A DNA stretch of 64,000 nucleotides from Nitrospira tepida (GTDB taxonomy: Bacteria; Nitrospirota; Nitrospiria; Nitrospirales; Nitrospiraceae): assembly GCF_947241125.1 (NCBI RefSeq), contig NZ_OX365700.1:1488001-1552000 (forward strand), read 5' to 3'. Numbering within the stretch: the stretch's first letter is position 1; each line of letters opens with the position of its first letter. Below, in pieces: positions 1-64,000 of the stretch. Under the pieces are notes generated by a model. That model saw only the letters and a list, made by a program, of their open reading frames with translations. It did not search any database and was not told where the DNA came from. The translations under genes were made by a program, and so were the position numbers.

Positions 1-343
1 AATGTGATCACGAGGCTCGCGACCAGAAAACAGAAAGCTCGCCGCCGCTGGTCAGAGTGTTGTCTTGCACGAACCGATCGAGCGTGAGTGACACAGGAAA
101 GTTTCCCGGATTCCGACCGCCGTCGGAAAAGGAAGCCTTGCGGCAGGGCAGGCAAGGGAGCGACCATGGTCCGTCCTCCCGTGGAGCAGTTGCGCGGCCA
201 TTATACTCCCCCTCATCACCGGAAACTCAAGTGGGGTCCTTGGCGGCCTTGGCGCCTGGCGGTGGAGAGAGGGATCTACGGCCCTGGATCGCCAGCCCCG
301 TCGAGATTTGAAGAAATCCCGATCGGCTCTTTTCATCCTCCGG
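1..343. other. Left edge, no gene recognised
   Basis: Open frames exist here on both strands but none has a recognisable domain or a convincing ribosome binding site. The stretch lies downstream of the minus-strand molybdoenzyme that ends at 344. It may hold the 5' region of a gene leaving the window to the left. Confidence 0.4.
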
Positions 344-994
344 TCAACTGTACCGGTCGTTCTTCCAGGGGAAGGCGGAATTCGAGTAGCCGCGGACTTC
401 CCAGAACCCCTTCTCGTCGCGATCCGAGAACGTGATCTCCTTCACCCACTTGGCGCCCTTCCAGGCGTAGCGTTTGGGAACGATCATCCGCACCGGCCCC
501 CCGTGCTCCTTCGTCAGCGGCTTCCCGTTCCAAGAATGGCAGAGCAGGACGTCATCGTCGTCGCAAGCCTCGAGCGGGAGATTGGTCGTATAGTCGTCGT
601 AGGACTTGAACAGGACGAACTTCGCCAGGCTCAGCGGCTTCACCAGGCCAATCAGGTGCTTGAAGCTCACGCCTTCCCATTCGTTGTCGAAGGTGCTCCA
701 GGTCGTGACGCAGTGAAAGTCCGAGACGGAGCGGAACGGCGGCTGCGCCAGAAACTCCTGCCAGGTCCAGGTTAGCGGTTGGGCTACGAAGCCGCCGACG
801 GTGAGTCGCCACTCCTCAAGCGGGATCTCCGGCTTATAGCCCAGGTCGAGCACCGGCCAGTTGTTGACGAGGTGCTGCCCGGGCGGCAGCCGATCCGGCT
901 CCGGCGCCTCGTCCTCGACCTCCCGCCCGCCGAGTCCGCGTTTCTCCCGCGCCCAGGCTTGTTTCTTTTGAATCAGACGGTCGTTGCTGTCCAT
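344..994 (-). CDS. Sulfite-oxidase-like molybdopterin oxidoreductase, no signal peptide
   Basis: This 216-residue protein is a compact member of the sulfite oxidase / MsrP (YedY) catalytic fold, which binds molybdopterin and does two-electron oxo-transfer. The likely molybdenum ligand is Cys95 in DFHCVTTWS, followed by the family pattern of a hydrophobic core and a late [19 protein letters not shown] segment that matches the cofactor-binding loop. The N-terminal 40 residues are charged, with no Tat or Sec signal, so it is predicted to be cytoplasmic. It contains only the catalytic domain, without the dimerisation domain found in the second homologue at 14550. It is transcribed away from the sigma-54 regulator that starts about 180 bases upstream. 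The substrate cannot be read from sequence. Confidence 0.85.
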
Positions 995-1126
995 GAGCTT
1001 GATTCCTTCTCTGGATGGGTCGCAGTGCTCTGGCGCATCTTACAGCAAGCCGGCGCGAAGCCGAAACTCCGTTTGTACCGAAGCGCGGACAGATTCGGCC
1101 GGGACGGTCGGACGGATTCCCAGGAG

Positions 1127-1155
1127 TTGAGGCCAGTGCTGAATGGTGCCATAAT
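1127..1155 (+). promoter_or_regulatory. Candidate sigma-70 promoter of the GAF/PAS sigma-54 activator
   Basis: TTGAGG (1127-1132) and CATAAT (1150-1155) are separated by 17 bases in the divergent spacer between the molybdoenzyme and the regulator. The predicted transcript would start near 1162, which favours the ATG at 1205 over the one at 1175. Confidence 0.35.
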
Positions 1156-1174
1156 CCCTCGTCTTTTCGGCCTT

Positions 1175-4165
1175 ATGTCGTCACCCACTCGACGAGTCTG
1201 CGACATGCCGTCGGTACCGTCGCCCGAAGCCCAGGACCAGGAAGGTCACTCATCACCAGCCCCCAAACAGGCCGAACCCATCCTCATCCGATCTCACGAG
1301 CAATTGGAGCAGGAACTCCTCAAACGCAATGAGGAGCTGATGAAAACCAGCGCCGTCCTTCGTGAGATCGTCGAGGGGGTGGAGTCGGAGGTCGGCGAGC
1401 CCTTCTTCTCCTCGCTGGTCCAACGGCTGGCGACGGCGTTGGAAGTCGACTACGCCTATCTTTCCCATATCAGCGACGACGGCAGGACCTTTCGCTCGCG
1501 GGCCGGTTGGGGCAAGGGCCGACCCCTGCCGCCGTTCGAGGTGCCGGCGCGCGGCCCCTGCGAAACCGTGCTCACGCGCAAAGTCGTCCACCATCCGGAA
1601 GGCCTGCGGGCCCTCTATCCCCAGGTGCAACTCATCCAGGACATCGGCGTGGAGAGTTACTGCGGCCTGCCGATCGTGGATACATCGGATCGGGTCGTAG
1701 GACACTTGGCCATCATGGATTCCCGGCCGATGCCCGATCCGGTGCGCGCCACCTCGATCCTCGGCATCTTTGCGACGAGGGCCGCGGCGGAGTTCGAACG
1801 GTTGGCGATCGAGGCGCGGGCTCGGAAGGGCGACCTCCTGTTGCGCCGCATCGACGAGGGCACGGCGGCGGTGGTCGGGGAGCAGTTTTTCCAATCGCTG
1901 ACGCAGAATCTGGCGGCGGCGCTCGGCGTGCGCTATGCGTTCGTCTCGGAGATGACGGAGCCCGCGCGCCGAGTGCGCACGCTGGCCTTTTGGACAGGGG
2001 AAGGATTCGCCGACAATTTCGAATATGAATTGGACGGGACACCCTGCCAGGGCGTCTTTCGCGGCGAGATCTGTCACTTCGAGAAGGACGTGCAGTCCCT
2101 GTTTCCTCGCGATCAGGACTTGGTGAAGCTGGGCGCGCAGAGTTATTTGGCCGTGCCCTTGATGAGTCCAAACGGGAAGGTGTTGGGCCATCTGGCGGCA
2201 TTGGACGTCAAGCCGATGCCGCTCACGGCGGAGGATCTCTCCATCTTCAAGATTTTCGGTTCGCGCGCGGGCGCCGAACTTGAGCGCAAGCAGCTCGAAG
2301 CGGCGATGCGCCGGAGCGACCTCATGCTGCGGAAGATCGACGAAGGAACCGCGGCGACGACGGGATCGGACTTCTTCAGAAGCCTAGTGAAGAGCCTGGC
2401 CGAGGCCCTCCAGACGAAGTACGCGTTCGTCTCGAAGTTCGTGCCCGGCACCAGCTTGCGCGTGGTGACGCTGGCCTTCTGGAAGGGGGACGGCTTCCTG
2501 GACAATTTCGAGTACGACGTGCCCCATACCCCCTGCGAAGAGGTCCTGAGCGGGAGGATCTGTCTGTTTGCGAACCGGGTGCAGGACCTGTTTCCGCACC
2601 ATCGTCAGGAACTGGCCAAGTTGGGAGTGGAAAGCTATCTGGCCATCCCCGTCACGGACCGGGCCGGCACGGTCATGGGCCATCTCGCCGTCATGGACAC
2701 GAAGCCGATGCAGGACGATCCGCGCGTGTTCTCGCTGTTCAAAGTCTTCGGAGTCCGGGCGGGGGCCGAACTGGAACGGGCTCGGCTGGAAGCGCAGATC
2801 ATGGAGAGCGAGGAGCGGCTCCGCGACCTGTTCGATGAGGCGCCCATTGCCTATGTGAACGAAGGGCTCGACACCAAGTTCATTCGGGCCAATCGCACGG
2901 CTCTCAAGACTCTGGGCATCACGGCGGACCAGGTCGAGGGCACTTACGGGAGGACCTTCATCCCGGGCACGCCCGAGGCCCAGCGACGCCTGAAGGAGGC
3001 GCTGGAGTCCATCGGCCGGGGCACCGATACGAGCGGCGTCGTGCTCGAGCTGCGCCGCAAGGACAACGGCAAGCCGCTCTGGATCCAATGGTGGTCGCGC
3101 CCGGACCCGAGCGGCACCTACACGCGCACGATGTTCCTGGACATCACGGAGCGCGTGCTGATGGAGCAGGAAAAGGCCCGATTGGAGGCGCAGAACACCT
3201 ATCTGCAGGAGGAGATCAAGGGAAGCCACAATTTCGAAGAACTCATCGGCTCCTCGCCGGCGCTTACGAAGGTGTTGAAGAACGTGGAGCGGGTGGCGCC
3301 GACCGACTCGACGGTGCTCATTACCGGAGAGACAGGCACCGGAAAGGAGCTGATCGCGCGGGCGATCCACAATGTGAGCCCCAGGAGGACCAAGCCGCTC
3401 GTCAAGGTCAACTGCGCGGCGATTCCCTCCGGCTTGATCGAAAGCGAGCTGTTCGGCCACGAGAAGGGGGCGTTCACCGGGGCCTTGAGCCGGAAGATCG
3501 GGCGATTCGAGTTGGCCGACAAGGGCACGATCTTTCTCGATGAAATCGGGGAGCTGCCGCTGGATCTCCAATCCAAGCTGCTTCGGGTCTTGCAGGAAGG
3601 CGAGTTCGAGCGCGTCGGCGGCTCGCAGACCTTCAAGGTCAACGTGCGCGTGATCGCCGCCACGAACCGTGATCTGGAACAGCAGGTCCGGGCCGGCCAC
3701 TTCCGATCCGATCTCTATTACCGGCTGAACGTGTTCCCGATTCACCTGCCTCCACTGCGGGAGCGTGAGGGAGATATTCCGCTCCTGGTGCAGTTTTTCA
3801 CGCGGCGCTTCGCGGTCCAGCAGGGCAAGAGGATCGAGCGGATTCCGGAGCGGATGATGGCGGCGCTCCAGCGTTACCACTGGCCGGGGAACATCCGGGA
3901 ACTGGAGCATGTCGTGGAGCGTGCCGTCATCCTCAGCGAAGGGCCTGAATTGGAGCCGATCGAGTGGCTGACCGCGGGTGTGTCGCAGTCTCGTATCGAC
4001 AAGGTTCTGACGCTCGAAGAATTGGAACGGGAGCACATTCGCACGGTGCTCGAACAGACCAACTGGCGCGTGAGCGGCGAGAAGGGCGCGGCCAGTTTGC
4101 TCGGGCTCAAACCCACCACCCTCGAAGCCCGCATGAAGAAGCTCGGCATCGCCAGACCTGCCTGA
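1175..4165 (+). CDS. Sigma-54-dependent transcriptional activator with three GAF domains and a PAS domain
   Basis: An enhancer-binding activator of about 996 residues. After a short linker come three mutually similar GAF modules (about 56-214, 222-370, 383-536), each with a PC-x-x-V core (CETVL, CQGVF, CEEVL), then a PAS domain (about 552-662). The AAA+ domain has Walker A GETGTGKE (near 717), the sigma-54 contact loop GAFTGA (765-770) and Walker [10 protein letters not shown] Fis-type helix-turn-helix occupies the last 45 residues. There is no receiver domain, so activation is probably by small-molecule, redox or protein signals through the GAF/PAS part, as in FhlA or NorR-like activators. 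The ATG at 1205 is an alternative start; earlier in-frame starts would run into the divergent gene. A consensus sigma-54 promoter lies 280 bases downstream. Confidence 0.93.
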
Positions 4166-4170
4166 ACCCT

Positions 4171-4298
4171 GTCACTCGGCAACCGTCACCCGTCAATCCG
4201 TTAATCGTCAATCGTCATACACGGAAGAACGGCAGAGTATCGCCCTGTGTGTATGGCGAGAGTCTTCGATTGACGCTTGACGTCTGACGTTTGACGCG
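4171..4298. repeat. Inverted array of GTCAATC-like heptamers
   Basis: The left arm (4171-4219) is a run of degenerate GTCAnnC units such as GTCAATCGTCAT. The right arm (4268-4298) carries the complementary GATTGACGCTTGACG type units. Between them CATACAC (4216-4222) pairs with GTGTATG (4249-4255), so the whole can fold into a long hairpin. It begins 6 bases after the activator gene ends. The same unit recurs at 6791, 30171, 40434, 50084 and 51668. Confidence 0.75.
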
Positions 4299-4306
4299 CA
4301 ACGCGG

Positions 4307-4345
4307 CGTTCCCAATATATTGGGACGTTCCCAATAATTTAGGAA
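4307..4345. promoter_or_regulatory. Tandem palindromic operator, likely activator-binding site
   Basis: TCCCAATATATTGGGA (4310-4325) is a perfect 16-base palindrome. A second, imperfect site TTCCCAATAATTTAGGAA follows at 4328-4345. The half-site CGTTCCCAATA is repeated directly at 4307 and 4326, 19 bases apart. The AT-rich pair stands out from GC-rich surroundings and lies 100-135 bases upstream of the -24 element, the usual place for enhancer-binding protein sites. Confidence 0.72.
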
Positions 4346-4444
4346 TCCGCCCGCCTGGTACATTTGCGGCCTCTCCTAGGCTCTCAAGCCGATCCCCTTC
4401 ATTCATCGCCTACTTAGATCCTTCCAGACCGCTGAACCGCCCTG

Positions 4445-4460
4445 TGGCACTACGGTTGCT
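4445..4460 (+). promoter_or_regulatory. Consensus sigma-54 promoter (-24/-12)
   Basis: TGGCAC (4445-4450), five bases, then TTGCT (4456-4460) matches the TGGCAC-N5-TTGCW consensus exactly. Transcription would start near 4472, giving a leader of about 50 bases before the STAS gene at 4525. The adjacent activator gene and palindromes support a real promoter. Confidence 0.85.
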
Positions 4461-4524
4461 CTATCCCTCGCCGTCACGAGGGATCAGCGAAGGATTAGCG
4501 AGGAATCAGGCGGTTGACAGAACC

Positions 4525-4887
4525 ATGCTCCGGATCACGAACAGGACAGCGGGCCGGAGGGCGCTGCTGGTTCTCGAAGGGAGGCTCGTGGGGGAATGGG
4601 TCCAGGTGCTCAAGGAGGAGTGCGCGGCGCGGGCCAAGAAGGGGCGCGATCTCTCCCTGGATCTGTCGGGTCTCACGTTCGTGGATCAAGACGGCATTGC
4701 ATTGCTGAGGCAACTCAAGGGACTCAACGCGTCATTCATCGAGTGTCCGGCGTTCGTCGCGGCGCTCTGTCGAACAAGGGGGGACGGCCATGCTGAGGGT
4801 CATTCGGAGAACGACTGGTCAAGCAACCTTCGTCAAGCTGATGCCCGAAAGCCGAGCGGAGGAATCAAGCGGGGATCGGCCGGATGA
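4525..4887 (+). CDS. STAS-domain protein (anti-sigma antagonist-like), phosphosite replaced
   Basis: A 120-residue protein whose first 85 residues fit a STAS domain: an edge strand RALLVLEGRLVGEW, the DLSLDLSGLTFVD strand-loop and the following helix. Anti-sigma factor antagonists of the SpoIIAA type carry a phosphorylatable Ser in the loop D-S-S-G; here the loop reads DQDG, so the usual Ser is Asp. The C-terminal tail, read through the overlap with the next gene, is low complexity and may be unstructured. It is the first gene after the sigma-54 promoter and overlaps the sigma factor gene by about 98 bases. It could modulate that sigma factor, but no anti-sigma kinase is nearby. STAS assignment is moderately sure. 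Confidence 0.7.
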   Translation: MLRITNRTAGRRALLVLEGRLVGEWVQVLKEECAARAKKGRDLSLDLSGLTFVDQDGIALLRQLKGLNASFIECPAFVAALCRTRGDGHAEGHSENDWSSNLRQADARKPSGGIKRGSAG

Positions 4888-5593
4888 TCCGAGCCCGGCT
4901 GCCTCCCCTGTGCCACCGGACGAGCAGGAGTTGGTGTTGGCCTTGGCCGCCGGCGAAGAGGGGGCGTTCGCGAAGCTCGTCCATCAGTACCAGAAGCCCC
5001 TGTTTCGCCAAGCGCTGGCTTATGTGTCGAGCGAGGCGGTGGCGGAGGAAGTCGTGCAGGAGACTTGGCTGGCGGTCATGGACGGCATCAAGCGGTTTGA
5101 AGGCCGGTCGTCGTTCAAGACCTGGCTCTATCAGATCCTCATCCACAAGGCCAAGTCGGCGGGTGTGAAGGAGTCCCGACAGATCCCGTTCTCCGCGATG
5201 GCCGGCCTGGATGACGAGTCGGACGGGATGCCTCCGGAGGCCCAGGGAAGCGAGGCCGTGGCCCGCGAGGCGGCCGGCGGTCCCTGGACGATGGGCGTGG
5301 CGGACGAAGACACCCCCGAGGATCAGATGTTGGCCGAGGAGTGCCGGCGTGAGATCACGCGCGCCATGCGGGCCTTGCCGCCGGCCCAGCGACGGGTGAT
5401 GGAACTCTACCACTTCGAGGAGTTGACGTCGGAAGAGGTCTGCCGGCGGTTGAAGATCAGTGAAAGCAATAAACACGTGCTGCTGCACCGGGGCCGCAAT
5501 CAGGTAAAGAAAGCCGTGGACGGGTACTTTGCGGGGGACCGGCGCCGGACCAATACGGTGCGGCAGATCTACCGGTTGGGGTTGGCCGCGTAG
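4790..5593 (+). CDS. ECF-type RNA polymerase sigma factor
   Basis: A 267-residue sigma factor. Region 2 spans about 61-125 (FAKLVHQYQKPLFRQAL through SSFKTWLYQILIHKAKS) and region 4 about 185-250, with the helix-turn-helix SEEVCRRLKISESNKHVLLH. A long, acidic linker of about 60 residues separates them, and the first 55 residues are an extra Pro/Ser-rich leader. AAGGGG lies 9 bases before the ATG at 4790; a later ATG at 4841 would shorten the overlap with the STAS gene. No zinc-binding anti-sigma protein is adjacent, so control is probably at transcription, through the upstream sigma-54 promoter, with possible input from the STAS partner. Confidence 0.88.
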   Translation: MLRVIRRTTGQATFVKLMPESRAEESSGDRPDDPSPAASPVPPDEQELVLALAAGEEGAFAKLVHQYQKPLFRQALAYVSSEAVAEEVVQETWLAVMDGIKRFEGRSSFKTWLYQILIHKAKSAGVKESRQIPFSAMAGLDDESDGMPPEAQGSEAVAREAAGGPWTMGVADEDTPEDQMLAEECRREITRAMRALPPAQRRVMELYHFEELTSEEVCRRLKISESNKHVLLHRGRNQVKKAVDGYFAGDRRRTNTVRQIYRLGLAA

Positions 5594-5683
5594 CCGTTCC
5601 ATTTCGCTGTTGGTAAGAAATCCGGAGGCTCGCGGACAAACTCAGCAGCGATGTCCATGGATGTCCATGAAGGAGGCAGCACG

Positions 5684-6787
5684 ATGAAAGCCGTCGCCGT
5701 GATCCCCGGACAACCGAACTCCCTCCATCTGGCCGAACTGTCGAAACCGTCGGTGCATGATATCCCGCACGGGCGAGGCGTGCTCGTGCAGGTCTTGCGG
5801 GTCGGCGTGGATGGAACGGACAAGGAGATCAACGCCGCCGAGTACGGGCAGGCTCCGCCGGGCGAAGAATTTCTGGTGATCGGGCACGAGTGTGTCGGCC
5901 GGGTCGTGGAGGTCGGGATGAACGTGTCGGAGTTGGCTCCCGGCGACTATGTCGTGCCGACCGTGCGTCGTCCCGGCCTGAGCCTCTACGATCAAATCGG
6001 CCAGTACGACATGACGACCGACGATACCTACTATGAACGGGGCATCAATCTCCGCCACGGCTATTTGACGGAATACTTCGCCGAAGATCCGGAATATCTC
6101 GTCAAGATTCCCGCAGGGCTCAAGGATGTGGCCGTGCTGTTGGAGCCTGCGTCGATCGTCGAGAAGGGCCTTGTCCAGGCCTACGAGACACAGCGCCGGT
6201 TGAAGATCTGGAGGCCCAAATGCGCCGCCGTGCTCGGAGCCGGGACCGTGGGATTGTTGGCGGCCCTGTCGTTGCGGATGAAGGGGCTTCAGGTCACGGC
6301 CTTCGGCCGGTCGAAGCCGCCCTATCGCAATGCCGAACTGCTGGAGGAGATCGGCGTCCGTTACGTTTCCACGCAGGACGTCTCGATCACGGCCGCGGCG
6401 AAGCAGGCGGGGCCGTTCGATCTCATGTTCGAGGCGACCGGCGCGGCGCAGATCGTCTTTGAGGCCATGGAATGCCTGGGCAAGAACGGCGTGCTGATTC
6501 TGGCGAGCGTGACGGGCGGGTCGAAGAAGATCGAGGTTCCCGCCGACATGATCAATCTTGGCTTTGTGCTCGGCAACAAGGTGGCCATCGGGACCGTGAA
6601 CGCAAACCGGGAGTACTTCGAAGCCGGGGTCTACGATTTTTCACGGGCCCAGGTGGAATATCCAGGCTGGCTCTCCAAGCTGCTGACCCATCCGGTGGAA
6701 GGGCTGGACCAGTATCGCCGGATGATGAAGCTGCTGACCGAGGAGAAAGGCGCGATCAAGGTCTATGTCAATGTGGCAAGCGATTGA
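5684..6787 (+). CDS. Zinc-dependent glucose 1-dehydrogenase-like medium-chain dehydrogenase
   Basis: A 367-residue medium-chain dehydrogenase resembling archaeal-type glucose/aldose 1-dehydrogenases. Metal-site features are GVDGTDKEI (Asp where most homologues have Cys, as in the haloarchaeal enzyme), GHECVG and LLEPASIVEKG. The Rossmann motif is VLGAGTVGLLAAL. The enzyme should oxidise an aldose to its lactone with NAD(P), a first step of non-phosphorylated sugar oxidation, but substrate is inferred. AGGAGG at 5671-5676 fixes the ATG at 5684; an upstream ATG at 5651 lacks such a site. It follows the sigma factor gene by 90 bases and may belong to the sigma-54-driven transcript. Confidence 0.85.
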   Translation: MKAVAVIPGQPNSLHLAELSKPSVHDIPHGRGVLVQVLRVGVDGTDKEINAAEYGQAPPGEEFLVIGHECVGRVVEVGMNVSELAPGDYVVPTVRRPGLSLYDQIGQYDMTTDDTYYERGINLRHGYLTEYFAEDPEYLVKIPAGLKDVAVLLEPASIVEKGLVQAYETQRRLKIWRPKCAAVLGAGTVGLLAALSLRMKGLQVTAFGRSKPPYRNAELLEEIGVRYVSTQDVSITAAAKQAGPFDLMFEATGAAQIVFEAMECLGKNGVLILASVTGGSKKIEVPADMINLGFVLGNKVAIGTVNANREYFEAGVYDFSRAQVEYPGWLSKLLTHPVEGLDQYRRMMKLLTEEKGAIKVYVNVASD

Positions 6788-6790
6788 AGG

Positions 6791-6888
6791 CACGTTACAC
6801 GTGAAGCGTTAACCGTCAAGCGTAGCGGAAGGACGGAGCTATCTTGTTGGGCGGCCGATTGACGAATGACGGATGACCAATGACGCAT
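6791..6888. repeat. GTCAA-type inverted heptamer repeat
   Basis: Left arm (6791-6821) has ACGTTACACGTGAAGCG and ACCGTCAAGCG words; right arm (6857-6888) has GATTGACGAATGACGGATG units. Same family and polarity as the copies at 4171 and 30171. It sits 4 bases after the dehydrogenase stop codon. Confidence 0.68.
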
Positions 6889-6906
6889 ATTCGAGGGGGA
6901 GGGCTC

Positions 6907-7365
6907 GTGAAGCTCGCGTCGAGTACAGTGGGCATGATGGCGGCAATCTGCCTGATTTGCGCGGGTGCGATGGCCGGCGAGTTTTACGAGCCAGGCGGGG
7001 TGGCCATTCGTGGCTATGATCCGGTTGCTTATTTCGAGGAGCGCCGCCCGGTCAAGGGGAGTTCGACCTGGACGGCTCAATTCCAGGGTTCGACCTTTTA
7101 TTTCGCTTCGGCTGCGAATCGCGACGCCTTCACGGCTGACCCCGAACGCTATGCTCCCCAATACGGAGGCTTTTGCGCGTTCGGCGCCGCCAAGGGCTAT
7201 AAGGCCAAGACCGATCCCGATGCGTTCAGCCTGGTGAACGGCAAGCTCTATTTGAACTACAGCTTGAATGTGCGAGCACTGTGGCAAGAGGATATCCCCG
7301 GGTATATTGCGAAGGGCGACAAGAATTGGCCCGACGTCCGGAAAACCACAAGGGTCCGCGAGTGA
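6907..7365 (+). CDS. Exported YHS-domain protein
   Basis: About 152 residues from a GTG at 6907, preceded by GGGGGAGGG. The N-terminus (VKLASSTVGMMAAICLICAG, then AMA-G) is a Sec signal peptide. The mature part begins FYEPGGVAIRGYDPVAYFE, a standard opening of the YHS family, followed by the F-Y-F-A-S-A-A-N-R-D-A-F strand-helix and the YAPQYGGFCAFGAAKG core. YHS proteins are small periplasmic or membrane-linked modules often found near metal or redox enzymes; the exact role is unknown. An ATG at 6880 would add nine residues before the signal. Confidence 0.82.
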   Translation: MKLASSTVGMMAAICLICAGAMAGEFYEPGGVAIRGYDPVAYFEERRPVKGSSTWTAQFQGSTFYFASAANRDAFTADPERYAPQYGGFCAFGAAKGYKAKTDPDAFSLVNGKLYLNYSLNVRALWQEDIPGYIAKGDKNWPDVRKTTRVRE

Positions 7366-7612
7366 CGGGTCGGTTCTCTTCCGATCCGTCGAGGCATGCG
7401 TGGTTCTCCTGTCATGTATCTCGCAGATGGGCGTGGAAGAGGCGGGTATTTTAGGAAGAGCGCGATGCAAGACCCTGAAAGGGGTGCATGTCGGCGGGGC
7501 TTGTCACCGATGTGCAAGATTTCATCTCGGCGGCCGACACACAAGGCAGAGAAGAATGTGCCGGAACACACTGTCGATCAATCGGTGATTGACACTTCAC
7601 GGAGGAGCACCC

Positions 7613-8350
7613 ATGATACGCGATAACGCCATGTCGAACGTGCCGGCCCAAGCCAGGACTTCCTCCCCGCCGTCCACTTCAGGAAGGATGATCCTATTGC
7701 TGCTGATTGCGGTGGGAATCGGCGCCTTCTTCTACTTCGATCTCGGACGGTTCCTGTCGCTCGATGCGCTGAAAGCCAACCGCGACCATCTACTGGCGTT
7801 TGCGGAGATGAACGCCGGCGTGGCGGCGGTCCTGTTTGTTGCGACCTATGTGGTTGTGACGGGCCTGTCGCTCCCGGGCGCGGTGATCTTGACCCTGGCC
7901 GGAGGCTTTCTCTTCGGGAGCCTCTTCGGGACCCTGCTGGTGAACATCGGCGCCACCACCGGCGCCACCTTGGCCTTTCTGGCCGCCCGCTACCTGCTCC
8001 GGGATTGGGTCGAACAGAAGTTTGGGAGCAAGCTCGGTGCCATTCAGGAGGGGTTCGCGAACAACGCCTTCAGCTACCTGATGACGTTGCGATTGATTCC
8101 GCTCTTTCCGTTTTTTCTCGTCAACATGGTCTCGGGTCTGACCAGGGTCAGCGTCGGTACCTATGTGGCGGCCACGGCCTTGGGCATCATTCCCGGTAGC
8201 TTCGTCTATGCCTATGCCGGCCGGCAGTTGGGCACGATCAACTCGCTGAAGGAGATCGCCTCGCCGAACGTGCTGCTGGCGTTCACGTTGCTGGGCCTCC
8301 TGGCGATGGTGCCGGTTCTCTACAAGAAGGTTGCCGCCAAGCGGGCCTGA
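7613..8350 (+). CDS. TVP38/TMEM64 (SNARE-associated, VTT) family membrane protein
   Basis: A 245-residue integral membrane protein with about five to six hydrophobic segments. The family core is visible: the G-LSLPGAVILTLAGGFLFG loop, the GATTGATLAFLAARY segment, RLIPLFPFFLVNMVSGLTRVS and the final helix ahead of YAGRQLG. VTT-domain proteins are proposed lipid or small-molecule transporters or scramblases. GGAGGAG lies 5-11 bases before the ATG at 7613. It precedes a flavin disulfide reductase, a pairing that recurs in many bacteria and suggests joint function at the membrane. Confidence 0.9.
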   Translation: MIRDNAMSNVPAQARTSSPPSTSGRMILLLLIAVGIGAFFYFDLGRFLSLDALKANRDHLLAFAEMNAGVAAVLFVATYVVVTGLSLPGAVILTLAGGFLFGSLFGTLLVNIGATTGATLAFLAARYLLRDWVEQKFGSKLGAIQEGFANNAFSYLMTLRLIPLFPFFLVNMVSGLTRVSVGTYVAATALGIIPGSFVYAYAGRQLGTINSLKEIASPNVLLAFTLLGLLAMVPVLYKKVAAKRA

Positions 8351-8395
8351 GCCGGCCGGATCGACGACGCCCCCATCCAATTGACAAGACCAGCC

Positions 8396-9988
8396 ATGAG
8401 GCCCAGTATGCAGACCTTACTGATGAATACCCCTGAAACCAGCCGTGAGCCTGTCACCGTCCAGCCGATGGACGAACACAACATCACGTTGGTGAACAAC
8501 GTGCATCCGTCGGATTGGGTCAATCCGCAACCACAAGGGAAGTACAACATTGTCGTCATCGGCGCCGGCACCGCCGGGCTCGTGACCGCCGTGATCGCCG
8601 CCGGCGTGGGAGCCAAGGTGGCCTTGATCGAACGGCACCTGATGGGCGGCGACTGTCTGAACGTGGGCTGCGTGCCCTCCAAGGGGATGATCCGGGCCGC
8701 GACCGCCTGGGCTGATGTCAAGCGGGCCGCAGAGTTCGGCCTGCACATTCCCCCCGGCATCAAATATGACTTCGGCGCGGCCATGGCCCGGATGAGGAAG
8801 CTGCGCGCCAGGATCAGCCGCACGGACTCCGCGCATCGCTATAAGGGCCTGGGGGTGGATGTCTACATCGGCGATGCCAAGTTTCTCGGAGAGGATCGTA
8901 TCGAAGTCGTTGGACGGGCCGGAAACCGGAGCTTGCAGTTCGCCAAGGCGGCCATCTGCACCGGCGCGCGGGCGTCGGATCCACCGGTTCCAGGATTACG
9001 CGAGGCAGGCTACCTGACCAACGAAACGGTGTTCACGTTGACGGATCTGCCGCCACGGCTCGGCGTGATCGGGGCCGGTCCGATCGGCTGCGAGCTGGCG
9101 CAGGCCTTTGCGCGATTCGGCAGTCAGGTCTATTTGATCGAGGCCATGCACGGCATTATGCCGAACGAGGACCGGGATGCCGCGGAGATCGTGCTCAAGT
9201 CCATGCAGCGTGACGGGGTCACGCTGCTCTGCTGTGGGAAGGACCTCAAGGTTGGGAAGACGGAGGGCGGGAAGCGCCTGGCCGTGGATTCGCACGGGCG
9301 ACATTACGATGTCACAGTGGACGAGATCCTGGTCGGGGTCGGCAGGACGCCGAACGTGGAGGGGCTGGGGCTGGAAGCGGTCGGGGTCGAGTATGACCAG
9401 GCCGGCGTCAAAGTGAACGAGCGCCTTCAAACCACCAACCCGCGAATCTATGCCGCAGGCGACATCTGCTCGCGCTACAAGTTCACCCATGCGGCCGACG
9501 CCATGGCCCAGATCGTGATCCAGAATGCGCTGTTTCCCCATCCGCTCGGGCTGGGATATGCCAGCGCGGAGTCGCTCATCATGCCCTGGTGCACCTTTAC
9601 CGAGCCGGAGGTGGCGCACGTCGGGCTCTACGAAGAAGAGGCGAAAAAGAAAGGCATCGAGGTCGAAACCTATACCTACAAATTGGACGAGGTGGACCGG
9701 GCCATTCTCGACGGGCAGGACGAGGGGTTCGCGCGGGTGCATATTCAGAAAGGGTCCGACAAGATTCTGGGCGCGACGGTCGTGGCGGCCCATGCAGGCG
9801 ACATGATCGGCGAGTTTTCGGTCCTCATGAAAGCCGGGGCCGGGGCCAAGACGCTTGCCTCGACCATCCATCCCTATCCGACCCAGGCCGAGGTCAACAA
9901 GAAGGCGGTGACTTTGTGGCGCAAGGCCCACTTCACGCCCCGGACCAAGGCCCTGCTCACGAAACTGTTTGCCTGGATGCGGCGGTAG
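8396..9988 (+). CDS. FAD-dependent pyridine nucleotide-disulfide oxidoreductase (mercuric-reductase-like)
   Basis: About 530 residues. The N-terminal FAD fold VVIGAGTAGLVTAV is followed by the redox pair GGDCLNVGCVPSKG, the NAD(P) fold GVIGAGPIGCELAQAF, the second FAD motif IYAAGDIC and a dimerisation domain ending in TIHPYPTQAEVN, the His-Pro-Tyr-Pro-Thr pattern of the family. It lacks the N-terminal heavy-metal domain and the C-terminal Cys pair of true mercuric reductase, so Hg(II) reduction is not supported. The start is unclear: ATGs at 8396, 8408, 8423 and 8468 are possible. It lies 45 bases after the TVP38-type gene, the usual partner of this subgroup. Confidence 0.88.
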   Translation: MRPSMQTLLMNTPETSREPVTVQPMDEHNITLVNNVHPSDWVNPQPQGKYNIVVIGAGTAGLVTAVIAAGVGAKVALIERHLMGGDCLNVGCVPSKGMIRAATAWADVKRAAEFGLHIPPGIKYDFGAAMARMRKLRARISRTDSAHRYKGLGVDVYIGDAKFLGEDRIEVVGRAGNRSLQFAKAAICTGARASDPPVPGLREAGYLTNETVFTLTDLPPRLGVIGAGPIGCELAQAFARFGSQVYLIEAMHGIMPNEDRDAAEIVLKSMQRDGVTLLCCGKDLKVGKTEGGKRLAVDSHGRHYDVTVDEILVGVGRTPNVEGLGLEAVGVEYDQAGVKVNERLQTTNPRIYAAGDICSRYKFTHAADAMAQIVIQNALFPHPLGLGYASAESLIMPWCTFTEPEVAHVGLYEEEAKKKGIEVETYTYKLDEVDRAILDGQDEGFARVHIQKGSDKILGATVVAAHAGDMIGEFSVLMKAGAGAKTLASTIHPYPTQAEVNKKAVTLWRKAHFTPRTKALLTKLFAWMRR

Positions 9989-9999
9989 TGAGGGCCGTT

Positions 10000-10740
10000 A
10001 TGGGCATGACGTGGCCCATCGCGTCCGCCGCCCTGCTCAGCCTTGCAGCCGTGGTGTCAGCGGAGACTCCGGTCTTGCTGGAGGTCGGCTTGTTTTCGCA
10101 GGCCGGCGAGCGTGACGGCCTGCCCGCCGGGTGGAAGCCGCTGACGTTCAAGAACGTTCCCAAGCCCACTCAGTACGGATTGGTGAAGGACGGGGAGACC
10201 CTCGTGGTCAAGGCCGTCTCGGAAGCGGCGGCGAGCGGCCTGATCAGGGAGATCAGGATCGATCCCAACGAATATCCGATCGTGCAGTGGCGCTGGAAGG
10301 TCGCCAACGTGCTGCAAGAGGGCGATGTGACCAAGAAGAGCGGTGACGACTATCCGGCGCGCCTGTACATCACGTTTGAATATGATCCGGAGCGGGCGGG
10401 CCTGTTTGAGAAGGCCAAGTATCAAGCGGCGAAAGCCATCTTCGGCCCGGATGTGCCCTTTCGCGCGCTGAACTATATCTGGGAAAGCAAAGCGGCCAAG
10501 GGCAGCATCATCCCGAACCCCTACACCGATTGGACGATGATGGTCGTCGTGGAAAGCGGCACGGCCCGTCTCAATCAGTGGATCACGGAGGAGCGGAATC
10601 TCGCCGAGGACTTCAGGCGGGCCTTCAACGAGCCTCCCTTGATGATCTCGGGCGTGGCGATCATGACCGATACCGACAATACCAAGGAACAGGCCACGGC
10701 CTACTACGGCGACATCCTGTTCAAGAAAGCCCTCCCGTGA
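10000..10740 (+). CDS. DUF3047 family exported protein
   Basis: A 246-residue protein with a Sec signal (MGMTWPIASAALLSLAAVV, cut after SAE). The mature part fits DUF3047: LPAGWKPLTF, the QYGLVKDGETLVVKA strand, YPIVQWRWKV, DDYPARLYITFEYD, and the closing GVAIMTDTDNTKEQATAYYG. The fold is a jelly-roll-like carbohydrate-binding type by family knowledge; function is unknown. It starts 12 bases after the reductase stop codon, so it is probably in the same transcript. Confidence 0.82.
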   Translation: MGMTWPIASAALLSLAAVVSAETPVLLEVGLFSQAGERDGLPAGWKPLTFKNVPKPTQYGLVKDGETLVVKAVSEAAASGLIREIRIDPNEYPIVQWRWKVANVLQEGDVTKKSGDDYPARLYITFEYDPERAGLFEKAKYQAAKAIFGPDVPFRALNYIWESKAAKGSIIPNPYTDWTMMVVVESGTARLNQWITEERNLAEDFRRAFNEPPLMISGVAIMTDTDNTKEQATAYYGDILFKKALP

Positions 10741-10745
10741 GGGGG

Positions 10746-10852
10746 AAGGTCGAGGTTGAGGCTAAGGGTTAGCCGAGGTCGAAGAAGAGATGAAAGATGA
10801 GCGCACTGTTGCCACCGACACTTCTCTCGACCTTGACCTTAGCCTCAGCCTT
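10746..10852. repeat. CTCAAC/CTTAGC-type inverted repeat overlapping a gene start
   Basis: GAGGTTGAGGCTAAGG (10752-10767) pairs with CCTTAGCCTCAGCCTT (10837-10852) at 14 of 16 positions. The left arm lies in the spacer after the DUF3047 gene and the right arm is inside the next coding region, where it encodes part of the signal peptide. A relative with the same words lies at 60926-61039. Confidence 0.75.
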
Positions 10853-12023
10853 GTCGCTCTCCGGGTGTCTCTCGCCCATCGCCATGCATCGGGCGGTGAT
10901 CGAATATGATCGTACGGTCAGTTACGTCGAGGCGGATCTGCTGTTGCTGAACATCGCGCGGGCTCGCGCCCATCGCCCGGTCCACTTCACGGCGGTCTCC
11001 AGCGTCGCGGCGACCTTCGATTTCCGCGTCAACGCCGGCATCACCGGCAACATCGGGCATGCCGTGGGGGATGCCATCGAGCGTCCGGTGACGTTGGAAT
11101 ACTCCAACAGCGTGGCGGAGAATCCGACGATCACGATCGTGCCCGTGACGGGAGAAGAATTTACGAAGCGGGTGCTGCGGCCGCTCGACGAGGCGAAGTT
11201 CGAGTTTCTGGTCCATCAAGGCTACGACATCAACATGTTGCTCCGGATCATGGCCCGCGACATCGCGGTGGACGGGGGCGAGCGACCCACGCTCTATGTG
11301 AACGCGCCCTCGCAAGGCGAAGGCTACCGGGAGTTCCGCCGCCGCCTCCTGCACCTGGCCGGCCTCGAGGCGGAGCGAGTCCTGTTCATCGGCCCCATCC
11401 TCTATGAGGAGGCCCAGCGCGTGAGGCTGCATCGGGCGCCCAGCGCGGAGGAAGTTGTCACAGCCCTCGAAAAGGGCTATCGCTGGTCCGACGGGGAGGA
11501 GGCGACCGGCTACCTGTTGAAGCGCAAGGAAATCGGACGCCTGTTGATCTCGAACTATGATCCGAATCGAATCTCGCCCGAGGAACGACGGAGGTTGCAG
11601 GAGGAGGCCGTCCGCTATGCGGGCGACTCCATCCTGGTCGATATCCGGCCTGGGTTTCCGGGCGGAGACTTTCCGCTCCATGGCACGATCCGGTTGCGCA
11701 GCATGAACGCCATTATCAACTTTGTCGCGAGGGGGATCGGCGAGGAGCCGGAGATCGGCGTCGAGCCGGACCCCCGGACGCGCGCGATCGTGCGGAATCC
11801 CGTCCGCACGCTGGAGATCGAGGAGAGCGAGCGGAAGCCGAGCGACTTCGAATTCTCCGTGGAGTTCGATAAACGGTATTACTTCATCCGCAAGTATCCG
11901 ACCAGCGAGGGCATGTCGCCGAGCTGGAATCAGGAGGCCTTTGCGGTGCTGTCGAACCTGTTCCAGATGACGGTCACGGACCTGACGCGGTACCCGACGC
12001 CGGCCATCGCCATCGCAAAATGA
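10797..12023 (+). CDS. Hypothetical outer-membrane-type lipoprotein
   Basis: A 408-residue protein with a lipoprotein signal (LLPPTLLSTLTLASALSLSGC, given here as TLTLASALSLSGC) and lipid attachment at Cys24 in LSGC. The mature domain is rich in charged helices and short strands, with no family I can name. A hydrophobic-to-polar pattern such as LLLNIARARAHRPVHFTAVS recurs in uncharacterised Nitrospirota lipoproteins by my recollection, which I cannot verify here. The signal-peptide codons are the right arm of an inverted repeat. It sits between the DUF3047 gene and cydA. Confidence 0.75.
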   Translation: MSALLPPTLLSTLTLASALSLSGCLSPIAMHRAVIEYDRTVSYVEADLLLLNIARARAHRPVHFTAVSSVAATFDFRVNAGITGNIGHAVGDAIERPVTLEYSNSVAENPTITIVPVTGEEFTKRVLRPLDEAKFEFLVHQGYDINMLLRIMARDIAVDGGERPTLYVNAPSQGEGYREFRRRLLHLAGLEAERVLFIGPILYEEAQRVRLHRAPSAEEVVTALEKGYRWSDGEEATGYLLKRKEIGRLLISNYDPNRISPEERRRLQEEAVRYAGDSILVDIRPGFPGGDFPLHGTIRLRSMNAIINFVARGIGEEPEIGVEPDPRTRAIVRNPVRTLEIEESERKPSDFEFSVEFDKRYYFIRKYPTSEGMSPSWNQEAFAVLSNLFQMTVTDLTRYPTPAIAIAK

Positions 12024-12111
12024 GGCGTGCTCCTCACGAAGTCGGCCGGGAGGCGCCTCCTCAGGGCAACTTGACGGCTGAAATTCGTCGGGGTTGAAAC
12101 TGAATCCACCC

Positions 12112-13485
12112 ATGGCGAGCGCACTTCTCTACGATCGGCTGCAATTCGCCTTCACGGCGACGTTTCACTATCTGTTTCCTCAGCTCACGATGGGGCTGGC
12201 CCTGCTGCTCCTGTATGTGAGGACGAAGGCCTTGCGGAGCGGCGCCGCGCACGATCACGCGGTCGCTCGTTTCTGGACCAAAATATTCGCCCTGAGCTTT
12301 GCCTTCGGCGTGGTGACCGGCATCCCGCTGGAATTTCAGTTCGGGACCAACTGGGCGAGGTTTTCCACCTACGCGGGCGGCGTGATCGGCCAGACCTTGG
12401 CCATGGAAGGCCTGTTCGCGTTCTTCCTGGAATCGTCGTTCCTCGGGGTTCTGCTGTTCGGTGAGGGCCGATTCAGCGAGCGCCTCCAATGGGCGGCGGC
12501 TTTGTTGCTGTTCATCGGATCGTGGCTCTCCGGGTTCTTCATTTTGGCGACCAACTCCTGGATGCAACATCCGGTCGCCTATACGACGGGCACCGACGGC
12601 CGGGTCCATGTGGACAGCCTCCTGGACCTTCTGACGAATCCCTGGCTCCTGTGGCAGTACACGCACAATATGACAGCGGCTGTCGTGACCGCCTCGCTGG
12701 CGATGGCCGCCGTGGGCGCCTTCTATCTATTGTCCGGCCGCGACATCGCCTATGGGCGGACCTTCGTGAGGACCGGCGTCGTGGCGGGCGCCATCGCCTC
12801 CTGCCTCATGGTCTTTCCCACCGGCCACGGCAACGCGAAGCAGGTGTTCGAGCATCAGCCGGTCAAGGGCGCGGCGATGGAAGGGTTGTTCCGAACCGAA
12901 CGTGGGGCCGGCCTGTTGCTGGTGGGACAGCCCAATATGGAAACGATGACCATCGACAACCCGCTGGAAATCCCGAGCGCGCTCAGCTTTCTCGTCTATG
13001 ACGAGCTTTATGCGCAGGTAAAGGGGCTCGATGCGTTCTCCCGCGAGCTCTGGCCCGACAACATTCCGCTCCTCTATTACTCATACCACGTGATGGTCGG
13101 ACTCGGGACGATCTTCATCGCGGTCATGGGAGGATCGCTGCTGATGCTTTGCCGGGGGAGGCTCTATGACGCGCGATGGTGGCTGTGGAGCCTGATGCTG
13201 CTGGCGCCGTTTCCCTGGATTGCGACCACCGCCGGCTGGATGACGGCTGAGCTCGGGCGACAGCCTTGGCTCGTCTACGGCTTGATGCGAACCGCCGATG
13301 GAACGTCCCCGTTGGTGCATTCCGGGAACGCGCTCTTCACATTGTTGGGATTCATGGGGCTGTACCTGCTGCTCGGCCTGCTGTTCACCTTGCTGGTGAT
13401 TGAAACGATCTGGCATGGGCCGGATCATCATGCTTCGGAACCGGCGCCGGCTCTCTCGCCGGTCCCACAGGGCGGCGGGACCTGA
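12112..13485 (+). CDS. cydA: Cytochrome bd-type quinol oxidase subunit I
   Basis: A 457-residue subunit that carries the heme sites and quinol site of cytochrome bd, which reduces oxygen to water without pumping protons. Visible family features: DRLQFAFTATFHYLFPQLTMG with the conserved His in the first helix, MEGLFAFFLESSFLG with the acidic helix, QYTHNMTAAVV (heme b558 His region), YYSYHVMVGLG (heme Met region) and AGWMTAELGRQPW. The quinol loop between the last two is short, as in the CIO-like branch. The ATG at 12112 is preferred over an upstream TTG at 12094. Subunit II follows after 2 bases. Confidence 0.96.
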   Translation: MASALLYDRLQFAFTATFHYLFPQLTMGLALLLLYVRTKALRSGAAHDHAVARFWTKIFALSFAFGVVTGIPLEFQFGTNWARFSTYAGGVIGQTLAMEGLFAFFLESSFLGVLLFGEGRFSERLQWAAALLLFIGSWLSGFFILATNSWMQHPVAYTTGTDGRVHVDSLLDLLTNPWLLWQYTHNMTAAVVTASLAMAAVGAFYLLSGRDIAYGRTFVRTGVVAGAIASCLMVFPTGHGNAKQVFEHQPVKGAAMEGLFRTERGAGLLLVGQPNMETMTIDNPLEIPSALSFLVYDELYAQVKGLDAFSRELWPDNIPLLYYSYHVMVGLGTIFIAVMGGSLLMLCRGRLYDARWWLWSLMLLAPFPWIATTAGWMTAELGRQPWLVYGLMRTADGTSPLVHSGNALFTLLGFMGLYLLLGLLFTLLVIETIWHGPDHHASEPAPALSPVPQGGGT

Positions 13486-13487
13486 AC

Positions 13488-14540
13488 GTGGAAACTCTGT
13501 GGTTTGTTCTGTTGGCCTTCATGCTGACCGTCTATGTCGTGCTTGACGGGTTCGACTTCGGGACCGGCATCGTCTACCTGTTTGTCGCAAGGGCCGACGA
13601 GGAACGGCGGGCGCTCCTTGCCGCCATCGGGCCTGTGTGGAATGGGAACGAGGTCTGGCTGATCGCCTCGGGAGGGCTCTTGTTTTTCGCATTCCCGCGC
13701 GCCTACGCCGCTGGTTTCAGCGGCTTTTACCTCGCGCTGATCATCGTCTTGTGGTTGTTCATCCTGCGGGGGCTGTCGCTCGAGTTGCGGTCCCATTTCG
13801 ACCAGCCCCTCTGGACCGGCTTCTGGGATGCAGGCTTCGCCCTGGCCAGCCTGCTGCTGGCGGTCGTGTTCGGGGCTGCCTTGGGGAACCTGATTCGGGG
13901 CGTTCCGCTCAATGCCGACGGGTACTTCTTTACACCCTTCTGGACGGATTTTCTGCCGGGACCGGAGCCAGGCATCCTGGACTGGTTTACGCTGCTTATG
14001 GCACTCACGACAACGGCCATTCTCACGCTCCATGGGGCGAACTATGTCGTGATGAAGACCAGCGGAGAAACGGCACGCCGGGCATCCTATCTGGCCAGGC
14101 AGAGCGGCTGGACCGTCGTGGTCCTGACGCTTGTTGCATTGAGCGTCGTGCCGTTCGTGCAGCCGACGATCCATAACAACTATGACGCCCATCCAATCGG
14201 CTGGACCTTTCCTCTCCTCGCCGTCGGAGGCATGGGCCTGACGATCTGGGCTGGTCGTCACGGGCAGGAGGTCGCTTCTTTCGGCGGGTCATCGCTGTTG
14301 ATCATCGGCCTCCTTGCCGCGACGGCCTGGGGTGTGTATCCCAATTTGCTGACGGCAACCGGTGGGGCTTCAGTGAACAGTTTGACGATCGACAATGCGG
14401 CGGCCTCGCCCCATGGTTTGACCGTCGGGCTTGGGTGGTTTTGCGTGGGGATCGTGCTGGTGGCGCTGTATTCGGTCTCCGTCCACCGAATGTTCTGGGG
14501 AAAAGTTCCGCAGCGGGATCTCGCAAGCGATCGGAGATAA
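13488..14540 (+). CDS. cydB: Cytochrome bd-type quinol oxidase subunit II
   Basis: A 350-residue, multi-helix subunit starting at a GTG two bases after the cydA stop codon. The opening LDGFDFGTGI and the GPVWNGNEVWLI signature are diagnostic of CydB. About eight or nine hydrophobic segments follow. No CydX-like small subunit is obvious between or after the two genes. It is followed 9 bases later by the Tat-exported molybdoenzyme, so all three may be co-transcribed. Confidence 0.95.
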   Translation: METLWFVLLAFMLTVYVVLDGFDFGTGIVYLFVARADEERRALLAAIGPVWNGNEVWLIASGGLLFFAFPRAYAAGFSGFYLALIIVLWLFILRGLSLELRSHFDQPLWTGFWDAGFALASLLLAVVFGAALGNLIRGVPLNADGYFFTPFWTDFLPGPEPGILDWFTLLMALTTTAILTLHGANYVVMKTSGETARRASYLARQSGWTVVVLTLVALSVVPFVQPTIHNNYDAHPIGWTFPLLAVGGMGLTIWAGRHGQEVASFGGSSLLIIGLLAATAWGVYPNLLTATGGASVNSLTIDNAAASPHGLTVGLGWFCVGIVLVALYSVSVHRMFWGKVPQRDLASDRR

Positions 14541-14549
14541 AGACCGTCC

Positions 14550-15572
14550 ATGAATCGATTGATGAATGGCATGCGGCTGTCGCGACGTGAGCTGTTTGCC
14601 ATCGCGGGAGGGGCTGCAGCTTGGTCCATCGTGACCGATCCCAGACCGGTCCTGGGTAATATCCTCGATCGCCTGTTCCACGGCAAGCCGGCCGTTTCGA
14701 CCGCGCCGATTACGCCGAACGACGAGTTTTATGTCACCTCCTACCGGAGTCCTCCGACGGTGCGCGTTGACGATTGGCGGCTCTCCGTCACCGGCTTGGT
14801 CGAACGCCCGCTGACATTGACGTATGGGCAACTGGTCGCACGGCCCGTGACCTCCGAGATCGTGACCTTGGAATGCATCGGCAACATGGTGGCCGGCGAG
14901 TTCATCAGCACGGCCGAATGGGGCGGTGTCCCGCTTCGTGATCTGCTGGAGGAGGCGGGAGCTGATCGGCAGGCCTACGATGTCGTGTTTCATGCCGCGG
15001 ATGACTATGCCGACGGGATTCGCCTGGAGCGCGCGCTGGCGGGCGATGTCTTGGTCGCGCATCGGATGAACGGGGTGGCGCTTCCGCCTGGACATGGTTT
15101 TCCGGCTCGGATCATCGTGCCGGGGCTCTATGGAATGAAGAGCGTGCAGTGGCTGACGAGGATTGACCTGGTGGCCCACGATTATCGCGGTTACTATCAA
15201 CGATCAGGCTGGACAGATGAGGCGACCGTGAAGACGACTTCGCGCATTGATGTGCCGGTCCATGGGACGACGCTCCGGGGCGCTCGCCACCTGATCCAGG
15301 GACTTGCCTTCGCAGGCACGCGTGGCATCCGGACGGTCGAGTTGAGCTTCGATGAAGGCGCATCCTGGCGGGCGGCGGACGTCGAGGCACTGCTCTCGCC
15401 TTTTGCCTGGGTGTTCTGGCGCTACGACTGGCGGCCGCCGGGGCGCGGACTCCATGCCATTCGGGTTCGCGCGACGGACGGCACCGGACAGGTGCAGTCG
15501 GATGACCAACAGCCTCCTGCGCCGGACGGGGCCACCGGTCTCCATGAGATCACCGTGAAGGTAGAGGGGTGA
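14550..15572 (+). CDS. Tat-exported sulfite-oxidase-family molybdoenzyme with dimerisation domain
   Basis: A 340-residue periplasmic enzyme. The Tat signal is LSRRELFAIAGGAAAW. The molybdopterin domain follows, with likely Mo ligand Cys109 in TLECIGN and the closing loop GFPARIIVPGLYGMKSVQW. From about residue 235 comes the Ig-like Mo-co dimerisation domain (RGARHLIQGLAFAGTRGIR, VELSFDEGASWR). This is the sulfite oxidase / sulfite dehydrogenase arrangement, so sulfite or another small oxo-substrate is plausible. There is no heme domain; electrons would leave through a separate carrier. Its place behind cydAB suggests a respiratory role. Confidence 0.9.
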   Translation: MNRLMNGMRLSRRELFAIAGGAAAWSIVTDPRPVLGNILDRLFHGKPAVSTAPITPNDEFYVTSYRSPPTVRVDDWRLSVTGLVERPLTLTYGQLVARPVTSEIVTLECIGNMVAGEFISTAEWGGVPLRDLLEEAGADRQAYDVVFHAADDYADGIRLERALAGDVLVAHRMNGVALPPGHGFPARIIVPGLYGMKSVQWLTRIDLVAHDYRGYYQRSGWTDEATVKTTSRIDVPVHGTTLRGARHLIQGLAFAGTRGIRTVELSFDEGASWRAADVEALLSPFAWVFWRYDWRPPGRGLHAIRVRATDGTGQVQSDDQQPPAPDGATGLHEITVKVEG

Positions 15573-15661
15573 GCATGGAGTTGGCCCAGGCCGGAGACAT
15601 GGTTGCGACAACGATAACGCACCGGCGGAAGGGATCAGCCTAGATCGGGATGCCGAAACAG

Positions 15662-15691
15662 GAAGGGCCGGCCCGGTTGGGCCGGCCCTTC
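15662..15691. terminator. Perfect hairpin between convergent genes
   Basis: GAAGGGCCGGCCC (15662-15674) pairs perfectly with GGGCCGGCCCTTC (15679-15691) around a GGTT loop. There is no T-tract on either strand, so it may act as a bidirectional, Rho-assisted or mRNA-stabilising end between the molybdoenzyme and the minus-strand small gene. Confidence 0.65.
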
Positions 15692-15721
15692 GACTCGGGC
15701 GGGCAATGCAGGGACGGGCGG

Positions 15722-16027
15722 TTATTGAATCGAGTTGGCGTGATGACCGGCGGTAATCTCGGCCCGGACCGTATCTCCGGGCTTCTTCGCGCCACGAAGT
15801 TGCTTGGTGTCCTTGCTCACCACCATCTGGACCTCGTTGCCCTCGTAGTCCTCGACGACGTAGATGTTGCCTTCGACCTTGGTGAGCTTCCCCTGGACCA
15901 TGCGATGGGCCGGTCCTGGCTTGCTGTCGAATTTCTGCTGGCGTTTCTTTTCCGCCGCTTCGGCATGGGTAGCCAGGCTGAACCCCGCGATGAGCGCCAC
16001 CGCGATCATGGATTTCGTGAACGTCAT
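15722..16027 (-). CDS. Small exported protein of unknown function
   Basis: A 101-residue protein with a clear Sec signal (MTFTKSMIAVALIAGFSLAT, then HAEA). The mature domain is short, Lys-rich at first, then a beta-rich core HRMVQGKLTKVEGNIYVV, EVQMVVSKDTKQL and GDTVRAEIT, which looks like a small OB- or SH3-like barrel. AGGAGG lies 6 bases upstream of the ATG at 16027, so the earlier ATG at 16069 is not needed. No family name is assigned. Confidence 0.75.
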   Translation of the reverse strand: MTFTKSMIAVALIAGFSLATHAEAAEKKRQQKFDSKPGPAHRMVQGKLTKVEGNIYVVEDYEGNEVQMVVSKDTKQLRGAKKPGDTVRAEITAGHHANSIQ

Positions 16028-16323
16028 AGCCGTACCTCCTTCGCTTCGCCCCGGCAGCCGGCGTCTCAACCGCTGCGGGAATCAAGATGTCCAAAGCAGG
16101 GAGGCGGGTTCGCAAGGCCTATGCCGATGGAACACGCGAGATGTGCCGTTTGTTTCAACGCGTTTTCAGCGGGTTAGGGGATAGGGTCTGATGGCCGGAC
16201 GGCCGGTGAACGACGGCGCGGCGAAAAAATGGACCGGCCTGTCCAAATGTGATCGGGACCGTTGCAACCGGAGTCCCGGTGGTGTATGTCGGAACCCTTG
16301 CTGAATCCAACCGTGGTGACGCG

Positions 16324-17136
16324 ATGGTCTGGCTTCGAATCCTGATGCTCATCCAGCTTGCGGCTGTGGGCGGCTGCTCCACGGTTCCCTCCACGTTTCA
16401 TCCCAATCCGGCGATTCCCTCCCGCACTTTCTCGCACCATCTCTGGGATCAGGTCTTGCGCGCCCATGTGGCGGATGGGCAGGTGAACTATCAGGGTATG
16501 GCCAAGGACAAGCGATTTGCGGAATACCTGACAGATCTCAACCATGTCGATCCGAACGCCTTGCCGACCAGAGCCGATCGGCTGGCGTTCTGGATCAATG
16601 CCTATAACGCCTTCGCCGTCAAGGGCATCATCGATGGGTACTCGCCCCGTTCCCTGTGGGGACGCTACCGGTTTTTCATCGCGCGCGATTATCGCGTCGG
16701 GGGCGAGACGATCAATCTCTACGATCTCGAGCGATCCTTACTGATCCCCGACTTCAAGGAGCCGCGCATACATTTTGCGATCGTCTGCGCCTCGGCCTCC
16801 TGTCCCAAGCTGCGCTCATCGGCCTATGTCGGAGAGGAGCTCGACCGCCAATTGGACGAGGCTGCCAGAGAGTTCATCAACGATCCCGCCAAGAACCGGT
16901 TCGACCGGGACAACCACGTGGCGCGGCTTTCGATGATCTTCAACTGGTTCACCCACGATTTTGCCGCGCACTCCGGTTCGTTGATGCAGTACGTCAAGCG
17001 CTATCTGAACGACCCGGCGTTGGTCCATGAGATGGAACAGACCCCCTATACCATCGAGTTCCTCGACTACGACTGGAGCCTGAACGGGACGCCTCCAAGG
17101 AGCGCCGACGATGATCGTCCTGCCGGACGAACGTGA
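16324..17136 (+). CDS. DUF547 lipoprotein
   Basis: About 270 residues with a lipoprotein signal (MVWLRILMLIQLAAVGGC). The body matches DUF547: WDQVLRAHVADGQVNYQGM, RADRLAFWINAYNAFAVKGI, then HFAIVCASASCPKLR and FNWFTHDF. The family is a papain-like fold in some predictions; the conserved Cys in ASASCP and nearby His make a thiol hydrolase possible, which is inference. A longer start at 16249 would precede the signal peptide and is less likely. Its last 26 bases overlap the next gene. Confidence 0.85.
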   Translation: MVWLRILMLIQLAAVGGCSTVPSTFHPNPAIPSRTFSHHLWDQVLRAHVADGQVNYQGMAKDKRFAEYLTDLNHVDPNALPTRADRLAFWINAYNAFAVKGIIDGYSPRSLWGRYRFFIARDYRVGGETINLYDLERSLLIPDFKEPRIHFAIVCASASCPKLRSSAYVGEELDRQLDEAAREFINDPAKNRFDRDNHVARLSMIFNWFTHDFAAHSGSLMQYVKRYLNDPALVHEMEQTPYTIEFLDYDWSLNGTPPRSADDDRPAGRT

Positions 17137-17746
17137 GCCCGTTGCCCAGTTGCTGGGATTTCTCGAATATGGCGAACGGCTGGCGCAGGATTGCGCAGCG
17201 GCGCAGGCGGCGCTCGTGGCCGACCCGGGCCATCGCCGGTTTCTCCTCGGCCAAGCCAGACAGGAGTCGATGCATGCAACCGTGTTTCGCGGCGTGATCG
17301 CCTGGCTCGCGCCGAGGAGGCTCAGCGCGACACCGCTCTTGCCGCCGCTCGAACGCTATCGGGCCTTGGTGGAGGATGCGATCACGCGGCGCGACCTGCA
17401 TGAAACGCTGATGGCGGAACAACTCATCCTCGAAGGTCTGGGAGAAGCCATCTTAAACCGGATCGAAGCCGGGCTGGTGAAGCGCGGCGCTCCCTTCGGG
17501 CGGCTCAGACGAATCCTGCTGCATCAGGAGGAGGCGCACCATGGTTTTGGGAGACGATTGCTCGATCGCGCAAGGGCTGAAGGCGCGCTCCAACCAGATC
17601 GGCTCCGCGGCCGGGCCGAGGAGTATCTCGGGTTGACGCAGGACATGGTGCTGACGTTGGCGTCGCTGTTCTCGACGATCGACGAAGACGCCTCGGCCTG
17701 GGCCTCGGATGTGCGGCTTTATGTGCCGGAATGGTGCGTCGGATGA
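17111..17746 (+). CDS. Ferritin-like diiron protein
   Basis: A 211-residue all-helical protein. Two metal-binding helices are visible: ARQESMHATVF (E-x-x-H) near residue 50 and HQEEAHHGFG (E-E-x-x-H) near 138, with a further Glu in AEQLILEGLGE near 103. This spacing suits a diiron four-helix bundle of the ferritin/rubrerythrin type. It has no rubredoxin domain. It overlaps the DUF547 gene by 26 bases and the glycosyltransferase by 16, so the three are translationally linked. Substrate unknown. Confidence 0.78.
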   Translation: MIVLPDEREPVAQLLGFLEYGERLAQDCAAAQAALVADPGHRRFLLGQARQESMHATVFRGVIAWLAPRRLSATPLLPPLERYRALVEDAITRRDLHETLMAEQLILEGLGEAILNRIEAGLVKRGAPFGRLRRILLHQEEAHHGFGRRLLDRARAEGALQPDRLRGRAEEYLGLTQDMVLTLASLFSTIDEDASAWASDVRLYVPEWCVG

Positions 17747-18420
17747 TCTCCGTCGTCATGCCGGTCTATCAGGAGGAGCGGGCGTTGCCCACGACCCTGC
17801 GGTCGCTGTTGACCCAACCGGGCGACTATGAGGTGCTGATCGTAGACGGCGGCAGCACGGATCGAACCTGCGAGGTGGTGCGAGCCGAACCGCGAGCACG
17901 GGTCTTCACGGCGCCGAAGGGCCGCGCGTCTCAGATGAACGAGGGCGCGGCGCATGCGCGAGGGGAGTGGCTGTTGTTTCTGCACGCTGACACGGTCCTG
18001 CCGCCCGGGGCGCTCAAGCGCCTGAACGATCTGGAAGCCGATCCTTCGGTGCAGGCCGGAGGGTTCCTCCACCGTTTCTCGGGTGACGACTGGCGCTTGC
18101 GCCTGATTTCGTTCCTGGACAATGTCCGCTGCGGCCGGAGCAAGATCATCTATGGAGATCAAGCCCTGTTCGTTCGGCGGTCCCTGTTCGAACGGCTCGG
18201 AGGATTCCCGCCGCAGCCGATCCTGGAGGACGTAGCCTTCTGCGAACGCCTCCTCAGGGAGACGACCCCCGTCCTTCTTTCGCCGCCCGTTGTGACCGAT
18301 GCGAGAAAATTCGTGCAGATGGGCATCTGGCGAAGCTTTCTCCGGGTGCTGCTGATCATCCTCCACGTGGAATTCCGCCTGCCGGTCCTGCCTCGGGCTT
18401 TTTTTCAGGACGTTCGCTGA
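17731..18420 (+). CDS. Family 2 glycosyltransferase, TIGR04283-like
   Basis: A 229-residue GT-A enzyme: ISVVMPVYQEE, the nucleotide-binding VLIVDGGSTDRT, the metal site LLFLHADTVLP and the acceptor-side YGDQALFVRRSLFERLGGFP, followed by ILEDVAFCERL. The pattern fits the short TIGR04283 group, often beside radical-SAM or selenium-related genes, none of which is seen here. A hydrophobic C-terminal helix could anchor it to the membrane. The start may also be the ATG at 17743. Confidence 0.88.
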   Translation: MVRRMISVVMPVYQEERALPTTLRSLLTQPGDYEVLIVDGGSTDRTCEVVRAEPRARVFTAPKGRASQMNEGAAHARGEWLLFLHADTVLPPGALKRLNDLEADPSVQAGGFLHRFSGDDWRLRLISFLDNVRCGRSKIIYGDQALFVRRSLFERLGGFPPQPILEDVAFCERLLRETTPVLLSPPVVTDARKFVQMGIWRSFLRVLLIILHVEFRLPVLPRAFFQDVR

Positions 18421-18494
18421 GCCGTTCCGGCGATCCTTCGCCTTGTCCGTGGCGTCCCGTATCCCGTCGTCCTGAATATTGCTAGAATGCCCGC

Positions 18495-21203
18495 GTGGAT
18501 CTGATCACCACCCATTCGCAAGCCGACCTGGATGGGCTCGCCTCGATGGTGGCGGCCCGGAAGCTGTATCCAGGGGCCAGGCTGGTGCTGGCGGGCGGAG
18601 CCCAGGACAGCGTGCGTCGCTTTCTTGAGGACCATGACCTCGACATCGGCCGCCTTCGCGACCTGAATCTGGACGAGGTGCAGCGGGTCATTCTGGTCGA
18701 TACGCAGGACCTGTTCCGGATCGAGCAACTGCGCCCGCTCTGGACCAAGCCTGATCTGGTTCTGCACATCTACGATCACCATGTCGATCACCAGGGAGAG
18801 GTCAAGCGGGAGCCCTCCGAGGGGCGGCGCCAGCCTGGACCGAAGGTCGAGCGGCTGGTGCTGGAACCGGTCGGGGCCACGGTAACGGTGCTGATCGAAG
18901 CGCTTCGCGTCAATGGCCTGTCGCTCACGCCGTTCGAGGCCACAGTTCTGGCTGTGGGCCTGTACGAAGAAACCGGATCGTTGACCTACGGTTCGACGAG
19001 CCCGCGCGATGTCGAGGCGCTCGCCCACCTGTTGCGGGTCGGGGCCGATCTCAACGTCGTGGCGGCGACCTTGCGCCGCCATCTGGAGCCCGAGCAGATT
19101 GCCCTGCTCAACGACCTGCTGACCTCAAGCGAGACCTACTATCTTGAAGGACGAAAGATCCTGCTGGCCGCCAGCGCCTATGAGGGTTATCGCGGCGACT
19201 ATTCCAGCGTCGTGGAACGGCTGATGCAAATTGAAGGGCTGGATGCCGTGATCGCCGCCTTCGTCATGGACAGCAAGGTGACGATCGTCGGACGCAGCCG
19301 TCTTCCCGATATCATCGACGTGGCCTGGATCGCGCGTGAGTTCGGCGGCGGCGGCCATGCCGCCGCCGCCGCCGCGACCGTGAAGGGGCAAACCCTCGTC
19401 GAGGTCCGGGAGCGACTGGTCAAGCTCCTGACCGAGCGCTACCGGCCGACCCTGACGGCGAAGGATGTGATGACGAGGCCGGTGAAGGCCATCGCCGGGG
19501 ACGCCAGCGTGGAGGATGCGGGCCGGCTCATGACGACCTACGGAGTCAATGTCCTGCCGGTGCTCGACAAGCGCGGGGCCTATCAGGGACTGATCTCGCG
19601 CGAGACGGTCCAGAAGGCGGCGTTTCACCATCTGGAGAAAGCCTTCTGCCGGGAATTCATGCAGACCGATTCGTATGTGGCTGAGTCGGACACGCCGTTC
19701 CATGAAATCGAGCGCCAGATGATCGAGCTGAATCAGCGGTTCGTCCCGATCCTCGCGGGAGTCAAGGTGGTCGGGGTGATCACGCGAACGGACCTGCTGC
19801 GGACGCTCCACGAGGACGTGCTGTCGGCCGCCCGAGCCAGGGTCAAAGCCCGTCCGGGCGAAGACCCGGCGTTTCAATTCCGGCGCCGTAATATCGCGGG
19901 CCTGCTCAAGGATCGCCTGCCGGCCCGGGTCGTCGCATTGATGCGGGAGGCCGGTGAGTTGGCGGATCGTTTAGAAGTCAAGCTCTATGTCGTGGGCGGC
20001 ATTGTCCGGGACCTCTTGCTTGGGATTGACAACCTGGATCTTGATCTCGTCGTGGAGGGGAACGGTCTGGCCTTTGCCAAGGCCTTGGCCCGCGCGCAAC
20101 GGGGCCAGGTGAAGGTCCATGAACGATTCGGCACGGCCCGAGTGACCTTGGCCGACGGATTCAAAGTGGATGTCGCGACGGCCCGCGCCGAATACTACGA
20201 GTATCCGACCGCCCTGCCGACGGTCGAGCAGGGGTCCGTGAAAAAGGACCTCTACCGGCGGGATTTCACGATCAATACGTTGGCCGTCCGATTGAACCGG
20301 CGGCAGTTCGGAGAGCTGATCGATTTCTTCGGCGGCGAACGGGACCTGAAGGGCCGGACGATCCGCGTCTTGCACAGTTTGAGTTTTGTGGAGGACCCGA
20401 CCAGGGTGTTTCGTGCGATTCGATTCGCCGTCCGGTTTGATTTCGTGCTCAGCCGGGAGACGCGCGCGCTGATCCAGGGGGTTGTCAAGATGGACCTGCT
20501 GCGGCGGCTCTCCAAGCATCGCTTGACGGACGAACTGCAATTGGTCCTGTCCGAACGGGAGCCTGGCAAGGCCATCGCTCTGATGGATGAGCTGGAAGTG
20601 CTGGCATGTCTCCATCCGGACCTGGAGCTGACACCGCGTTTGCGCACGCTGCTCAAAGCAACGGAAGAGGCGCTCGATTGGTATCGGCTGCTCTTTTTGG
20701 ATCGCCCGATGGAAAGTTGGTTGGTGTACCTGATGGCGATGCTACAGGTCCTGCCGGATCAGGCGGTGGGGGAGGTGCTCAAGCGCATCGAGCTCTCGGC
20801 TCGGCAAGAAGCGGCTGTTCGTGCCGGTCGGTTCGGGGGGCATCGCATTTTTCGGGAACTTGGCCGTCGCCCTGCCGTCTCTCCCGCCGCCGTGTATCGG
20901 GCACTGAGTGGGACCTCCGACGAAACGTTGGTGTTCCTGATGGCAAAGAGCAAATCTGAGCATGTTCGGCGCCAGCTTTCGGCCTATGTGACGACCTATC
21001 AGCGGATGCGTCCCGCCTTGAAGGGAGACGATCTCAAACGGATGGGCCTTAAGCCCGGGCCCCTGTACCGACGCATTCTCTCGAAGCTCTTGGAAGCCCG
21101 TCTCAATGGCGTGGTGAACAATGAGGAGGACGAGCGGGCCTTGGTCCGATCCCTCATCGGGGGGCGCAAGTCTGCAGTGGACCGGCCCGAGCCTCCGTTC
21201 TAA
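18495..21203 (+). CDS. DHH phosphoesterase - CBS - CCA tRNA nucleotidyltransferase fusion
   Basis: A 902-residue multidomain protein. Residues 1-305 are a DHH/DHHA1 phosphoesterase (THSQADLDGLAS, VDTQD, YDHHVDH, GGGGHAAAAAA). Two CBS domains follow (about 315-440). From about 465 comes the class II tRNA nucleotidyltransferase head VVGGIVRDLLLG with LDLDLVVEGN, then RRDFTINTLA and the RNA-binding part FVEDPTRVFRAIRFA. The nucleotidyltransferase adds C or A to tRNA 3' ends; CBS domains probably sense adenine nucleotides. In some bacteria this long form coexists with or splits the CCA task with another enzyme. It starts at a GTG, and its stop codon overlaps the convergent lipoprotein gene by 4 bases. 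Confidence 0.94.
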   Translation: MDLITTHSQADLDGLASMVAARKLYPGARLVLAGGAQDSVRRFLEDHDLDIGRLRDLNLDEVQRVILVDTQDLFRIEQLRPLWTKPDLVLHIYDHHVDHQGEVKREPSEGRRQPGPKVERLVLEPVGATVTVLIEALRVNGLSLTPFEATVLAVGLYEETGSLTYGSTSPRDVEALAHLLRVGADLNVVAATLRRHLEPEQIALLNDLLTSSETYYLEGRKILLAASAYEGYRGDYSSVVERLMQIEGLDAVIAAFVMDSKVTIVGRSRLPDIIDVAWIAREFGGGGHAAAAAATVKGQTLVEVRERLVKLLTERYRPTLTAKDVMTRPVKAIAGDASVEDAGRLMTTYGVNVLPVLDKRGAYQGLISRETVQKAAFHHLEKAFCREFMQTDSYVAESDTPFHEIERQMIELNQRFVPILAGVKVVGVITRTDLLRTLHEDVLSAARARVKARPGEDPAFQFRRRNIAGLLKDRLPARVVALMREAGELADRLEVKLYVVGGIVRDLLLGIDNLDLDLVVEGNGLAFAKALARAQRGQVKVHERFGTARVTLADGFKVDVATARAEYYEYPTALPTVEQGSVKKDLYRRDFTINTLAVRLNRRQFGELIDFFGGERDLKGRTIRVLHSLSFVEDPTRVFRAIRFAVRFDFVLSRETRALIQGVVKMDLLRRLSKHRLTDELQLVLSEREPGKAIALMDELEVLACLHPDLELTPRLRTLLKATEEALDWYRLLFLDRPMESWLVYLMAMLQVLPDQAVGEVLKRIELSARQEAAVRAGRFGGHRIFRELGRRPAVSPAAVYRALSGTSDETLVFLMAKSKSEHVRRQLSAYVTTYQRMRPALKGDDLKRMGLKPGPLYRRILSKLLEARLNGVVNNEEDERALVRSLIGGRKSAVDRPEPPF

Positions 21204-21820
21204 AGTTCGTTCAGCGGCCTCTCATTCTCCAATTTCCCAAACAGATCGCTCAATGCCCCATGGACTGCTTGGTTGACCGGGGCCTTGTCGTCGTCCGTGC
21301 CGGTGCGCCGGACCACGCCGACGGATTTGCCGAAGCCGGAGTACTCCCGCAAGACTCGGCCTGTCGCGGCGTCGCTGAGCGTGCCGGTGGCGCGGGCGAC
21401 GTAAATCGTGTTGAATTTGAAACCCAGGCTTGGATCGATGTAAATCAGCATCCGAATTGCGAGGCGGACATTGGACGCCCCCTGCTTGACAACGGTGCGG
21501 AAGGTGCGGCGTGAAACCACGTAATCGACGAGGGCCTGTTCCCAGGCCTCCTTGTCGTTGGTGAGGGCCGGCACCGGAGCGGTGATCCGGTTCTGTAGGT
21601 TGGGATCGGGAGACATTGTCGCCCCTGGCTGGACGAGAAAGGCCCCGATCGTGGCCAGTTCCACCGTGGCCGTGTAGGGCAGCGAGGTCTTGGTCGGGAC
21701 GACCGTGGCCGGCGCGAAGGGAATTTTGCCGCAGGCCGTGACCGTTGCGACGAGGACGAGCAGAGTGGCTAGCAGGGGGCCGGCCGGGTTTCCGGGGCTT
21801 GAATGCGGGGCGCGGTTCAT
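21200..21820 (-). CDS. Hypothetical lipoprotein
   Basis: A 206-residue protein with a lipoprotein signal (GPLLATLLVLVATVTAC). The mature domain has alternating strands around VPTKTSLPYTATVELATIG, then VRLAIRMLIYIDPSLGF and YVARATGTLSDAATGRVLRE, which resembles secreted proteins with a GNA1162/DUF4410-like curved sheet, but I cannot assign a family. It is convergent with the CCA fusion gene and downstream of the sensor kinase. Confidence 0.72.
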   Translation of the reverse strand: MNRAPHSSPGNPAGPLLATLLVLVATVTACGKIPFAPATVVPTKTSLPYTATVELATIGAFLVQPGATMSPDPNLQNRITAPVPALTNDKEAWEQALVDYVVSRRTFRTVVKQGASNVRLAIRMLIYIDPSLGFKFNTIYVARATGTLSDAATGRVLREYSGFGKSVGVVRRTGTDDDKAPVNQAVHGALSDLFGKLENERPLNEL

Positions 21821-21992
21821 GTTGGGCCTCCACCGGTCGTTACGGAGGACAAGCGGCCGATGCCACGTTATGCTTGCTCAGTCTACCGACGGCGAATCCT
21901 GGCTTGCAAGGGAGGGAGGAGGCCCGGAAAGTGCGGCATCGGGGAGACCGTGGCGAGTGTCGCGCCGGTGCGGATCCGGTCTTCCTTCAGCA

Positions 21993-24947
21993 TTACTGGT
22001 GCGCCAGGGGCCAGGGCTGAGGATTCCAGGATGGAATGGGTTCAGGACTCGCCGGGAGGTTGACGAAGAACGTCGTGCCCTTCCCGACCTCGCTCTTGAC
22101 CTCGATGTACCCCCGATGTTCATGCACGATCTGATGGACGATGGTGAGGCCCAGGCCGGTCCCTTCATGCTCGCCGCTGGCATGCTTAGTCGTATAGAAC
22201 GGATCAAAAATATGGTCCAGGTTCTCGGACGCGATGCCCGCGCCGGTATCTGACACCTCGATTTGAACCCAGGGGACCGGATGCAGCTTCCTGAGCAAAT
22301 GCGTCTTGACGGATAAACAGCCCCCCCGTGCGGCCATGGCGTCCATGGCGTTGATGAATAAATTGAGGAGGACCTGTTTGATCTGCTGACGGTCGAGCGT
22401 CACCGGCGGCAGGTCGGAGGCGAAATCCCGCTCGATCCGGATGGATTTGGCGGACGCCTTCACTTGGATGAAGTAGAGGCAGGACGCCACGATATCGTTA
22501 AGGTTCTCCTCCGTGAGCTTCGGCTCCATGTACCGGGCATAATCCAATATCTCCTGAATGAGCCGTTCGATGCGGCGGACGTCTTCCACGACGATTTCGC
22601 TGAACTTCTCCACGAAGTCCTGATCGTCCCGCCGGTCGGGAACCAATTGGATGAAGGTTTTGATGGAGGTCAGCGGGTTGCGGATCTCGTGCGCGAAGCC
22701 TCCGGCGATGGTCTCCAGCGAGCGGAGCCGGTCGGTCCGCCGCATGAGGGCTTGCGACCGTTTGAGATCCTCGTACAGAAGGGCGTTGTCCAGGGCGATG
22801 GCGGCATGTTGGCCGAGGGTCATCAATAGGCTGAGGTCTTGCCCGGAATACACGGCATGATCGGCGCGGGCCCCGAGATTGCAGAATCCGACCAGGCGCT
22901 CCTTGTTGATCAGGGGAATGCAGACTTCCGCATCCAGGATGCGGAGGATCTCCAGCAACGATCGAGGGGGATCGGTTCCATGCCCGTATTCCAGCTCTTC
23001 GCGGACCAACAGTCCCTTCTGAAGCGCGAGATGGGCGGGCAGCCCGTCGTCTGACTTCAGGCTGGAAGGGAGCGGTCCAAGGGCGAGCGGGCGATGAGCG
23101 GCCGTGAGGATGTAGAGCGACTTTTCAGAGTCCAGGACGTAGACGGACGCCGTTGAGATGTTCATCACTTTGGTCAGGGTCCCCACCACTTCGCGCGTCA
23201 ACGATTCCAGATCCAAAATGGACACGAGTGATTTTGAGAATTGCACCAACGTGTCATAAGCGTCGTAACGGGCTCGAAACAGGCGCTGGCCGACGACGTC
23301 CTCCAGCGTTTGTTGGAGGTTTGCCAGAATGCCGGCCAGGGCGATGAAGAGCGCCAGTAAGGCGCCGGCCATCAGATAATGTGGCGCTCCGGTGAAGAGC
23401 CAGACCAATGTCAGAATGCCAAGATACGCAGGCGGAAGGCCCAGGAGCTGTGCGTAGAGGGGGCTGCTTCGATGGGAGAAGGGGAACGACACCTGCATCA
23501 ATTCATGTTTCACGATGACATTGGCCATCAATGCGATCCACAGCCCGACGATCATATACCCCAGCGGATAGAATTCGATCCCGTAGCTGGGCACAAAGTC
23601 GCTCGAAGCGGCCATGCCGATCAGGAAGGCCCAAAAGGTCTGCCGCAGTTGGGTCGCTTCCTGACGGTCCAGCCGGGATGCCTGGTACAGGTGCTTGAGC
23701 GCTCTTCCACAGACCGTGAAAAAATAGAGCAAGAACGCCGGATGGAGCGGGCCGGCTTTGGGGTAGTAACCCCAGAAATACTGATAGGTGCCCGCGGTGA
23801 AATAGGAGGTCGGGACCAAGCCTAAAAAACCCAAGCTCAGGAGATAGTGAATGCCGATAGACCGGTCATGCCGAACTCGGCCGGAGAGGCCGACGCAGAA
23901 GTGATACAACGCAGCGGGAATCCACACGACGCCCCCATAGACCACTTTGCTCCAAAACAGGGCCTCCGACGTCGTGCGGGAGGAATAGAGCATGAAGCAA
24001 CCGGTGAGCCACAGCGCCACCCCGCCGCAGACTAGTCCGAACGAGATGTTCGTCGTCGCGCGCGGATTGCTCAGCGCCACCCATGACCCGCAGATGATGA
24101 CGAGGAGCGCCGACAGGAGCGGTGGAATCGAATACTCGGACGCCCGGGTGCTGAGCATGGCGATGGCGGATGAGGCGATGAGGATCGCACCTGTGGCGAG
24201 GGCGTAGGTCAACCCCTTGTTGATGACGACCGTGATATCCATCAAGCGATAGCGGATGATGGCGTAGCTGATGACGGCGATGAGCAGGAAGATCGGGATG
24301 TAGCCGAAAGGGTACACTTCGATGCCGAAGGCCGGAAGAAAGTCGACGGAGCCCGTATAGGCGATGAGAAACGCGCTCATCACGTAAAGAATCTGCTGCC
24401 GTTTCAAGGGCGCCGACACCCGGCGATACGCGCGGAAGTAATCAGCAAAGGCCGCCGCCATATAGGCCGTGAACACAGGGAAAAAGAACAGCGAGGCCGG
24501 TCCCCATTGCGGAAAATAGCCCCACCAGAAGGTCCGTACCCCTACGACAAACTGACCGGAGAGCAGCACCAACAGCACCAGCAGGCCCGCGAGAACGTAG
24601 CCCATGGTCACCGAGCGGGGCCGATGGAGGGAGAGGAAGGCGGCGGAGAAACTATAGAAACTGACGGAAATGAACATCACGCCGACGTTGTCGATTCTGA
24701 ACCAGTTGACCGCGACGGTGGGGCTGGTCGATGACAACCCCAGCCCCGTGGCCGTCAACCACGCGCTAATACTGAGACAGAGGATCAGGAAGTGACGATT
24801 GGCGGAAGCTTTCCGGTTGGAGCGAAATGTGAGAACGCCCAGAATCAATGAAACAGCTCCCATGCCGAACATGGGGAGCGCGTGGGCGTTCAGCGTATAG
24901 TGTGATAGATCAAACACCAGTGAGAGCGCCGATGCGAGCCCGAGCAA
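21993..24947 (-). CDS. Membrane histidine kinase with duplicated 7TM-type sensor and GAF domain
   Basis: A 984-residue sensor kinase. The first 540 residues are membrane helices that look like two copies of one sensor module: GYFPQWGP and SVDFLPAFGIEVYPFGY in copy one, GYYPKAGP and SSDFVPSYGIEFYPLGY in copy two. A GAF domain (about 560-735) follows, then HisKA with the phosphoacceptor His753 in GGFAHEIRNPLTS, and an ATPase domain with LFINAMDAM (N box), SDTGAGI and GTGLGLTI. There is no receiver domain and no response regulator next door. It overlaps the PilZ/reductase gene by 38 bases, so the pair is probably one operon. Confidence 0.9.
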   Translation of the reverse strand: MLGLASALSLVFDLSHYTLNAHALPMFGMGAVSLILGVLTFRSNRKASANRHFLILCLSISAWLTATGLGLSSTSPTVAVNWFRIDNVGVMFISVSFYSFSAAFLSLHRPRSVTMGYVLAGLLVLLVLLSGQFVVGVRTFWWGYFPQWGPASLFFFPVFTAYMAAAFADYFRAYRRVSAPLKRQQILYVMSAFLIAYTGSVDFLPAFGIEVYPFGYIPIFLLIAVISYAIIRYRLMDITVVINKGLTYALATGAILIASSAIAMLSTRASEYSIPPLLSALLVIICGSWVALSNPRATTNISFGLVCGGVALWLTGCFMLYSSRTTSEALFWSKVVYGGVVWIPAALYHFCVGLSGRVRHDRSIGIHYLLSLGFLGLVPTSYFTAGTYQYFWGYYPKAGPLHPAFLLYFFTVCGRALKHLYQASRLDRQEATQLRQTFWAFLIGMAASSDFVPSYGIEFYPLGYMIVGLWIALMANVIVKHELMQVSFPFSHRSSPLYAQLLGLPPAYLGILTLVWLFTGAPHYLMAGALLALFIALAGILANLQQTLEDVVGQRLFRARYDAYDTLVQFSKSLVSILDLESLTREVVGTLTKVMNISTASVYVLDSEKSLYILTAAHRPLALGPLPSSLKSDDGLPAHLALQKGLLVREELEYGHGTDPPRSLLEILRILDAEVCIPLINKERLVGFCNLGARADHAVYSGQDLSLLMTLGQHAAIALDNALLYEDLKRSQALMRRTDRLRSLETIAGGFAHEIRNPLTSIKTFIQLVPDRRDDQDFVEKFSEIVVEDVRRIERLIQEILDYARYMEPKLTEENLNDIVASCLYFIQVKASAKSIRIERDFASDLPPVTLDRQQIKQVLLNLFINAMDAMAARGGCLSVKTHLLRKLHPVPWVQIEVSDTGAGIASENLDHIFDPFYTTKHASGEHEGTGLGLTIVHQIVHEHRGYIEVKSEVGKGTTFFVNLPASPEPIPSWNPQPWPLAHQ

Positions 24948-26712
24948 TACGCACGAGGTCTTCCTCTGTAATAGGGCCGGTTGAATTGCGGAAGCGGGCG
25001 AGACGAAAACCGAGTTCGCGCGCCGCAGCCAGGATATGGGACCCGTGCAGCGGATCGGCCTTCCCGATCGAATAGTGGCCTTCCCAGCCGATCGCCGCCA
25101 GGATCATCGTTTCCGATAGGCAGCCCAACGCCTCGCCGCTCTCAAGCCCCAGGTCAAAGTTCACCTCGACTCCAGGCGTTTGAACGATCGCCGACTCGAT
25201 CACGAGCACATCGGGGCGTTGATGAGAGACCTGCTCGGAAACGTTCTTGGGTTGGGCGGCGTCGATCACGATGGCTCCGGGCTTGAGGATGTCCGGGTCG
25301 ATCAGCGCATGCGGGCTGTTCGTGGCCGCGATAACAATGTCGGCTTCAGCAACCCGTGCAATGGCACCGGTTCCCTCGACGCTGATCGACTGTCGCTTGA
25401 GCAGAGACACCAGCGCCGCCAGTTCATCCCGCTTGATATCGATCAATACCAGATGGGCCGAGAGCGGGCCTAGCAATTTCGCGCAAGCGGAACCGACCGA
25501 TCCGGCGCCGCCCACAATCGCCACGGTCGCGTGCGGCACACTGAGGTTGGTCAAGGCGGCCGCCTCCAGCACGTTTTGCACGGCAATCGCCGCAGAATGG
25601 GGATTGCCTGTGGTCAATCCCAAGTGGACTTTGTCCAGCAGATCCTTGCCGTCCCTCGTCACTATGGACGTAAAGGCTCCGAGCCCCGCAATACGAGCTC
25701 CCATGCGTTCTGCCAGCCGCACCGTTTCGAGGACGCGCTGTCGTGCCGCCCGAGGGTTGCGAATCATTTGCTCGGTGGTGAGCGGAGAGATCAGCATGGC
25801 TCCCTTGAGCAATCGTCCGCTTTTGGCTTTCAGTCCCGTAATGTACGAAGCTACGAACGGCCATTGGTGGCGGAACCATCGTTCGACGATGGCAGGCGGC
25901 ATCAATTTCGCAAATGGAAACTTTCTCGGGACGTCGGTCAGGTCGCGTGGGTGGCCGATGAACACAAAATCGACTGGTTGCACCAGAAATCTGGACGCGC
26001 ACCGGGGAAGGAATCGAACCATGAGATCTCGAACAAGTTGGATGAACAAGGGGATGCTCCGCAGCCACAACAGCGTGCGGTGCGAGAGGGAGGCGGACGG
26101 CATCGGGGCTGATTTACGAAGCGATACGGTGGTCATTAACCGGACCGCCTGAGATCCCATGTGCGAGAGTGTGGAAAACAGGTTCTGGCTCTTCAGGCGA
26201 TAGGGGAGGGTATAGGGGTTGTCGGTGACGAACAGCGAGAGAATCGATCGGGGGTTGGTTCGCTCTGCAGGCGGATCGCCATTCCTCCGATGTTGGTGGG
26301 CGCTCTTCTGTCGCGTGAGACCCGTCAGGTAGGCATCGATCTCATGCAAACAAGATTGGAGAACGGATTGCTCCGTCTCACTCAGTGGATTCAGATGGAG
26401 AGAAATCGTATAGCGGGTTGTCTCAGAGATCTCGCACCGGTTGACCTCGGCGACCCGGCCGCTGAGGTGCATATAGGCAGTCGCTCGACCGAAGCAAATG
26501 TAGACCGACATCACCGATCCTTTCGAAGGCGCGTGAGGACAGACGAATGAAAGAGAGTCCAGGCCGAGATATTCGGTCACCCCTCGACTGAGCGTTCCAT
26601 GAAAATCAACCACGACCGGGAGGCTGATCGAGACATGGGAATCCGATGGCTTACCGAGAACACCGTGATGGTTGGAGTTGATTGGTGACCTCAATCCTTG
26701 CTGTACTGTCAT
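24910..26712 (-). CDS. PilZ-like domain fused to long-chain acyl-ACP reductase-like enzyme
   Basis: A 600-residue protein. Residues about 25-135 look like a PilZ beta-barrel (VSISLPVVVDFHG, SLSFVCPHAPSKGSVM, LHLNPLSETEQSVLQSCLHE), but the c-di-GMP signature R-x-x-x-R and N-x-S-x-x-G is degenerate. After a linker, from about 245 on it tracks cyanobacterial acyl-ACP reductase (AAR): FVFIGHPRDL, GARIAGLGAFTSIV, TTGNPHSAAIAVQ, the NADPH loop VGGAGSVGSACAKLL (401-408) and catalytic-type Cys531 in ALGCLSETMIL, matching FACFAEAMLL of AAR. AAR makes fatty aldehydes from acyl-ACP. No aldehyde deformylating oxygenase is nearby. GGGAGG precedes the ATG by 9 bases. The reductase homology is by motif recall, not alignment. 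Confidence 0.8.
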   Translation of the reverse strand: MTVQQGLRSPINSNHHGVLGKPSDSHVSISLPVVVDFHGTLSRGVTEYLGLDSLSFVCPHAPSKGSVMSVYICFGRATAYMHLSGRVAEVNRCEISETTRYTISLHLNPLSETEQSVLQSCLHEIDAYLTGLTRQKSAHQHRRNGDPPAERTNPRSILSLFVTDNPYTLPYRLKSQNLFSTLSHMGSQAVRLMTTVSLRKSAPMPSASLSHRTLLWLRSIPLFIQLVRDLMVRFLPRCASRFLVQPVDFVFIGHPRDLTDVPRKFPFAKLMPPAIVERWFRHQWPFVASYITGLKAKSGRLLKGAMLISPLTTEQMIRNPRAARQRVLETVRLAERMGARIAGLGAFTSIVTRDGKDLLDKVHLGLTTGNPHSAAIAVQNVLEAAALTNLSVPHATVAIVGGAGSVGSACAKLLGPLSAHLVLIDIKRDELAALVSLLKRQSISVEGTGAIARVAEADIVIAATNSPHALIDPDILKPGAIVIDAAQPKNVSEQVSHQRPDVLVIESAIVQTPGVEVNFDLGLESGEALGCLSETMILAAIGWEGHYSIGKADPLHGSHILAAARELGFRLARFRNSTGPITEEDLVRIARARIGALTGV

Positions 26713-26744
26713 CGATGTGCCTCCCAGGTGCAGGTCAAACGTGT

Positions 26745-26757
26745 GTTACCGGGTAAC
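26745..26757. promoter_or_regulatory. Palindrome GTTACC-G-GGTAAC upstream of the PilZ/reductase gene
   Basis: GTTACC (26745-26750) and GGTAAC (26752-26757) form a perfect inverted repeat about one central base, 33 bases upstream of the start codon at 26712. Its size and place suit a dimeric repressor or activator site. Confidence 0.5.
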
Positions 26758-26794
26758 GGCGGTCACGTGGCACAGAGGTACAGGTGCGGACTTT

Positions 26795-26834
26795 CGATCG
26801 TGAGCGGGCTCCTTAAGAAACCCGCTCACGATCG
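26795..26834. promoter_or_regulatory. 14-bp perfect hairpin in the 5' region of the PilZ/reductase gene
   Basis: CGATCGTGAGCGGG (26795-26808) pairs perfectly with CCCGCTCACGATCG (26821-26834) around a 12-base loop CTCCTTAAGAAA. No T-tract follows on either strand. It could be a leader structure, an operator or an end for incoming transcription. Confidence 0.5.
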
Positions 26835-27254
26835 CTCCGGATCATCACGACCGCCTTTCTTTTGCAAGTCGCCGGATGTCAAGGGAAGTCTGATGCGTGA
26901 GAAGCGGTACGGCAACCGATGCTGAACTGTTCCTCGCTCTGGTCCGGTTCCTGTGTCTGGAGACAAAGTGAACCTTCGTACTTGATCAGAATGATCGGGA
27001 GTGATGGGCGAGATCAGTAACGGCTTCTCTCTGTGCGCACTCGTTGAAGGAAGAGGTCTGGGGTACTTCATCCTTTCCCGCCTGGTTGTCGAGACGGTGA
27101 GAGTCTGTTCTGGTCGCTCTGAATGAAGCCCCGCGGCACAGCACCTCCGGGCGGAGGTTTTACAGCGGGATGCATGCTGACTAAATCGACCTCGCTTGTC
27201 AAGGGACCAATGGGTCTAGACAAATGGACGGGGTCGGGAAGTTGCTCAGAGGAG

Positions 27255-27956
27255 TTACTCTTCCTTGGGATTACTCAGCAGCGCGGAGAGTTCCCGGGGC
27301 AAGAGGAGGGTAATGAACGTCGTGGCATTGGGGCTCTGGTGGAATGCGGCCAGCAACAAACGAGGCCGTGGCACGGTATCGGGCGGAAAGGGCAACAGGG
27401 CCGGCACGTCGATGACCGACTTGTTCGCGGGCGCGCTCATGAGTCGCAAGCGAAGCGCGAGGAGAATGTCTCTAACACGGGCGGCATGTTCCGATTCAGG
27501 CACGCTGGCCGATGCGGTCACCAACGTCTCCCAGGCGGGCTGCGTCATGCCGACGGTGAAGGGGACGCCGAGGTTCCTCGCCATCGACGTGATCTCGATC
27601 CATTCGCCGACATGGAGCACCTGTTCGTGGGGCAACGCGACATGGGAATCGTCCGCCTCGATATGAGATTCATCGGAAGACGGCGGATCAAACGGATGGC
27701 GGTCGTCTTGCCGGCTTGCCAAAAGCGATGAATCGGCTCCGATCGCGGGCGCCTCGCCGCCTGCATCAGGGACCGGTCCAGGATCGAGCATGGAAGCCTG
27801 GTCCAGAGTATCCGCCTCTGCCGCAAGCGCCTGCCTGATACCCCGGTAGACGGTCCGCGCGGCCGCCGACCATTTGGGATTGAACGGCCGGCCCGCAAAC
27901 GCCGCCTCCGCCGCGAGCTTTTCGTCGAAACTCAATGTGCGGGGTGTGGTGGTCAT
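27255..27956 (-). CDS. Hypothetical protein
   Basis: A 233-residue soluble protein beginning MTTTPRTLSFDEKLAAEAAF. A helical N-terminus (NPKWSAAARTVYRGIRQALA) is followed by a variable Asp/Pro-rich middle and a second folded part with VGEWIEITSMARNLGVPFTV, an RDILLALRLRL helix and ATTFITLLLPRELSALL. VGEWIEITSMARNLG resembles the start of the DUF6573-like or plasmid-associated unknown proteins, but I cannot confirm a family. Much longer upstream readthrough in this frame crosses the MFS gene and is not real. Confidence 0.6.
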   Translation of the reverse strand: MTTTPRTLSFDEKLAAEAAFAGRPFNPKWSAAARTVYRGIRQALAAEADTLDQASMLDPGPVPDAGGEAPAIGADSSLLASRQDDRHPFDPPSSDESHIEADDSHVALPHEQVLHVGEWIEITSMARNLGVPFTVGMTQPAWETLVTASASVPESEHAARVRDILLALRLRLMSAPANKSVIDVPALLPFPPDTVPRPRLLLAAFHQSPNATTFITLLLPRELSALLSNPKEE

Positions 27957-28105
27957 CGTATTGATAATGAATAGCTCCGAATCGGAGGGTGTCAAGTTGG
28001 CGGAGTCTGTTTCGGGCAGAAGATCCGCAACCTGCCGTTTAACTTGCGGAATCGGTATCAGCGAAGAGTTGAGATCGGTCCATGCGTGCTGGCCGCGTAT
28101 CGTCG

Positions 28106-29392
28106 TTACGGCGGCAACGGCCGTCCTTTGGTTTCCGGCGCGAACGGCAACACCAACAGGCCCACCAGATAAATGAGGCCCACCGCGCTGGCGGCACTGC
28201 CGACCTGGCCGAACGTCGCGACGAGCGACCCGGTGAGAAAGGGGCCGGCGGAGGCCAGCACGCGCCCAGCGTTGAAGCAGAAGCCGGCGCCGGTCGCGCG
28301 AATGCGCGTCGGATACAGTTCCGGCAGATAGATCGGGAAACCGCTGAAGATGCCGTTGTTGAAAAAGCCAAGGATGGGCAGGCACAGCAACAGGTGCCGG
28401 TAAGATTCCACATAGAGAAAGGTGATCGGCAGCATGAGCACACTGCCCAGGCACATCAATCCGAATATTGGGCGGCGCCCCCAACGGTCCGCGAGAGGAC
28501 CGAAGCTGAGATAGCCGAACAGCGCGCCGACATTGAGGCACATGATCGCATAGCTGACCAACGGCGCGATCTCGGATTTGGGCAAACCCTGCATGTCCGG
28601 AAACGAGTGGATCAAGGTCGGGGTCCAGTTGGTCGTGCCCCAGAGACCGAAGACGGCCACGAAGGCCAGGGTCGATCCGACCAAGGTGGATCGTAAGAAC
28701 AGCGGCTGAAACAACTCGCCGAGCCTGGACAGGATCCCGTCGTGGCGCTGCGCGAGTTCCTCGCTGTGGGCGCGGGTCCAGCGGTCCGGCTCCTTGACCC
28801 ACCAGCGGACCAGGAAGGCGACCAGGGCCGGGGCTACGCCGGCCAGGAAGAGCCAGCGCCAGCCGTATCCTTTCAAGAGGAGGTTCAGGATCGCCGCGAG
28901 AAAGAAACCGACGGCCCAGGCCGACTGCAAGATCCCAGCGGCCTTGGCGCGGGTCTCTTCCGGCCAGACCTCGGCGACGATCGCCGCGCCGGCCGCCCAT
29001 TCGCCGCCGATGCCCAGCGCCGTGAGAAAGCGAAAGGTTGCCAGTTGCCACCATTCCTGAGCGAGCGCCGCCAACCCGGTGAACCCGGCATAGATCAAAA
29101 TGGTCGCGATCAGCGTTCTGGTCCGGCCGAACCGGTCCGCCAGGATGCCGAAGACAACCCCTCCCAGCGCCCATCCGACCAGGAAGACCGAGAAGATGAT
29201 GCCGCCGTACCAACTGATGCCTTCCGCGTCGGCGACGGTTGCGGTCCTTCCCGCCAACAGTTCTTCCAGCGCCGGATGCAGGACGATCGCGTAGATCGTG
29301 GCATCCATGGCGTCGAACACCCATCCGAGCCAAGCCACGAGGAGGACCATCCATTGGTAGCGTGTGACAGATCGGAACGAGGTCGGCATCAT
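28106..29392 (-). CDS. Major facilitator superfamily transporter, sugar/acid:H+ symporter type
   Basis: A 428-residue carrier with 12 predicted helices. Family marks are D-A-M-D at the end of helix 1 (VFDAMDATIYAIV), G-I-L-A-D-R-F-G-R-T-R between helices 2 and 3, LGIGGEWAAGAAIVAEVWP, and the repeat-half mark GPLADRWGRRPIFG. LGIGGEWAAGAA is typical of the sialate/aromatic-acid/metabolite symporter groups (SHS and AAHS). The substrate is not predictable. The ATG at 29392 is taken because upstream residues are Arg-rich and lack helix character. Confidence 0.9.
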   Translation of the reverse strand: MMPTSFRSVTRYQWMVLLVAWLGWVFDAMDATIYAIVLHPALEELLAGRTATVADAEGISWYGGIIFSVFLVGWALGGVVFGILADRFGRTRTLIATILIYAGFTGLAALAQEWWQLATFRFLTALGIGGEWAAGAAIVAEVWPEETRAKAAGILQSAWAVGFFLAAILNLLLKGYGWRWLFLAGVAPALVAFLVRWWVKEPDRWTRAHSEELAQRHDGILSRLGELFQPLFLRSTLVGSTLAFVAVFGLWGTTNWTPTLIHSFPDMQGLPKSEIAPLVSYAIMCLNVGALFGYLSFGPLADRWGRRPIFGLMCLGSVLMLPITFLYVESYRHLLLCLPILGFFNNGIFSGFPIYLPELYPTRIRATGAGFCFNAGRVLASAGPFLTGSLVATFGQVGSAASAVGLIYLVGLLVLPFAPETKGRPLPP

Positions 29393-29472
29393 GCGCGCTT
29401 TCAGAATCGAACGTCGCGCCAGGCTAGGGACCGCGCGGCGCCCTGTCAAGTGATCCGCCGCCCCACCGTGAT

Positions 29473-29502
29473 TTGCTGCGCTGAAAAACGTGATGGTATA
29501 GT
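29473..29502 (+). promoter_or_regulatory. Candidate sigma-70 promoter of the J-domain gene
   Basis: TTGCTG (29473-29478) and TATAGT (29497-29502) are 18 bases apart, 26 bases before the ATG at 29529. Confidence 0.45.
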
Positions 29503-29528
29503 CGTCTTCGACCAGGCAGGGATCACGT

Positions 29529-30164
29529 ATGCGAATCGACTATTATGAGGTGCTCGGCGTCCGGCGGGATGCGTCGGACGAGGAGATCAAGAAAGCCTAT
29601 CGGAAGCTCGTCTTCCAATATCACCCGGACCGCAACCCGGACAATGCCGAGGCCGAGGCGAAGATCAGAGAGGTCAATGCGGCCTATGCGGTGTTGGGCG
29701 ATCAGGACGCCAGGAAGTCCTACGAACGGCTGCGCTGGGGAGCCGAGCCGCAGGACACGGGACCGGATCTCGATGTGGTCCTCGCCACCATGTTCGGGAA
29801 GCTGGAGGACGAAGGGCGCAAAGAAATCTTCTCCCTCTGGATCAAGGAGGTCGGTCGGATCAAGGCCGAGTTGGCCGTCATTCGGGAACGGACGGTGGCG
29901 GTCCAAGGATATGACACGTTTCGGGAAGATATCGTGATGGCTCGCGGCCGGGAGATCTTGGAAGAATTCATCACGCCCGACATGGACCAGCGGAAGGATC
30001 GCCTGCTGGACGTCGCGGTGCAGATGATGAAATCGCAGCGGGTGATCGATCCCTCCGACGAGCGGCAGGCGCAGGAACTACGTATGCGGTTGGATGAACG
30101 GATCAAGGCCGGGCGGCTGCATGGATGGGCGGCCGCGTTGGAGCTGTTCTACCAACGGCGATGA
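29529..30164 (+). CDS. J-domain (DnaJ-like) protein
   Basis: A 211-residue protein with an N-terminal J domain (residues 2-67: [20 protein letters not shown], then the HPD triad in YHPDRNP). It lacks the Gly/Phe-rich region, zinc fingers and C-terminal peptide-binding domains of DnaJ. The remaining 140 residues are helical and charged ([19 protein letters not shown]) with no known domain. It should stimulate a DnaK ATPase for a special client. It is divergent from the MFS gene. Confidence 0.88.
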
Positions 30165-30170
30165 CAGGGT

Positions 30171-30275
30171 CGTCATGCGTCACACGTCACTCGTCAAGCG
30201 TCACTCAAGCGGAAGACCTGTTTCGCGTGGCCTTCTCCGTCGGTTGACGAATGACCATTGACGAATGACGCTTCA
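30171..30275. repeat. GTCA-type inverted heptamer repeat
   Basis: Left arm 30171-30207 (GTCATGCGTCACACGTCACT words) and right arm 30243-30273 (GTTGACGAATGACCATTGAC words) are imperfect complements around a 35-base centre. It fills the space between two convergent genes and its edge gives the stop codon of the amidohydrolase. Confidence 0.72.
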
Positions 30276-31484
30276 TACTTCCCCCGCCAAGGGTCCGCTG
30301 ACCAGGCGGCCTTGCAGCATCACCCCCGCCAGCCGATTGCGATCCCGCAACAGAGCGATCCGTTTGAGCGGATTGCCTTCCACAATAATCAAGTCGGCCA
30401 GTTTCCCCGGTTGAATGGTCCCAATCCGGTCGTCGAGGCCGAGCAGGGCGGCGGCACTTGCGGTCGCCGAGAGGATCGCCTCCATGGGGCTCATGCCGAG
30501 AGCGACCATCCGGTCCAATTCCTGCGCATTCTCTCCATGATAATTAAAGGGCGTGCCGGCATCGGTGCCCATCGCGATCCGCACGCCGCGCTTGTGGGCC
30601 TTCTTGAAACTCGCTTCATGGCGGGCCGACATGTCCCTTGCCTTCGTGACGACCGACTCCGGGACACCCGCCCCTAACGGACAGCCGGCAGTGGTGGCCA
30701 AGGCCGAGAGGGTTGGAACGATGAAGACCTCATGCTGGACCAAGGCCTCTGCCGCCTCCTCATCCATCAAGGTGGCATGTTCGATGGATCGGACCCCGGC
30801 GGCGACGGCCTGTTTCATCCCGGCGGCCCCATGCGCATGGGCGGCCACCTGTTTGCCGGCTCGTTGCGCCTCCTGGACGGCTGTCCGGATTTCCTCGAGG
30901 CTGAATTGTGCCTGGTCCGGAGAGGTGCCGGGCGTCAAGACGCCGCCGGAGGCGATGATCTTGATGAGGTCCGCGCCGGCGGCCAACTGCTCCCGAACCG
31001 CGCGGACGATCTCGATCGGGCCGTCTGCTTCGCGCCCGATGAATCGGGCATGCCCGCCCGTCATGCAGATGGCCTGACCTGCCGCCAAGACTCGGGGTCC
31101 CAGGACCAGACCAGCGGCGATCGCCTGCTTCAACGCGAAGATGCCGTGACCTTTGTATCCGACATCGCGAACGGTCGTGATGCCTGCGCCAATGGTCTGT
31201 TCGGCGTAGCGGGCGGCCTTGAGGAGCGTCATGCCGGGAGAGTCGGTCTCGACGACAGTTACGACGTCCGGTTCGCCGCCCAACCCGAGATGGACATGAC
31301 AGTCGATCAGGCCCGGCAGCACCGTCATGCCGCGCACATCCAGGTCGACCGCGCCGCGGGGAACCGTGGTCGAGCGGCTCGGCCCGGCGGAGAGGATCCG
31401 ATCGTCCTTGACCACCACGGTGGCTCGTTCCTGGACCGATCCCAGGCCGTCGATGAGGCGGACGTGGCGGAGCGCGATCATCAT
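30273..31484 (-). CDS. Metal-dependent amidohydrolase (imidazolonepropionase/prolidase-like)
   Basis: About 403 residues with the amidohydrolase barrel. The first metal pair is PGLIDCHVHLG; then a Lys in ADLIKIIASGGV, His in QVAAHAHGAAGM, His in RSIEHATLMDEEA and the metal Asp in IAMGTDAGTPF. The N- and C-terminal strands form the usual beta-sandwich (RHVRLIDGLGSV and GKLADLIIVEGNPL). Relatives cleave Xaa-Pro or other cyclic amide bonds; substrate unknown. The ATG at 31484 lies 5 bases after the stop codon of the heme-domain gene. Confidence 0.88.
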   Translation of the reverse strand: MMIALRHVRLIDGLGSVQERATVVVKDDRILSAGPSRSTTVPRGAVDLDVRGMTVLPGLIDCHVHLGLGGEPDVVTVVETDSPGMTLLKAARYAEQTIGAGITTVRDVGYKGHGIFALKQAIAAGLVLGPRVLAAGQAICMTGGHARFIGREADGPIEIVRAVREQLAAGADLIKIIASGGVLTPGTSPDQAQFSLEEIRTAVQEAQRAGKQVAAHAHGAAGMKQAVAAGVRSIEHATLMDEEAAEALVQHEVFIVPTLSALATTAGCPLGAGVPESVVTKARDMSARHEASFKKAHKRGVRIAMGTDAGTPFNYHGENAQELDRMVALGMSPMEAILSATASAAALLGLDDRIGTIQPGKLADLIIVEGNPLKRIALLRDRNRLAGVMLQGRLVSGPLAGEV

Positions 31485-31488
31485 CCGG

Positions 31489-32079
31489 TCAGCCCTCAAG
31501 CGGAATCGAGATAATGATGCCGCCCATGACATCGTTCAGCTTGAAATCGCGCCGGGGGCTGTTGGGGTGGGTATTGTGACAGCTCACGCAGGACTGCGAG
31601 ACCGCGCGGTCGGCGTAGACGGCCTTGAAGAATCGTCCCTTGGCGGTCTTGACGTAGCCGGTGAAGGGCCGGTCCGGGTCTTTTGCGATCGCTTCCAGCC
31701 CTTTCCGTTCCAGGTCTGAGTTGGGCCCGTTCCAGACATAGATGGGGGTGAGGCTTGCCAGCCGATAGGACAACCGCAGGTCTTTCTGCGCAACCAGCCG
31801 CCCATTGTCCATCAAGAATTGGGCGGGGAGCGGAAGCCCCTTCTCCTGCTTCCAATGTTCCGTGGCATGGATGATATCCTGATCCTGCAAGCGGTTGACA
31901 ATGTTTTCTGCGTAGTTGGTGCGGACCGCTTCAATGACGGCATGGAGATATTCTGCCGTGCGCTCGGGCGTGATGGTCGCAGGATGGTCCTGTAGGTTCC
32001 GCCAGAGGATGAAGCCAATCCACGATCCGAGGAGACCGAGCAGCAGGCCGGCTACGAACCAGCGTAGTGTGATCCTCAT
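31489..32079 (-). CDS. DUF3365 (Tll0287-like) membrane-anchored heme sensor domain
   Basis: A 196-residue protein with an N-terminal membrane helix (LRWFVAGLLLGLLGSWIGFI) and a DUF3365 domain outside the membrane. The single c-type heme site is CVSCHNTHP near residue 170, and ESxPS-like residues FTGYVKTAKGRFFKA precede it. Such domains bind heme and sense gas or redox; here it has no output domain, so it may act alone or via partners. Its ATG overlaps the aminotransferase stop as ATGA. Confidence 0.85.
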   Translation of the reverse strand: MRITLRWFVAGLLLGLLGSWIGFILWRNLQDHPATITPERTAEYLHAVIEAVRTNYAENIVNRLQDQDIIHATEHWKQEKGLPLPAQFLMDNGRLVAQKDLRLSYRLASLTPIYVWNGPNSDLERKGLEAIAKDPDRPFTGYVKTAKGRFFKAVYADRAVSQSCVSCHNTHPNSPRRDFKLNDVMGGIIISIPLEG

Positions 32080-33290
32080 GGGGTGATTCCATTCTCCCTT
32101 CCGGCCTCGGCATAGACCGCGGCGGCGGCGGCCGCCGCCTGTTCGGGGTGTCTCGCCCATCGTCGGCGGGACAGGATGGCGCCCAGCGCGGTGAGGAGCG
32201 CGAGCACATTGCCGGCGGTGGCCGACTCGCCCATGAGGCCGATCCGCCAGACCAGCCCCTTGAGCGTACCCAGACCTCCGCCGATCTCGATCCCGAACCG
32301 GTCCAACAATTCGGCCCGCACGCCGCCTTCATCGATCTCACGAGGGACCAGCACGCAATTCAGCATCGGCAATCTGACATCGGGCGCCGGCAGCGGAGTA
32401 ATGCCCAGGACCGCGAGCCCGGCCAACAAGGCGCGGCTGTGAAGTTCATGCCGGGCGAACCGCGCCGGCAGGCCTTCTTCAAGGACCAGTCGCAGCGATT
32501 CCCGCAAGGCATAGATCATGGAGACGGGAGCCGTGTGGTGATAGAGGCGCTTCTGATCCTCCCAATAGTCGGCAATCAGCGAAAAGTCGAGATACCAACT
32601 CCGGCAGGCGGTGTGGCGTCGGCGAATGGCAGCCAAAGCGCGCTCGCTCACCGTAACCGGCGACAGGCCGGGGGGGCAGCTCAGGCACTTTTGTGTGCCG
32701 CTGTAACAGGCGTCGATCAGCCAGGCATCGACGTCGAGCGGCATGCCCGCCAAGGATGTGACGGCGTCAACGACGAAGAGCGCGCCCGCTTCGCGGCACA
32801 GCCGGCCGATCGGTTCCAGATCCTGACGGACGCCGGTGGAGGTTTCCGCATGAACGACCGCGACCGCTTTGACGGGTCCGGAGCGGCTGATGACCTCTTG
32901 GAGGACCTGAAGATCAATCGGTTGGCCCCAGGGCGCTTCGACAGGCAAGGCTTTGCCTCCGCAGCGTTCGACGATCGTCGCCAGTCTTGTTCCAAACAGG
33001 CCGTTCACGCCGACGACGACGGCATCGCCCGGTTCGATCAGATTGACCAGCACCGCTTCCATCCCGGCCGAGCCGGTGCCCGACAGGGCCAGGGTGAATC
33101 GATTGTTGGTGTGGAACACCTCCCGGAGCAGGGCCTGCGTCTCGTTGAGAATGGTCAAGAATGAAGGATCGAGATGGCCGATGACCGGCATGCCCAGGGC
33201 GCGCAGCACCCGTGGATGGACCAGGCTTGGCCCGGGACCGAGCAGGACCCGCGCAGGAAAATTGAGTTCTCCGATAGCGGTGGATGCCAT
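32076..33290 (-). CDS. Class V aminotransferase (alanine-glyoxylate/serine-pyruvate family)
   Basis: A 404-residue PLP enzyme. It starts FPARVLLGPGPSLVHPRVL, has the Gly-rich SGTGSAGMEAVL segment, the Asp in FVVDAVTSLAGM that binds the pyridine N, and the Schiff-base Lys in YSGTQKCLSCPPG. The family moves an amino group between Ala or Ser and glyoxylate or pyruvate. Two features hint at a glyoxylate/serine link in C1 or photorespiration-like metabolism, but no such genes are adjacent. It is the first gene of the three-gene minus-strand operon. Confidence 0.9.
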   Translation of the reverse strand: MASTAIGELNFPARVLLGPGPSLVHPRVLRALGMPVIGHLDPSFLTILNETQALLREVFHTNNRFTLALSGTGSAGMEAVLVNLIEPGDAVVVGVNGLFGTRLATIVERCGGKALPVEAPWGQPIDLQVLQEVISRSGPVKAVAVVHAETSTGVRQDLEPIGRLCREAGALFVVDAVTSLAGMPLDVDAWLIDACYSGTQKCLSCPPGLSPVTVSERALAAIRRRHTACRSWYLDFSLIADYWEDQKRLYHHTAPVSMIYALRESLRLVLEEGLPARFARHELHSRALLAGLAVLGITPLPAPDVRLPMLNCVLVPREIDEGGVRAELLDRFGIEIGGGLGTLKGLVWRIGLMGESATAGNVLALLTALGAILSRRRWARHPEQAAAAAAAVYAEAGRENGITP

Positions 33291-33462
33291 GCCGTTCTGC
33301 CTGTGGCGCAGGATGCCGCTCGTGATGCGCCTTTCCGGACCCGGTCCAAAAGACCCTGCGAGTGAGGCGGCGTAGTATAACGGAGACAGGGCTGCGCGTC
33401 ACCGGTGTGGCACGCCCGTCATTTTCGCCAAGAAAGCCGCATGTTATACTGGCGAGACACAT

Positions 33463-34986
33463 ATGTCGTTCGATCCTCCCGCGACGATCTCCTCGGTGCA
33501 ACCGGACCCTGATCCCCCTCAGCCGGAATCAGAATCCAACTCGGCCGATCGCCATGTTGCGCCCGGCTCCTGGCAACACCAGCCTCGTTTCTCGTGGGCG
33601 GTCACCGCGCTTGCGGCCCTGGTGCTGGTTGGATGCGTGGGCACCGTCGTCGCTATCGCGTTGACCATGGACGGGTTGGACCGTGTGCCGTGGCCTGAGC
33701 GCGCCCTCAGCCACATGGTCGGTCGAACCATGGATTTGGAGGAGGCCACCAAACGGACATCGGAATGGGAACAGGCGCTGTATCGTTGGCTGACGGGAAG
33801 CGAGACAACGGCTCGCCTAGAGGCAATCCAATGGTATCGTGAGTTGGCGGTCGTCTCCGAAGACCCGCTCGTCGATTTTCAGCTCGCCGTTCTCGAAGCG
33901 GAATCCGAGGACCTCTCGGCGCTACGCGCGAAAACCACCCAATGGTCGCAAGAACGGGATCCCTATCGATGGTTCGGCAAGGCCCTTGCCGTCGCCTATC
34001 TGGCGGAGCCGGCTGATCGCGGGGCCATCATGGAGCTTCAGGCGCTGGCAGCCGACTCGTTGCCCGCCGGATGGTTTTACGATCGACTGGCGTCCCGCCT
34101 CGCCGATCGCGCCGGCGATCCCTCCCTGCCCCGCTCGCTGGAGCAGGCGGCAGCCGACCGATCCAGCAAGCTGTTCACCTGGTCGCGATGGCTCACGGCC
34201 TTTGAGTTGGCGGCCATGGCGGGAGGAGCGGTCGTCCTGGTTATGGTCTGGCGGCGAAGGAGCAGGGACCCGCAATGGCTCCGCTACGGCAACTCGACCT
34301 TGCCGCCGCCTTGGCCCGGCAGCTTCGGCGCGCATGTGCTGCTGCGGGGAGGGGCGATCGGCGCCGTGCTGATGGTGAGCTTCATCTTTCTCAGCGCCGA
34401 ACATGCCGCCTTGCGGATGATCGCCGTGCCGCTCACGAACCTGCCGCTGTTGATGCTGGCACAGCGGCACCTCTTGCAACCGGCCGGATTGACATTCAAC
34501 GAGGGGTTCGGGCTGAAACCCCTCCCGGGCCGAGCGTCAAGACTCTGGTTGGCGGTCCCGGCGATCGTGGCGGCGGGGTTGTTCGGCGAATGGATCATGG
34601 GGCGGATTGCGGAGCCGTTGAACCTCTCCAGTCATTGGACCGAATGGTTCGATGCGGATCTTGTTTGGGCTCCGACGCCGATCCTGTCGCTGAGCCTGCT
34701 GGAGTATGTGGTCTTCGCCCCGGTCTTTGAGGAAATCGCCTTTCGCGGCCTGCTGTTCGGGCTATTGCGCCGCCGGTTCTCGCTGGCGCCGGCCGCGATG
34801 ATCAGCGCGGGGATCTTCGCCTTGGCGCATGGGTACGGCGTCCTCGGGTTTGCCAGCGTGTTCTGGAGCGGGCTCGTCTGGGCCTGGGCCTACGAAAAGA
34901 CCGGATCACTCGTGCCGGGCATGGTCGCCCACGGCATCAACAATCTGCTGGTGTGCCTCGCCGTGATCGCGCTGCTGCGGTCATAG
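33463..34986 (+). CDS. CPBP-family intramembrane metalloprotease with TPR-like N-terminal part
   Basis: A 507-residue membrane protein. After a cytoplasmic leader and one helix (ALAALVLVGCVGTVVAIALT) comes a 190-residue helical domain, then about eight helices. The C-terminal CPBP (CAAX/Abi) catalytic motifs are all present: EEIAFRG (E-E-x-x-x-R, residue 423 on), F-A-L-A-H and HGINNLL (H-x-x-x-N). CPBP proteases cleave within membranes, e.g. in prenyl processing or bacteriocin immunity. A TATACT box lies 13 bases before the ATG. Confidence 0.9.
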   Translation: MSFDPPATISSVQPDPDPPQPESESNSADRHVAPGSWQHQPRFSWAVTALAALVLVGCVGTVVAIALTMDGLDRVPWPERALSHMVGRTMDLEEATKRTSEWEQALYRWLTGSETTARLEAIQWYRELAVVSEDPLVDFQLAVLEAESEDLSALRAKTTQWSQERDPYRWFGKALAVAYLAEPADRGAIMELQALAADSLPAGWFYDRLASRLADRAGDPSLPRSLEQAAADRSSKLFTWSRWLTAFELAAMAGGAVVLVMVWRRRSRDPQWLRYGNSTLPPPWPGSFGAHVLLRGGAIGAVLMVSFIFLSAEHAALRMIAVPLTNLPLLMLAQRHLLQPAGLTFNEGFGLKPLPGRASRLWLAVPAIVAAGLFGEWIMGRIAEPLNLSSHWTEWFDADLVWAPTPILSLSLLEYVVFAPVFEEIAFRGLLFGLLRRRFSLAPAAMISAGIFALAHGYGVLGFASVFWSGLVWAWAYEKTGSLVPGMVAHGINNLLVCLAVIALLRS

Positions 34987-35021
34987 CCTCCACGCCCTCA
35001 TCAAACCCAATTATCGGACAA

Positions 35022-35849
35022 TTATCGGATAGGACCGATAGGGTCGAGGCCAAGGCCGGCGAGGTTTTCGAACAGATCAGGCCTGCGCAATTGAACAGAG
35101 AGGGCGTTGATCATTTTGGCGTTGGCGATCCGCTTCCCCGGTGACGAATCGTGATCGGTCGCTACCGCTCGCAGACCGTGCCGTTCTGCCGCGTGGCGGC
35201 AAATCTCCGACCAGGTCCGCGGAACGCCGTCGCTGATGTTGTAGACCTCGCCAGGGACACCCCGCTCCAGCGCTGCCAGGCAGATCGCGGCAAGATCCTC
35301 CACATGAATGAGGTTGACATATTTGCTTGAGGGCCCGACCCGGCCGGTTCTGATCCAGTCGAGCGGATTGCGTCCCGGTCCATAAATCCCGGCTATGCGG
35401 AGGACGATGGCATTACATTCCTGTCGTAAGCACTCCTCGCCCTGAACGCGCGGTCTGCTCATGTCGATGGGAGCGGTCTCATCGAGCCAGGGAGGAGGAT
35501 AGGAGCTTGGTTCCTGGGAGACGCCGTAGGCGGAGGTGCTGCCCAGCACGACCACTCGCTGAACCCGTGGCCTGAGGTATTCGGCGAATGGTTTCACCAA
35601 CTGCAACGGCTGAGCGGGAAAGCACCAGATGAGATCGGCCCGATACGGTAAATTGGACCATTTCGTCGGATCCTCCAGGGTAAACGGTATGCGGAGGTGA
35701 TCGGGCACAAACTCAAGATTTGTCGTGGGGTTGCGGCTCGTCGCCAAAACGGGACGCCCAGCCTGAGCCAACAGCGAGAACAGGCGGCGGCCGGTGTAGC
35801 CTGCCCCGAGAATCACAGTTGGGATGTGCGACGGCTGTTCAGATGTCAT
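35022..35849 (-). CDS. NAD(P)-dependent epimerase/SDR protein, YeeZ-like
   Basis: A 275-residue extended short-chain dehydrogenase. The Rossmann loop is VILGAGYTGRRLF; the active-site region is GSTSAYGV with the Y-x-x-x-K Lys replaced or shifted (YGVSQEPSS), and RIAGIYGPGRNPLDW and VNLIHVEDLA are typical of the YeeZ/UDP-sugar epimerase-like group. The missing classic Lys suggests either an altered catalytic mode or a non-catalytic binding role. The substrate is unknown. Confidence 0.8.
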   Translation of the reverse strand: MTSEQPSHIPTVILGAGYTGRRLFSLLAQAGRPVLATSRNPTTNLEFVPDHLRIPFTLEDPTKWSNLPYRADLIWCFPAQPLQLVKPFAEYLRPRVQRVVVLGSTSAYGVSQEPSSYPPPWLDETAPIDMSRPRVQGEECLRQECNAIVLRIAGIYGPGRNPLDWIRTGRVGPSSKYVNLIHVEDLAAICLAALERGVPGEVYNISDGVPRTWSEICRHAAERHGLRAVATDHDSSPGKRIANAKMINALSVQLRRPDLFENLAGLGLDPIGPIR

Positions 35850-36083
35850 GAAGTGGAGCCAGTTTATTCCACCGTCGGTCCGGTCGCCAAGAAGCCTGTT
35901 GCATAAGGAAAATTTTACATGTTAGGGTATCCCCTCAGCTTCGGTAGAACAGTGGGTTCATCGAGTGAGCTGAAGCAACACATCTCTTCCACGTAAGCTG
36001 TTCATCCGTCATGCATCAGCCGCGGCATTCGAAGCCGCGCCCGGTTCCATAGACCAAGCGTCCATGAATGCGAAGGTCGTTCG

Positions 36084-36332
36084 ATGGCGACACATCAACA
36101 CACATTGCCCCATGAAGAACTTGCCCGCCGCTCCGACGAGGCGCAATGGTCGCTCTCTGATCAAACCCAGCAACTCGAGCAGATGCTGGATGTCCATTGT
36201 CCAAAATGCGGTAGCGAGTGCGCGAGAAGTCGGCGCCGTGGGCTGCGCGATTGGCTGTTGCGGTTCATGGCGCTCCATCCGTGGCGCTGCCAGACCTGCC
36301 GAGCGCGGTTTTACTTCCGGCGCCGTCGATGA
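36084..36332 (+). CDS. Small zinc-ribbon protein
   Basis: An 82-residue basic protein. A helical N-terminus rich in Gln/Glu leads to CPKCGSEC (residues 39-46) and CQTC (72-75), four Cys that should bind one zinc, ending in an Arg-rich FYFRRRR tail. It may bind nucleic acid or act as a chaperone for another protein. It is short of any other domain and directly precedes the Lhr-type helicase. Confidence 0.7.
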   Translation: MATHQHTLPHEELARRSDEAQWSLSDQTQQLEQMLDVHCPKCGSECARSRRRGLRDWLLRFMALHPWRCQTCRARFYFRRRR

Positions 36333-36461
36333 CCGCGGCGACAACCGTTCCGGTTCCAGTACCCCATAGACGTGGCCGGCAGGCGGCGTCCTTTTCCTGA
36401 CCGTTTCTTCTGCATGCCCTGGAGGGAGCGGCCCCGTCCTCCATGGTAGGATGCTCGGTCC

Positions 36462-39400
36462 ATGCCGCTCTCGTCCTTTCATCCTGTCATTGCGGAATGG
36501 TTCCGGCGACGATTGGGGATGCCGACCGACGTCCAGGAGCAGGCCTGGCCGGCGATTCGCTCGGGCTCCGATACGCTGATCGCCGCGCCGACCGGGTCCG
36601 GTAAGACGCTCGCAGCTTTCCTCACCTGCATCGATACTCTCTTCACACAGGCGTTGAATCGGGAATTGGAGGACCGCACCCAGGTCCTCTATGTCTCGCC
36701 CTTGAAGGCGCTCAGCAACGATGTCCAGAAAAACCTCCAGCAGCCGCTGAACGAGATCGGCCGGGCGGCCCTGGAGCAGGGCCTGCTGCTGCCGGAGCTG
36801 CGCGTGCTTGTGCGGACCGGCGATACCCCGATGGCCGAGCGGCAACAGATGCTCCGCCGGCCGCCTCACATCCTGATCACGACCCCCGAGTCCCTGTTCA
36901 TCCTGCTGACGGCGGAAAAGAGCCGCGCGCTGTTGCGCACGGTACGCACGGTCATCGTGGACGAAATCCATGCCGTGGCGGCGACCAAGCGCGGCGCGCA
37001 TCTGGCCCTGTCGCTGGAGCGCTTAGATGCCTTGACGGACGTGAAGTCGGTGCGGATCGGCCTCTCGGCGACGCAACGGCCGATCGAGCTGGTGGCCCAG
37101 TTTCTCGTGGGCGATCGCCCGCCTCCCCGGATCGTCGACGTGGGGCATCGGCGAACGATGGACCTGGCGGTGGAGGTGCCCAAGGACGAGCTTGGTCCCG
37201 TCGCCACGAATGCCGTCTGGAGCGAGATCTACGACCGAGTGGCCGACTTGGTCCGGGCGCACCGTTCGACCCTCGTGTTCGTCAACACGCGCCGCCTGGC
37301 CGAGCGTGTCGCGCATCGATTGGAAGAACGGCTTCAAGATTTGGGCGCCGATGTCGTGGCGGCGCACCACGGAAGCCTGTCTCGACAGATCCGCCTATCC
37401 GCGGAAGAGCGGCTCAAGTCCGGGCGGACCCGCGTCGTGGTGGCGACGGCCTCGCTGGAACTCGGCATCGATGTGGGAACCGTGGACCTCGTCTGCCAGA
37501 TCGGCTCGCCGCGGGCCATTGCGACCTGCTTGCAGCGGGTGGGGCGTGCCGGGCATTGGGTTAAGGCCATCCCGAAAGGGCGGCTCTTTGCCGCAACGAG
37601 GGATGAACTGATCGAATGCGCCGCCCTGATCCGCGCGATGCGAAGCGGCCTGCTTGATCGGATTGAAGTTCCTTCGGCTCCACTCGATATTCTTGCGCAA
37701 CAACTGGTGGCCGCGGCCGCCACCCAATCGTGGAGCGAGGACGACCTGTTCGCCCTCTGCCGGCGGGCCTATCCCTATCGTGAGATGGATCGGGCGAAGT
37801 TCGACGAGGTCCTGCGGATGTTGGCGGAGGGGATCGCGACTTCGCGCGGGCGCGGCCAGGCCTACCTCCATCACGACCGCATCAACCGCCGCGTGCGGGG
37901 CCGGCGCGGGGCGAGGCTCGCGGCCATCACCTCGGGTGGAGCGATCCCCGACAACGCCAACTATGTGGTGGTGGCGGAGCCGGAGGGCACCGTCGTCGGA
38001 TCGGTCGATGAGGATTTTGCGGTCGAGAGTCTGGCGGGCGACATCATGCTCCTGGGCAACACGTCCTGGCGGATCAAGGGAATCGAGATGGGAAAGGTCC
38101 GTGTCGAGGACGCCCAGGGTGCCCCGCCCAACATACCATTTTGGCGCGGGGAGGCGCCGGCCCGCACGGCTGAACTCTCGGCGGAAGTGGCCCGGGTCCG
38201 CAGGGAGCTTGATCGGGTGGCGGGTCCGGACCATACCGAGTCCGCCATCCGTTGGCTCAGGGAGGAGTGCAGGTTACCGGACCGAGGGGCACAACAGGCG
38301 GTGGAGTATGTTCTGGCCGGAAAGGCCGTCCTTGGGACGGTGCCGACGCAGGAGACCGTCGTGGCCGAGCGGTTTTTCGACGAGAGCGGAGGCATGCAGT
38401 TGGTCATCCATGCTCCTTTCGGAGGACGGATCAACAAGGCCTGGGGCTTGGCGCTCAGGAAACGTTTTTGCGTGACCTTCGATTTCGAACTGCAGGCGGC
38501 GGCGACCGATGAAGGGCTGGTGATCTCACTGGGGGAGAAACACAGTTTCCCCTTGGAGACCGTGTTCAGCTTTCTCCAACCAGAGACCGTCAGATCCGTG
38601 CTGAGTCAGGCGGTGCTGGCCGCGCCGATGTTCACAACGCGCTGGCGTTGGAACGCCTCCCGCGCATTGGCGCTGCTCCGATTTGCCAAGGGGAAAAAAG
38701 TTCCGCCGCAGATTCAACGAATGAGGGCGGAAGACCTGTTGGCTTCCGTGTTTCCCGACGCCATCGCCTGCCGGGAGAATCTGCGGAACGACGGGGAGGG
38801 TGGCGTCGAACGGCGGATTCCCGACCATCCGCTGGTGGAGGAAACGCTCCGCGATTGTCTGACCGAAGCCATGGACGTGGAGGGGCTGACCCTGCTGCTG
38901 CGCCGGCTCCAAGAAGGCGCGATTCGCGCGGTCGCCGTGGAGACCCCCATGCCCTCCCCCTTCAGCCATGAGATCCTCAACGCCAACCCCTATGCCTATC
39001 TGGACGACGCGCCGCTGGAAGAGCGCCGGGCGCGCGCCGTAGACATGCGGCGCACCTTGCCCCCTGAGCTGGCCGGGCAGGTCGGGGCCTTGGACCAGGC
39101 CGCCATCACAGAGGTGGCCCGGGAGTCCTGGCCGGTCGTGCGGAACGCCGACGAGTTGCACGATGCGCTGCTCACGCTCGTGTGGGTGCCGGAGATCGAA
39201 GCCCCCGATTGGGCGCCCTATCTGCCGGAGTTGGTCGCGAGTCGTCGAGCCTGCCTGCTGAGCGTCCGGCGGAACGGGGGACCGGATGCGGCTTATCATG
39301 ACCAGCTCGCCAGCCAGACCCCCAGTGATCTGGTCGGTTGGATTGCGACGGAGCAGGCGCATCTGGCGCGCGCCCTATTTCCCGAGGCGCCATTCCCTGA

Positions 39401-40964
39401 TCTCCCGGACCTGCCTGCCGATCCGTCGTCGGGCCAAGTCGATCGGGAAGAGGCCATGGAGGCCGTCACGTTGGGGTGGATGGAGAGCACAGGGCCGACC
39501 ACTGAGGCGGAACTGGCGGCGCGATTGGGATTCTCTCAAGGTGAGATCGAGCAAGCCTTTCTGCGTCTGGAAGCGAAGGGGCAGGTCCTGCGCGGCCAAT
39601 TCCGGCCTGCAGCACCCAGCACTCAGCACTCAGCACTGCATCCGCGATCCTCAGCACTCAGCACTCAGGACTCAGCACTCTATTCGGTGGAATGGTGTCA
39701 TCGCCGGCTGCTGGCGCGCATCCACCGGCTCACGATCGGAGCCTTGCGCCGCGAGATCGAACCGGTCTCGGCCGCCGAATTCATGCGCTTCCTCTTCCGC
39801 TGGCAGCATGTGGCTCCGGGAGCTCGCCTGCATGGCGAGCGTGGCCTGCTGGAAATCATCACGCAGTTGGCGGGGTTTGAGGCGGCGGCGTCCTCCTGGG
39901 AATCGGGCCTGCTGCGCGCGCGCCTGTCGAAATACGAGCCGGAATTGTTGGATCGCCTCTGTTTCAGCGGGTCGGTCATGTGGGGTCGGCTCTCCCCCTA
40001 TGAGCCTCCGGCCAGGGAAGCCGCGTCCGGTCTGGGCCGTCGGATCATCCCGACCAGCTTGGCGCCGATCAGCCTGTTCCCCCGCGAAGAGGCTGACTGG
40101 TTGCTGTCCCAGGCCGGCCGGGCTGTCCAGACCGAGTCGGTTGCCGCTTTGGCTCCACAGATTGCGCTGAGTGTGGTGGCGCAGGATGTGCAGCGCATGC
40201 TGTCGAACCGAGGTGCGAGCTTCTTCTCCGAGCTGCTTCACGGCACCGGGCACCTGCCGTCCGAAATCGAACAGGCCCTGTGGGAACTGGTGGCGGCCGG
40301 CTTGGTCACCGCCGATGGATTCGACAGTTTGCGGGCGCTCATGGATCCCAAACGGCGCCGGGGCGAGGGGCGGGGACGGATGCAGCGGCCCCGGCACAGC
40401 GCCGGTCGCTGGTCGTTGCTGCGCCGGGCTGAGCCGTCAATCGCCACCGGTCAATCGTCAATGGCTCCACCCTCAGCACTCAGCACCGAGCACTCAGCAC
40501 CCAACCCTCAACCCTCAGCCCTTCCCATCGAATCGCTTGCACGGCAACTGTTGCGCCGCTACGGCGTGGTCTTTCGTGATCTGCTCGGGCGGGAATCCGA
40601 CGCGATCGCGTGGCGAGACCTGCTGGTCCAATACCGCCGGATGGAACTGAGGGGAGAGATTCGCGGCGGCCGGTTCGTCAGCGGTTTTACGGGGGACCAG
40701 TTTGCCTTGTCGGAAGCGGTGGAGACGTTGCGCGCGTTACGCAAGGGGAGCGGATCAGATCCGGTGGCCGCCCAAGAAATCCGCCTCTCCGCCTGCGATC
40801 CGTTGAATCTGGTTGGCGTGATCCTGCCTGGGTCGAGGATTCCATCCCTGCCGACCAATCATGTGTTGTTTCGCGGCGGGCTCCCGGTCGGCTCCTCGGG
40901 TGAGAGCCCCCCTTCCGATCTGCCACGGCCGCTTTCCGCCACCATCGCACGGCCTCGTCGTTAA
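36462..40964 (+). CDS. lhr: Lhr-type ATP-dependent helicase, long form
   Basis: A 1500-residue superfamily 2 helicase. The core has Q-motif and Walker [14 protein letters not shown] (about 42-52), TTPESL, the DEIH box [10 protein letters not shown] (about 165), SATQRP, and motif [11 protein letters not shown]. The middle WGLALRKRF region and Lhr winged-helix/beta-sheet domains follow, and a C-terminal extension gives the length of the E. coli type (about 1538). Lhr unwinds RNA:DNA hybrids and acts in repair. Two low-complexity stretches, residues about 1050-1074 ([20 protein letters not shown]) and 1325-1353 ([11 protein letters not shown]), are encoded by the window's dispersed repeats, yet keep the frame open. 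Confidence 0.93.
39609..39680. repeat. CAGCACT heptamer array inside lhr
   Basis: At least eight CAGCACT or near-copies (GCAGCACCCAGCACTCAGCA at the start, CAGCACTCAGGACTCAGCAC at the end) interrupt the helicase gene without breaking its frame. The coding result is a Ser/Ala/Gln/His-rich linker. Confidence 0.85.
40434..40520. repeat. Composite of all three repeat units inside lhr
   Basis: CCGTCAATCGCCACCGGTCA (GTCAATC units), then CCTCAGCACTCAGCACCGAG (CAGCACT units), then CAACCCTCAACCCTCAGCC (CTCAAC-like units) follow one another in frame. This is the only place in the window where all three unit kinds adjoin. Confidence 0.82.
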
Positions 40965-41815
40965 CCGGCAGGAACCGACAACACCGGGCAGCGGGCTTCG
41001 CGCACGACCCGCTCGGTCGTGCTTCCCCTCAGGGCATCGGTCCAACCGTGATGCCCTTCGGTCGCCATCACGATCAAGTCCACGTCGTATTCGGCCCCCA
41101 TGCCGATGATCCAATCGACCACGTTGCCCTGGCAGTGGTCCTGATGCCAGTTCCATCCCGGCCGTTCGTGGAGCTGCACCGGCGGCATGGGATCACCGCC
41201 GACGTGCACGAGCTGCATGTCGAGCGCCATGCTCCCCAGTACCTCCGCCGTGACGGTGGCTGTATCGATGGCGCGTTGTGCCGTTTCGGCCTGTTCGACT
41301 GGAATCAGGATGCGTCGCAGTCTGATCGTGCCATCCCGAGCAGATACGAAGCCTTCCACATGCGAAGGTACGAACAGGGTAGGAAGATGGGCGCCTCGGG
41401 CGATCGGCTCAGCCACCGGCTTGTGCAGCCAGCGGTCGAGCCCGGTCCGCTGCTCGATCCCGAGCACCAGCAGATCAGCCGGATGAAATTCCAGATGGTG
41501 GACGATGGCCTGGGCCGGATCATCTCCCACGGCCCGGATTTTCTTGATCTGGATGCCCAGCGACGTGACGGCTTCTTTCGAGCTGCCGTTCGGAAGCAAA
41601 CTCCATTGTGTCAGGATGGGGCGCACCCGAGGGAAATCCTCGAAATGTTCTTGGGCCACGTCCGGATCGACGTGCATGATCGAGAGCCTGGTCTGCATGA
41701 CCAGGGCCAACTTGAGGGCATGGATGAATGCCGTCTGGCTGGCTTGGGTGAAATCGGTCGGATGAAAAATGTGGCGGTGGAGGAACGGCAGGGCCGTCGC
41801 TAATCCAGACATCAT
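40961..41815 (-). CDS. Tandem universal stress protein (UspA fold)
   Basis: A 284-residue protein of two UspA domains. Domain 1 begins [20 protein letters not shown] and ends in [20 protein letters not shown]; domain 2 begins [19 protein letters not shown] and ends in [20 protein letters not shown] followed by [17 protein letters not shown]. The G-x2-G-x9-G nucleotide loop is only partly kept (domain 2 [15 protein letters not shown]), so ATP binding is uncertain. Stop codon overlaps the convergent lhr by 4 bases. Confidence 0.88.
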
Positions 41816-41835
41816 GATCCTAGCGCGCGGGATGA

Positions 41836-42267
41836 TTAACGGACCGATGTCCGGTTGCTCTGTAACAGGGACCGCGCCGACGAGATCAGCAGGGGCAGGA
41901 TCCCCTGCTCGGGCGTTGTGTCGGATGCGAGCTGCTCGAATTGCGTCCGGGCATGGGCCCGAAATCGCAGTTGGTGCTCGGCCGGCACACTCAGCAAGGT
42001 CCCGGCCGATGTCAGATACTCGCCCTCGCCCCGTGCCAGATCCTGTTCAAGGTGATCCCGATTGATGGCCATGAACGCCTCGGCCTTGATGTCGTCGCGT
42101 ACGAGGCCGTCCTCCGTCAACCATGAGCGGCCGCTGGTGGAGGAGAGAAAGTTCGAGACGGTGTCGCTCGTCGAATCGAGGGTGGCCTTGGTGGTACAGC
42201 CGGGCAGCAGCGTCATCAGTCCGAGTAAGAGGCCGAACGTGCGATACGGACGAGTTCGTCGTGTCAT
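41836..42267 (-). CDS. DUF3015-like lipoprotein
   Basis: A 143-residue protein with a lipoprotein signal ([15 protein letters not shown]). The mature helical domain contains [20 protein letters not shown] and the following [11 protein letters not shown], which matches the DUF3015 core pattern of an acidic helix, G-E-Y/H and a Leu-rich helix. AGGGGG lies 5-10 bases upstream of the ATG at 42267. The [18 protein letters not shown] segment is Ser/Thr-rich. It may be co-transcribed with the stress protein 20 bases downstream. Family call is from memory. Confidence 0.68.
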
Positions 42268-42393
42268 GGGAACCCCCTGAAAAGGTGATGGGCTATGATG
42301 CCTTGGACCGTTGACACAAGCAAGAATTCTCAATGGATTGGGGCATGGCCAGGCCGGTGGTGGTCGCGAGGCAGGTGTGTCGCGGGGGATTCG

Positions 42394-42675
42394 CTACCGA
42401 CCGGAGCGCTTACTGCGCGGAGTCGGTTCGACCTGGCCGGGGATATAGATCAACCTGGCCGGGAACCCGTCGGGACTGGTCAGCAACAGATACACGAGGG
42501 AATCCGCTTCCTCCCGGCGTATTGTATTTTGGGCGCCGGCCCAGCGGCGGAAGACGTGATCCTGTATGTCCACGCGGGTGGGAGACCCGTCTTGAAGGAC
42601 CACATCCCCGATGTCGATCTGGTTGGGGACGGTCGGCCTTGATTCCGAGTCGGGCTGCTGCTCGTCATCCGCCAT
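42394..42675 (-). CDS. Small hypothetical protein
   Basis: A 93-residue protein, acidic at the start and basic at the end. It has a beta-rich centre (IDIGDVVLQDGSPTRVDIQD, then LVYLLLTSPDGFPARLIYIP) and no signal or zinc motif. GGGAGC lies 10-15 bases before the ATG. Unrecognised. Confidence 0.5.
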   Translation of the reverse strand: MADDEQQPDSESRPTVPNQIDIGDVVLQDGSPTRVDIQDHVFRRWAGAQNTIRREEADSLVYLLLTSPDGFPARLIYIPGQVEPTPRSKRSGR

Positions 42676-42888
42676 GGTGGCTAGCTCCCTCGGTCGTGAT
42701 GGTCAGAGTCGGTGCTGTCGCCGGTACCTATTGGTATACCGCAAGTCCGGTCATCCGTCTCTTGAATTGGGAAGAATGGGCGAGCGATTACGCTGTGGTT
42801 GGGAGGGGTCAGGCGCTGGAGGGGATCATGTCTTACGCCGGGGGTCGCGGTGGCGGCCCCCGGCCACCTCAGAACCTCCTATCCCCCA

Positions 42889-44235
42889 TTAATTCTTCCA
42901 GAGCCGTTCGTACCAAGGCCGGTTCTGGTCCGGGGCCGGACCTTCCAACTTCATCTCGCGTCGGATCGCCCCGAGATCCCACCCGGTGAGCGTGGCCAAG
43001 GTCAGGGCCTCACGCTCGTACCGTTGCCGCACGTGCTCCCGATAGGCCTTGGCCGCCGGACAATCGTCCGAGCCCTCCCAGGCATGGCGGAGGATGTAGC
43101 GAGCCTGGAAGTTTGATCGGTCGGCGGTTTCCTGAAACGACAGGTCCTCGGGAAAGTGCGCGGCGTTGTATCGCACATGCAGTCTGGTCACGTAGGCATC
43201 CTGTCCCGCCCCCATCGGCATCGATGGAGACCGGCGGTCCTCCAACCAGAAGACGCCCAATTCCCGGAGTTCGTCTGCCGAAAGCGGATTGCTTGCGCAG
43301 GGATCGCACCAGGCCATGTCCCAGGCATATTCCAGAAAGACGCCCCGTTGCTGCTCCCGTTTCACCTGCTGGGCAAACAAGTCCCGGTAGAACTCGCCGA
43401 ACCGGTCCTTGACATAAAGCGGAATCTCTTGCGCCTCCGGAAGCTTGACCGTGCGGTAGTTGGTCGTTTCGACCCGCCCGCGCCTCGTGATGGCGTAGAG
43501 GAACAGCTCCTGCGGGCCGTCGGCGTTGACGGTCCCCAGCCGGATCGGCAACATGAATTTGGGCGATTCAAAGGCGATCTGGAGCGGCCGCAACGAGGCG
43601 TACCCCAGTTTGCTGTACTCCGCGAGGTTCACCTTGGCGACGAAGAACTTCAGGTTCTGTTTCAGATAACTCTGGAGGACGGCCGAGGCGCCGCTCGGGA
43701 TGCGGTAGCCGCTCTCCTTGAGCCAGGTCTCCAATCCCGCGCTCTCCTTGGCGGACAGGATCAGGATGTCATATTCGCCGACCCTGTACTGGGCCTCGAC
43801 TGTGACGCCCAAGGCGCGGTCTCGCTCCCGGCTTGCCGGCGAAGCCGGCGCCAGCTCTTTCATCGCGTCCAGGCTCCGGCGTTCCATCAGCTCGTACTGG
43901 GTGCAGGGATTTGGATCGTAATACTCGACCAGACGCGGGGCCGTATAGTCGGCCAAATGCTTGAGCAGCGCGGGGTTGCCCACGTGGATCTGTTCGCGCG
44001 TGAGGATCGTTGGAACCGGGACCACCATCGCAAATTCCTTGACCGGCCCGCGGAAATCGTTGGCCATCGTGATCACGGTCTTGTCGTCGTGCCGGACCAG
44101 CACGACCTCCGAGGCCTTGTTGAAGAGCTTGCTGTCGGCCTTCGCCACGTAAAACCCGCAGAAGGCGGAGGCTGCATGGTTCCAGAGCAGCAGGGTTGCG
44201 GCGAAAATCATGGTCAACAGGAACTGGCGGATCAT
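42889..44235 (-). CDS. DUF2330 exported protein
   Basis: A 448-residue protein with a Sec signal (FLLTMIFAATLLLWNHAASA). The DUF2330 core is seen in FCGFYVAKADSKLFNKAS, VVLVRHDDKTVITMANDF, FAMVVPVPTILTREQI and YDILILSAKESAGLETWL. Two Cys-containing loops (WCDPCASNP) may form a disulfide. DUF2330 proteins are periplasmic and of unknown role. Its start overlaps the RnfD-like stop as ATGA, so the two are translationally coupled. Confidence 0.88.
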   Translation of the reverse strand: MIRQFLLTMIFAATLLLWNHAASAFCGFYVAKADSKLFNKASEVVLVRHDDKTVITMANDFRGPVKEFAMVVPVPTILTREQIHVGNPALLKHLADYTAPRLVEYYDPNPCTQYELMERRSLDAMKELAPASPASRERDRALGVTVEAQYRVGEYDILILSAKESAGLETWLKESGYRIPSGASAVLQSYLKQNLKFFVAKVNLAEYSKLGYASLRPLQIAFESPKFMLPIRLGTVNADGPQELFLYAITRRGRVETTNYRTVKLPEAQEIPLYVKDRFGEFYRDLFAQQVKREQQRGVFLEYAWDMAWCDPCASNPLSADELRELGVFWLEDRRSPSMPMGAGQDAYVTRLHVRYNAAHFPEDLSFQETADRSNFQARYILRHAWEGSDDCPAAKAYREHVRQRYEREALTLATLTGWDLGAIRREMKLEGPAPDQNRPWYERLWKN

Positions 44236-45137
44236 AGGAACCCCCTTGGTTGTGACATGGACGGTGACAATCGAACAGGCACAGAAGTAAACCCGGTGGA
44301 GTGCGGCCGGTCTGGCGAAGGGTTGGGCCAGTCGTACCGTCGGCCAGGGAAAACCCGATCAAGCAGGGGAATAAGAAACGAACAGACGATCAAGGCCCAG
44401 AGCGGGCCGTTGGGACGGTACAAGCCGAACTGGATGAAGAGGGCGCCCAGCGCGACAAAGCAGGCGAAGGCGAGCCGGCCGGTCCGGGAGTCCGGGGTCG
44501 TTTTCGGGTCGGAGATCATGAAAAAGGCAAAGATGAGTAGGCTCCCGCTCTCCAGTTGATGCAGCGGGATCGAAAGCGGATCGCCGAGCCAGAGCGCGCG
44601 CGCAACGAGCAGCCCGACGTACCAGGCCAGGAAGGCCAGTGTCACGTCGGCACGGGCCGCGCGGGTCACGACGAGACCGCCCAGGCAGGCGATCAAAAAG
44701 CCGAACCAAGCGACCTGGCCCCACTGGCCTGGCGAGACCCAGCCGAGCCCGCTGGCAAGCAGGACCACCAGTGCCAGATTCGTCGGATTGAAGAGGTGCT
44801 TGCCGTTCCAGCGGATAACGAACTTGCTCGCGATCGCGATGAACGAGGCCAGCGCGGCTGTGGCCGGCTCGTTGGTTCGGAGCAGCAGGCAGAGGGACAG
44901 GGCTGAGATCAACGGGCTGTGGGGATCGAACGAGGGCAGGTTGAAGAGCCTTGTCCCGGCATATTGGGTCAGGAGTGCGATTCCAAGCGTGACGACGATC
45001 TGGAGCAGCGTGACATCGAAATCCAGCCGGAAGAGGCCGTACAGGAGGAGCGTACCGAGGCTCGCAATCTGGTAGAGGCGGGGATCGAAGGAGGAAAAGC
45101 GGGCCTTGAGCCCTGTGGTCAGAGGATCGGAGTCCAT
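44232..45137 (-). CDS. Orphan RnfD/NqrB-like membrane protein
   Basis: A 301-residue protein with about eight to nine helices. FNPTNLALVVLL and the motif FMISDPKTTPDSRTGRLAFA match the NqrB/RnfD family sequence in which a Thr carries a covalently bound flavin mononucleotide in complete complexes; the present TTP site would need checking. No other rnf or nqr genes are present. It is followed by the coupled DUF2330 gene, a pairing that suggests a small stand-alone module moving electrons or flavin to the periplasm. Confidence 0.82.
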   Translation of the reverse strand: MDSDPLTTGLKARFSSFDPRLYQIASLGTLLLYGLFRLDFDVTLLQIVVTLGIALLTQYAGTRLFNLPSFDPHSPLISALSLCLLLRTNEPATAALASFIAIASKFVIRWNGKHLFNPTNLALVVLLASGLGWVSPGQWGQVAWFGFLIACLGGLVVTRAARADVTLAFLAWYVGLLVARALWLGDPLSIPLHQLESGSLLIFAFFMISDPKTTPDSRTGRLAFACFVALGALFIQFGLYRPNGPLWALIVCSFLIPLLDRVFPGRRYDWPNPSPDRPHSTGFTSVPVRLSPSMSQPRGFL

Positions 45138-45345
45138 CGGCCACCTCGTGGGTTGCGTCAGGCAGTGCCCGGCTCGGGTCTCGCCAGGCTAGCGCGTCCT
45201 GCACACTATATGGAGCGAGGGACGAAATCCTTTCAGAGAGTGGAAGGACACCCCTGCTTTTCCTGTGTTCCCGGAGGCCGAGGGAGAGGATCTGAGAGGC
45301 GGCGGGTATGGTCTCTGTGCTCGCAGAGGCCGCAGGAAGAGGGGG

Positions 45346-45477
45346 TGGAAGGGTGGCCTGTTGATCTCCCGTGCTCGCGCAACGCGCGGCCTCAGAAGGG
45401 GCCGGGGGACCCGTTGCTCTCTCGATTGCAATGGGTCGTGACGCGCGCAGTCAGAGACCAATCAGGCCACCCTTCCA
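45346..45477. mobile_element. 133-base element with 15-bp terminal inverted repeats (MITE-like)
   Basis: TGGAAGGGTGGCCTG (45346-45360) and CAGGCCACCCTTCCA (45463-45477) are perfect complements. Inside, ACCCGTTGC pairs with GCAATGGGT (8 of 9) at 45408-45436, and GTGCTCGCGCAACGCGCGGC is GC-rich and self-complementary. It codes for nothing obvious. It may be a miniature transposable element or a structured RNA; no target duplication is visible. Confidence 0.5.
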
Positions 45478-45670
45478 GTGAGGTGAGCAAGGTGGGACGG
45501 AATATTCCAACGGTCGCTCGACGGCCACAGCGGGACCACCACGAGCGCCCTTCCATGTTTAGGACAAGAAGCGAGTTAAGTCGGCGATTGTTGCTCGGGT
45601 CGGAGGAAGGAGGCCATCAGCGAATAAGATCGCTGGACTGTTTCGGTGACATCATGACTGGGATCGCTGC

Positions 45671-45699
45671 TTGACAGAGATTGCTTAAGTGCTGATAGT
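45671..45699 (+). promoter_or_regulatory. Sigma-70 promoter of the zinc-ribbon gene
   Basis: TTGACA (45671-45676), 17 bases, GATAGT (45694-45699). The -35 box is consensus and the -10 matches four of six. The transcript would have a leader of about 95 bases before 45802. Confidence 0.6.
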
Positions 45700-45801
45700 G
45701 TCGGCAACTTGGGCTTGAATGGGATTGGAAGTTCCTGGTAAGTGACCACCTCGATCAGAGTCTTGGTTTCTGCTCTTTACAATCTACCTGCAGGAGGCGA
45801 T

Positions 45802-46071
45802 ATGGCAAAAGGAGCCTGGTGCCCACACTGTAGCAAGTTAACTTTTCATGACAAAGGCAGTTTAAGTGTCTGTAGTTCATGCCAAGCCGTGGGGTGGTCC
45901 TGGCAGAAGGCTGTGCGCCATATGGGAAAGGGCAAAGGGAACAAATGCCCTAACTGCGGCAATCAGACTCTTCACCGAGTAGGTGAGGCTACGTCTCCAA
46001 AGGGAAAGTATGTTCACGGCATTCGGCGGTGTGGCGTGTGTGATTACAGCCTTATTGAACCCGCACAATAA
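45802..46071 (+). CDS. Double zinc-ribbon protein
   Basis: An 89-residue basic protein with four CxxC knuckles: CPHC, CSSC, CPNC, CGVC, which suits two zinc ribbons in tandem. The first ribbon has WCPHCSKLTFHDKGSLSVCS; the second has KCPNCGNQTLHRVGE. AGGAGG lies before the ATG at 45802. Base composition is lower in GC than its neighbours. It could be a nucleic-acid binding protein of mobile origin. Confidence 0.72.
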   Translation: MAKGAWCPHCSKLTFHDKGSLSVCSSCQAVGWSWQKAVRHMGKGKGNKCPNCGNQTLHRVGEATSPKGKYVHGIRRCGVCDYSLIEPAQ

Positions 46072-46129
46072 AAGGTACAAAGCAGGTGGGCTTTCTATGC
46101 TCGGCAGAATAACTTCTTAAGACGTCAAC

Positions 46130-46368
46130 GTGAACCCAATCTGGACATCTTTCATGGGGTTGTTAGGTGTGATTGCTGGTGCCTTACTTACGAAGTGATC
46201 AGACGAAGCAGAAGGATCGAAACCTTCTCGCCAAAGATTTTTGAAAATCGCCTTGAGAAATATGAGGGGCTGATGGCACTGATGCAAGCGGGTTATGAGA
46301 TCGCAGTAGATACCCACGCCCGGAAGGGCGTGGGTATCTACTTTTGTATTCTGCTTGGCGATGACTAA
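46130..46368 (+). pseudogene. Frameshifted remnant of a small membrane-anchored protein gene
   Basis: Read from the GTG at 46130, VNPIWTSFMGLLGVIAGALL forms a membrane helix and then stops at 46196. From 46189 in another frame, SPKIFENRLEKYEGLMALMQ and AGYEIAVDTHARKGVGIYF continue to a stop at 46366. The join reads like one protein (helix, then coiled ENRLEKYEGLMAL) broken by a frameshift near 46190. Low GC agrees with foreign origin. Confidence 0.55.
46306..46345 (+). terminator. 16-bp perfect hairpin followed by TTTT
   Basis: GTAGATACCCACGCCC (46306-46321) pairs perfectly with GGGCGTGGGTATCTAC (46326-46341) around GGAA, followed by TTTT. It works as an intrinsic terminator for the zinc-ribbon transcript. 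Its position within the gene remnant and ACCCACGCCC palindrome also recall the subterminal hairpins of IS200/IS605-type elements. Confidence 0.75.
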
Positions 46369-46428
46369 CGAAAGAATGGAATCGAATCTGCATGCCCGTG
46401 AATTCGGAATTCTAACCTGACGGTTGCA

Positions 46429-46764
46429 ATGGTCTTCGAACTAAAGACTTATGTTCTTTTCGTAGCCACTGCCGTCGCCGAGATCGTCGGCTGTTACTTG
46501 CCCTATCTATGGCTGAAGAAAGAGGGCTCGGTTTGGCTGCTGGCGCCGGCTGCGGCGAGTCTCGCGCTGTTTGCCTGGCTCCTGACGCTGCATCCCACCG
46601 CTGCGGGGCGCGTGTATGCAGCCTACGGCGGCGTCTATGTCTCGGTGGCGATCTTCTGGTTATGGACCGTGGATGGCGTACGTCCGTCGGTCTGGGATTG
46701 GGTGGGAGTCCTGGTGTGTCTTTCCGGCATGGCCATCATTATGTTCGCTCCTCGCGCTGCCTAA
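46429..46764 (+). CDS. YnfA/UPF0060 family membrane protein
   Basis: A 111-residue, four-helix membrane protein. [20 protein letters not shown] and [21 protein letters not shown] are the family's diagnostic stretches, and the last helix runs [20 protein letters not shown]. YnfA proteins resemble small multidrug-resistance efflux pumps and likely work as dimers. Full length for the family. Confidence 0.93.
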
Positions 46765-46788
46765 TTCCTACATCCAGAACCCCTTCCA

Positions 46789-47175
46789 ATGGACCTGTTC
46801 TGGGAAGATGCCATCAAACGCGGCGATGTCGAGGTCGTGCGGGATCTTCTGCTCCGTGGAATCGACGTCGATGCCAAGGATCGCTACGGTCAGACCGGTC
46901 TGATGCTGGCCGCGCACGCCGGTCATCGGCAACTTGTCGAGACGCTCGTTGCCCACCGGGCCAATCTGAACGTCACGGCCAAGTATGGACTCAGCGCCCT
47001 GATGCTCTCGATCATGGCCGGACAAGAAGACATCGCGCGACTGTTGGCGAAGGCCGGAGCCGACCTTTCTCTGCGGGGTACCGGCGCCCCTGGATTTGCC
47101 AATCAGACCGCCGCCGATCTTGCGGCGGCTCGCGGCCTGCGGGAGCTTGCCGTGGAGTTGAAGCCCAAACCATAA
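46789..47175 (+). CDS. Ankyrin-repeat protein
   Basis: A 128-residue protein made almost wholly of ankyrin repeats: DAIKRGDVEVVRDLLLRGID, GQTGLMLAAHAGHRQLVETL, GLSALMLSIMAGQEDIARLL, and a last one with NQTAADLAAARGLRELAVEL. It has no signal peptide. Ankyrin stacks bind proteins; partner unknown. 24 bases follow the ynfA-like gene, 16 bases precede the next lipoprotein. Confidence 0.88.
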   Translation: MDLFWEDAIKRGDVEVVRDLLLRGIDVDAKDRYGQTGLMLAAHAGHRQLVETLVAHRANLNVTAKYGLSALMLSIMAGQEDIARLLAKAGADLSLRGTGAPGFANQTAADLAAARGLRELAVELKPKP

Positions 47176-47191
47176 GTGCCGGCCGATCCCA

Positions 47192-47590
47192 ATGAAACGT
47201 TGTCTCACGGTCTTGGCCATCTTGTCGGCTCTGCTGGCTTCGGGCTGCTCCGAGCAGTCGGCCCCGCCGGAGCCTCAGGCGCAACCAGCCACCGAAGGCC
47301 CGGCCGGCTTCGTCAACACCGTCTGGAGCGTCAGCGAGTCGTCAGGCGTGGCGCCGGGGACGCTCTATGTGTTCCTGTCTGACGGCAGCTTGGTGATCAC
47401 GTCCTCCAACAGCAAGCCGGCACTCGGGAAATGGAGATACGAAGGCGGCGTCCTGACGATGATCGAAACGGGCCTCCCCTACCAGGCAGATATTGTGACG
47501 CTCACTCGGGACGAGTTCACGATCAAAAGTCACAACCCCGGCGCGCCGGTCACGATGACATTCGCTCCAGCCGAGCGGCCTTCCCGCTGA
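47192..47590 (+). CDS. Small lipoprotein
   Basis: A 132-residue protein with a lipoprotein signal (MKRCLTVLAILSALLASGC) and a Pro/Gln-rich linker. The mature domain is a small beta-sheet: VNTVWSVSESSG, TLYVFLSDGSLVITSSNSKP, WRYEGGVLTMIETG, VTLTRDEFTIKS, which resembles lipocalin-type or META-like folds. No family name assigned. Confidence 0.75.
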   Translation: MKRCLTVLAILSALLASGCSEQSAPPEPQAQPATEGPAGFVNTVWSVSESSGVAPGTLYVFLSDGSLVITSSNSKPALGKWRYEGGVLTMIETGLPYQADIVTLTRDEFTIKSHNPGAPVTMTFAPAERPSR

Positions 47591-47654
47591 AACAACAGCT
47601 TCCAATGAAGCCGGCTCTTCCTTCCAGTTGCGTTGCGGCAATCGGCAGGGCCTG

Positions 47655-48470
47655 CTAGCCGTGCAGGAGCTTTCGGCATTCCAGCAGGAGATAGACCGGC
47701 CTGGTGTGCTTGCCCTTCTTGTCTGGAACGTGGCCGATGGCGGCGCCCGTCACCACCATGCCGGGCGGGCATTGCCAGTGGTGGATGCCGATCAACCCGC
47801 CTAACCCGAACGCATCGGGCACCTTCTCGCTGAAACGAATATCGGCCGGGTCTCGCCCTTTGAGTCCGCCCTCGAGAATATCTTCGGCGGCGGCATGCTC
47901 CATGGCCACCTGCAGCAGGCTTTCTCGCAATTGGAGTTGGTTATACACTTCCAGGATCCCGAACGACAGTCGGCCCGTCGGCACAGTGCTCTCGAAGAGC
48001 TTGCCCTCCTTTTCGTAATTGAACAGGAAGGGTCCTTTCTCCCATCTGTCGCCGACCGTGCCGTCCGGTTGAAGCTCCCGGCAGGAAAACCGGAACGACT
48101 CCCACGTGCGGTTGTTGACTTCCTTGATGAACAGCCCCTGCAGCACCCCGTTCGAAAAGATGTCGAGACAGGAGACAAACTTACTCTCGACCACCTTGTC
48201 CTTCGCGTAATCCAGGTCGTTGCACGCGACCCAGACGGAACCGACCAGGCCGGGAAACGGCAGGTTCTTCGGGATGCAGCCCGCCACCACATAGGTCCGA
48301 AAGTCATTCGACGTGTATTGGGGATTTGTCGAATCGAGCGGCGTGGATGCGATCAAGTAGCCGCTGCCAGGGCGGACGGCAGCGGTGCCGGCCCAAGCAA
48401 CTGCTGGAAGTGCCACCGGGAGAGCGGCAAGCGCGATGAGTCTGATGGAACGGAATAGTAGAGATGTCAT
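47655..48470 (-). CDS. Exported hypothetical protein
   Basis: A 271-residue protein with a Sec signal (LIALAALPVALPAVAWAG). The mature domain has eight Cys, several in paired positions (AGCIPKNL, VACNDLDY, FVSCLDIF, FSCREL, WQCPPGM, LLECRKL), which suggests disulfides in the periplasm. No known family is recognised. It is convergent with the lipoprotein gene at 47192. Confidence 0.7.
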   Translation of the reverse strand: MTSLLFRSIRLIALAALPVALPAVAWAGTAAVRPGSGYLIASTPLDSTNPQYTSNDFRTYVVAGCIPKNLPFPGLVGSVWVACNDLDYAKDKVVESKFVSCLDIFSNGVLQGLFIKEVNNRTWESFRFSCRELQPDGTVGDRWEKGPFLFNYEKEGKLFESTVPTGRLSFGILEVYNQLQLRESLLQVAMEHAAAEDILEGGLKGRDPADIRFSEKVPDAFGLGGLIGIHHWQCPPGMVVTGAAIGHVPDKKGKHTRPVYLLLECRKLLHG

Positions 48471-48668
48471 CTTGCGCCTCTCTTGTTGTTGTGTAGCTGG
48501 CCGTCTGAATGAAGTACACCGTCCAGGTGCAAACGAGAGGCCGACATGGAAGTCGTTGAAATGCCAACTTTTGAAACGCTGGATGCGTGGTGGTCGTATC
48601 CAGGAAGATACGGGCTTGTATCTCTTCGGGTCGATGCCTGCCTGCCACGAATGACTGTCGGAAACACA

Positions 48669-50072
48669 TTATCGAACGTTCAGAGGGATCTCGATCGAAA
48701 GGTCAGATGCAGAGGAAAGATCCTGGCTCACGGCATAGACGGCCTGTTCCTGCGGGCCGCCCGGTCCGCCCGGCGAAACGGACTCCACGAGGAGATCGGA
48801 GGAAGTTCGACCTGATGCGGTGCGCTTCTGCTGGTCGCCTGAATCGAACGGCGTTCGGGACAGCCGCACGGTTAACGTGGCCGGCATTATTCCCTCGACG
48901 GCGGAGGGAAGCGGCACCTCGATGCGGTTGCGGGCGGTAACGGGCGCGAACGGCTGCGCGGTCTGTTCAGCCGGAAAGAGAACCCGCGGCTCCTCCGAGC
49001 CGATGGTCGCGAGGACTTGCAGGTAGCCGTCCTGATTGGCTTCCAGTGTCAGGCGAGCGCGACCACCGCTGTTTGCCGCCATGACTGCATCCACCTCCCG
49101 GTTACGTCCGTCGCTTCCGGTGACGACGAAGCTGTAACGCAATCCAAGAAGGTGAACTGGCTTCGTGGCTGGTGCGGCTACCGCCCCAGCGTCCGCCTGC
49201 TGTTTCGGTTCCAGCGCCGGCCTGTCAGCGAGAGACTGGGTCTCGGTTGCTGACCGCCGCTGTTCCTTGGCCGGGGCCCGCCGCGCTCCTCGCATCGGCG
49301 CTACGGCATAGAAGCGCGCGCGCGCGCCGACTTCCTCAGCAAGAAGCAGAGCAGGTGGCTCTTCGGCGGTCTGCGGCATCGGTCGAGGAATCGGTGCCGC
49401 TGGAGCCAGGGAATGTGTGTGCTCATCCGCGGCAACCGGAGGCCCCTGCTGTTCAACGGGCTTGCCGGATTGCATGCCGGCCGGTTCGGTTCGCTTTGGA
49501 ATTCCCTGGCGAACGGCCGCTTTGTCTTGCACGGATGCAGGAGGCGCGACGGGCTTCTCCGCTGCCGCTTTCTTGTTGCTTCTCGCATCCCGTTTGGCCA
49601 TCCCCGCCATTGGCGCCGATTCCACCCTTTCCTGAGGCTCTTGATCCGGCTCGGAGAGAGGAGATCGGGGTGGAGGTGCCGGAGTCGAGCGGACCGCCGG
49701 CTCCGGCGTCTCGGATGGAACCGATTGAGCTGCCTCGCGCAGGCTGTCCTGGTAGATTTTGGTGCCAAGGACGACGGCGAGGGCGGCAGCCGCGAGCCCG
49801 CCGCCCCAGGCCAGGCCAGCCGGCCTCCGCAGCCACTCCAGCCAGGACGAGCCGCCACCCACGGCGCCTGCTTGGCTCTGCTCGAGGGCTTGCAGCAACC
49901 TGCGGCGCACGGCCGGATCAGCCAGCAGCTCTTTCAGCGCCTGCTCGTCCGCCAGCGCGTTGAACAACTGTTGGTCGCGGAGGGCGGCGGTAAACAGTCG
50001 TTGCCGCTCCTCCGGCGTGAGCGTATCGGCGGCGAATCCGCCGAGCAATTTCTCCAGATCCGATTCAGCCAT
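48669..50072 (-). CDS. Anti-sigma-factor-like membrane protein with DUF4384-like C-terminal domain
   Basis: A 467-residue protein next to an ECF sigma gene. Residues 1-70 are helical (LEKLLGGFAADTLTPEERQR), like the cytoplasmic sigma-binding part of anti-sigma factors, without the zinc HxxxCxxC motif. One membrane helix follows (LAWGGGLAAAALAVVLG, about 88-104). A 190-residue Pro/Ala/Glu-rich linker ends near 315, then a beta-rich domain (LLGLRYSFVV, LEANQDGYLQVLATIG, VLFPAEQTAQPF) that resembles DUF4384 and could sense an envelope signal. Regulatory role is inferred from the sigma neighbour. Confidence 0.75.
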   Translation of the reverse strand: MAESDLEKLLGGFAADTLTPEERQRLFTAALRDQQLFNALADEQALKELLADPAVRRRLLQALEQSQAGAVGGGSSWLEWLRRPAGLAWGGGLAAAALAVVLGTKIYQDSLREAAQSVPSETPEPAVRSTPAPPPRSPLSEPDQEPQERVESAPMAGMAKRDARSNKKAAAEKPVAPPASVQDKAAVRQGIPKRTEPAGMQSGKPVEQQGPPVAADEHTHSLAPAAPIPRPMPQTAEEPPALLLAEEVGARARFYAVAPMRGARRAPAKEQRRSATETQSLADRPALEPKQQADAGAVAAPATKPVHLLGLRYSFVVTGSDGRNREVDAVMAANSGGRARLTLEANQDGYLQVLATIGSEEPRVLFPAEQTAQPFAPVTARNRIEVPLPSAVEGIMPATLTVRLSRTPFDSGDQQKRTASGRTSSDLLVESVSPGGPGGPQEQAVYAVSQDLSSASDLSIEIPLNVR

Positions 50073-50083
50073 ATCAAATCAAC

Positions 50084-50136
50084 GCGTCAATCGTGAAACG
50101 CCTCTCGTGAATCGCCCAGCACTCAGCACTCAGCAC
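50084..50136. repeat. GTCAATC plus CAGCACT composite repeat
   Basis: CGCGTCAATCGTGAAACG (50084-50100) is followed by CCCAGCACTCAGCACTCAGC (50115 on), both unit families of this window in tandem, between the ECF sigma and anti-sigma genes. Confidence 0.78.
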
Positions 50137-50141
50137 ATCTC

Positions 50142-50639
50142 TCACTCCCATCCGCCTCCCATCAACTCCAAGAGCTGCTTCCGGCAGCGATGGTCCCAGG
50201 TATAGATCGTGTTGATGGAGGCCTGTCCCATCAACTGCTGGATCTCCGGAAAGGTCTTGCCCTCCAACTTCCATTGAAACAGCTCCCGGCAGCGTTCGCC
50301 CAGTTGGGCTATGGCCTTGACCAGGCGCTCCACCTGCTGTTTCCGCTCAAGCTCGCGGGCCGGATCGTTGCCCGGATCGGCAAGCGGCAGGTCATCGAGG
50401 GCCGTCTGATGAGCTTCTCCGCGCCGCGCCGATTTGCGAGCGGCATCCGCCATCTTGTACCTCAGGATCTGAAAGGCCAACGGAACCAACTCCGTCACGG
50501 CCGTGACCTGGGGATACTTCTCGTGAAGCACCACCAGCACCTCCTGCGCGAGGTCCTCGGCCAGATCCCTCGCTATTCGTGATGTCGCGAAGGCGACGAT
50601 CCGTTCACGCAGGGATGTCAGGATCTGATCACGGTCCAT
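50142..50639 (-). CDS. ECF-type RNA polymerase sigma factor
   Basis: A 165-residue sigma factor. Region 2 includes ARDLAEDLAQEVLVVLHEKY and VPLAFQILRYKMADAARKS; region 4 includes LGERCRELFQWKLEGKTFPE and the recognition helix INTIYTWDHRCRKQLLE. The size and the next gene, an anti-sigma-like membrane protein, support an envelope-signal circuit. The genes are 69 bases apart and the spacer holds a composite repeat. Confidence 0.9.
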   Translation of the reverse strand: MDRDQILTSLRERIVAFATSRIARDLAEDLAQEVLVVLHEKYPQVTAVTELVPLAFQILRYKMADAARKSARRGEAHQTALDDLPLADPGNDPARELERKQQVERLVKAIAQLGERCRELFQWKLEGKTFPEIQQLMGQASINTIYTWDHRCRKQLLELMGGGWE

Positions 50640-50681
50640 CTGGTCTCAAGTCGTAACGGCTCAGCCGGTCCGCTGGAGCCG

Positions 50682-51653
50682 TCAACGGGGAACACTCAGG
50701 ATGTCGCCGAGCGAGCCGAATCGCAGCCCTAATTCGTGGCAGACAAGATACTGCCGGTCGAACCGATTCTTGGTGGCGAAGAGCCGGCGCAATGTTCCGA
50801 CCCCGACACGACCCCAGGCGGCGAGGTGCAGGACCGAGAGCGGGTAGTCGGTGCCGAATAACAGCCGGTCGTGCAGTTCCGGGTGGCGGCGGAGGTGCAG
50901 GAGCATTTTCATGCGGTTGGGCAAAGTCAGCGCGGAGATGTCGGCATAGAAGTTCGGATAGCCGGCGGCCAATTCCTGAAAAGTCGGCAGAAACTTTTCA
51001 TAGAGCATGAGACCGTAACTGCAAGCATGCGCGGCGATGACGGTGACGCCTTCATCCAGGGGCACTCGCAGCCGCGCCGGATCGCCGACCGACTGATCCT
51101 TGCCGATCAGGCTGAACTCATAGCCCACGTGGCTTAGCAGCGGTAGCCTGCGTTCAGCCAGCGCCCGGTAGAACGGCCTGTATCGCGGATTGGCCGGATC
51201 GAACTGTTGGGCGTTCGGCAGGACCTTGACCAGCACGGCCCCGGCCCCGGCGCAGCGATGGACTTCCTCGACCGCATCCTGCCGCTGAGGGTTGATGGAG
51301 ACGCCGGGGAGGAACAGGTCCGGGTGCTGCCGCGCGATGTCGAGCACGTAGCGGTTGCTGATCAGAAACTCCGTGTGCGTCTGGTCGAGTTGGCCGAAGG
51401 AGCCGTAGACCCCGTCCATAGCCAGCAGCACGGCCTGCTTGACGAATTGCGAAGCCTGTAGTTCCCTCCGGAGGTCCTCGACATATTTTTGGTTGGCTTC
51501 CTGAGGCCGGGCCAGCGGCAGGTCATGCTTCCAGAGCAGAAAACGAAAGAGGGGGCTCGCCAGCATCCGCTTGGAGATGAAGCAGCCGTTGTCACCGGCC
51601 GGCAGGGCCGCGAGGTGCACGTGGCAGTCGATCAGTGATCGGCCGGTTGTCAT
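50682..51653 (-). CDS. Amidohydrolase-2 family metal-dependent hydrolase
   Basis: A 323-residue barrel protein: SLIDCHVHLAALP (metal His pair), FLPGVSINPQRQDAVEEVHR, RRLPLLSHVGYEFS (metal His), VTVIAAHACSYG and the closing LLFGTDYPLSVLH (metal Asp). Such enzymes decarboxylate or hydrolyse aromatic or lactone substrates. The ATG at 51653 is chosen since 24 residues of the longer frame are unrelated and carry repeat sequence upstream. Confidence 0.87.
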   Translation of the reverse strand: MTTGRSLIDCHVHLAALPAGDNGCFISKRMLASPLFRFLLWKHDLPLARPQEANQKYVEDLRRELQASQFVKQAVLLAMDGVYGSFGQLDQTHTEFLISNRYVLDIARQHPDLFLPGVSINPQRQDAVEEVHRCAGAGAVLVKVLPNAQQFDPANPRYRPFYRALAERRLPLLSHVGYEFSLIGKDQSVGDPARLRVPLDEGVTVIAAHACSYGLMLYEKFLPTFQELAAGYPNFYADISALTLPNRMKMLLHLRRHPELHDRLLFGTDYPLSVLHLAAWGRVGVGTLRRLFATKNRFDRQYLVCHELGLRFGSLGDILSVPR

Positions 51654-51667
51654 GGGACTGCTATCAT

Positions 51668-51746
51668 GCGTCAACCGTCCAGACGTCAACCGACATTTGT
51701 GAACAACAGGGTCGCCGGCTCTCAAAACGTCGCAGCACTCAGCACT
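51668..51746. repeat. GTCAACC/CAGCACT composite repeat at an operon boundary
   Basis: GCGTCAACCGTCCAGACGTC type units (51668-51691) and GCAGCACTCAGCACT (51732-51746) flank a 40-base gap. The stop codon (TAG, minus strand) of the large acyltransferase gene lies in the CAGCACT part. Confidence 0.78.
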
Positions 51747-54700
51747 AATTCCCCCCTCGCAGCCGCTCCGTGGCCATGCGCTTCAATTCACGCAGGTCCA
51801 GCTTGCCCGTCCCCAGAATGGGAAGCTTCTCCACTTTGACGAAGGCGTCCCTGCGGGGGATGAACAAATTGCAGAGCCCGCTCTCGGCCAGCTTCTCCAG
51901 CAGCAACGGGATCTGCTTGTCATCCAGCGTGTGCAGCACCGCGAGCTGCTCGCCCTTCTTCTCGTCCGGCACCCCGGTGACGGCGAAGGTCATCGTCTCG
52001 GAACCGGCCGCTTCATGCAGCGCGTCTTCGACGCGGCCGTGGGGGACCATTTCGCCTCCGATCTTGGAGAAGCGGGAGAGGCGGTCCGTGATGAACAAAA
52101 ACCCGTCCTCGTCCACATAGGCGATGTCTCCGGTGACATACCAGCCGTCGCGCATGACGGAAGCGGTCAGGTCCGGTTTCCCGAGATAGCCGCTCATCAC
52201 GTTCGGGCCCTTCACCAGCAACATGCCCGGCGTCCCGGCCGGGAGCGGCTCGTACGAGTCAGGATCCACGATGCGGAGGGAGACCCCGGGCAGGGGATGG
52301 CCGACGGAGCCGCGGCGCGAGGCCGGTTGAAAAAATCCGGCGGCGCGAAAATCCGGACAGTTGACGGAGACAACCGGCGCACATTCCGTGGTGCCGTAGC
52401 CTTCCAACGGCCTGATCCCAAACCGGTCCTCAAAGGATTGCGCCAATCGGTCCGTGAGTTTTTCGGCGCCGGTCAAGACCACGCGCAACGACCCGAACTG
52501 TTCGGGCGTGCAGCGGCGCAGGTACAACTGCAAGAAGGTCGGCGTGGCCACGAAAATGGTCAGCCGGTACCGGTGGGTGACCTCTCCGACCCCGACGACG
52601 TCAAGCGGCGACGGGTGGTAGGCCACCATGTTGCCGTTGATCGTGGAGAGCCAGAGGACAAGTAAATAGCCGAAGGAATGGAAGAACGGGAGAATGCCGA
52701 GCAACCGGTCACGGGCGTCCAGGTGAAAGACCTGCAAGGCGGCCTCGATATTCGCGTCGATGCTGAAGTGGGACAGCATGACGCCCTTGGGTTCGCCGGT
52801 GCTGCCCGAGCTGAAGATGATCGTGACGATATCGTCCATCGTCGTGGGCTTGGTGGCGCCGCAGGCCCGTTCAAGCCAACGCAGCGGGGCGAACAGGCCG
52901 AGGACCATCGCGAGGAGCCGTTGCGGCGCGCCGATGCCGTTGGCCAGGTCGTCCAACCACAGCATGGTGACGTTGGATGGGAGATCCAGCTTGGCCTTCT
53001 CGACGAACTGGCGGCTGGTGACGACCGTCCTCAGCGAGGCCTGTTGAATCGCGGATTCCAGCCCGCCGCGGCCGACCGTGTAATTCAGATTGACGGTCGG
53101 ATGGCCAGCAACCGTGGCGGCGATGTTCACCAGCGCGCCGGCCACGCTGGGCGGCAGCATGATCCCGACCGTCTGTTGGTCTTTCCAATGGGGCCGCAAC
53201 AGACGGGCCAACGCGACCGTGCCGGTGAGCGCCTCCCAACAGCGCACGGAGGGTTTCGTGGCATCGGCCATGGCCAAGCGAAACGGATGGCGGCGCATCG
53301 AGCGGATCGCCGCCCGGTGCAGCGGGATGCGGTCCTGCTTGCGAAGGTGCCAGGCGGCCTCGCCAAGCTCCTGTACCGCGCGCCGCACCTCCGGGACCGG
53401 CGCATCGGAGGGCAGCGGCGTCCCGAACGAGATCGTGATCGGAAACGGAATGCGCGACGGCCACTTGGTCAGAAATCGGCCGCCGACGAAGCTGAAGATG
53501 CTGCCCCAAATCCGGTCGAGATGGACCGGGATGATCGGCACGGAACGACCCTTCACGATCCGCTCGAAGCCGCGGCGGAACGGCAACAGCCCGCCGGTCC
53601 TCGTGATCTGGCCTTCCGGGAAGATGCAGACCAGTTCGCCGCGGTCGAGCGCTTTGCCTGCATCACCTAGCGCGCGCAAGATGACGCGGGGTCCGCTGCC
53701 GGAAGCGATAGGAATCGCCCCCAAGGCCCGCGCGATCGGCCTGGCCAGTGGATGAGCGGTATATCGGGCGTCCATCACGAATCTGATCGGCCGGTCCAGG
53801 CTTGCCATCAACAGCAAGCCATCAATGAAGGAGACGTGATTCGGCACGAGCAATGCCCCACCTTCTCGCGGCACAGCATTTCGTCCGATCACGGTGACCC
53901 GATATAGAAGTCGGGGGAGCAACGCAATTGTGAATCGAATGAGACTGTCCGGCATGAGCCAGAAGACCACGCCAGTCCCGGCCAGAGCGATGCCCGCGCA
54001 GGCAAGAAGGATATCACTGGCCGAGAGCCCCATTTGGGCGAGGAGCCCGGCGCCCAACGACCCGGCCAGGACGCCACCGAACATAAAGGTATTGCCTAGC
54101 GCGATCACGGCGCCGCGCCGATCCGCCGGGGTTCGCCATTGAATGAGCGCATTGATCGGCACATTGATGAAGCCGCTCGAGATGCCGAGCACAGCCATCA
54201 CGACAAGCGCGCCGGTCAGACTCGGCGGCATCAGGCCCAGCGCCAGCAGCCCTGCAACCATGCCGATGGAGCCAGGCGGAATGAGGCCGATCTCGATTTT
54301 TGAAGCGGACAGGCGGCCAGCCAGGACCGAGCCGATGCCGATGCCGATGGCCAGGATCGCGAGAGGCAGTCCCGAGAGCGCATCGGACAGCGCCAGCCGG
54401 CTCTTGGCATAAATGAGCATGTCCTGGCTGAAAAGACTGGCGATGGTCCAGAAGAGGATATTGATGCCGATGGCAAGTCGCAGCAAACGATCGGCGCGTA
54501 TTGCCTCCCTGGCGACAGCCAGCGTTGCCCACAGACCGCCTTCCAATCTCGCTGGCGGCACACGTGGGACGGTCCAAGCAGCAACAAGCCCGATAGCAGC
54601 GAACACCGTGAGTACGAGGCCGGCCAGCCATGGGGCCTGATGAGAGTATTCCAGCAAGATCCCACCGGAAGTCGTGCCGGCGATAATGGCGAAGAAGGTC

Positions 54701-55170
54701 CACATCTTCAGCAATCCGTTTCCGATAGATAGCTTTTCGTAGGGGAGTAACTCGGGGAGAATGCCGTACTTGGCCGGGCTGAACAGCGCGCTGTGCACGC
54801 CCATTCCCGCCAACACGACCAGGAGCAGCCATCCGCCAAGCGGATTGACCCAGAGCGCCAACGTACCGGCCGCCATGAGCGCCACTTCGGCTACCTTCAT
54901 GAAGACGAGGACGGTTCGCTTGCTCACTCGGTCCGCCAACACCCCGGCAACGATGGAAAAGAGCATGAGCGGGAGAGTGAAGACGACAAAGGCGAGGGTC
55001 GCCTGTGTCTGCGACTCCGCTTCAAAGGCGGGTCCCGTTGGGCCGACGGCTGCCGTGACCTGCCGAATCGCGAGCAAGGCCACCAGCAACTTCCAGGCGT
55101 TGTCGTTGAACGCCCCGAAGAATTGGGCGATCAGAAGACCACGGAGGGGATGTGAAGGGGAGGCTTGCAT
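51745..55170 (-). CDS. aas: LplT-PlsC-acyl-ACP synthetase fusion (Aas-type)
   Basis: An 1141-residue three-part enzyme. Residues 1-400 are an MFS lysophospholipid flippase (LLIAQFFGAFNDNAWKLLV, VLADRVSKRT). Residues about 430-620 are a PlsC acyltransferase with VPNHVSFIDGL (the H-x4-D motif) and CIFPEGQIT. Residues about 650-1141 are an AMP-binding acyl-ACP/CoA synthetase with FSSGSTGEPKGVML, the GYGTTECAP motif and a C-terminal Lys domain (GTGKLDLRELK). Together these reacylate lysophospholipids at the inner membrane. The single-chain architecture is known elsewhere. Confidence 0.94.
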   Translation of the reverse strand: MQASPSHPLRGLLIAQFFGAFNDNAWKLLVALLAIRQVTAAVGPTGPAFEAESQTQATLAFVVFTLPLMLFSIVAGVLADRVSKRTVLVFMKVAEVALMAAGTLALWVNPLGGWLLLVVLAGMGVHSALFSPAKYGILPELLPYEKLSIGNGLLKMWTFFAIIAGTTSGGILLEYSHQAPWLAGLVLTVFAAIGLVAAWTVPRVPPARLEGGLWATLAVAREAIRADRLLRLAIGINILFWTIASLFSQDMLIYAKSRLALSDALSGLPLAILAIGIGIGSVLAGRLSASKIEIGLIPPGSIGMVAGLLALGLMPPSLTGALVVMAVLGISSGFINVPINALIQWRTPADRRGAVIALGNTFMFGGVLAGSLGAGLLAQMGLSASDILLACAGIALAGTGVVFWLMPDSLIRFTIALLPRLLYRVTVIGRNAVPREGGALLVPNHVSFIDGLLLMASLDRPIRFVMDARYTAHPLARPIARALGAIPIASGSGPRVILRALGDAGKALDRGELVCIFPEGQITRTGGLLPFRRGFERIVKGRSVPIIPVHLDRIWGSIFSFVGGRFLTKWPSRIPFPITISFGTPLPSDAPVPEVRRAVQELGEAAWHLRKQDRIPLHRAAIRSMRRHPFRLAMADATKPSVRCWEALTGTVALARLLRPHWKDQQTVGIMLPPSVAGALVNIAATVAGHPTVNLNYTVGRGGLESAIQQASLRTVVTSRQFVEKAKLDLPSNVTMLWLDDLANGIGAPQRLLAMVLGLFAPLRWLERACGATKPTTMDDIVTIIFSSGSTGEPKGVMLSHFSIDANIEAALQVFHLDARDRLLGILPFFHSFGYLLVLWLSTINGNMVAYHPSPLDVVGVGEVTHRYRLTIFVATPTFLQLYLRRCTPEQFGSLRVVLTGAEKLTDRLAQSFEDRFGIRPLEGYGTTECAPVVSVNCPDFRAAGFFQPASRRGSVGHPLPGVSLRIVDPDSYEPLPAGTPGMLLVKGPNVMSGYLGKPDLTASVMRDGWYVTGDIAYVDEDGFLFITDRLSRFSKIGGEMVPHGRVEDALHEAAGSETMTFAVTGVPDEKKGEQLAVLHTLDDKQIPLLLEKLAESGLCNLFIPRRDAFVKVEKLPILGTGKLDLRELKRMATERLRGGN

Positions 55171-55201
55171 GCTCTGACGGGCCGCACCGCCAGATTCAAC
55201 G

Positions 55202-55705
55202 CTATTTCGACGACAAGATCAAGAGCGGCACCCAGACCGGCGCCGTGATGATGCCGACCGCCAGCACGGCGATCGTCGGATACACGATGACGGCGGCGGG
55301 GACTTCCCAGAACCGATTGGCGCAGGAGTGGCGCTTCTCGCTGGTCCAGGAATCGGACAGCGGAGCAAACAAGGGTGTGCAGGTCCCGCTTTCCGGCTCG
55401 ATGTCATAGGCGCGCAGGTCCCAGTCGCCGCCGACTTTCTTGGCCTTGCCGAGGTTCGTGACTTTGCCGGTCGGACAGAGCACCCGCACCACGTCTTCGC
55501 GCGGGAGCCCCCGGGCCAATTCCGGTTCCGCGCAGGTGACGTCAAGGACGGTGCCGTCCTGCTCGATGCGGAGAATCTTGCCGGACTTGGTCTCGTAGTA
55601 GCGCGCGCCCTGGTCTTCGTAAAAGTAGGCGCGGGGTGGAAGGTCCGTGGAGCAGCCGGTGAGCAACGTAAGGAAAGCCATGACGACACGGGCGGCAAGA
55701 TTCAC
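55202..55705 (-). CDS. Lipoprotein with C-terminal membrane helix
   Basis: A 167-residue protein with a lipoprotein signal (VVMAFLTLLTGC) and a C-terminal hydrophobic helix (AAVIVYPTIAVLAVGIITAP). The middle is a small beta domain: ARYYETKSGKILRIEQDGTV and VRVLCPTGKVTNLG. No family recognised. It lies 31 bases upstream of the Aas gene on the same strand. Confidence 0.7.
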   Translation of the reverse strand: MNLAARVVMAFLTLLTGCSTDLPPRAYFYEDQGARYYETKSGKILRIEQDGTVLDVTCAEPELARGLPREDVVRVLCPTGKVTNLGKAKKVGGDWDLRAYDIEPESGTCTPLFAPLSDSWTSEKRHSCANRFWEVPAAVIVYPTIAVLAVGIITAPVWVPLLILSSK

Positions 55706-56070
55706 CGAAAGAGCCTCCTTAACGAGGTTGATCGACCGGCCACGAGGGCATCTTGTCCTACTGTCGAAGAAAGTTCAAATGGAACGCGACTTCGCTCTCA
55801 CGCAGTGAGCCTGGTAGAAGCCTCGGTCAACTGGTGTTGTCCCTAGTAGTAAAGAGCTTTGGATCATCAGAACAATCGACTCCGTCCAAACGGTCCTATG
55901 AGCGCTTCGGCTCAGCAATGAACAGAGAGGCGCGTTCCATCATGCAAAAGGGTGGTTCACGTGTTTTTGATGCTGTGCTACCGTGGCCCACGCTTTTCAT
56001 CGTCGGCTTCCGCTGCGGCGCCCGTCGATCCTGCTACGGCAACTCACCCCTTGCTTGAGGAGAGGACAAC
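55706..56070. other. Divergent 365-base spacer
   Basis: It should hold promoters for the minus-strand lipoprotein and the plus-strand repeat lipoprotein. GGAGAGG precedes the ATG at 56071. I see no further repeat, operator or RNA gene. Confidence 0.4.
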
Positions 56071-57534
56071 ATGATGGAGAACTCACGAGGCAGCCTGCAC
56101 CTTGCCGTTCTGGGCGCGATCGCGATCGGGATCGTCGCATGCAGCGGCGGAGGCGACTCGGGAGCGCCCGCTTCAGGCGGAGGGGGCACGGTGCCGCCGC
56201 CCCCCTCGGCGGGCGGTGTCAACGTGGTGTTCGGCCGCGACACCGGAGGCAACGATGATCTCTTTCTGATCAAGAACGATGGGAGCGGATTGGTCCCGCT
56301 TGCGACCGGTCCGGAGGATGAGGTGTTTGCGCGACTGGCTGGCGCGCGCATCCTGTATCACAAACGTGCCAATCCGTTTTCACAGCGGGATATCTGGAGC
56401 GTGGGGACGGACGGAACAGGAGGCGCCGCGCTGCTGAGTGGTCCGGCGGACGAAGCCGTCGCCGCCGTGAGCGGCACCCGCGTGATCGTGGAAACGGCGC
56501 CGGGGCTGGGAATGCCGCGGGATCTCCTGAGCATCGGACTGGATGGGAGCGGGCAGGCGCCTCTGGCCAATACGGCCGACGATGAATATTTCCGTGGGAT
56601 CATCGGCAACCGGGTCCTGTACGAACGAAACGTCGGCGGACAGACGGATGTATACAGCGTCAACCTCGATGGGTCCGATCCGAAGCCGTTGGCGGCGGAC
56701 CCGGGGTTCGAGGAATTCGTGGTCGGCAGCGCCGGCTCGCAGGTGATCATTGTGACTCGAGTCGACGTCATGTCACCGGCGAACCTGGTGGCGATCAATG
56801 CGGACGGCAGCGGCACGCCGTCCTTGTTGGGGGGCAGCCCCAACAACGAAGTGCTGGGGGCGGTGGTCGGCAATCGAGTCGTCTTCATGCGGTCGGTGGC
56901 CTCGCAGTTCGATATCTTCAGCGTCAACCTCGATGGATCGGATGTGAGGCCGCTCAGCGTGAATCCCGACAATGAGTTTGTCGAAGCCATTGCCGGGACG
57001 CGGGTGATCTATTCCCGGAACGTGGGCGGCCAGACCGACCTCTACAGCGTCAATGTGGATGGGACGGGCGAGGCTCCTCTGGCCACGACTCCGACGAGCG
57101 AGGAACATGCGGCGGCAGTGGTGGGCTCCCGCGTCATTTTCCGGCGTACGATCGGGGCGCAGGACGATCTGTTCAGCATCAACGCGGACGGGTCCGGCAT
57201 CGAGGCACCTTTGGCGACCGGCCCGGAGGATGAGGACTTTGCCGGCCAGGTCGGGACCCGCGTCCTGTTCCACCGCAACACCGGCGGACCGCTCGGACCG
57301 GCCGATCTCTACAGTGTCAATGTGGACGGAACCGGCCTCGTGCCCTTGGCCACCAGCGGCGACAATGAGGCCTTTGCCGGGGCGGCAGGCGATCGCGCCG
57401 TTTATGAGAAAAAGACCGGCAACTTTTTCAGCAACAGTCCCCGCGATCTGTTCAGCATCGCGCCGGACGGCAGCGGGCCGGCCATCCCTCTCGGGCAAAC
57501 GGCGAACGACGAATATTTCGCCAACAGCTTCTAA
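56071..57534 (+). CDS. Lipoprotein of about nine 45-residue repeats (beta-propeller-like)
   Basis: A 487-residue protein with a lipoprotein signal (LAVLGAIAIGIVAC). From about 45 to 485 it consists of nine to ten tandem repeats of a pattern like D-L-F-S-V-N-x-D-G-S-G...PLA...E-x-F-x-x-x-x-G-x-R-V. Examples are DLYSVNVDGTGEAPLATTPT and DIFSVNLDGSDVRPLSVNPD. DLxSxNxDGxG resembles TolB/PD40 or DUF5050 beta-propeller blades with aspartate calcium loops. It may bind a surface ligand or protein. Confidence 0.85.
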   Translation: MMENSRGSLHLAVLGAIAIGIVACSGGGDSGAPASGGGGTVPPPPSAGGVNVVFGRDTGGNDDLFLIKNDGSGLVPLATGPEDEVFARLAGARILYHKRANPFSQRDIWSVGTDGTGGAALLSGPADEAVAAVSGTRVIVETAPGLGMPRDLLSIGLDGSGQAPLANTADDEYFRGIIGNRVLYERNVGGQTDVYSVNLDGSDPKPLAADPGFEEFVVGSAGSQVIIVTRVDVMSPANLVAINADGSGTPSLLGGSPNNEVLGAVVGNRVVFMRSVASQFDIFSVNLDGSDVRPLSVNPDNEFVEAIAGTRVIYSRNVGGQTDLYSVNVDGTGEAPLATTPTSEEHAAAVVGSRVIFRRTIGAQDDLFSINADGSGIEAPLATGPEDEDFAGQVGTRVLFHRNTGGPLGPADLYSVNVDGTGLVPLATSGDNEAFAGAAGDRAVYEKKTGNFFSNSPRDLFSIAPDGSGPAIPLGQTANDEYFANSF

Positions 57535-57572
57535 GCCTCGACGGGGCCTGGGGGCGTAGGGGCTTCTGTCTG

Positions 57573-59450
57573 TCAAGATTCGGCCGGCGGCGTGGCCGTC
57601 GGCACCGGCAGGCCTTCGAGCGCCATGATCCGCAAGGCGTTGGTGGTCGGACAAGGGCCAGGCCGGAGCCTATAGTCAAACGACAGGGCTCCGTTCTCGA
57701 TCGTTTCCTGGAAATGGACGTTGCTCAATGTGGGAACGGCCGTTTCCAACTCGGCAAGTTCGAGGTCGTGCGTGGTGATCAAGCCAAAACCGTTGTGTGA
57801 CGCGAGCTCTTGAATGTAGGCCTGGCTGCCGATGAGCCGTTCCCGATTGTTGGTGCCCCGGAAGATCTCGTCGATCAGAAACAGGACCGGAGCGCCGGAC
57901 CGATCGCGGGCCGCTTCCAGGATCAACTTCAGCCGCTTGACCTCCGCATAGAAGTGCGACAGTCCCTGTTCGATTGAATCCTCCACGCGGATGCAACAGC
58001 GCAGCCGCACCCAGCTCCATTCGAACCGCTCGGCGCACACGGGTGCCCCGGCCTGCGCGAGACAGACGTTGATCCCGATGGTCCGGAGAAACGTACTTTT
58101 GCCGGACATGTTCGATCCGGTGACGAGCCACAGCCGACCCTGCCCCTGCAACCCGACATCGTTGTTCACCCGCTGCGTCGAAGGAATAAGCGGATGGCCC
58201 AGCGACCGGGCGTGGATCGCGCCGTCGGTCTCCTGAGCGTCGCTCAAGACCGGCCAGGCGTAGGTCGGGTGGAGATAGGCAAAGGTGGCGCAGGCGCTGG
58301 TGGCTTCGATCTCGGCCAGGATATCCAGCCACTGGGGAAGATGATCTGTAATCCGGCTCTGGAGCCGTTGCAGGCGCCAGATAAAATAGAGATCCCAGGG
58401 ACCGGGCAGGTTGACCAGGATATGGGCCAAGGGATTGGACCGCACGCTAAGCCCCGCGACGATGCGGGCCGCTTGACGCAGGTGCCGGGAGGGACTGCGA
58501 TCCGCCTGGACGAGCGGCGCGCAGAGTTCGCGCAGGGCCGCATGCTTGGCCCGCGCGCGGCCTTCGAGATACGCCAATACGGCGCCCAGCTTGTCGAGTT
58601 CCACCTGAAGCGAGAGGGCATGTTCAAAGGCCTGCTGGCTCCGTTCGACCATGAGAAAGAGGAACAGATAAAGGGCAAAGCTCAGCACCCAGTAACCGGG
58701 CAACCAACCGGCCAAGGAGGCTGCCAACAGACCGATCGTGCCCAGAGAGAACGCCGCCTGGATCGCCAAGAGCAGCGGCAGGGTCGGCCAGCCGGCCGGA
58801 GTCAACAATACGGCCTGGAGGCGTCGCCCGTCGATCTCCTGTTCCCCGATCAATAACCCTTCAAGCACCAATCGATCACGACACAGCGTCAAGCGGCTGA
58901 GTTCACGGGCCAGGCGTTGCCGGCCGGCCCATTGAGCCCGATCCTGCGGAGGATGCAGCAACCAGGACGTGAGCCGCTCTCGTCCGTTGGACGACACGGT
59001 CGTGTCGAGCAGGTGCAGCAGCGAATGCGGGCCCAGGAGATCCAGGTCCTTCGCATAGGGATGGTCGGCGGGGGGCTCATGCTCCCGCCGTGGGATGGCC
59101 GGCCAATCCAGATGGAGGCGGGCGAGGTGTGTCTGCTTGACGGTGCGCCAGAGGCGCCACCGGTGCATCCGCTGTTCAAGCCTGTTATGATACGCCGCTA
59201 CGGCGGCGAACCCGAGCACCAACAGAGCGAGCGCCGTGTTTCCGGCCAGGTACCAGCCGAGCTTGAACAGTGTCACGCAGAGCGCGATCCCGACAAGGAA
59301 CAGGATGAGACGGGCAGTCGTGAACGTGCGGCTCAGGGCATGATGGTCTGCGATCCGCCGGTCCGCCGCGGCGATCAGCCGCCGGAGGGTCCGTTCGCGT
59401 CCGAACGCGGCCTTGGGCGCGAGAGGTTGATGAGGCTGAGGCGGCTTCAT
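57573..59450 (-). CDS. Membrane-associated MutS-like ATPase
   Basis: A 625-residue protein. Two hydrophobic stretches (LILFLVGIALCVTLFKLGWY; GYWVLSFALYLFLFLMVERS) frame a DNA-clamp-like region. The C-terminal ATPase is of MutS type: Walker A GSNMSGKST near 455, Walker B LFLIDEIFRGTNNRER and the following LITTHDLELAELE. It lacks the mismatch-recognition domain, so it is not classical repair. The ATG at 59450 is chosen because the longer frame would overlap the divergent prmA start. Confidence 0.86.
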   Translation of the reverse strand: MKPPQPHQPLAPKAAFGRERTLRRLIAAADRRIADHHALSRTFTTARLILFLVGIALCVTLFKLGWYLAGNTALALLVLGFAAVAAYHNRLEQRMHRWRLWRTVKQTHLARLHLDWPAIPRREHEPPADHPYAKDLDLLGPHSLLHLLDTTVSSNGRERLTSWLLHPPQDRAQWAGRQRLARELSRLTLCRDRLVLEGLLIGEQEIDGRRLQAVLLTPAGWPTLPLLLAIQAAFSLGTIGLLAASLAGWLPGYWVLSFALYLFLFLMVERSQQAFEHALSLQVELDKLGAVLAYLEGRARAKHAALRELCAPLVQADRSPSRHLRQAARIVAGLSVRSNPLAHILVNLPGPWDLYFIWRLQRLQSRITDHLPQWLDILAEIEATSACATFAYLHPTYAWPVLSDAQETDGAIHARSLGHPLIPSTQRVNNDVGLQGQGRLWLVTGSNMSGKSTFLRTIGINVCLAQAGAPVCAERFEWSWVRLRCCIRVEDSIEQGLSHFYAEVKRLKLILEAARDRSGAPVLFLIDEIFRGTNNRERLIGSQAYIQELASHNGFGLITTHDLELAELETAVPTLSNVHFQETIENGALSFDYRLRPGPCPTTNALRIMALEGLPVPTATPPAES

Positions 59451-59490
59451 GCGGTGGGCAGACCTTACTGATTTCCGTCCGAGGGCGTCA

Positions 59491-60381
59491 ATGGGAACGG
59501 GAGTGGAATCCAATTGGATCGATGTGCAGATGCGGACCAGCCTCGATGCCGGTGAGGTGCTCGGCCTGTTGAATGATCCTTCCGTGACCGGCGGCTGGCT
59601 GGACGGAGACGGAACGGTTCATTTTTACTGGCCGGCCGGGGAGTGGAGTGGGGAACGGCTCGCCCACCTGCGGGCGGTGCTGCTCCAACTCGGGGACGGC
59701 TCGGCGGGTGCATCAATCGAGATCCGGGAAGAGCCGGCGCAGGATTGGAATCGGCTCTGGGCGCAATCAGTCACACCGCTGCGGATCGGACGGCGCGTGC
59801 TTATCCGACCGAGTTGGGAGCCGGAGGACGGAGGATCCGACACGATCGAGCTGGTGATCGATCCCAAGCAAGCCTTTGGGACCGGCCACCATGCGACGAC
59901 GAGCCTGTTGATCGAATGGATCGAAGACTTGGTCGTGGGCGGAATGTCAATTCTGGACGTGGGAACCGGAAGCGGGATTCTGGCGATGGTGGCGCTTCGC
60001 TGTGGAGCAGGGCGGGCGGTCGGCTTGGATTGCGACCCGGAAGCGATCGAGTGCGCCAGGGGTTATGCCGCTCAAAATGGGTTTGACGAGGAGACCTTGC
60101 GCTTGACCGTGGGACGTCTTACTGCGGAGCTTGTGGAAACCCCGGAGCCCTGGCAACTCGTCCTGGCGAATCTGGATTGCCGGACACTCCTCGAAACCTC
60201 AGAGCTTCTGGCCAGGCTGGCGCAGCGGGGCGCGACCCTGCTGTTCTCCGGCATTCTGGTCGAGCAGGAGGAAGAGATCCGCCTGGCCTATGCCGAGCGC
60301 GGAGTCTACGGGACGGAGGTCAAGCGGAAGGACGGCTGGGTCGCGTTGCGGCTGCGCGCATCCGAATCCTGTGATGGATGA
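59491..60381 (+). CDS. prmA: Ribosomal protein L11 methyltransferase (PrmA)
   Basis: A 296-residue methyltransferase. The PrmA mark is IDPKQAFGTGHHATTSLLIE, followed by the SAM site LDVGTGSGILAMVALRCGA and LVLANLDCRTLLE at motif IV (the catalytic Asn-Leu). It trimethylates ribosomal protein L11. An upstream ATG at 59449 gives a longer N-terminus of weak support. Convergent order, with a MOSC gene 4 bases before its end. Confidence 0.9.
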   Translation: MGTGVESNWIDVQMRTSLDAGEVLGLLNDPSVTGGWLDGDGTVHFYWPAGEWSGERLAHLRAVLLQLGDGSAGASIEIREEPAQDWNRLWAQSVTPLRIGRRVLIRPSWEPEDGGSDTIELVIDPKQAFGTGHHATTSLLIEWIEDLVVGGMSILDVGTGSGILAMVALRCGAGRAVGLDCDPEAIECARGYAAQNGFDEETLRLTVGRLTAELVETPEPWQLVLANLDCRTLLETSELLARLAQRGATLLFSGILVEQEEEIRLAYAERGVYGTEVKRKDGWVALRLRASESCDG

Positions 60382-61022
60382 CCATGAAACCTGTCGGGAC
60401 CTCGTCAGACATCCGGGCAGGATATGGGATGGACCGGGAAATTGACCGATCTGATGCGCTGGGAGAAGGACGGCTTCATCAGATCAATATCTCCGACGGC
60501 GGCGTACCCAAGCTGCCCGTGGCGGAGGCGGTGATCACGTCAGATGGAGTCAGCGGCGACCGGCAACGGAACCATTCTGTGCACGGAGGCAGGGACCGCG
60601 CCCTGTGTCTGTTTTCGCTCGAACGGCTCGACTCGCTGCGGCAGGAAGGCCACAGTATTTACCCCGGCGCCTCCGGCGAGAACCTCACGTTGGCCGGATT
60701 GGATTGGAGCATGGTCAGGCCTGGGGATCGTCTCCGAATCGGCGAGACGGTTGAACTGGAACTTACGAGCTACACGACGCCTTGCCGCTACAACGCCTGC
60801 TGGTTCCTTGACGGCGATTACGGCCGAATCTCGCACAAACGCCATCCGGGCTGGAGCCGGCTCTATGCCAAGGTGCTCCGGGAAGGGGTGGTTCGCCAGG
60901 GCGATCGGGTAGAACTTGTGGCGCAGGCTAAGGTCAAGGCTGAGGTTGAGAGGAATGGTTCGGGCTCGGCCACGGTTCAATGTGAAACTGAGCCGGAGCC
61001 TGAAACGAGACCTCAACCTTAG
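60378..61022 (+). CDS. MOSC-domain protein with repeat-derived C-terminus
   Basis: A 214-residue protein with the MOSC core of molybdenum cofactor sulfurases: GVSGDRQRNHSVHGGRDRAL, GASGENLTLAGLDW and the cysteine-bearing TPCRYNACWFLDGDYGRISH. MOSC proteins carry sulfur from a conserved Cys to a metal cofactor. The last 30 residues (VAQAKVKAEVERNGSG on) come from a dispersed inverted repeat that also gives its TAG stop. Overlaps prmA by 4 bases. Confidence 0.87.
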   Translation: MTMKPVGTSSDIRAGYGMDREIDRSDALGEGRLHQINISDGGVPKLPVAEAVITSDGVSGDRQRNHSVHGGRDRALCLFSLERLDSLRQEGHSIYPGASGENLTLAGLDWSMVRPGDRLRIGETVELELTSYTTPCRYNACWFLDGDYGRISHKRHPGWSRLYAKVLREGVVRQGDRVELVAQAKVKAEVERNGSGSATVQCETEPEPETRPQP

Positions 61023-61039
61023 TCTCAACCTCAACCTGG
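60926..61039. repeat. CTCAAC/AGGTCA inverted repeat encoding a protein tail
   Basis: Left arm GGCTAAGGTCAAGGCTGAGG (60926 on) and right arm CCTCAACCTTAGTCTCAACC (61011 on) are imperfect complements; the same words occur at 10746. The repeat runs through the MOSC stop codon into the spacer before the methyltransferase. Confidence 0.74.
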
Positions 61040-61048
61040 TTCATTGTC

Positions 61049-61708
61049 ATGGAACGCCAGCTCGAACCAGAACTGATGGACGATCCCGAACAGGCGGCCG
61101 CCTATGCGCGCGCCAATTTCGAGTCGGAGAATCAGGGGTTCGTGGATCGGTTCGGCGAATATTTTCCGGACTTCGAAGAAGGACAGGTGTTTGATCTGGG
61201 GTGCGGGCCGGCCGATATCCCGGCGAGGTTTGTACGGGCCTACCCCCGCTGCCGGGTGACTGCCGTGGATGCGTCGCCGCCCATGCTGGATCTGGCGCGA
61301 CAGGCGGTCACCGCTGCCGGATTGTCCGGGCAGATCGTGCTTCACTGCGAACGGATTCAGTCGTTTCGTCCGGCTGAGCAGGCCGATGCGATCATCTCCA
61401 ACAGCTTGCTGCACCATCTGCCCCATCCGCTTCAATTCTGGCATGCCGTCCGGCGACTGATGAAGCCGGGCGGCGCCGTTTTGGTGATGGACCTGCTGCG
61501 GCCGGAATCACCGGAAGCGGCCCAGGCGATCGTCGAGACCTATGCCGCGAATGAAGCGCCGATCCTGAAGCGGGACTTCTACCATTCGCTGCTGGCTGCG
61601 TTCACCGAGGACGAGGTGGCGGCCCAACTCACGCAGATGAACCTGACCAGGCTGCTGATTGACGTGGTGGATGATCGGCATTGGATTGTCGGCGGCCGTG
61701 TCTATTAA
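61049..61708 (+). CDS. Class I SAM-dependent methyltransferase
   Basis: A 219-residue methyltransferase: FDLGCGPADIPARFVRAYP (motif I), VTAVDASPPMLDLARQAV, and DAIISNSLLHHLPHPLQF with motif IV. Helix-rich N-terminal lid (PELMDDPEQAAAYARANFES). Substrate unknown. It ends 10 bases inside the next gene's start. Confidence 0.88.
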   Translation: MERQLEPELMDDPEQAAAYARANFESENQGFVDRFGEYFPDFEEGQVFDLGCGPADIPARFVRAYPRCRVTAVDASPPMLDLARQAVTAAGLSGQIVLHCERIQSFRPAEQADAIISNSLLHHLPHPLQFWHAVRRLMKPGGAVLVMDLLRPESPEAAQAIVETYAANEAPILKRDFYHSLLAAFTEDEVAAQLTQMNLTRLLIDVVDDRHWIVGGRVY

Positions 61709-62546
61709 GCGGGTCAGTGCCAAGCTGGTAGGGGTAGGGACTGCGGCGCCGGCGTTGCTGGCCATTGTGGTTATGGTTACGTCGGCCGACGCGCAGCTCG
61801 ATCGGCTGCGGAAGTTCCGGTCTGAGCCGGGGCCGGCGCCTGTTCAGGATCAGCCGATGGTCACCGTTCCGGCCGGCGCATTCTGGATGGGGCGTGACGG
61901 GGCGGAGGCCTTGGAGGACGAGCGGCCCCGCCATGAAGTTTGGCTTGACGAGTTTTTAATCGACCTGCACGAAGTCACGACCGAAGCCTATGCGCGGTTT
62001 CTCGCGGAGACTCAACGGCAACCGCCGGCGTTTTGGGAATCGGTGAGCCTCTTGAGGCACGGCACCAGGCCGGTCGTGGGCGTCACCTGGGATGATGCCG
62101 CCGCCTACTGCACGTGGAGAGGGGCTCGGCTGCCCACGGAAGCCGAATGGGAGAAGGCCGCGAGAGGGACGGATGAGCGCCGCTACCCCTGGGGCAATCA
62201 GAAGCCGACTTCGGACCTGGCCAATTTTGCGTTGGGCGCCCGTTTCAGTTACGACCAGGTTTTGCTCCCCGTCGGACAGTTCCCCAAGGGCAAGAGTCCC
62301 TATGGCGTGCTGGACATGGCGGGAAACGTCTGGGAATGGGTCTCCGATTGGTATTTGGGGAATTATTACGAAATGAGCCCGGTGAGGAACCCGGCGGGGC
62401 CCGAGCAGGGGCAATTCAAGGTCCTGCGCGGCGGTTCCTGGTCCGACTTGCCGAAATATCTCCTCACCTATGGCCGGTTCAAGCTGTCGCCGAACACGCG
62501 AAACAGTTTCACCGGCTTTCGCTGCGCCAAATCGGCCGCGTCTTGA
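61698..62546 (+). CDS. Formylglycine-generating enzyme-like (FGE-sulfatase) exported protein
   Basis: About 282 residues from a GTG at 61698, with a Sec signal (GTAAPALLAIVVMVTSADA). The FGE core is clear: VPAGAFWMGRDGAEALEDER, EVTTEAYARFLAETQ, GARLPTEAEWEKAARGTDER, YPWGNQ, MAGNVWEWVSDW and RGGSWSD. The two active-site Cys of true FGE are not both present, so it is probably a binding or structural relative rather than a sulfatase activator. Overlaps the methyltransferase. Confidence 0.86.
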   Translation: MSIKRVSAKLVGVGTAAPALLAIVVMVTSADAQLDRLRKFRSEPGPAPVQDQPMVTVPAGAFWMGRDGAEALEDERPRHEVWLDEFLIDLHEVTTEAYARFLAETQRQPPAFWESVSLLRHGTRPVVGVTWDDAAAYCTWRGARLPTEAEWEKAARGTDERRYPWGNQKPTSDLANFALGARFSYDQVLLPVGQFPKGKSPYGVLDMAGNVWEWVSDWYLGNYYEMSPVRNPAGPEQGQFKVLRGGSWSDLPKYLLTYGRFKLSPNTRNSFTGFRCAKSAAS

Positions 62547-62623
62547 GGCAGCTCTCGCCCATCGTCGTGTCGGACCATTCAAGGCAGCGGGGTTGCGGAG
62601 GCGGGTGAATGGCAGCTTGATGG

Positions 62624-63403
62624 CTAGGACAGATGCCTGACCATCCACTCGGCGATCGCGCGCGTCATGGCGGTGAAATGTTCTCCGGCCGTGAATCCAT
62701 GGTCGGCGCCCGGCACCACGAGCAGGTGCTTGGGGCCTGACAACGAATCGAGCAGCCGTTCGCTCTGTTGCACCGGCACCAATTCATCGCGGTCGCCGTG
62801 GACGATCAAGGTGGGCACGGCGATCCCTGTGGCTGCGCAATATCCATCGTAGAGCCGGCACTCCTCGTAAAAACGATACCGGAGCCTGATGCGGCCGGAA
62901 CCGCCGGTCACGTCGGGCATCGTGTTGCTTCGCCGCCATTCGTCCAACCCGTCTGAGCCGAACTCCAACTGCAACATGGACGGAAAGTCCGGCACCGGAC
63001 ATTTCAAGGCGAGACAGCGTAATGCCGGTTCACTTGAGGCGGCCTCGGAAGCGGCCAGCAGCGCGATGAGCCCGCCGAAGCTGGAGCCGACCAACCCGAG
63101 GCGACGAAAACCTCGTGCGGCCGCCCAGGCCAAGGCGGCCTTGGCTTGATCGAGGGCCAGGCCCACGGTGATGTCCTCGAACGGACCTTCGCTCTCCCCT
63201 TGGCCGAAAAAGTCGAACCGGAACGTGGCGATGTGTCGTTCAATCAGGAGCCTCGTGAGCGCCTTGTTCGTCGAGCTGTTCTTGCTGGACAGGAAGCCGT
63301 GGCAGAGCAGGGCCACTCGATCCGTCGGCGAGGAGGGAACGGTCAGGATGGCCGCAATCTTATGGCCGGCCTGGTCCGTGAAGAAGTGCGATGTTTCGTT
63401 CAT
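62624..63403 (-). CDS. Alpha/beta-hydrolase
   Basis: A 259-residue hydrolase: VALLCHGFLSSKNSS (oxyanion), TFRFDFFGQGESEG, the nucleophile elbow LVGSSFGGLIALLA, LIVHGDRDELVPV (acid) and the last VPGADHGFTA (His). The triad Ser-Asp-His is complete. Serine hydrolase of broad esterase type; no signal peptide. Confidence 0.9.
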   Translation of the reverse strand: MNETSHFFTDQAGHKIAAILTVPSSPTDRVALLCHGFLSSKNSSTNKALTRLLIERHIATFRFDFFGQGESEGPFEDITVGLALDQAKAALAWAAARGFRRLGLVGSSFGGLIALLAASEAASSEPALRCLALKCPVPDFPSMLQLEFGSDGLDEWRRSNTMPDVTGGSGRIRLRYRFYEECRLYDGYCAATGIAVPTLIVHGDRDELVPVQQSERLLDSLSGPKHLLVVPGADHGFTAGEHFTAMTRAIAEWMVRHLS

Positions 63404-63455
63404 GGGTTGGGTGCAGGATGGCGGATCATGAATGGAATGGGACGACGGTCGCTCC

Positions 63456-64000
63456 CTATTCAGGGGGCCGGTGGCCCAGCAGCAGGCCGATCTTGACCGT
63501 CAGGATCGTCAGGCTGATCAACAGCAGGCCAAGCGTGATCCACATGGCCTGTTGGATTGGAGCCTCTGCGAGCGAATAGCGCCAGGTCAGGGATGCGACC
63601 AACAGCAGGCCGAGCGTGCCAAGGCAGAGGGTGGCAACCTGCAGGGCGTGCCATCGTTCCGTGACGGGAGTGAAGCTGGCCAGATAGGGCCCTCGCTTCT
63701 TGGCGCTGGCCAGTCGTCGGGAGGCCAGGATCTCCGGCAATAGAACGATCGAACCAGCAAACAGGGTCTGCGCGAAAAAACCCAGGAAGGCCAGGTGCGT
63801 GTAGGCGATCAGGTGCAGGCTGCCGAAGGGGGCCACCGGCTGCTCTCCCAGTGAATTGAGCGAGACCAGAAGCCCGCCCGCGATCGCGAGCAGCAGAAAA
63901 CAAGAGGCCAAGACCAGTTGATCCGCTGCCGCATGGCGCGGCTCCGACGCACTCTTCCAGAAGCGGATCATCGACCAGAGGTAGAGCAGGGCGCCGGCCA
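63456..64000 (-). CDS. Multi-helix membrane protein, cytochrome-oxidase-like, cut by window end
   Basis: At least 181 residues, 5' end outside the window: reading back beyond the Met at 63971 continues as AGALLYLWSM without a stop. Four to five helices are visible. SLHLIAYTHLAFLGFF followed by TLFAGSIVLLPEILASRR recalls the H-L-x-x-x-G helix and Leu-Leu-Pro turn of heme-copper oxidase subunit-I relatives such as the NorB/cbb3-like small proteins, but the call is tentative. Confidence 0.55.
   Translation of the reverse strand, partial: AGALLYLWSMIRFWKSASEPRHAAADQLVLASCFLLLAIAGGLLVSLNSLGEQPVAPFGSLHLIAYTHLAFLGFFAQTLFAGSIVLLPEILASRRLASAKKRGPYLASFTPVTERWHALQVATLCLGTLGLLLVASLTWRYSLAEAPIQQAMWITLGLLLISLTILTVKIGLLLGHRPPE

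Follow-up and report, generated by a model that had tools for sequence, protein, structure and literature searches.

In the PhcB/PhcS system, a methyl-ester signal is paired with its own sensor kinase (PMC8578825, PMC11960443), and in CqsA/CqsS a hydrophobic signal is sensed by a partner kinase (PMC3285556). In the comQXP pherotypes, synthesis genes co-vary with the kinase (PMC4408185). A comparative survey of the Nitrospirales names LuxI/LuxR-type AHL genes as the sole signalling system, and PilZ, acyl-ACP and histidine kinase are absent from its text (PMC12342949).

We analysed a stretch of 64,000 nucleotides from Nitrospira tepida (the window). It encodes a PilZ-like domain fused to an enzyme resembling acyl-ACP reductase (AAR), directly followed by a 7TM sensor histidine kinase (Table 1). 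Targeted searches of the open literature, in which coverage is incomplete and an earlier description possible, returned no account of this locus or of PilZ–enzyme fusions; nothing was found on PilZ with AAR, on AAR with histidine kinase and quorum sensing, or on PilZ with Nitrospira, kinase and methyltransferase. Comparison of the locus with its relatives suggests that bacteria of the Nitrospira family produce their own lipid signals and carry the receptors for them, a signalling family not yet described.

Table 1 Features of the PilZ–AAR and kinase genes and their flanks (window coordinates)
Feature	Position	Strand	Remarks
Flanking lipoprotein-like gene	21200..21820	-	50% identity to L090; one edge of exchanged segment
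Sensor histidine kinase: two tandem 7TM, GAF, HisKA (FAHEIRNPL), HATPase	21993..24917	-
GAF and kinase core	22032..23237	-	sister to kinase beside PilZ–HMGR in G020 (L090)
7TM-2 domain of kinase	23436..24143	-	related to non-AAR double-7TM kinases
7TM-1 sensor domain of kinase	24171..24893	-
PilZ-like and AAR-like thioester reductase	24910..26712	-	600 aa, ATG start, uninterrupted ORF
AAR-like reductase core	24955..25971	-	residues 248–586; Z 37.1 to 6jzy; TIGR04058 2.5e-23
Cys531	25120..25122	-	aligns to catalytic Cys294 of AAR; conserved in all 20 homologs
Dinucleotide-binding loop GGAGSVG	25492..25512	-	residues 401–407
Predicted helices between PilZ and reductase	25984..26085	-	residues 210–243
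PilZ-fold N-terminal domain, c-di-GMP motifs degenerate	26290..26643	-	residues 24–141
Flanking gene without Pfam match	27255..28010	-	46% identity to L090; other edge of exchanged segment

A reductase fused to a PilZ domain

The PilZ–AAR gene is single copy in the source genome (G000), and its reductase half has the AAR fold. The predicted model superposed on AAR (6jzy) with a Z of 37.1 and an r.m.s.d. of 2.5 over 321 residues, and sequence comparison with the AAR structure 6jzu gave 1.3e-19. Shikimate dehydrogenase or an unrelated dehydrogenase was rejected for this half, with a Z of about 14 versus 37 for the AAR fold. Cys531 sits within GCLSET (residues 530–535), and both it and Glu534 are invariant across the 20 homologs compared, which include stand-alone versions of 350–430 amino acids from other Nitrospirota and a Chlamydiae-labelled MAG. 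A TTGN segment occupies residues 367–370. These results uphold the first-pass annotation, made from the letters of the DNA, in its reading of an AAR-like reductase with the TTGN segment and a catalytic cysteine, and an AAR profile search agreed.

The accompanying label ‘cyanobacterial-type’ proved too narrow. The best profile match was PigE (NCBIfam NF053554, E = 4e-45) and not AAR (TIGR04058, E = 2.5e-23), and the score of 83 bits against TIGR04058 lies below the equivalog cut-off of 449.7 bits. The NADPH phosphate pocket of AAR comprises R189, R193 and R314 (PMC7089970). PilZ–AAR lacks these arginines: R189, R193 and the tunnel residue Y247 of the S. elongatus enzyme are replaced by I426, E430 and Gln487, and R314 by K551. 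Because the NADPH-contacting residues are replaced and Asp425 ends beta-2, NADH is predicted from the sequence as the likely cofactor, rather than NADPH; of the annotated ‘NADPH loop’, the loop stands and the choice of cofactor probably does not. ADO (PF11266) was not found in the source genome by a search that detects it in the control genome of Synechococcus elongatus. Pfam and NCBIfam profile scans of the 600 residues found no class III aminotransferase domain, and there was no sigma-54 promoter upstream of the gene, matches within the window being at chance level.

The N-terminal region was modelled as a six-stranded barrel that matched the PilZ structures of VCA0042 (Z 12.1, r.m.s.d. 2.4, 99 residues) and YcgR (Z 11.9), so that the model recovered both proposed folds. 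Profile searches were less direct: the full-length protein gave no match to Pfam PilZ (PF07238) and its isolated N-terminal region reached only 0.0025 and 18.6 bits, under Pfam's cut-off of 22.5 bits, while homologous N-terminal regions matched in 14 of 14 cases (best E = 2.7e-5). As first annotated, the c-di-GMP signature is degenerate, with RxxxR and (D/N)xSxxG missing from every aligned AAR-type fusion. The strict motifs are kept in sibling fusions of other enzyme types, described below: KASIII (L082, L084), HMGR, several of the LuxD type and, of the HO type, L093. The HO-type L086 and part of the LuxD fusions fall outside the strict pattern. The PilZ domain of the AAR version thus probably no longer reads c-di-GMP, and with the loss of the motifs, control of the reductase by c-di-GMP through this domain becomes unlikely. 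Since a segment after the barrel (RSILSLFVTDNP in AAR, KSLLTLLVSKDA in KASIII) can be aligned among the AAR, KASIII, HO and HMGR types, the N-terminal module is common to them. The 4.7-Mb source genome has 26 PilZ domain matches, which is unusually many, one of them inside a 1286-residue protein.

One of the helices joining the two domains is hydrophobic or amphipathic and is also found at the N terminus of stand-alone homologs such as L042, making membrane contact possible. The AAR-like gene is patchy, occurring in 4 of 60 genomes of the family. The locus of Nitrospira moscoviensis (L012) is of the AAR type. Plasmids yielded only distant matches, mostly annotated as aminotransferase-type (PigE-like). 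In the Chlamydiae-labelled MAG, an AAR-like gene of 52% identity precedes two hybrid kinases (L016:9710-16689); none of 43 other members of that phylum has such a gene, which here is possibly a transfer or a product of misbinning. One further Nitrospira genome (G200, L049:3501-11657) encodes a PigE-like aminotransferase–AAR fusion of 996 residues, flanked by two AMP-ligases and with a REC–HisKA–HATPase hybrid kinase downstream. Taken as a whole, the first-pass annotation is partly supported, correct in its domains and not in its cyanobacterial label; it did not extend to the neighbouring context, in which a sensor kinase gene overlaps and enzyme and sensor domain are swapped together.

Exchange of enzyme and sensor domain

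The kinase gene has its likely start at the GTG at 24917, overlapping the stop of the reductase gene. Two 7TM sensor domains duplicated in tandem, as in this kinase (21993-24917), are common in the kinase family. A 7TM kinase directly follows the AAR-like gene in every Nitrospira AAR locus long enough to include the next gene and adjoins it in the deep Nitrospirota loci L042–L047, with L048 the exception in having none; a histidine kinase also follows the gene in L016. A REC–GAF–HD-GYP regulator comes after the kinase in the deep loci L042, L043 and L045, and in L044 of the same cluster. Many Nitrospira AAR loci have a divergent upstream FadL/TodX gene, for a FadL-type outer-membrane hydrophobic transporter, that is absent at the locus in the window's genome; others have an SDF symporter nearby, and some a CDP-alcohol phosphatidyltransferase gene. 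No conserved lipid pathway gene adjoins the pair downstream in the loci examined.

Most Nitrospira-family genomes that lack AAR nevertheless have relatives of the kinase, and the gene before it then encodes another enzyme with one or more N-terminal PilZ domains. Most commonly this is a LuxD-like acyltransferase with a methyltransferase; the other types are KASIII (L082, L084, L096), a TENA/haem-oxygenase-like (HO) diiron enzyme (L086, L093) and HMG-CoA reductase (HMGR; L090). Catalytic residues are visible in the sequences of KASIII (Cys-His-Asn) and LuxD (Ser-Asp-His). The LuxD-type genes sampled from genera g2, g6 and g10 are accompanied by a shorter kinase without 7TM domains. Many Nitrospira genomes encode proteins of ~1240–1430 residues alignable to the PilZ–LuxD–methyltransferase fusions (L109–L114, L099–L101, L123), their genes lying directly before that of a GAF histidine kinase that has no 7TM domains. 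At L091:2308-7305 (+), PilZ–LuxD–methyltransferase and 7TM histidine kinase form a single open frame of 1666 residues, which may be a real fusion or an assembly frame error.

To follow the parts of the kinase separately, we split the proteins into the first or only 7TM, the second 7TM and the GAF–kinase core and built one tree for each. The 7TM-1 tree (32 kinases) required 4 label changes by enzyme type, the minimum, with AAR, LUXD, KAS and HO each recovered as a single clade in every bootstrap tree (100%). For the same 32 kinases the core tree required 8 changes, and the 7TM-2 tree needed 6 on its 17 rows. Trees constrained to keep KAS or LUXD as a single clade were rejected for both the kinase core and 7TM-2 (p-AU about 0.0001–0.001), in tests whose groups were named after the first tree had been seen and in which rows within a genus are not independent. 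The parts of the window kinase differ in their closest matches: its 7TM-1 shares 55–63% identity with the 7TM of AAR-linked kinases and about 26–35% with others, whereas its core is closer to non-AAR kinases (62–70%) than to AAR-linked ones (52–56%). With an AAR-type profile from which it had been left out, its 7TM-1 reached 339 bits; no other profile gave it more than 127. A phylum-wide AAR-type specificity was rejected, as the profiles show no preference of the deep Nitrospirota kinases for the AAR type; the nearest relatives of the AAR-linked 7TM domains in those lineages are not the AAR-type 7TM of Nitrospira.

Syntenic loci locate the edges of the exchange. Window genes at 17731, 18495, 21200, 27255 and 28106 match locus L090 of genome G020 in order around the pair, and L090 carries PilZ–HMGR and a different 7TM-1. 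Within one genus, L083 (LuxD) and L096 (KASIII) are 79–81% identical in DNA from about residue 213 of the kinase onward, over ~7 kb, with no DNA-level alignment before that point. L086 (diiron) and L088 (LuxD) share both flanks; the gap between them covers the enzyme and 7TM-1, and similarity restarts at about residue 207. In both pairs the restart (about residues 207–213) coincides with the end of 7TM-1. From the syntenic flanks and these breakpoints, the exchanged unit is therefore the enzyme gene plus 7TM-1. Single- and double-7TM kinases beside the same enzyme also share their 7TM type (L093 with L086; L091, L092 and L094 with L083, L085 and L087).

An NtrC-type regulator follows the kinase in several sibling loci, and no response regulator is adjacent in the window's genome. 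A protein search of that genome for the cognate regulator found an NtrC ortholog at G000:C1:1985254-1986642 with 75% identity, the next best having 45%. It adjoins the 1286-residue protein with the PilZ match, which is 27–29% identical to the LuxD–methyltransferase fusions, and a smaller REC protein similar to the HD-GYP regulator; no kinase was detected there. This is a second related locus of the genome (L122, G000:C1:1979000-1994000, 4812-11633), and its NtrC is 74% identical to the NtrC found next to 7TM kinases at other loci. This ortholog may be a target of the window kinase.

A candidate signalling cassette and its rivals

We lean towards reading PilZ–AAR and the 7TM kinase as an exchangeable synthase–receptor cassette that makes and senses an acyl-derived signal. 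The domain folds, the conserved cysteine, the gene pairing and the joint exchange of enzyme and 7TM-1 at syntenic loci are its basis; from these we infer the product's chemistry, its identity with the kinase ligand and its action between cells. As in a two-component quorum-sensing pair, the gene for the putative synthase adjoins that for a membrane sensor kinase, and the sensor domain varies in step with the synthase while the remainder of the locus does not. The reductase would load Cys531 with an acyl group taken from ACP or CoA; its reduction with NAD(P)H would then yield a fatty aldehyde or derived product. This hydrophobic product would be recognized by 7TM-1, and the kinase would signal via its conserved GAF–kinase core, with the distant NtrC-type regulator, the HD-GYP regulator or both as probable targets.

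Across the family, the slot would join PilZ to at least five enzyme types, most of which have acyl thioesters or fatty acids as substrates, and every type would have a 7TM-1 of its own above a common 7TM-2, GAF and kinase. Whether the slot as a whole is a polymorphic communication locus, in which unrelated PilZ-fused acyl enzymes are exchanged with a matching 7TM receptor over a fixed kinase to give chemically different lipid signals, we regard as evenly balanced. Several points count against the cassette: enzyme and 7TM-1 form a contiguous block of DNA that linkage alone could move together; a role on acyl lipids is less obvious for HMG-CoA reductase and the diiron enzyme; the window's genome has neither an adjacent response regulator nor a FadL neighbour; and the specificity between enzyme and 7TM-1 does not extend across the phylum.

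The main rival is an intracellular metabolic sensor, in which no diffusible signal is made: the enzyme would dock on 7TM-1, by its PilZ domain, its amphipathic helix or its reductase part, and inform the kinase of the acyl-ACP supply or the redox state. The translational overlap of the two genes, the hydrophobic helix beside the reductase, the strict co-exchange of enzyme and membrane domain, and the single frame of enzyme and kinase in L091 all fit such a complex, and PilZ domains can act as protein-interaction modules. We consider it unlikely, though the strongest of the alternatives, since intact catalytic residues in unrelated folds (AAR, KASIII, LuxD) suggest that turnover matters, and a change of enzyme chemistry would be pointless for pure docking.

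A metabolic operon, in which the enzyme makes a precursor of membrane lipid, wax or hydrocarbon and the kinase only regulates it or senses the state of the membrane, is less probable again. Cyanobacterial AAR does serve alkane synthesis, and CDP-alcohol phosphatidyltransferase and SDF symporter genes occur near some AAR loci. On the other hand, the source genome has no detectable ADO, the pair has no conserved lipid pathway gene downstream, AAR is thinly spread in the family and unrelated enzymes replace it at the same site. That the enzyme gene and the 5' part of the kinase gene were swapped through adjacency alone, with no functional match, we think very improbable: the two are contiguous and recombination often moves blocks of DNA, but the breakpoints fall at the end of 7TM-1 in two independent pairs, single- and double-7TM kinases with the same enzyme have the same 7TM type, and the pairing of AAR with a 7TM kinase recurs in distant Nitrospirota.

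Should the cassette reading be right, the cassettes would make up a family of lipid signalling systems whose enzyme type is itself swapped alongside the sensor, an analogue of the Bacillus pherotypes with whole enzyme folds replaced. Species or strains of the Nitrospira family would then ‘speak’ chemically different lipid signals, among them an aldehyde, a methyl ester and a ketone; the order Nitrospirales, with nitrite oxidizers and comammox bacteria among its members, drives nitrification. HisKA_7TM, a sensor domain without a ligand in the literature searched, would gain a ligand class. As enzyme and sensor can be matched or mismatched, two plasmids in E. coli would suffice for a direct test of the proposal.

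Comparison with known systems

Cyanobacterial AAR (TIGR04058; 6JZQ–6JZZ) shares with PilZ–AAR the fold (Z 37), the catalytic cysteine, the dinucleotide loop and the TTGN segment. Unlike it, PilZ–AAR is fused to PilZ and paired with a sensor kinase; the two are only 24–25% identical, the score of 83 bits falls far short of 449.7, R189, R193 and Tyr247 are replaced and the genome has no ADO that we could find. The N-terminal thioester-reductase-like domain of PigE (NF053554) is the best profile match (E = 4e-45), but in PigE that domain comes with a fused class III aminotransferase for prodigiosin, and PilZ–AAR has none.

Among signalling systems, PhcB/PhcSRQ of Ralstonia is similar in having an enzyme-made acyl-derived signal and a membrane histidine kinase as its sensor, and the product of the sibling LuxD–methyltransferase cassette could likewise be a fatty acid methyl ester; Phc offers no homologous synthase for the AAR version and, to our knowledge, has neither PilZ nor exchangeable enzyme types. 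The alpha-hydroxyketone systems CqsA/CqsS and LqsA/LqsS also pair a synthase gene with a multi-TM sensor kinase and use a hydrophobic signal, but their synthase, an aminotransferase, and their sensor domain differ from those of the Nitrospira pair. The AHL LuxI/LuxR systems of the Nitrospirales come from the same group of organisms, and their proteins are unrelated to PilZ–AAR and the 7TM kinase. In comQXP of Bacillus, polymorphism of the synthesis genes goes along with that of the sensor kinase gene, conflicts with the species tree and marks out communication groups; there the signal is a peptide and the variants are alleles of one enzyme family, whereas the Nitrospira locus swaps whole unrelated families.
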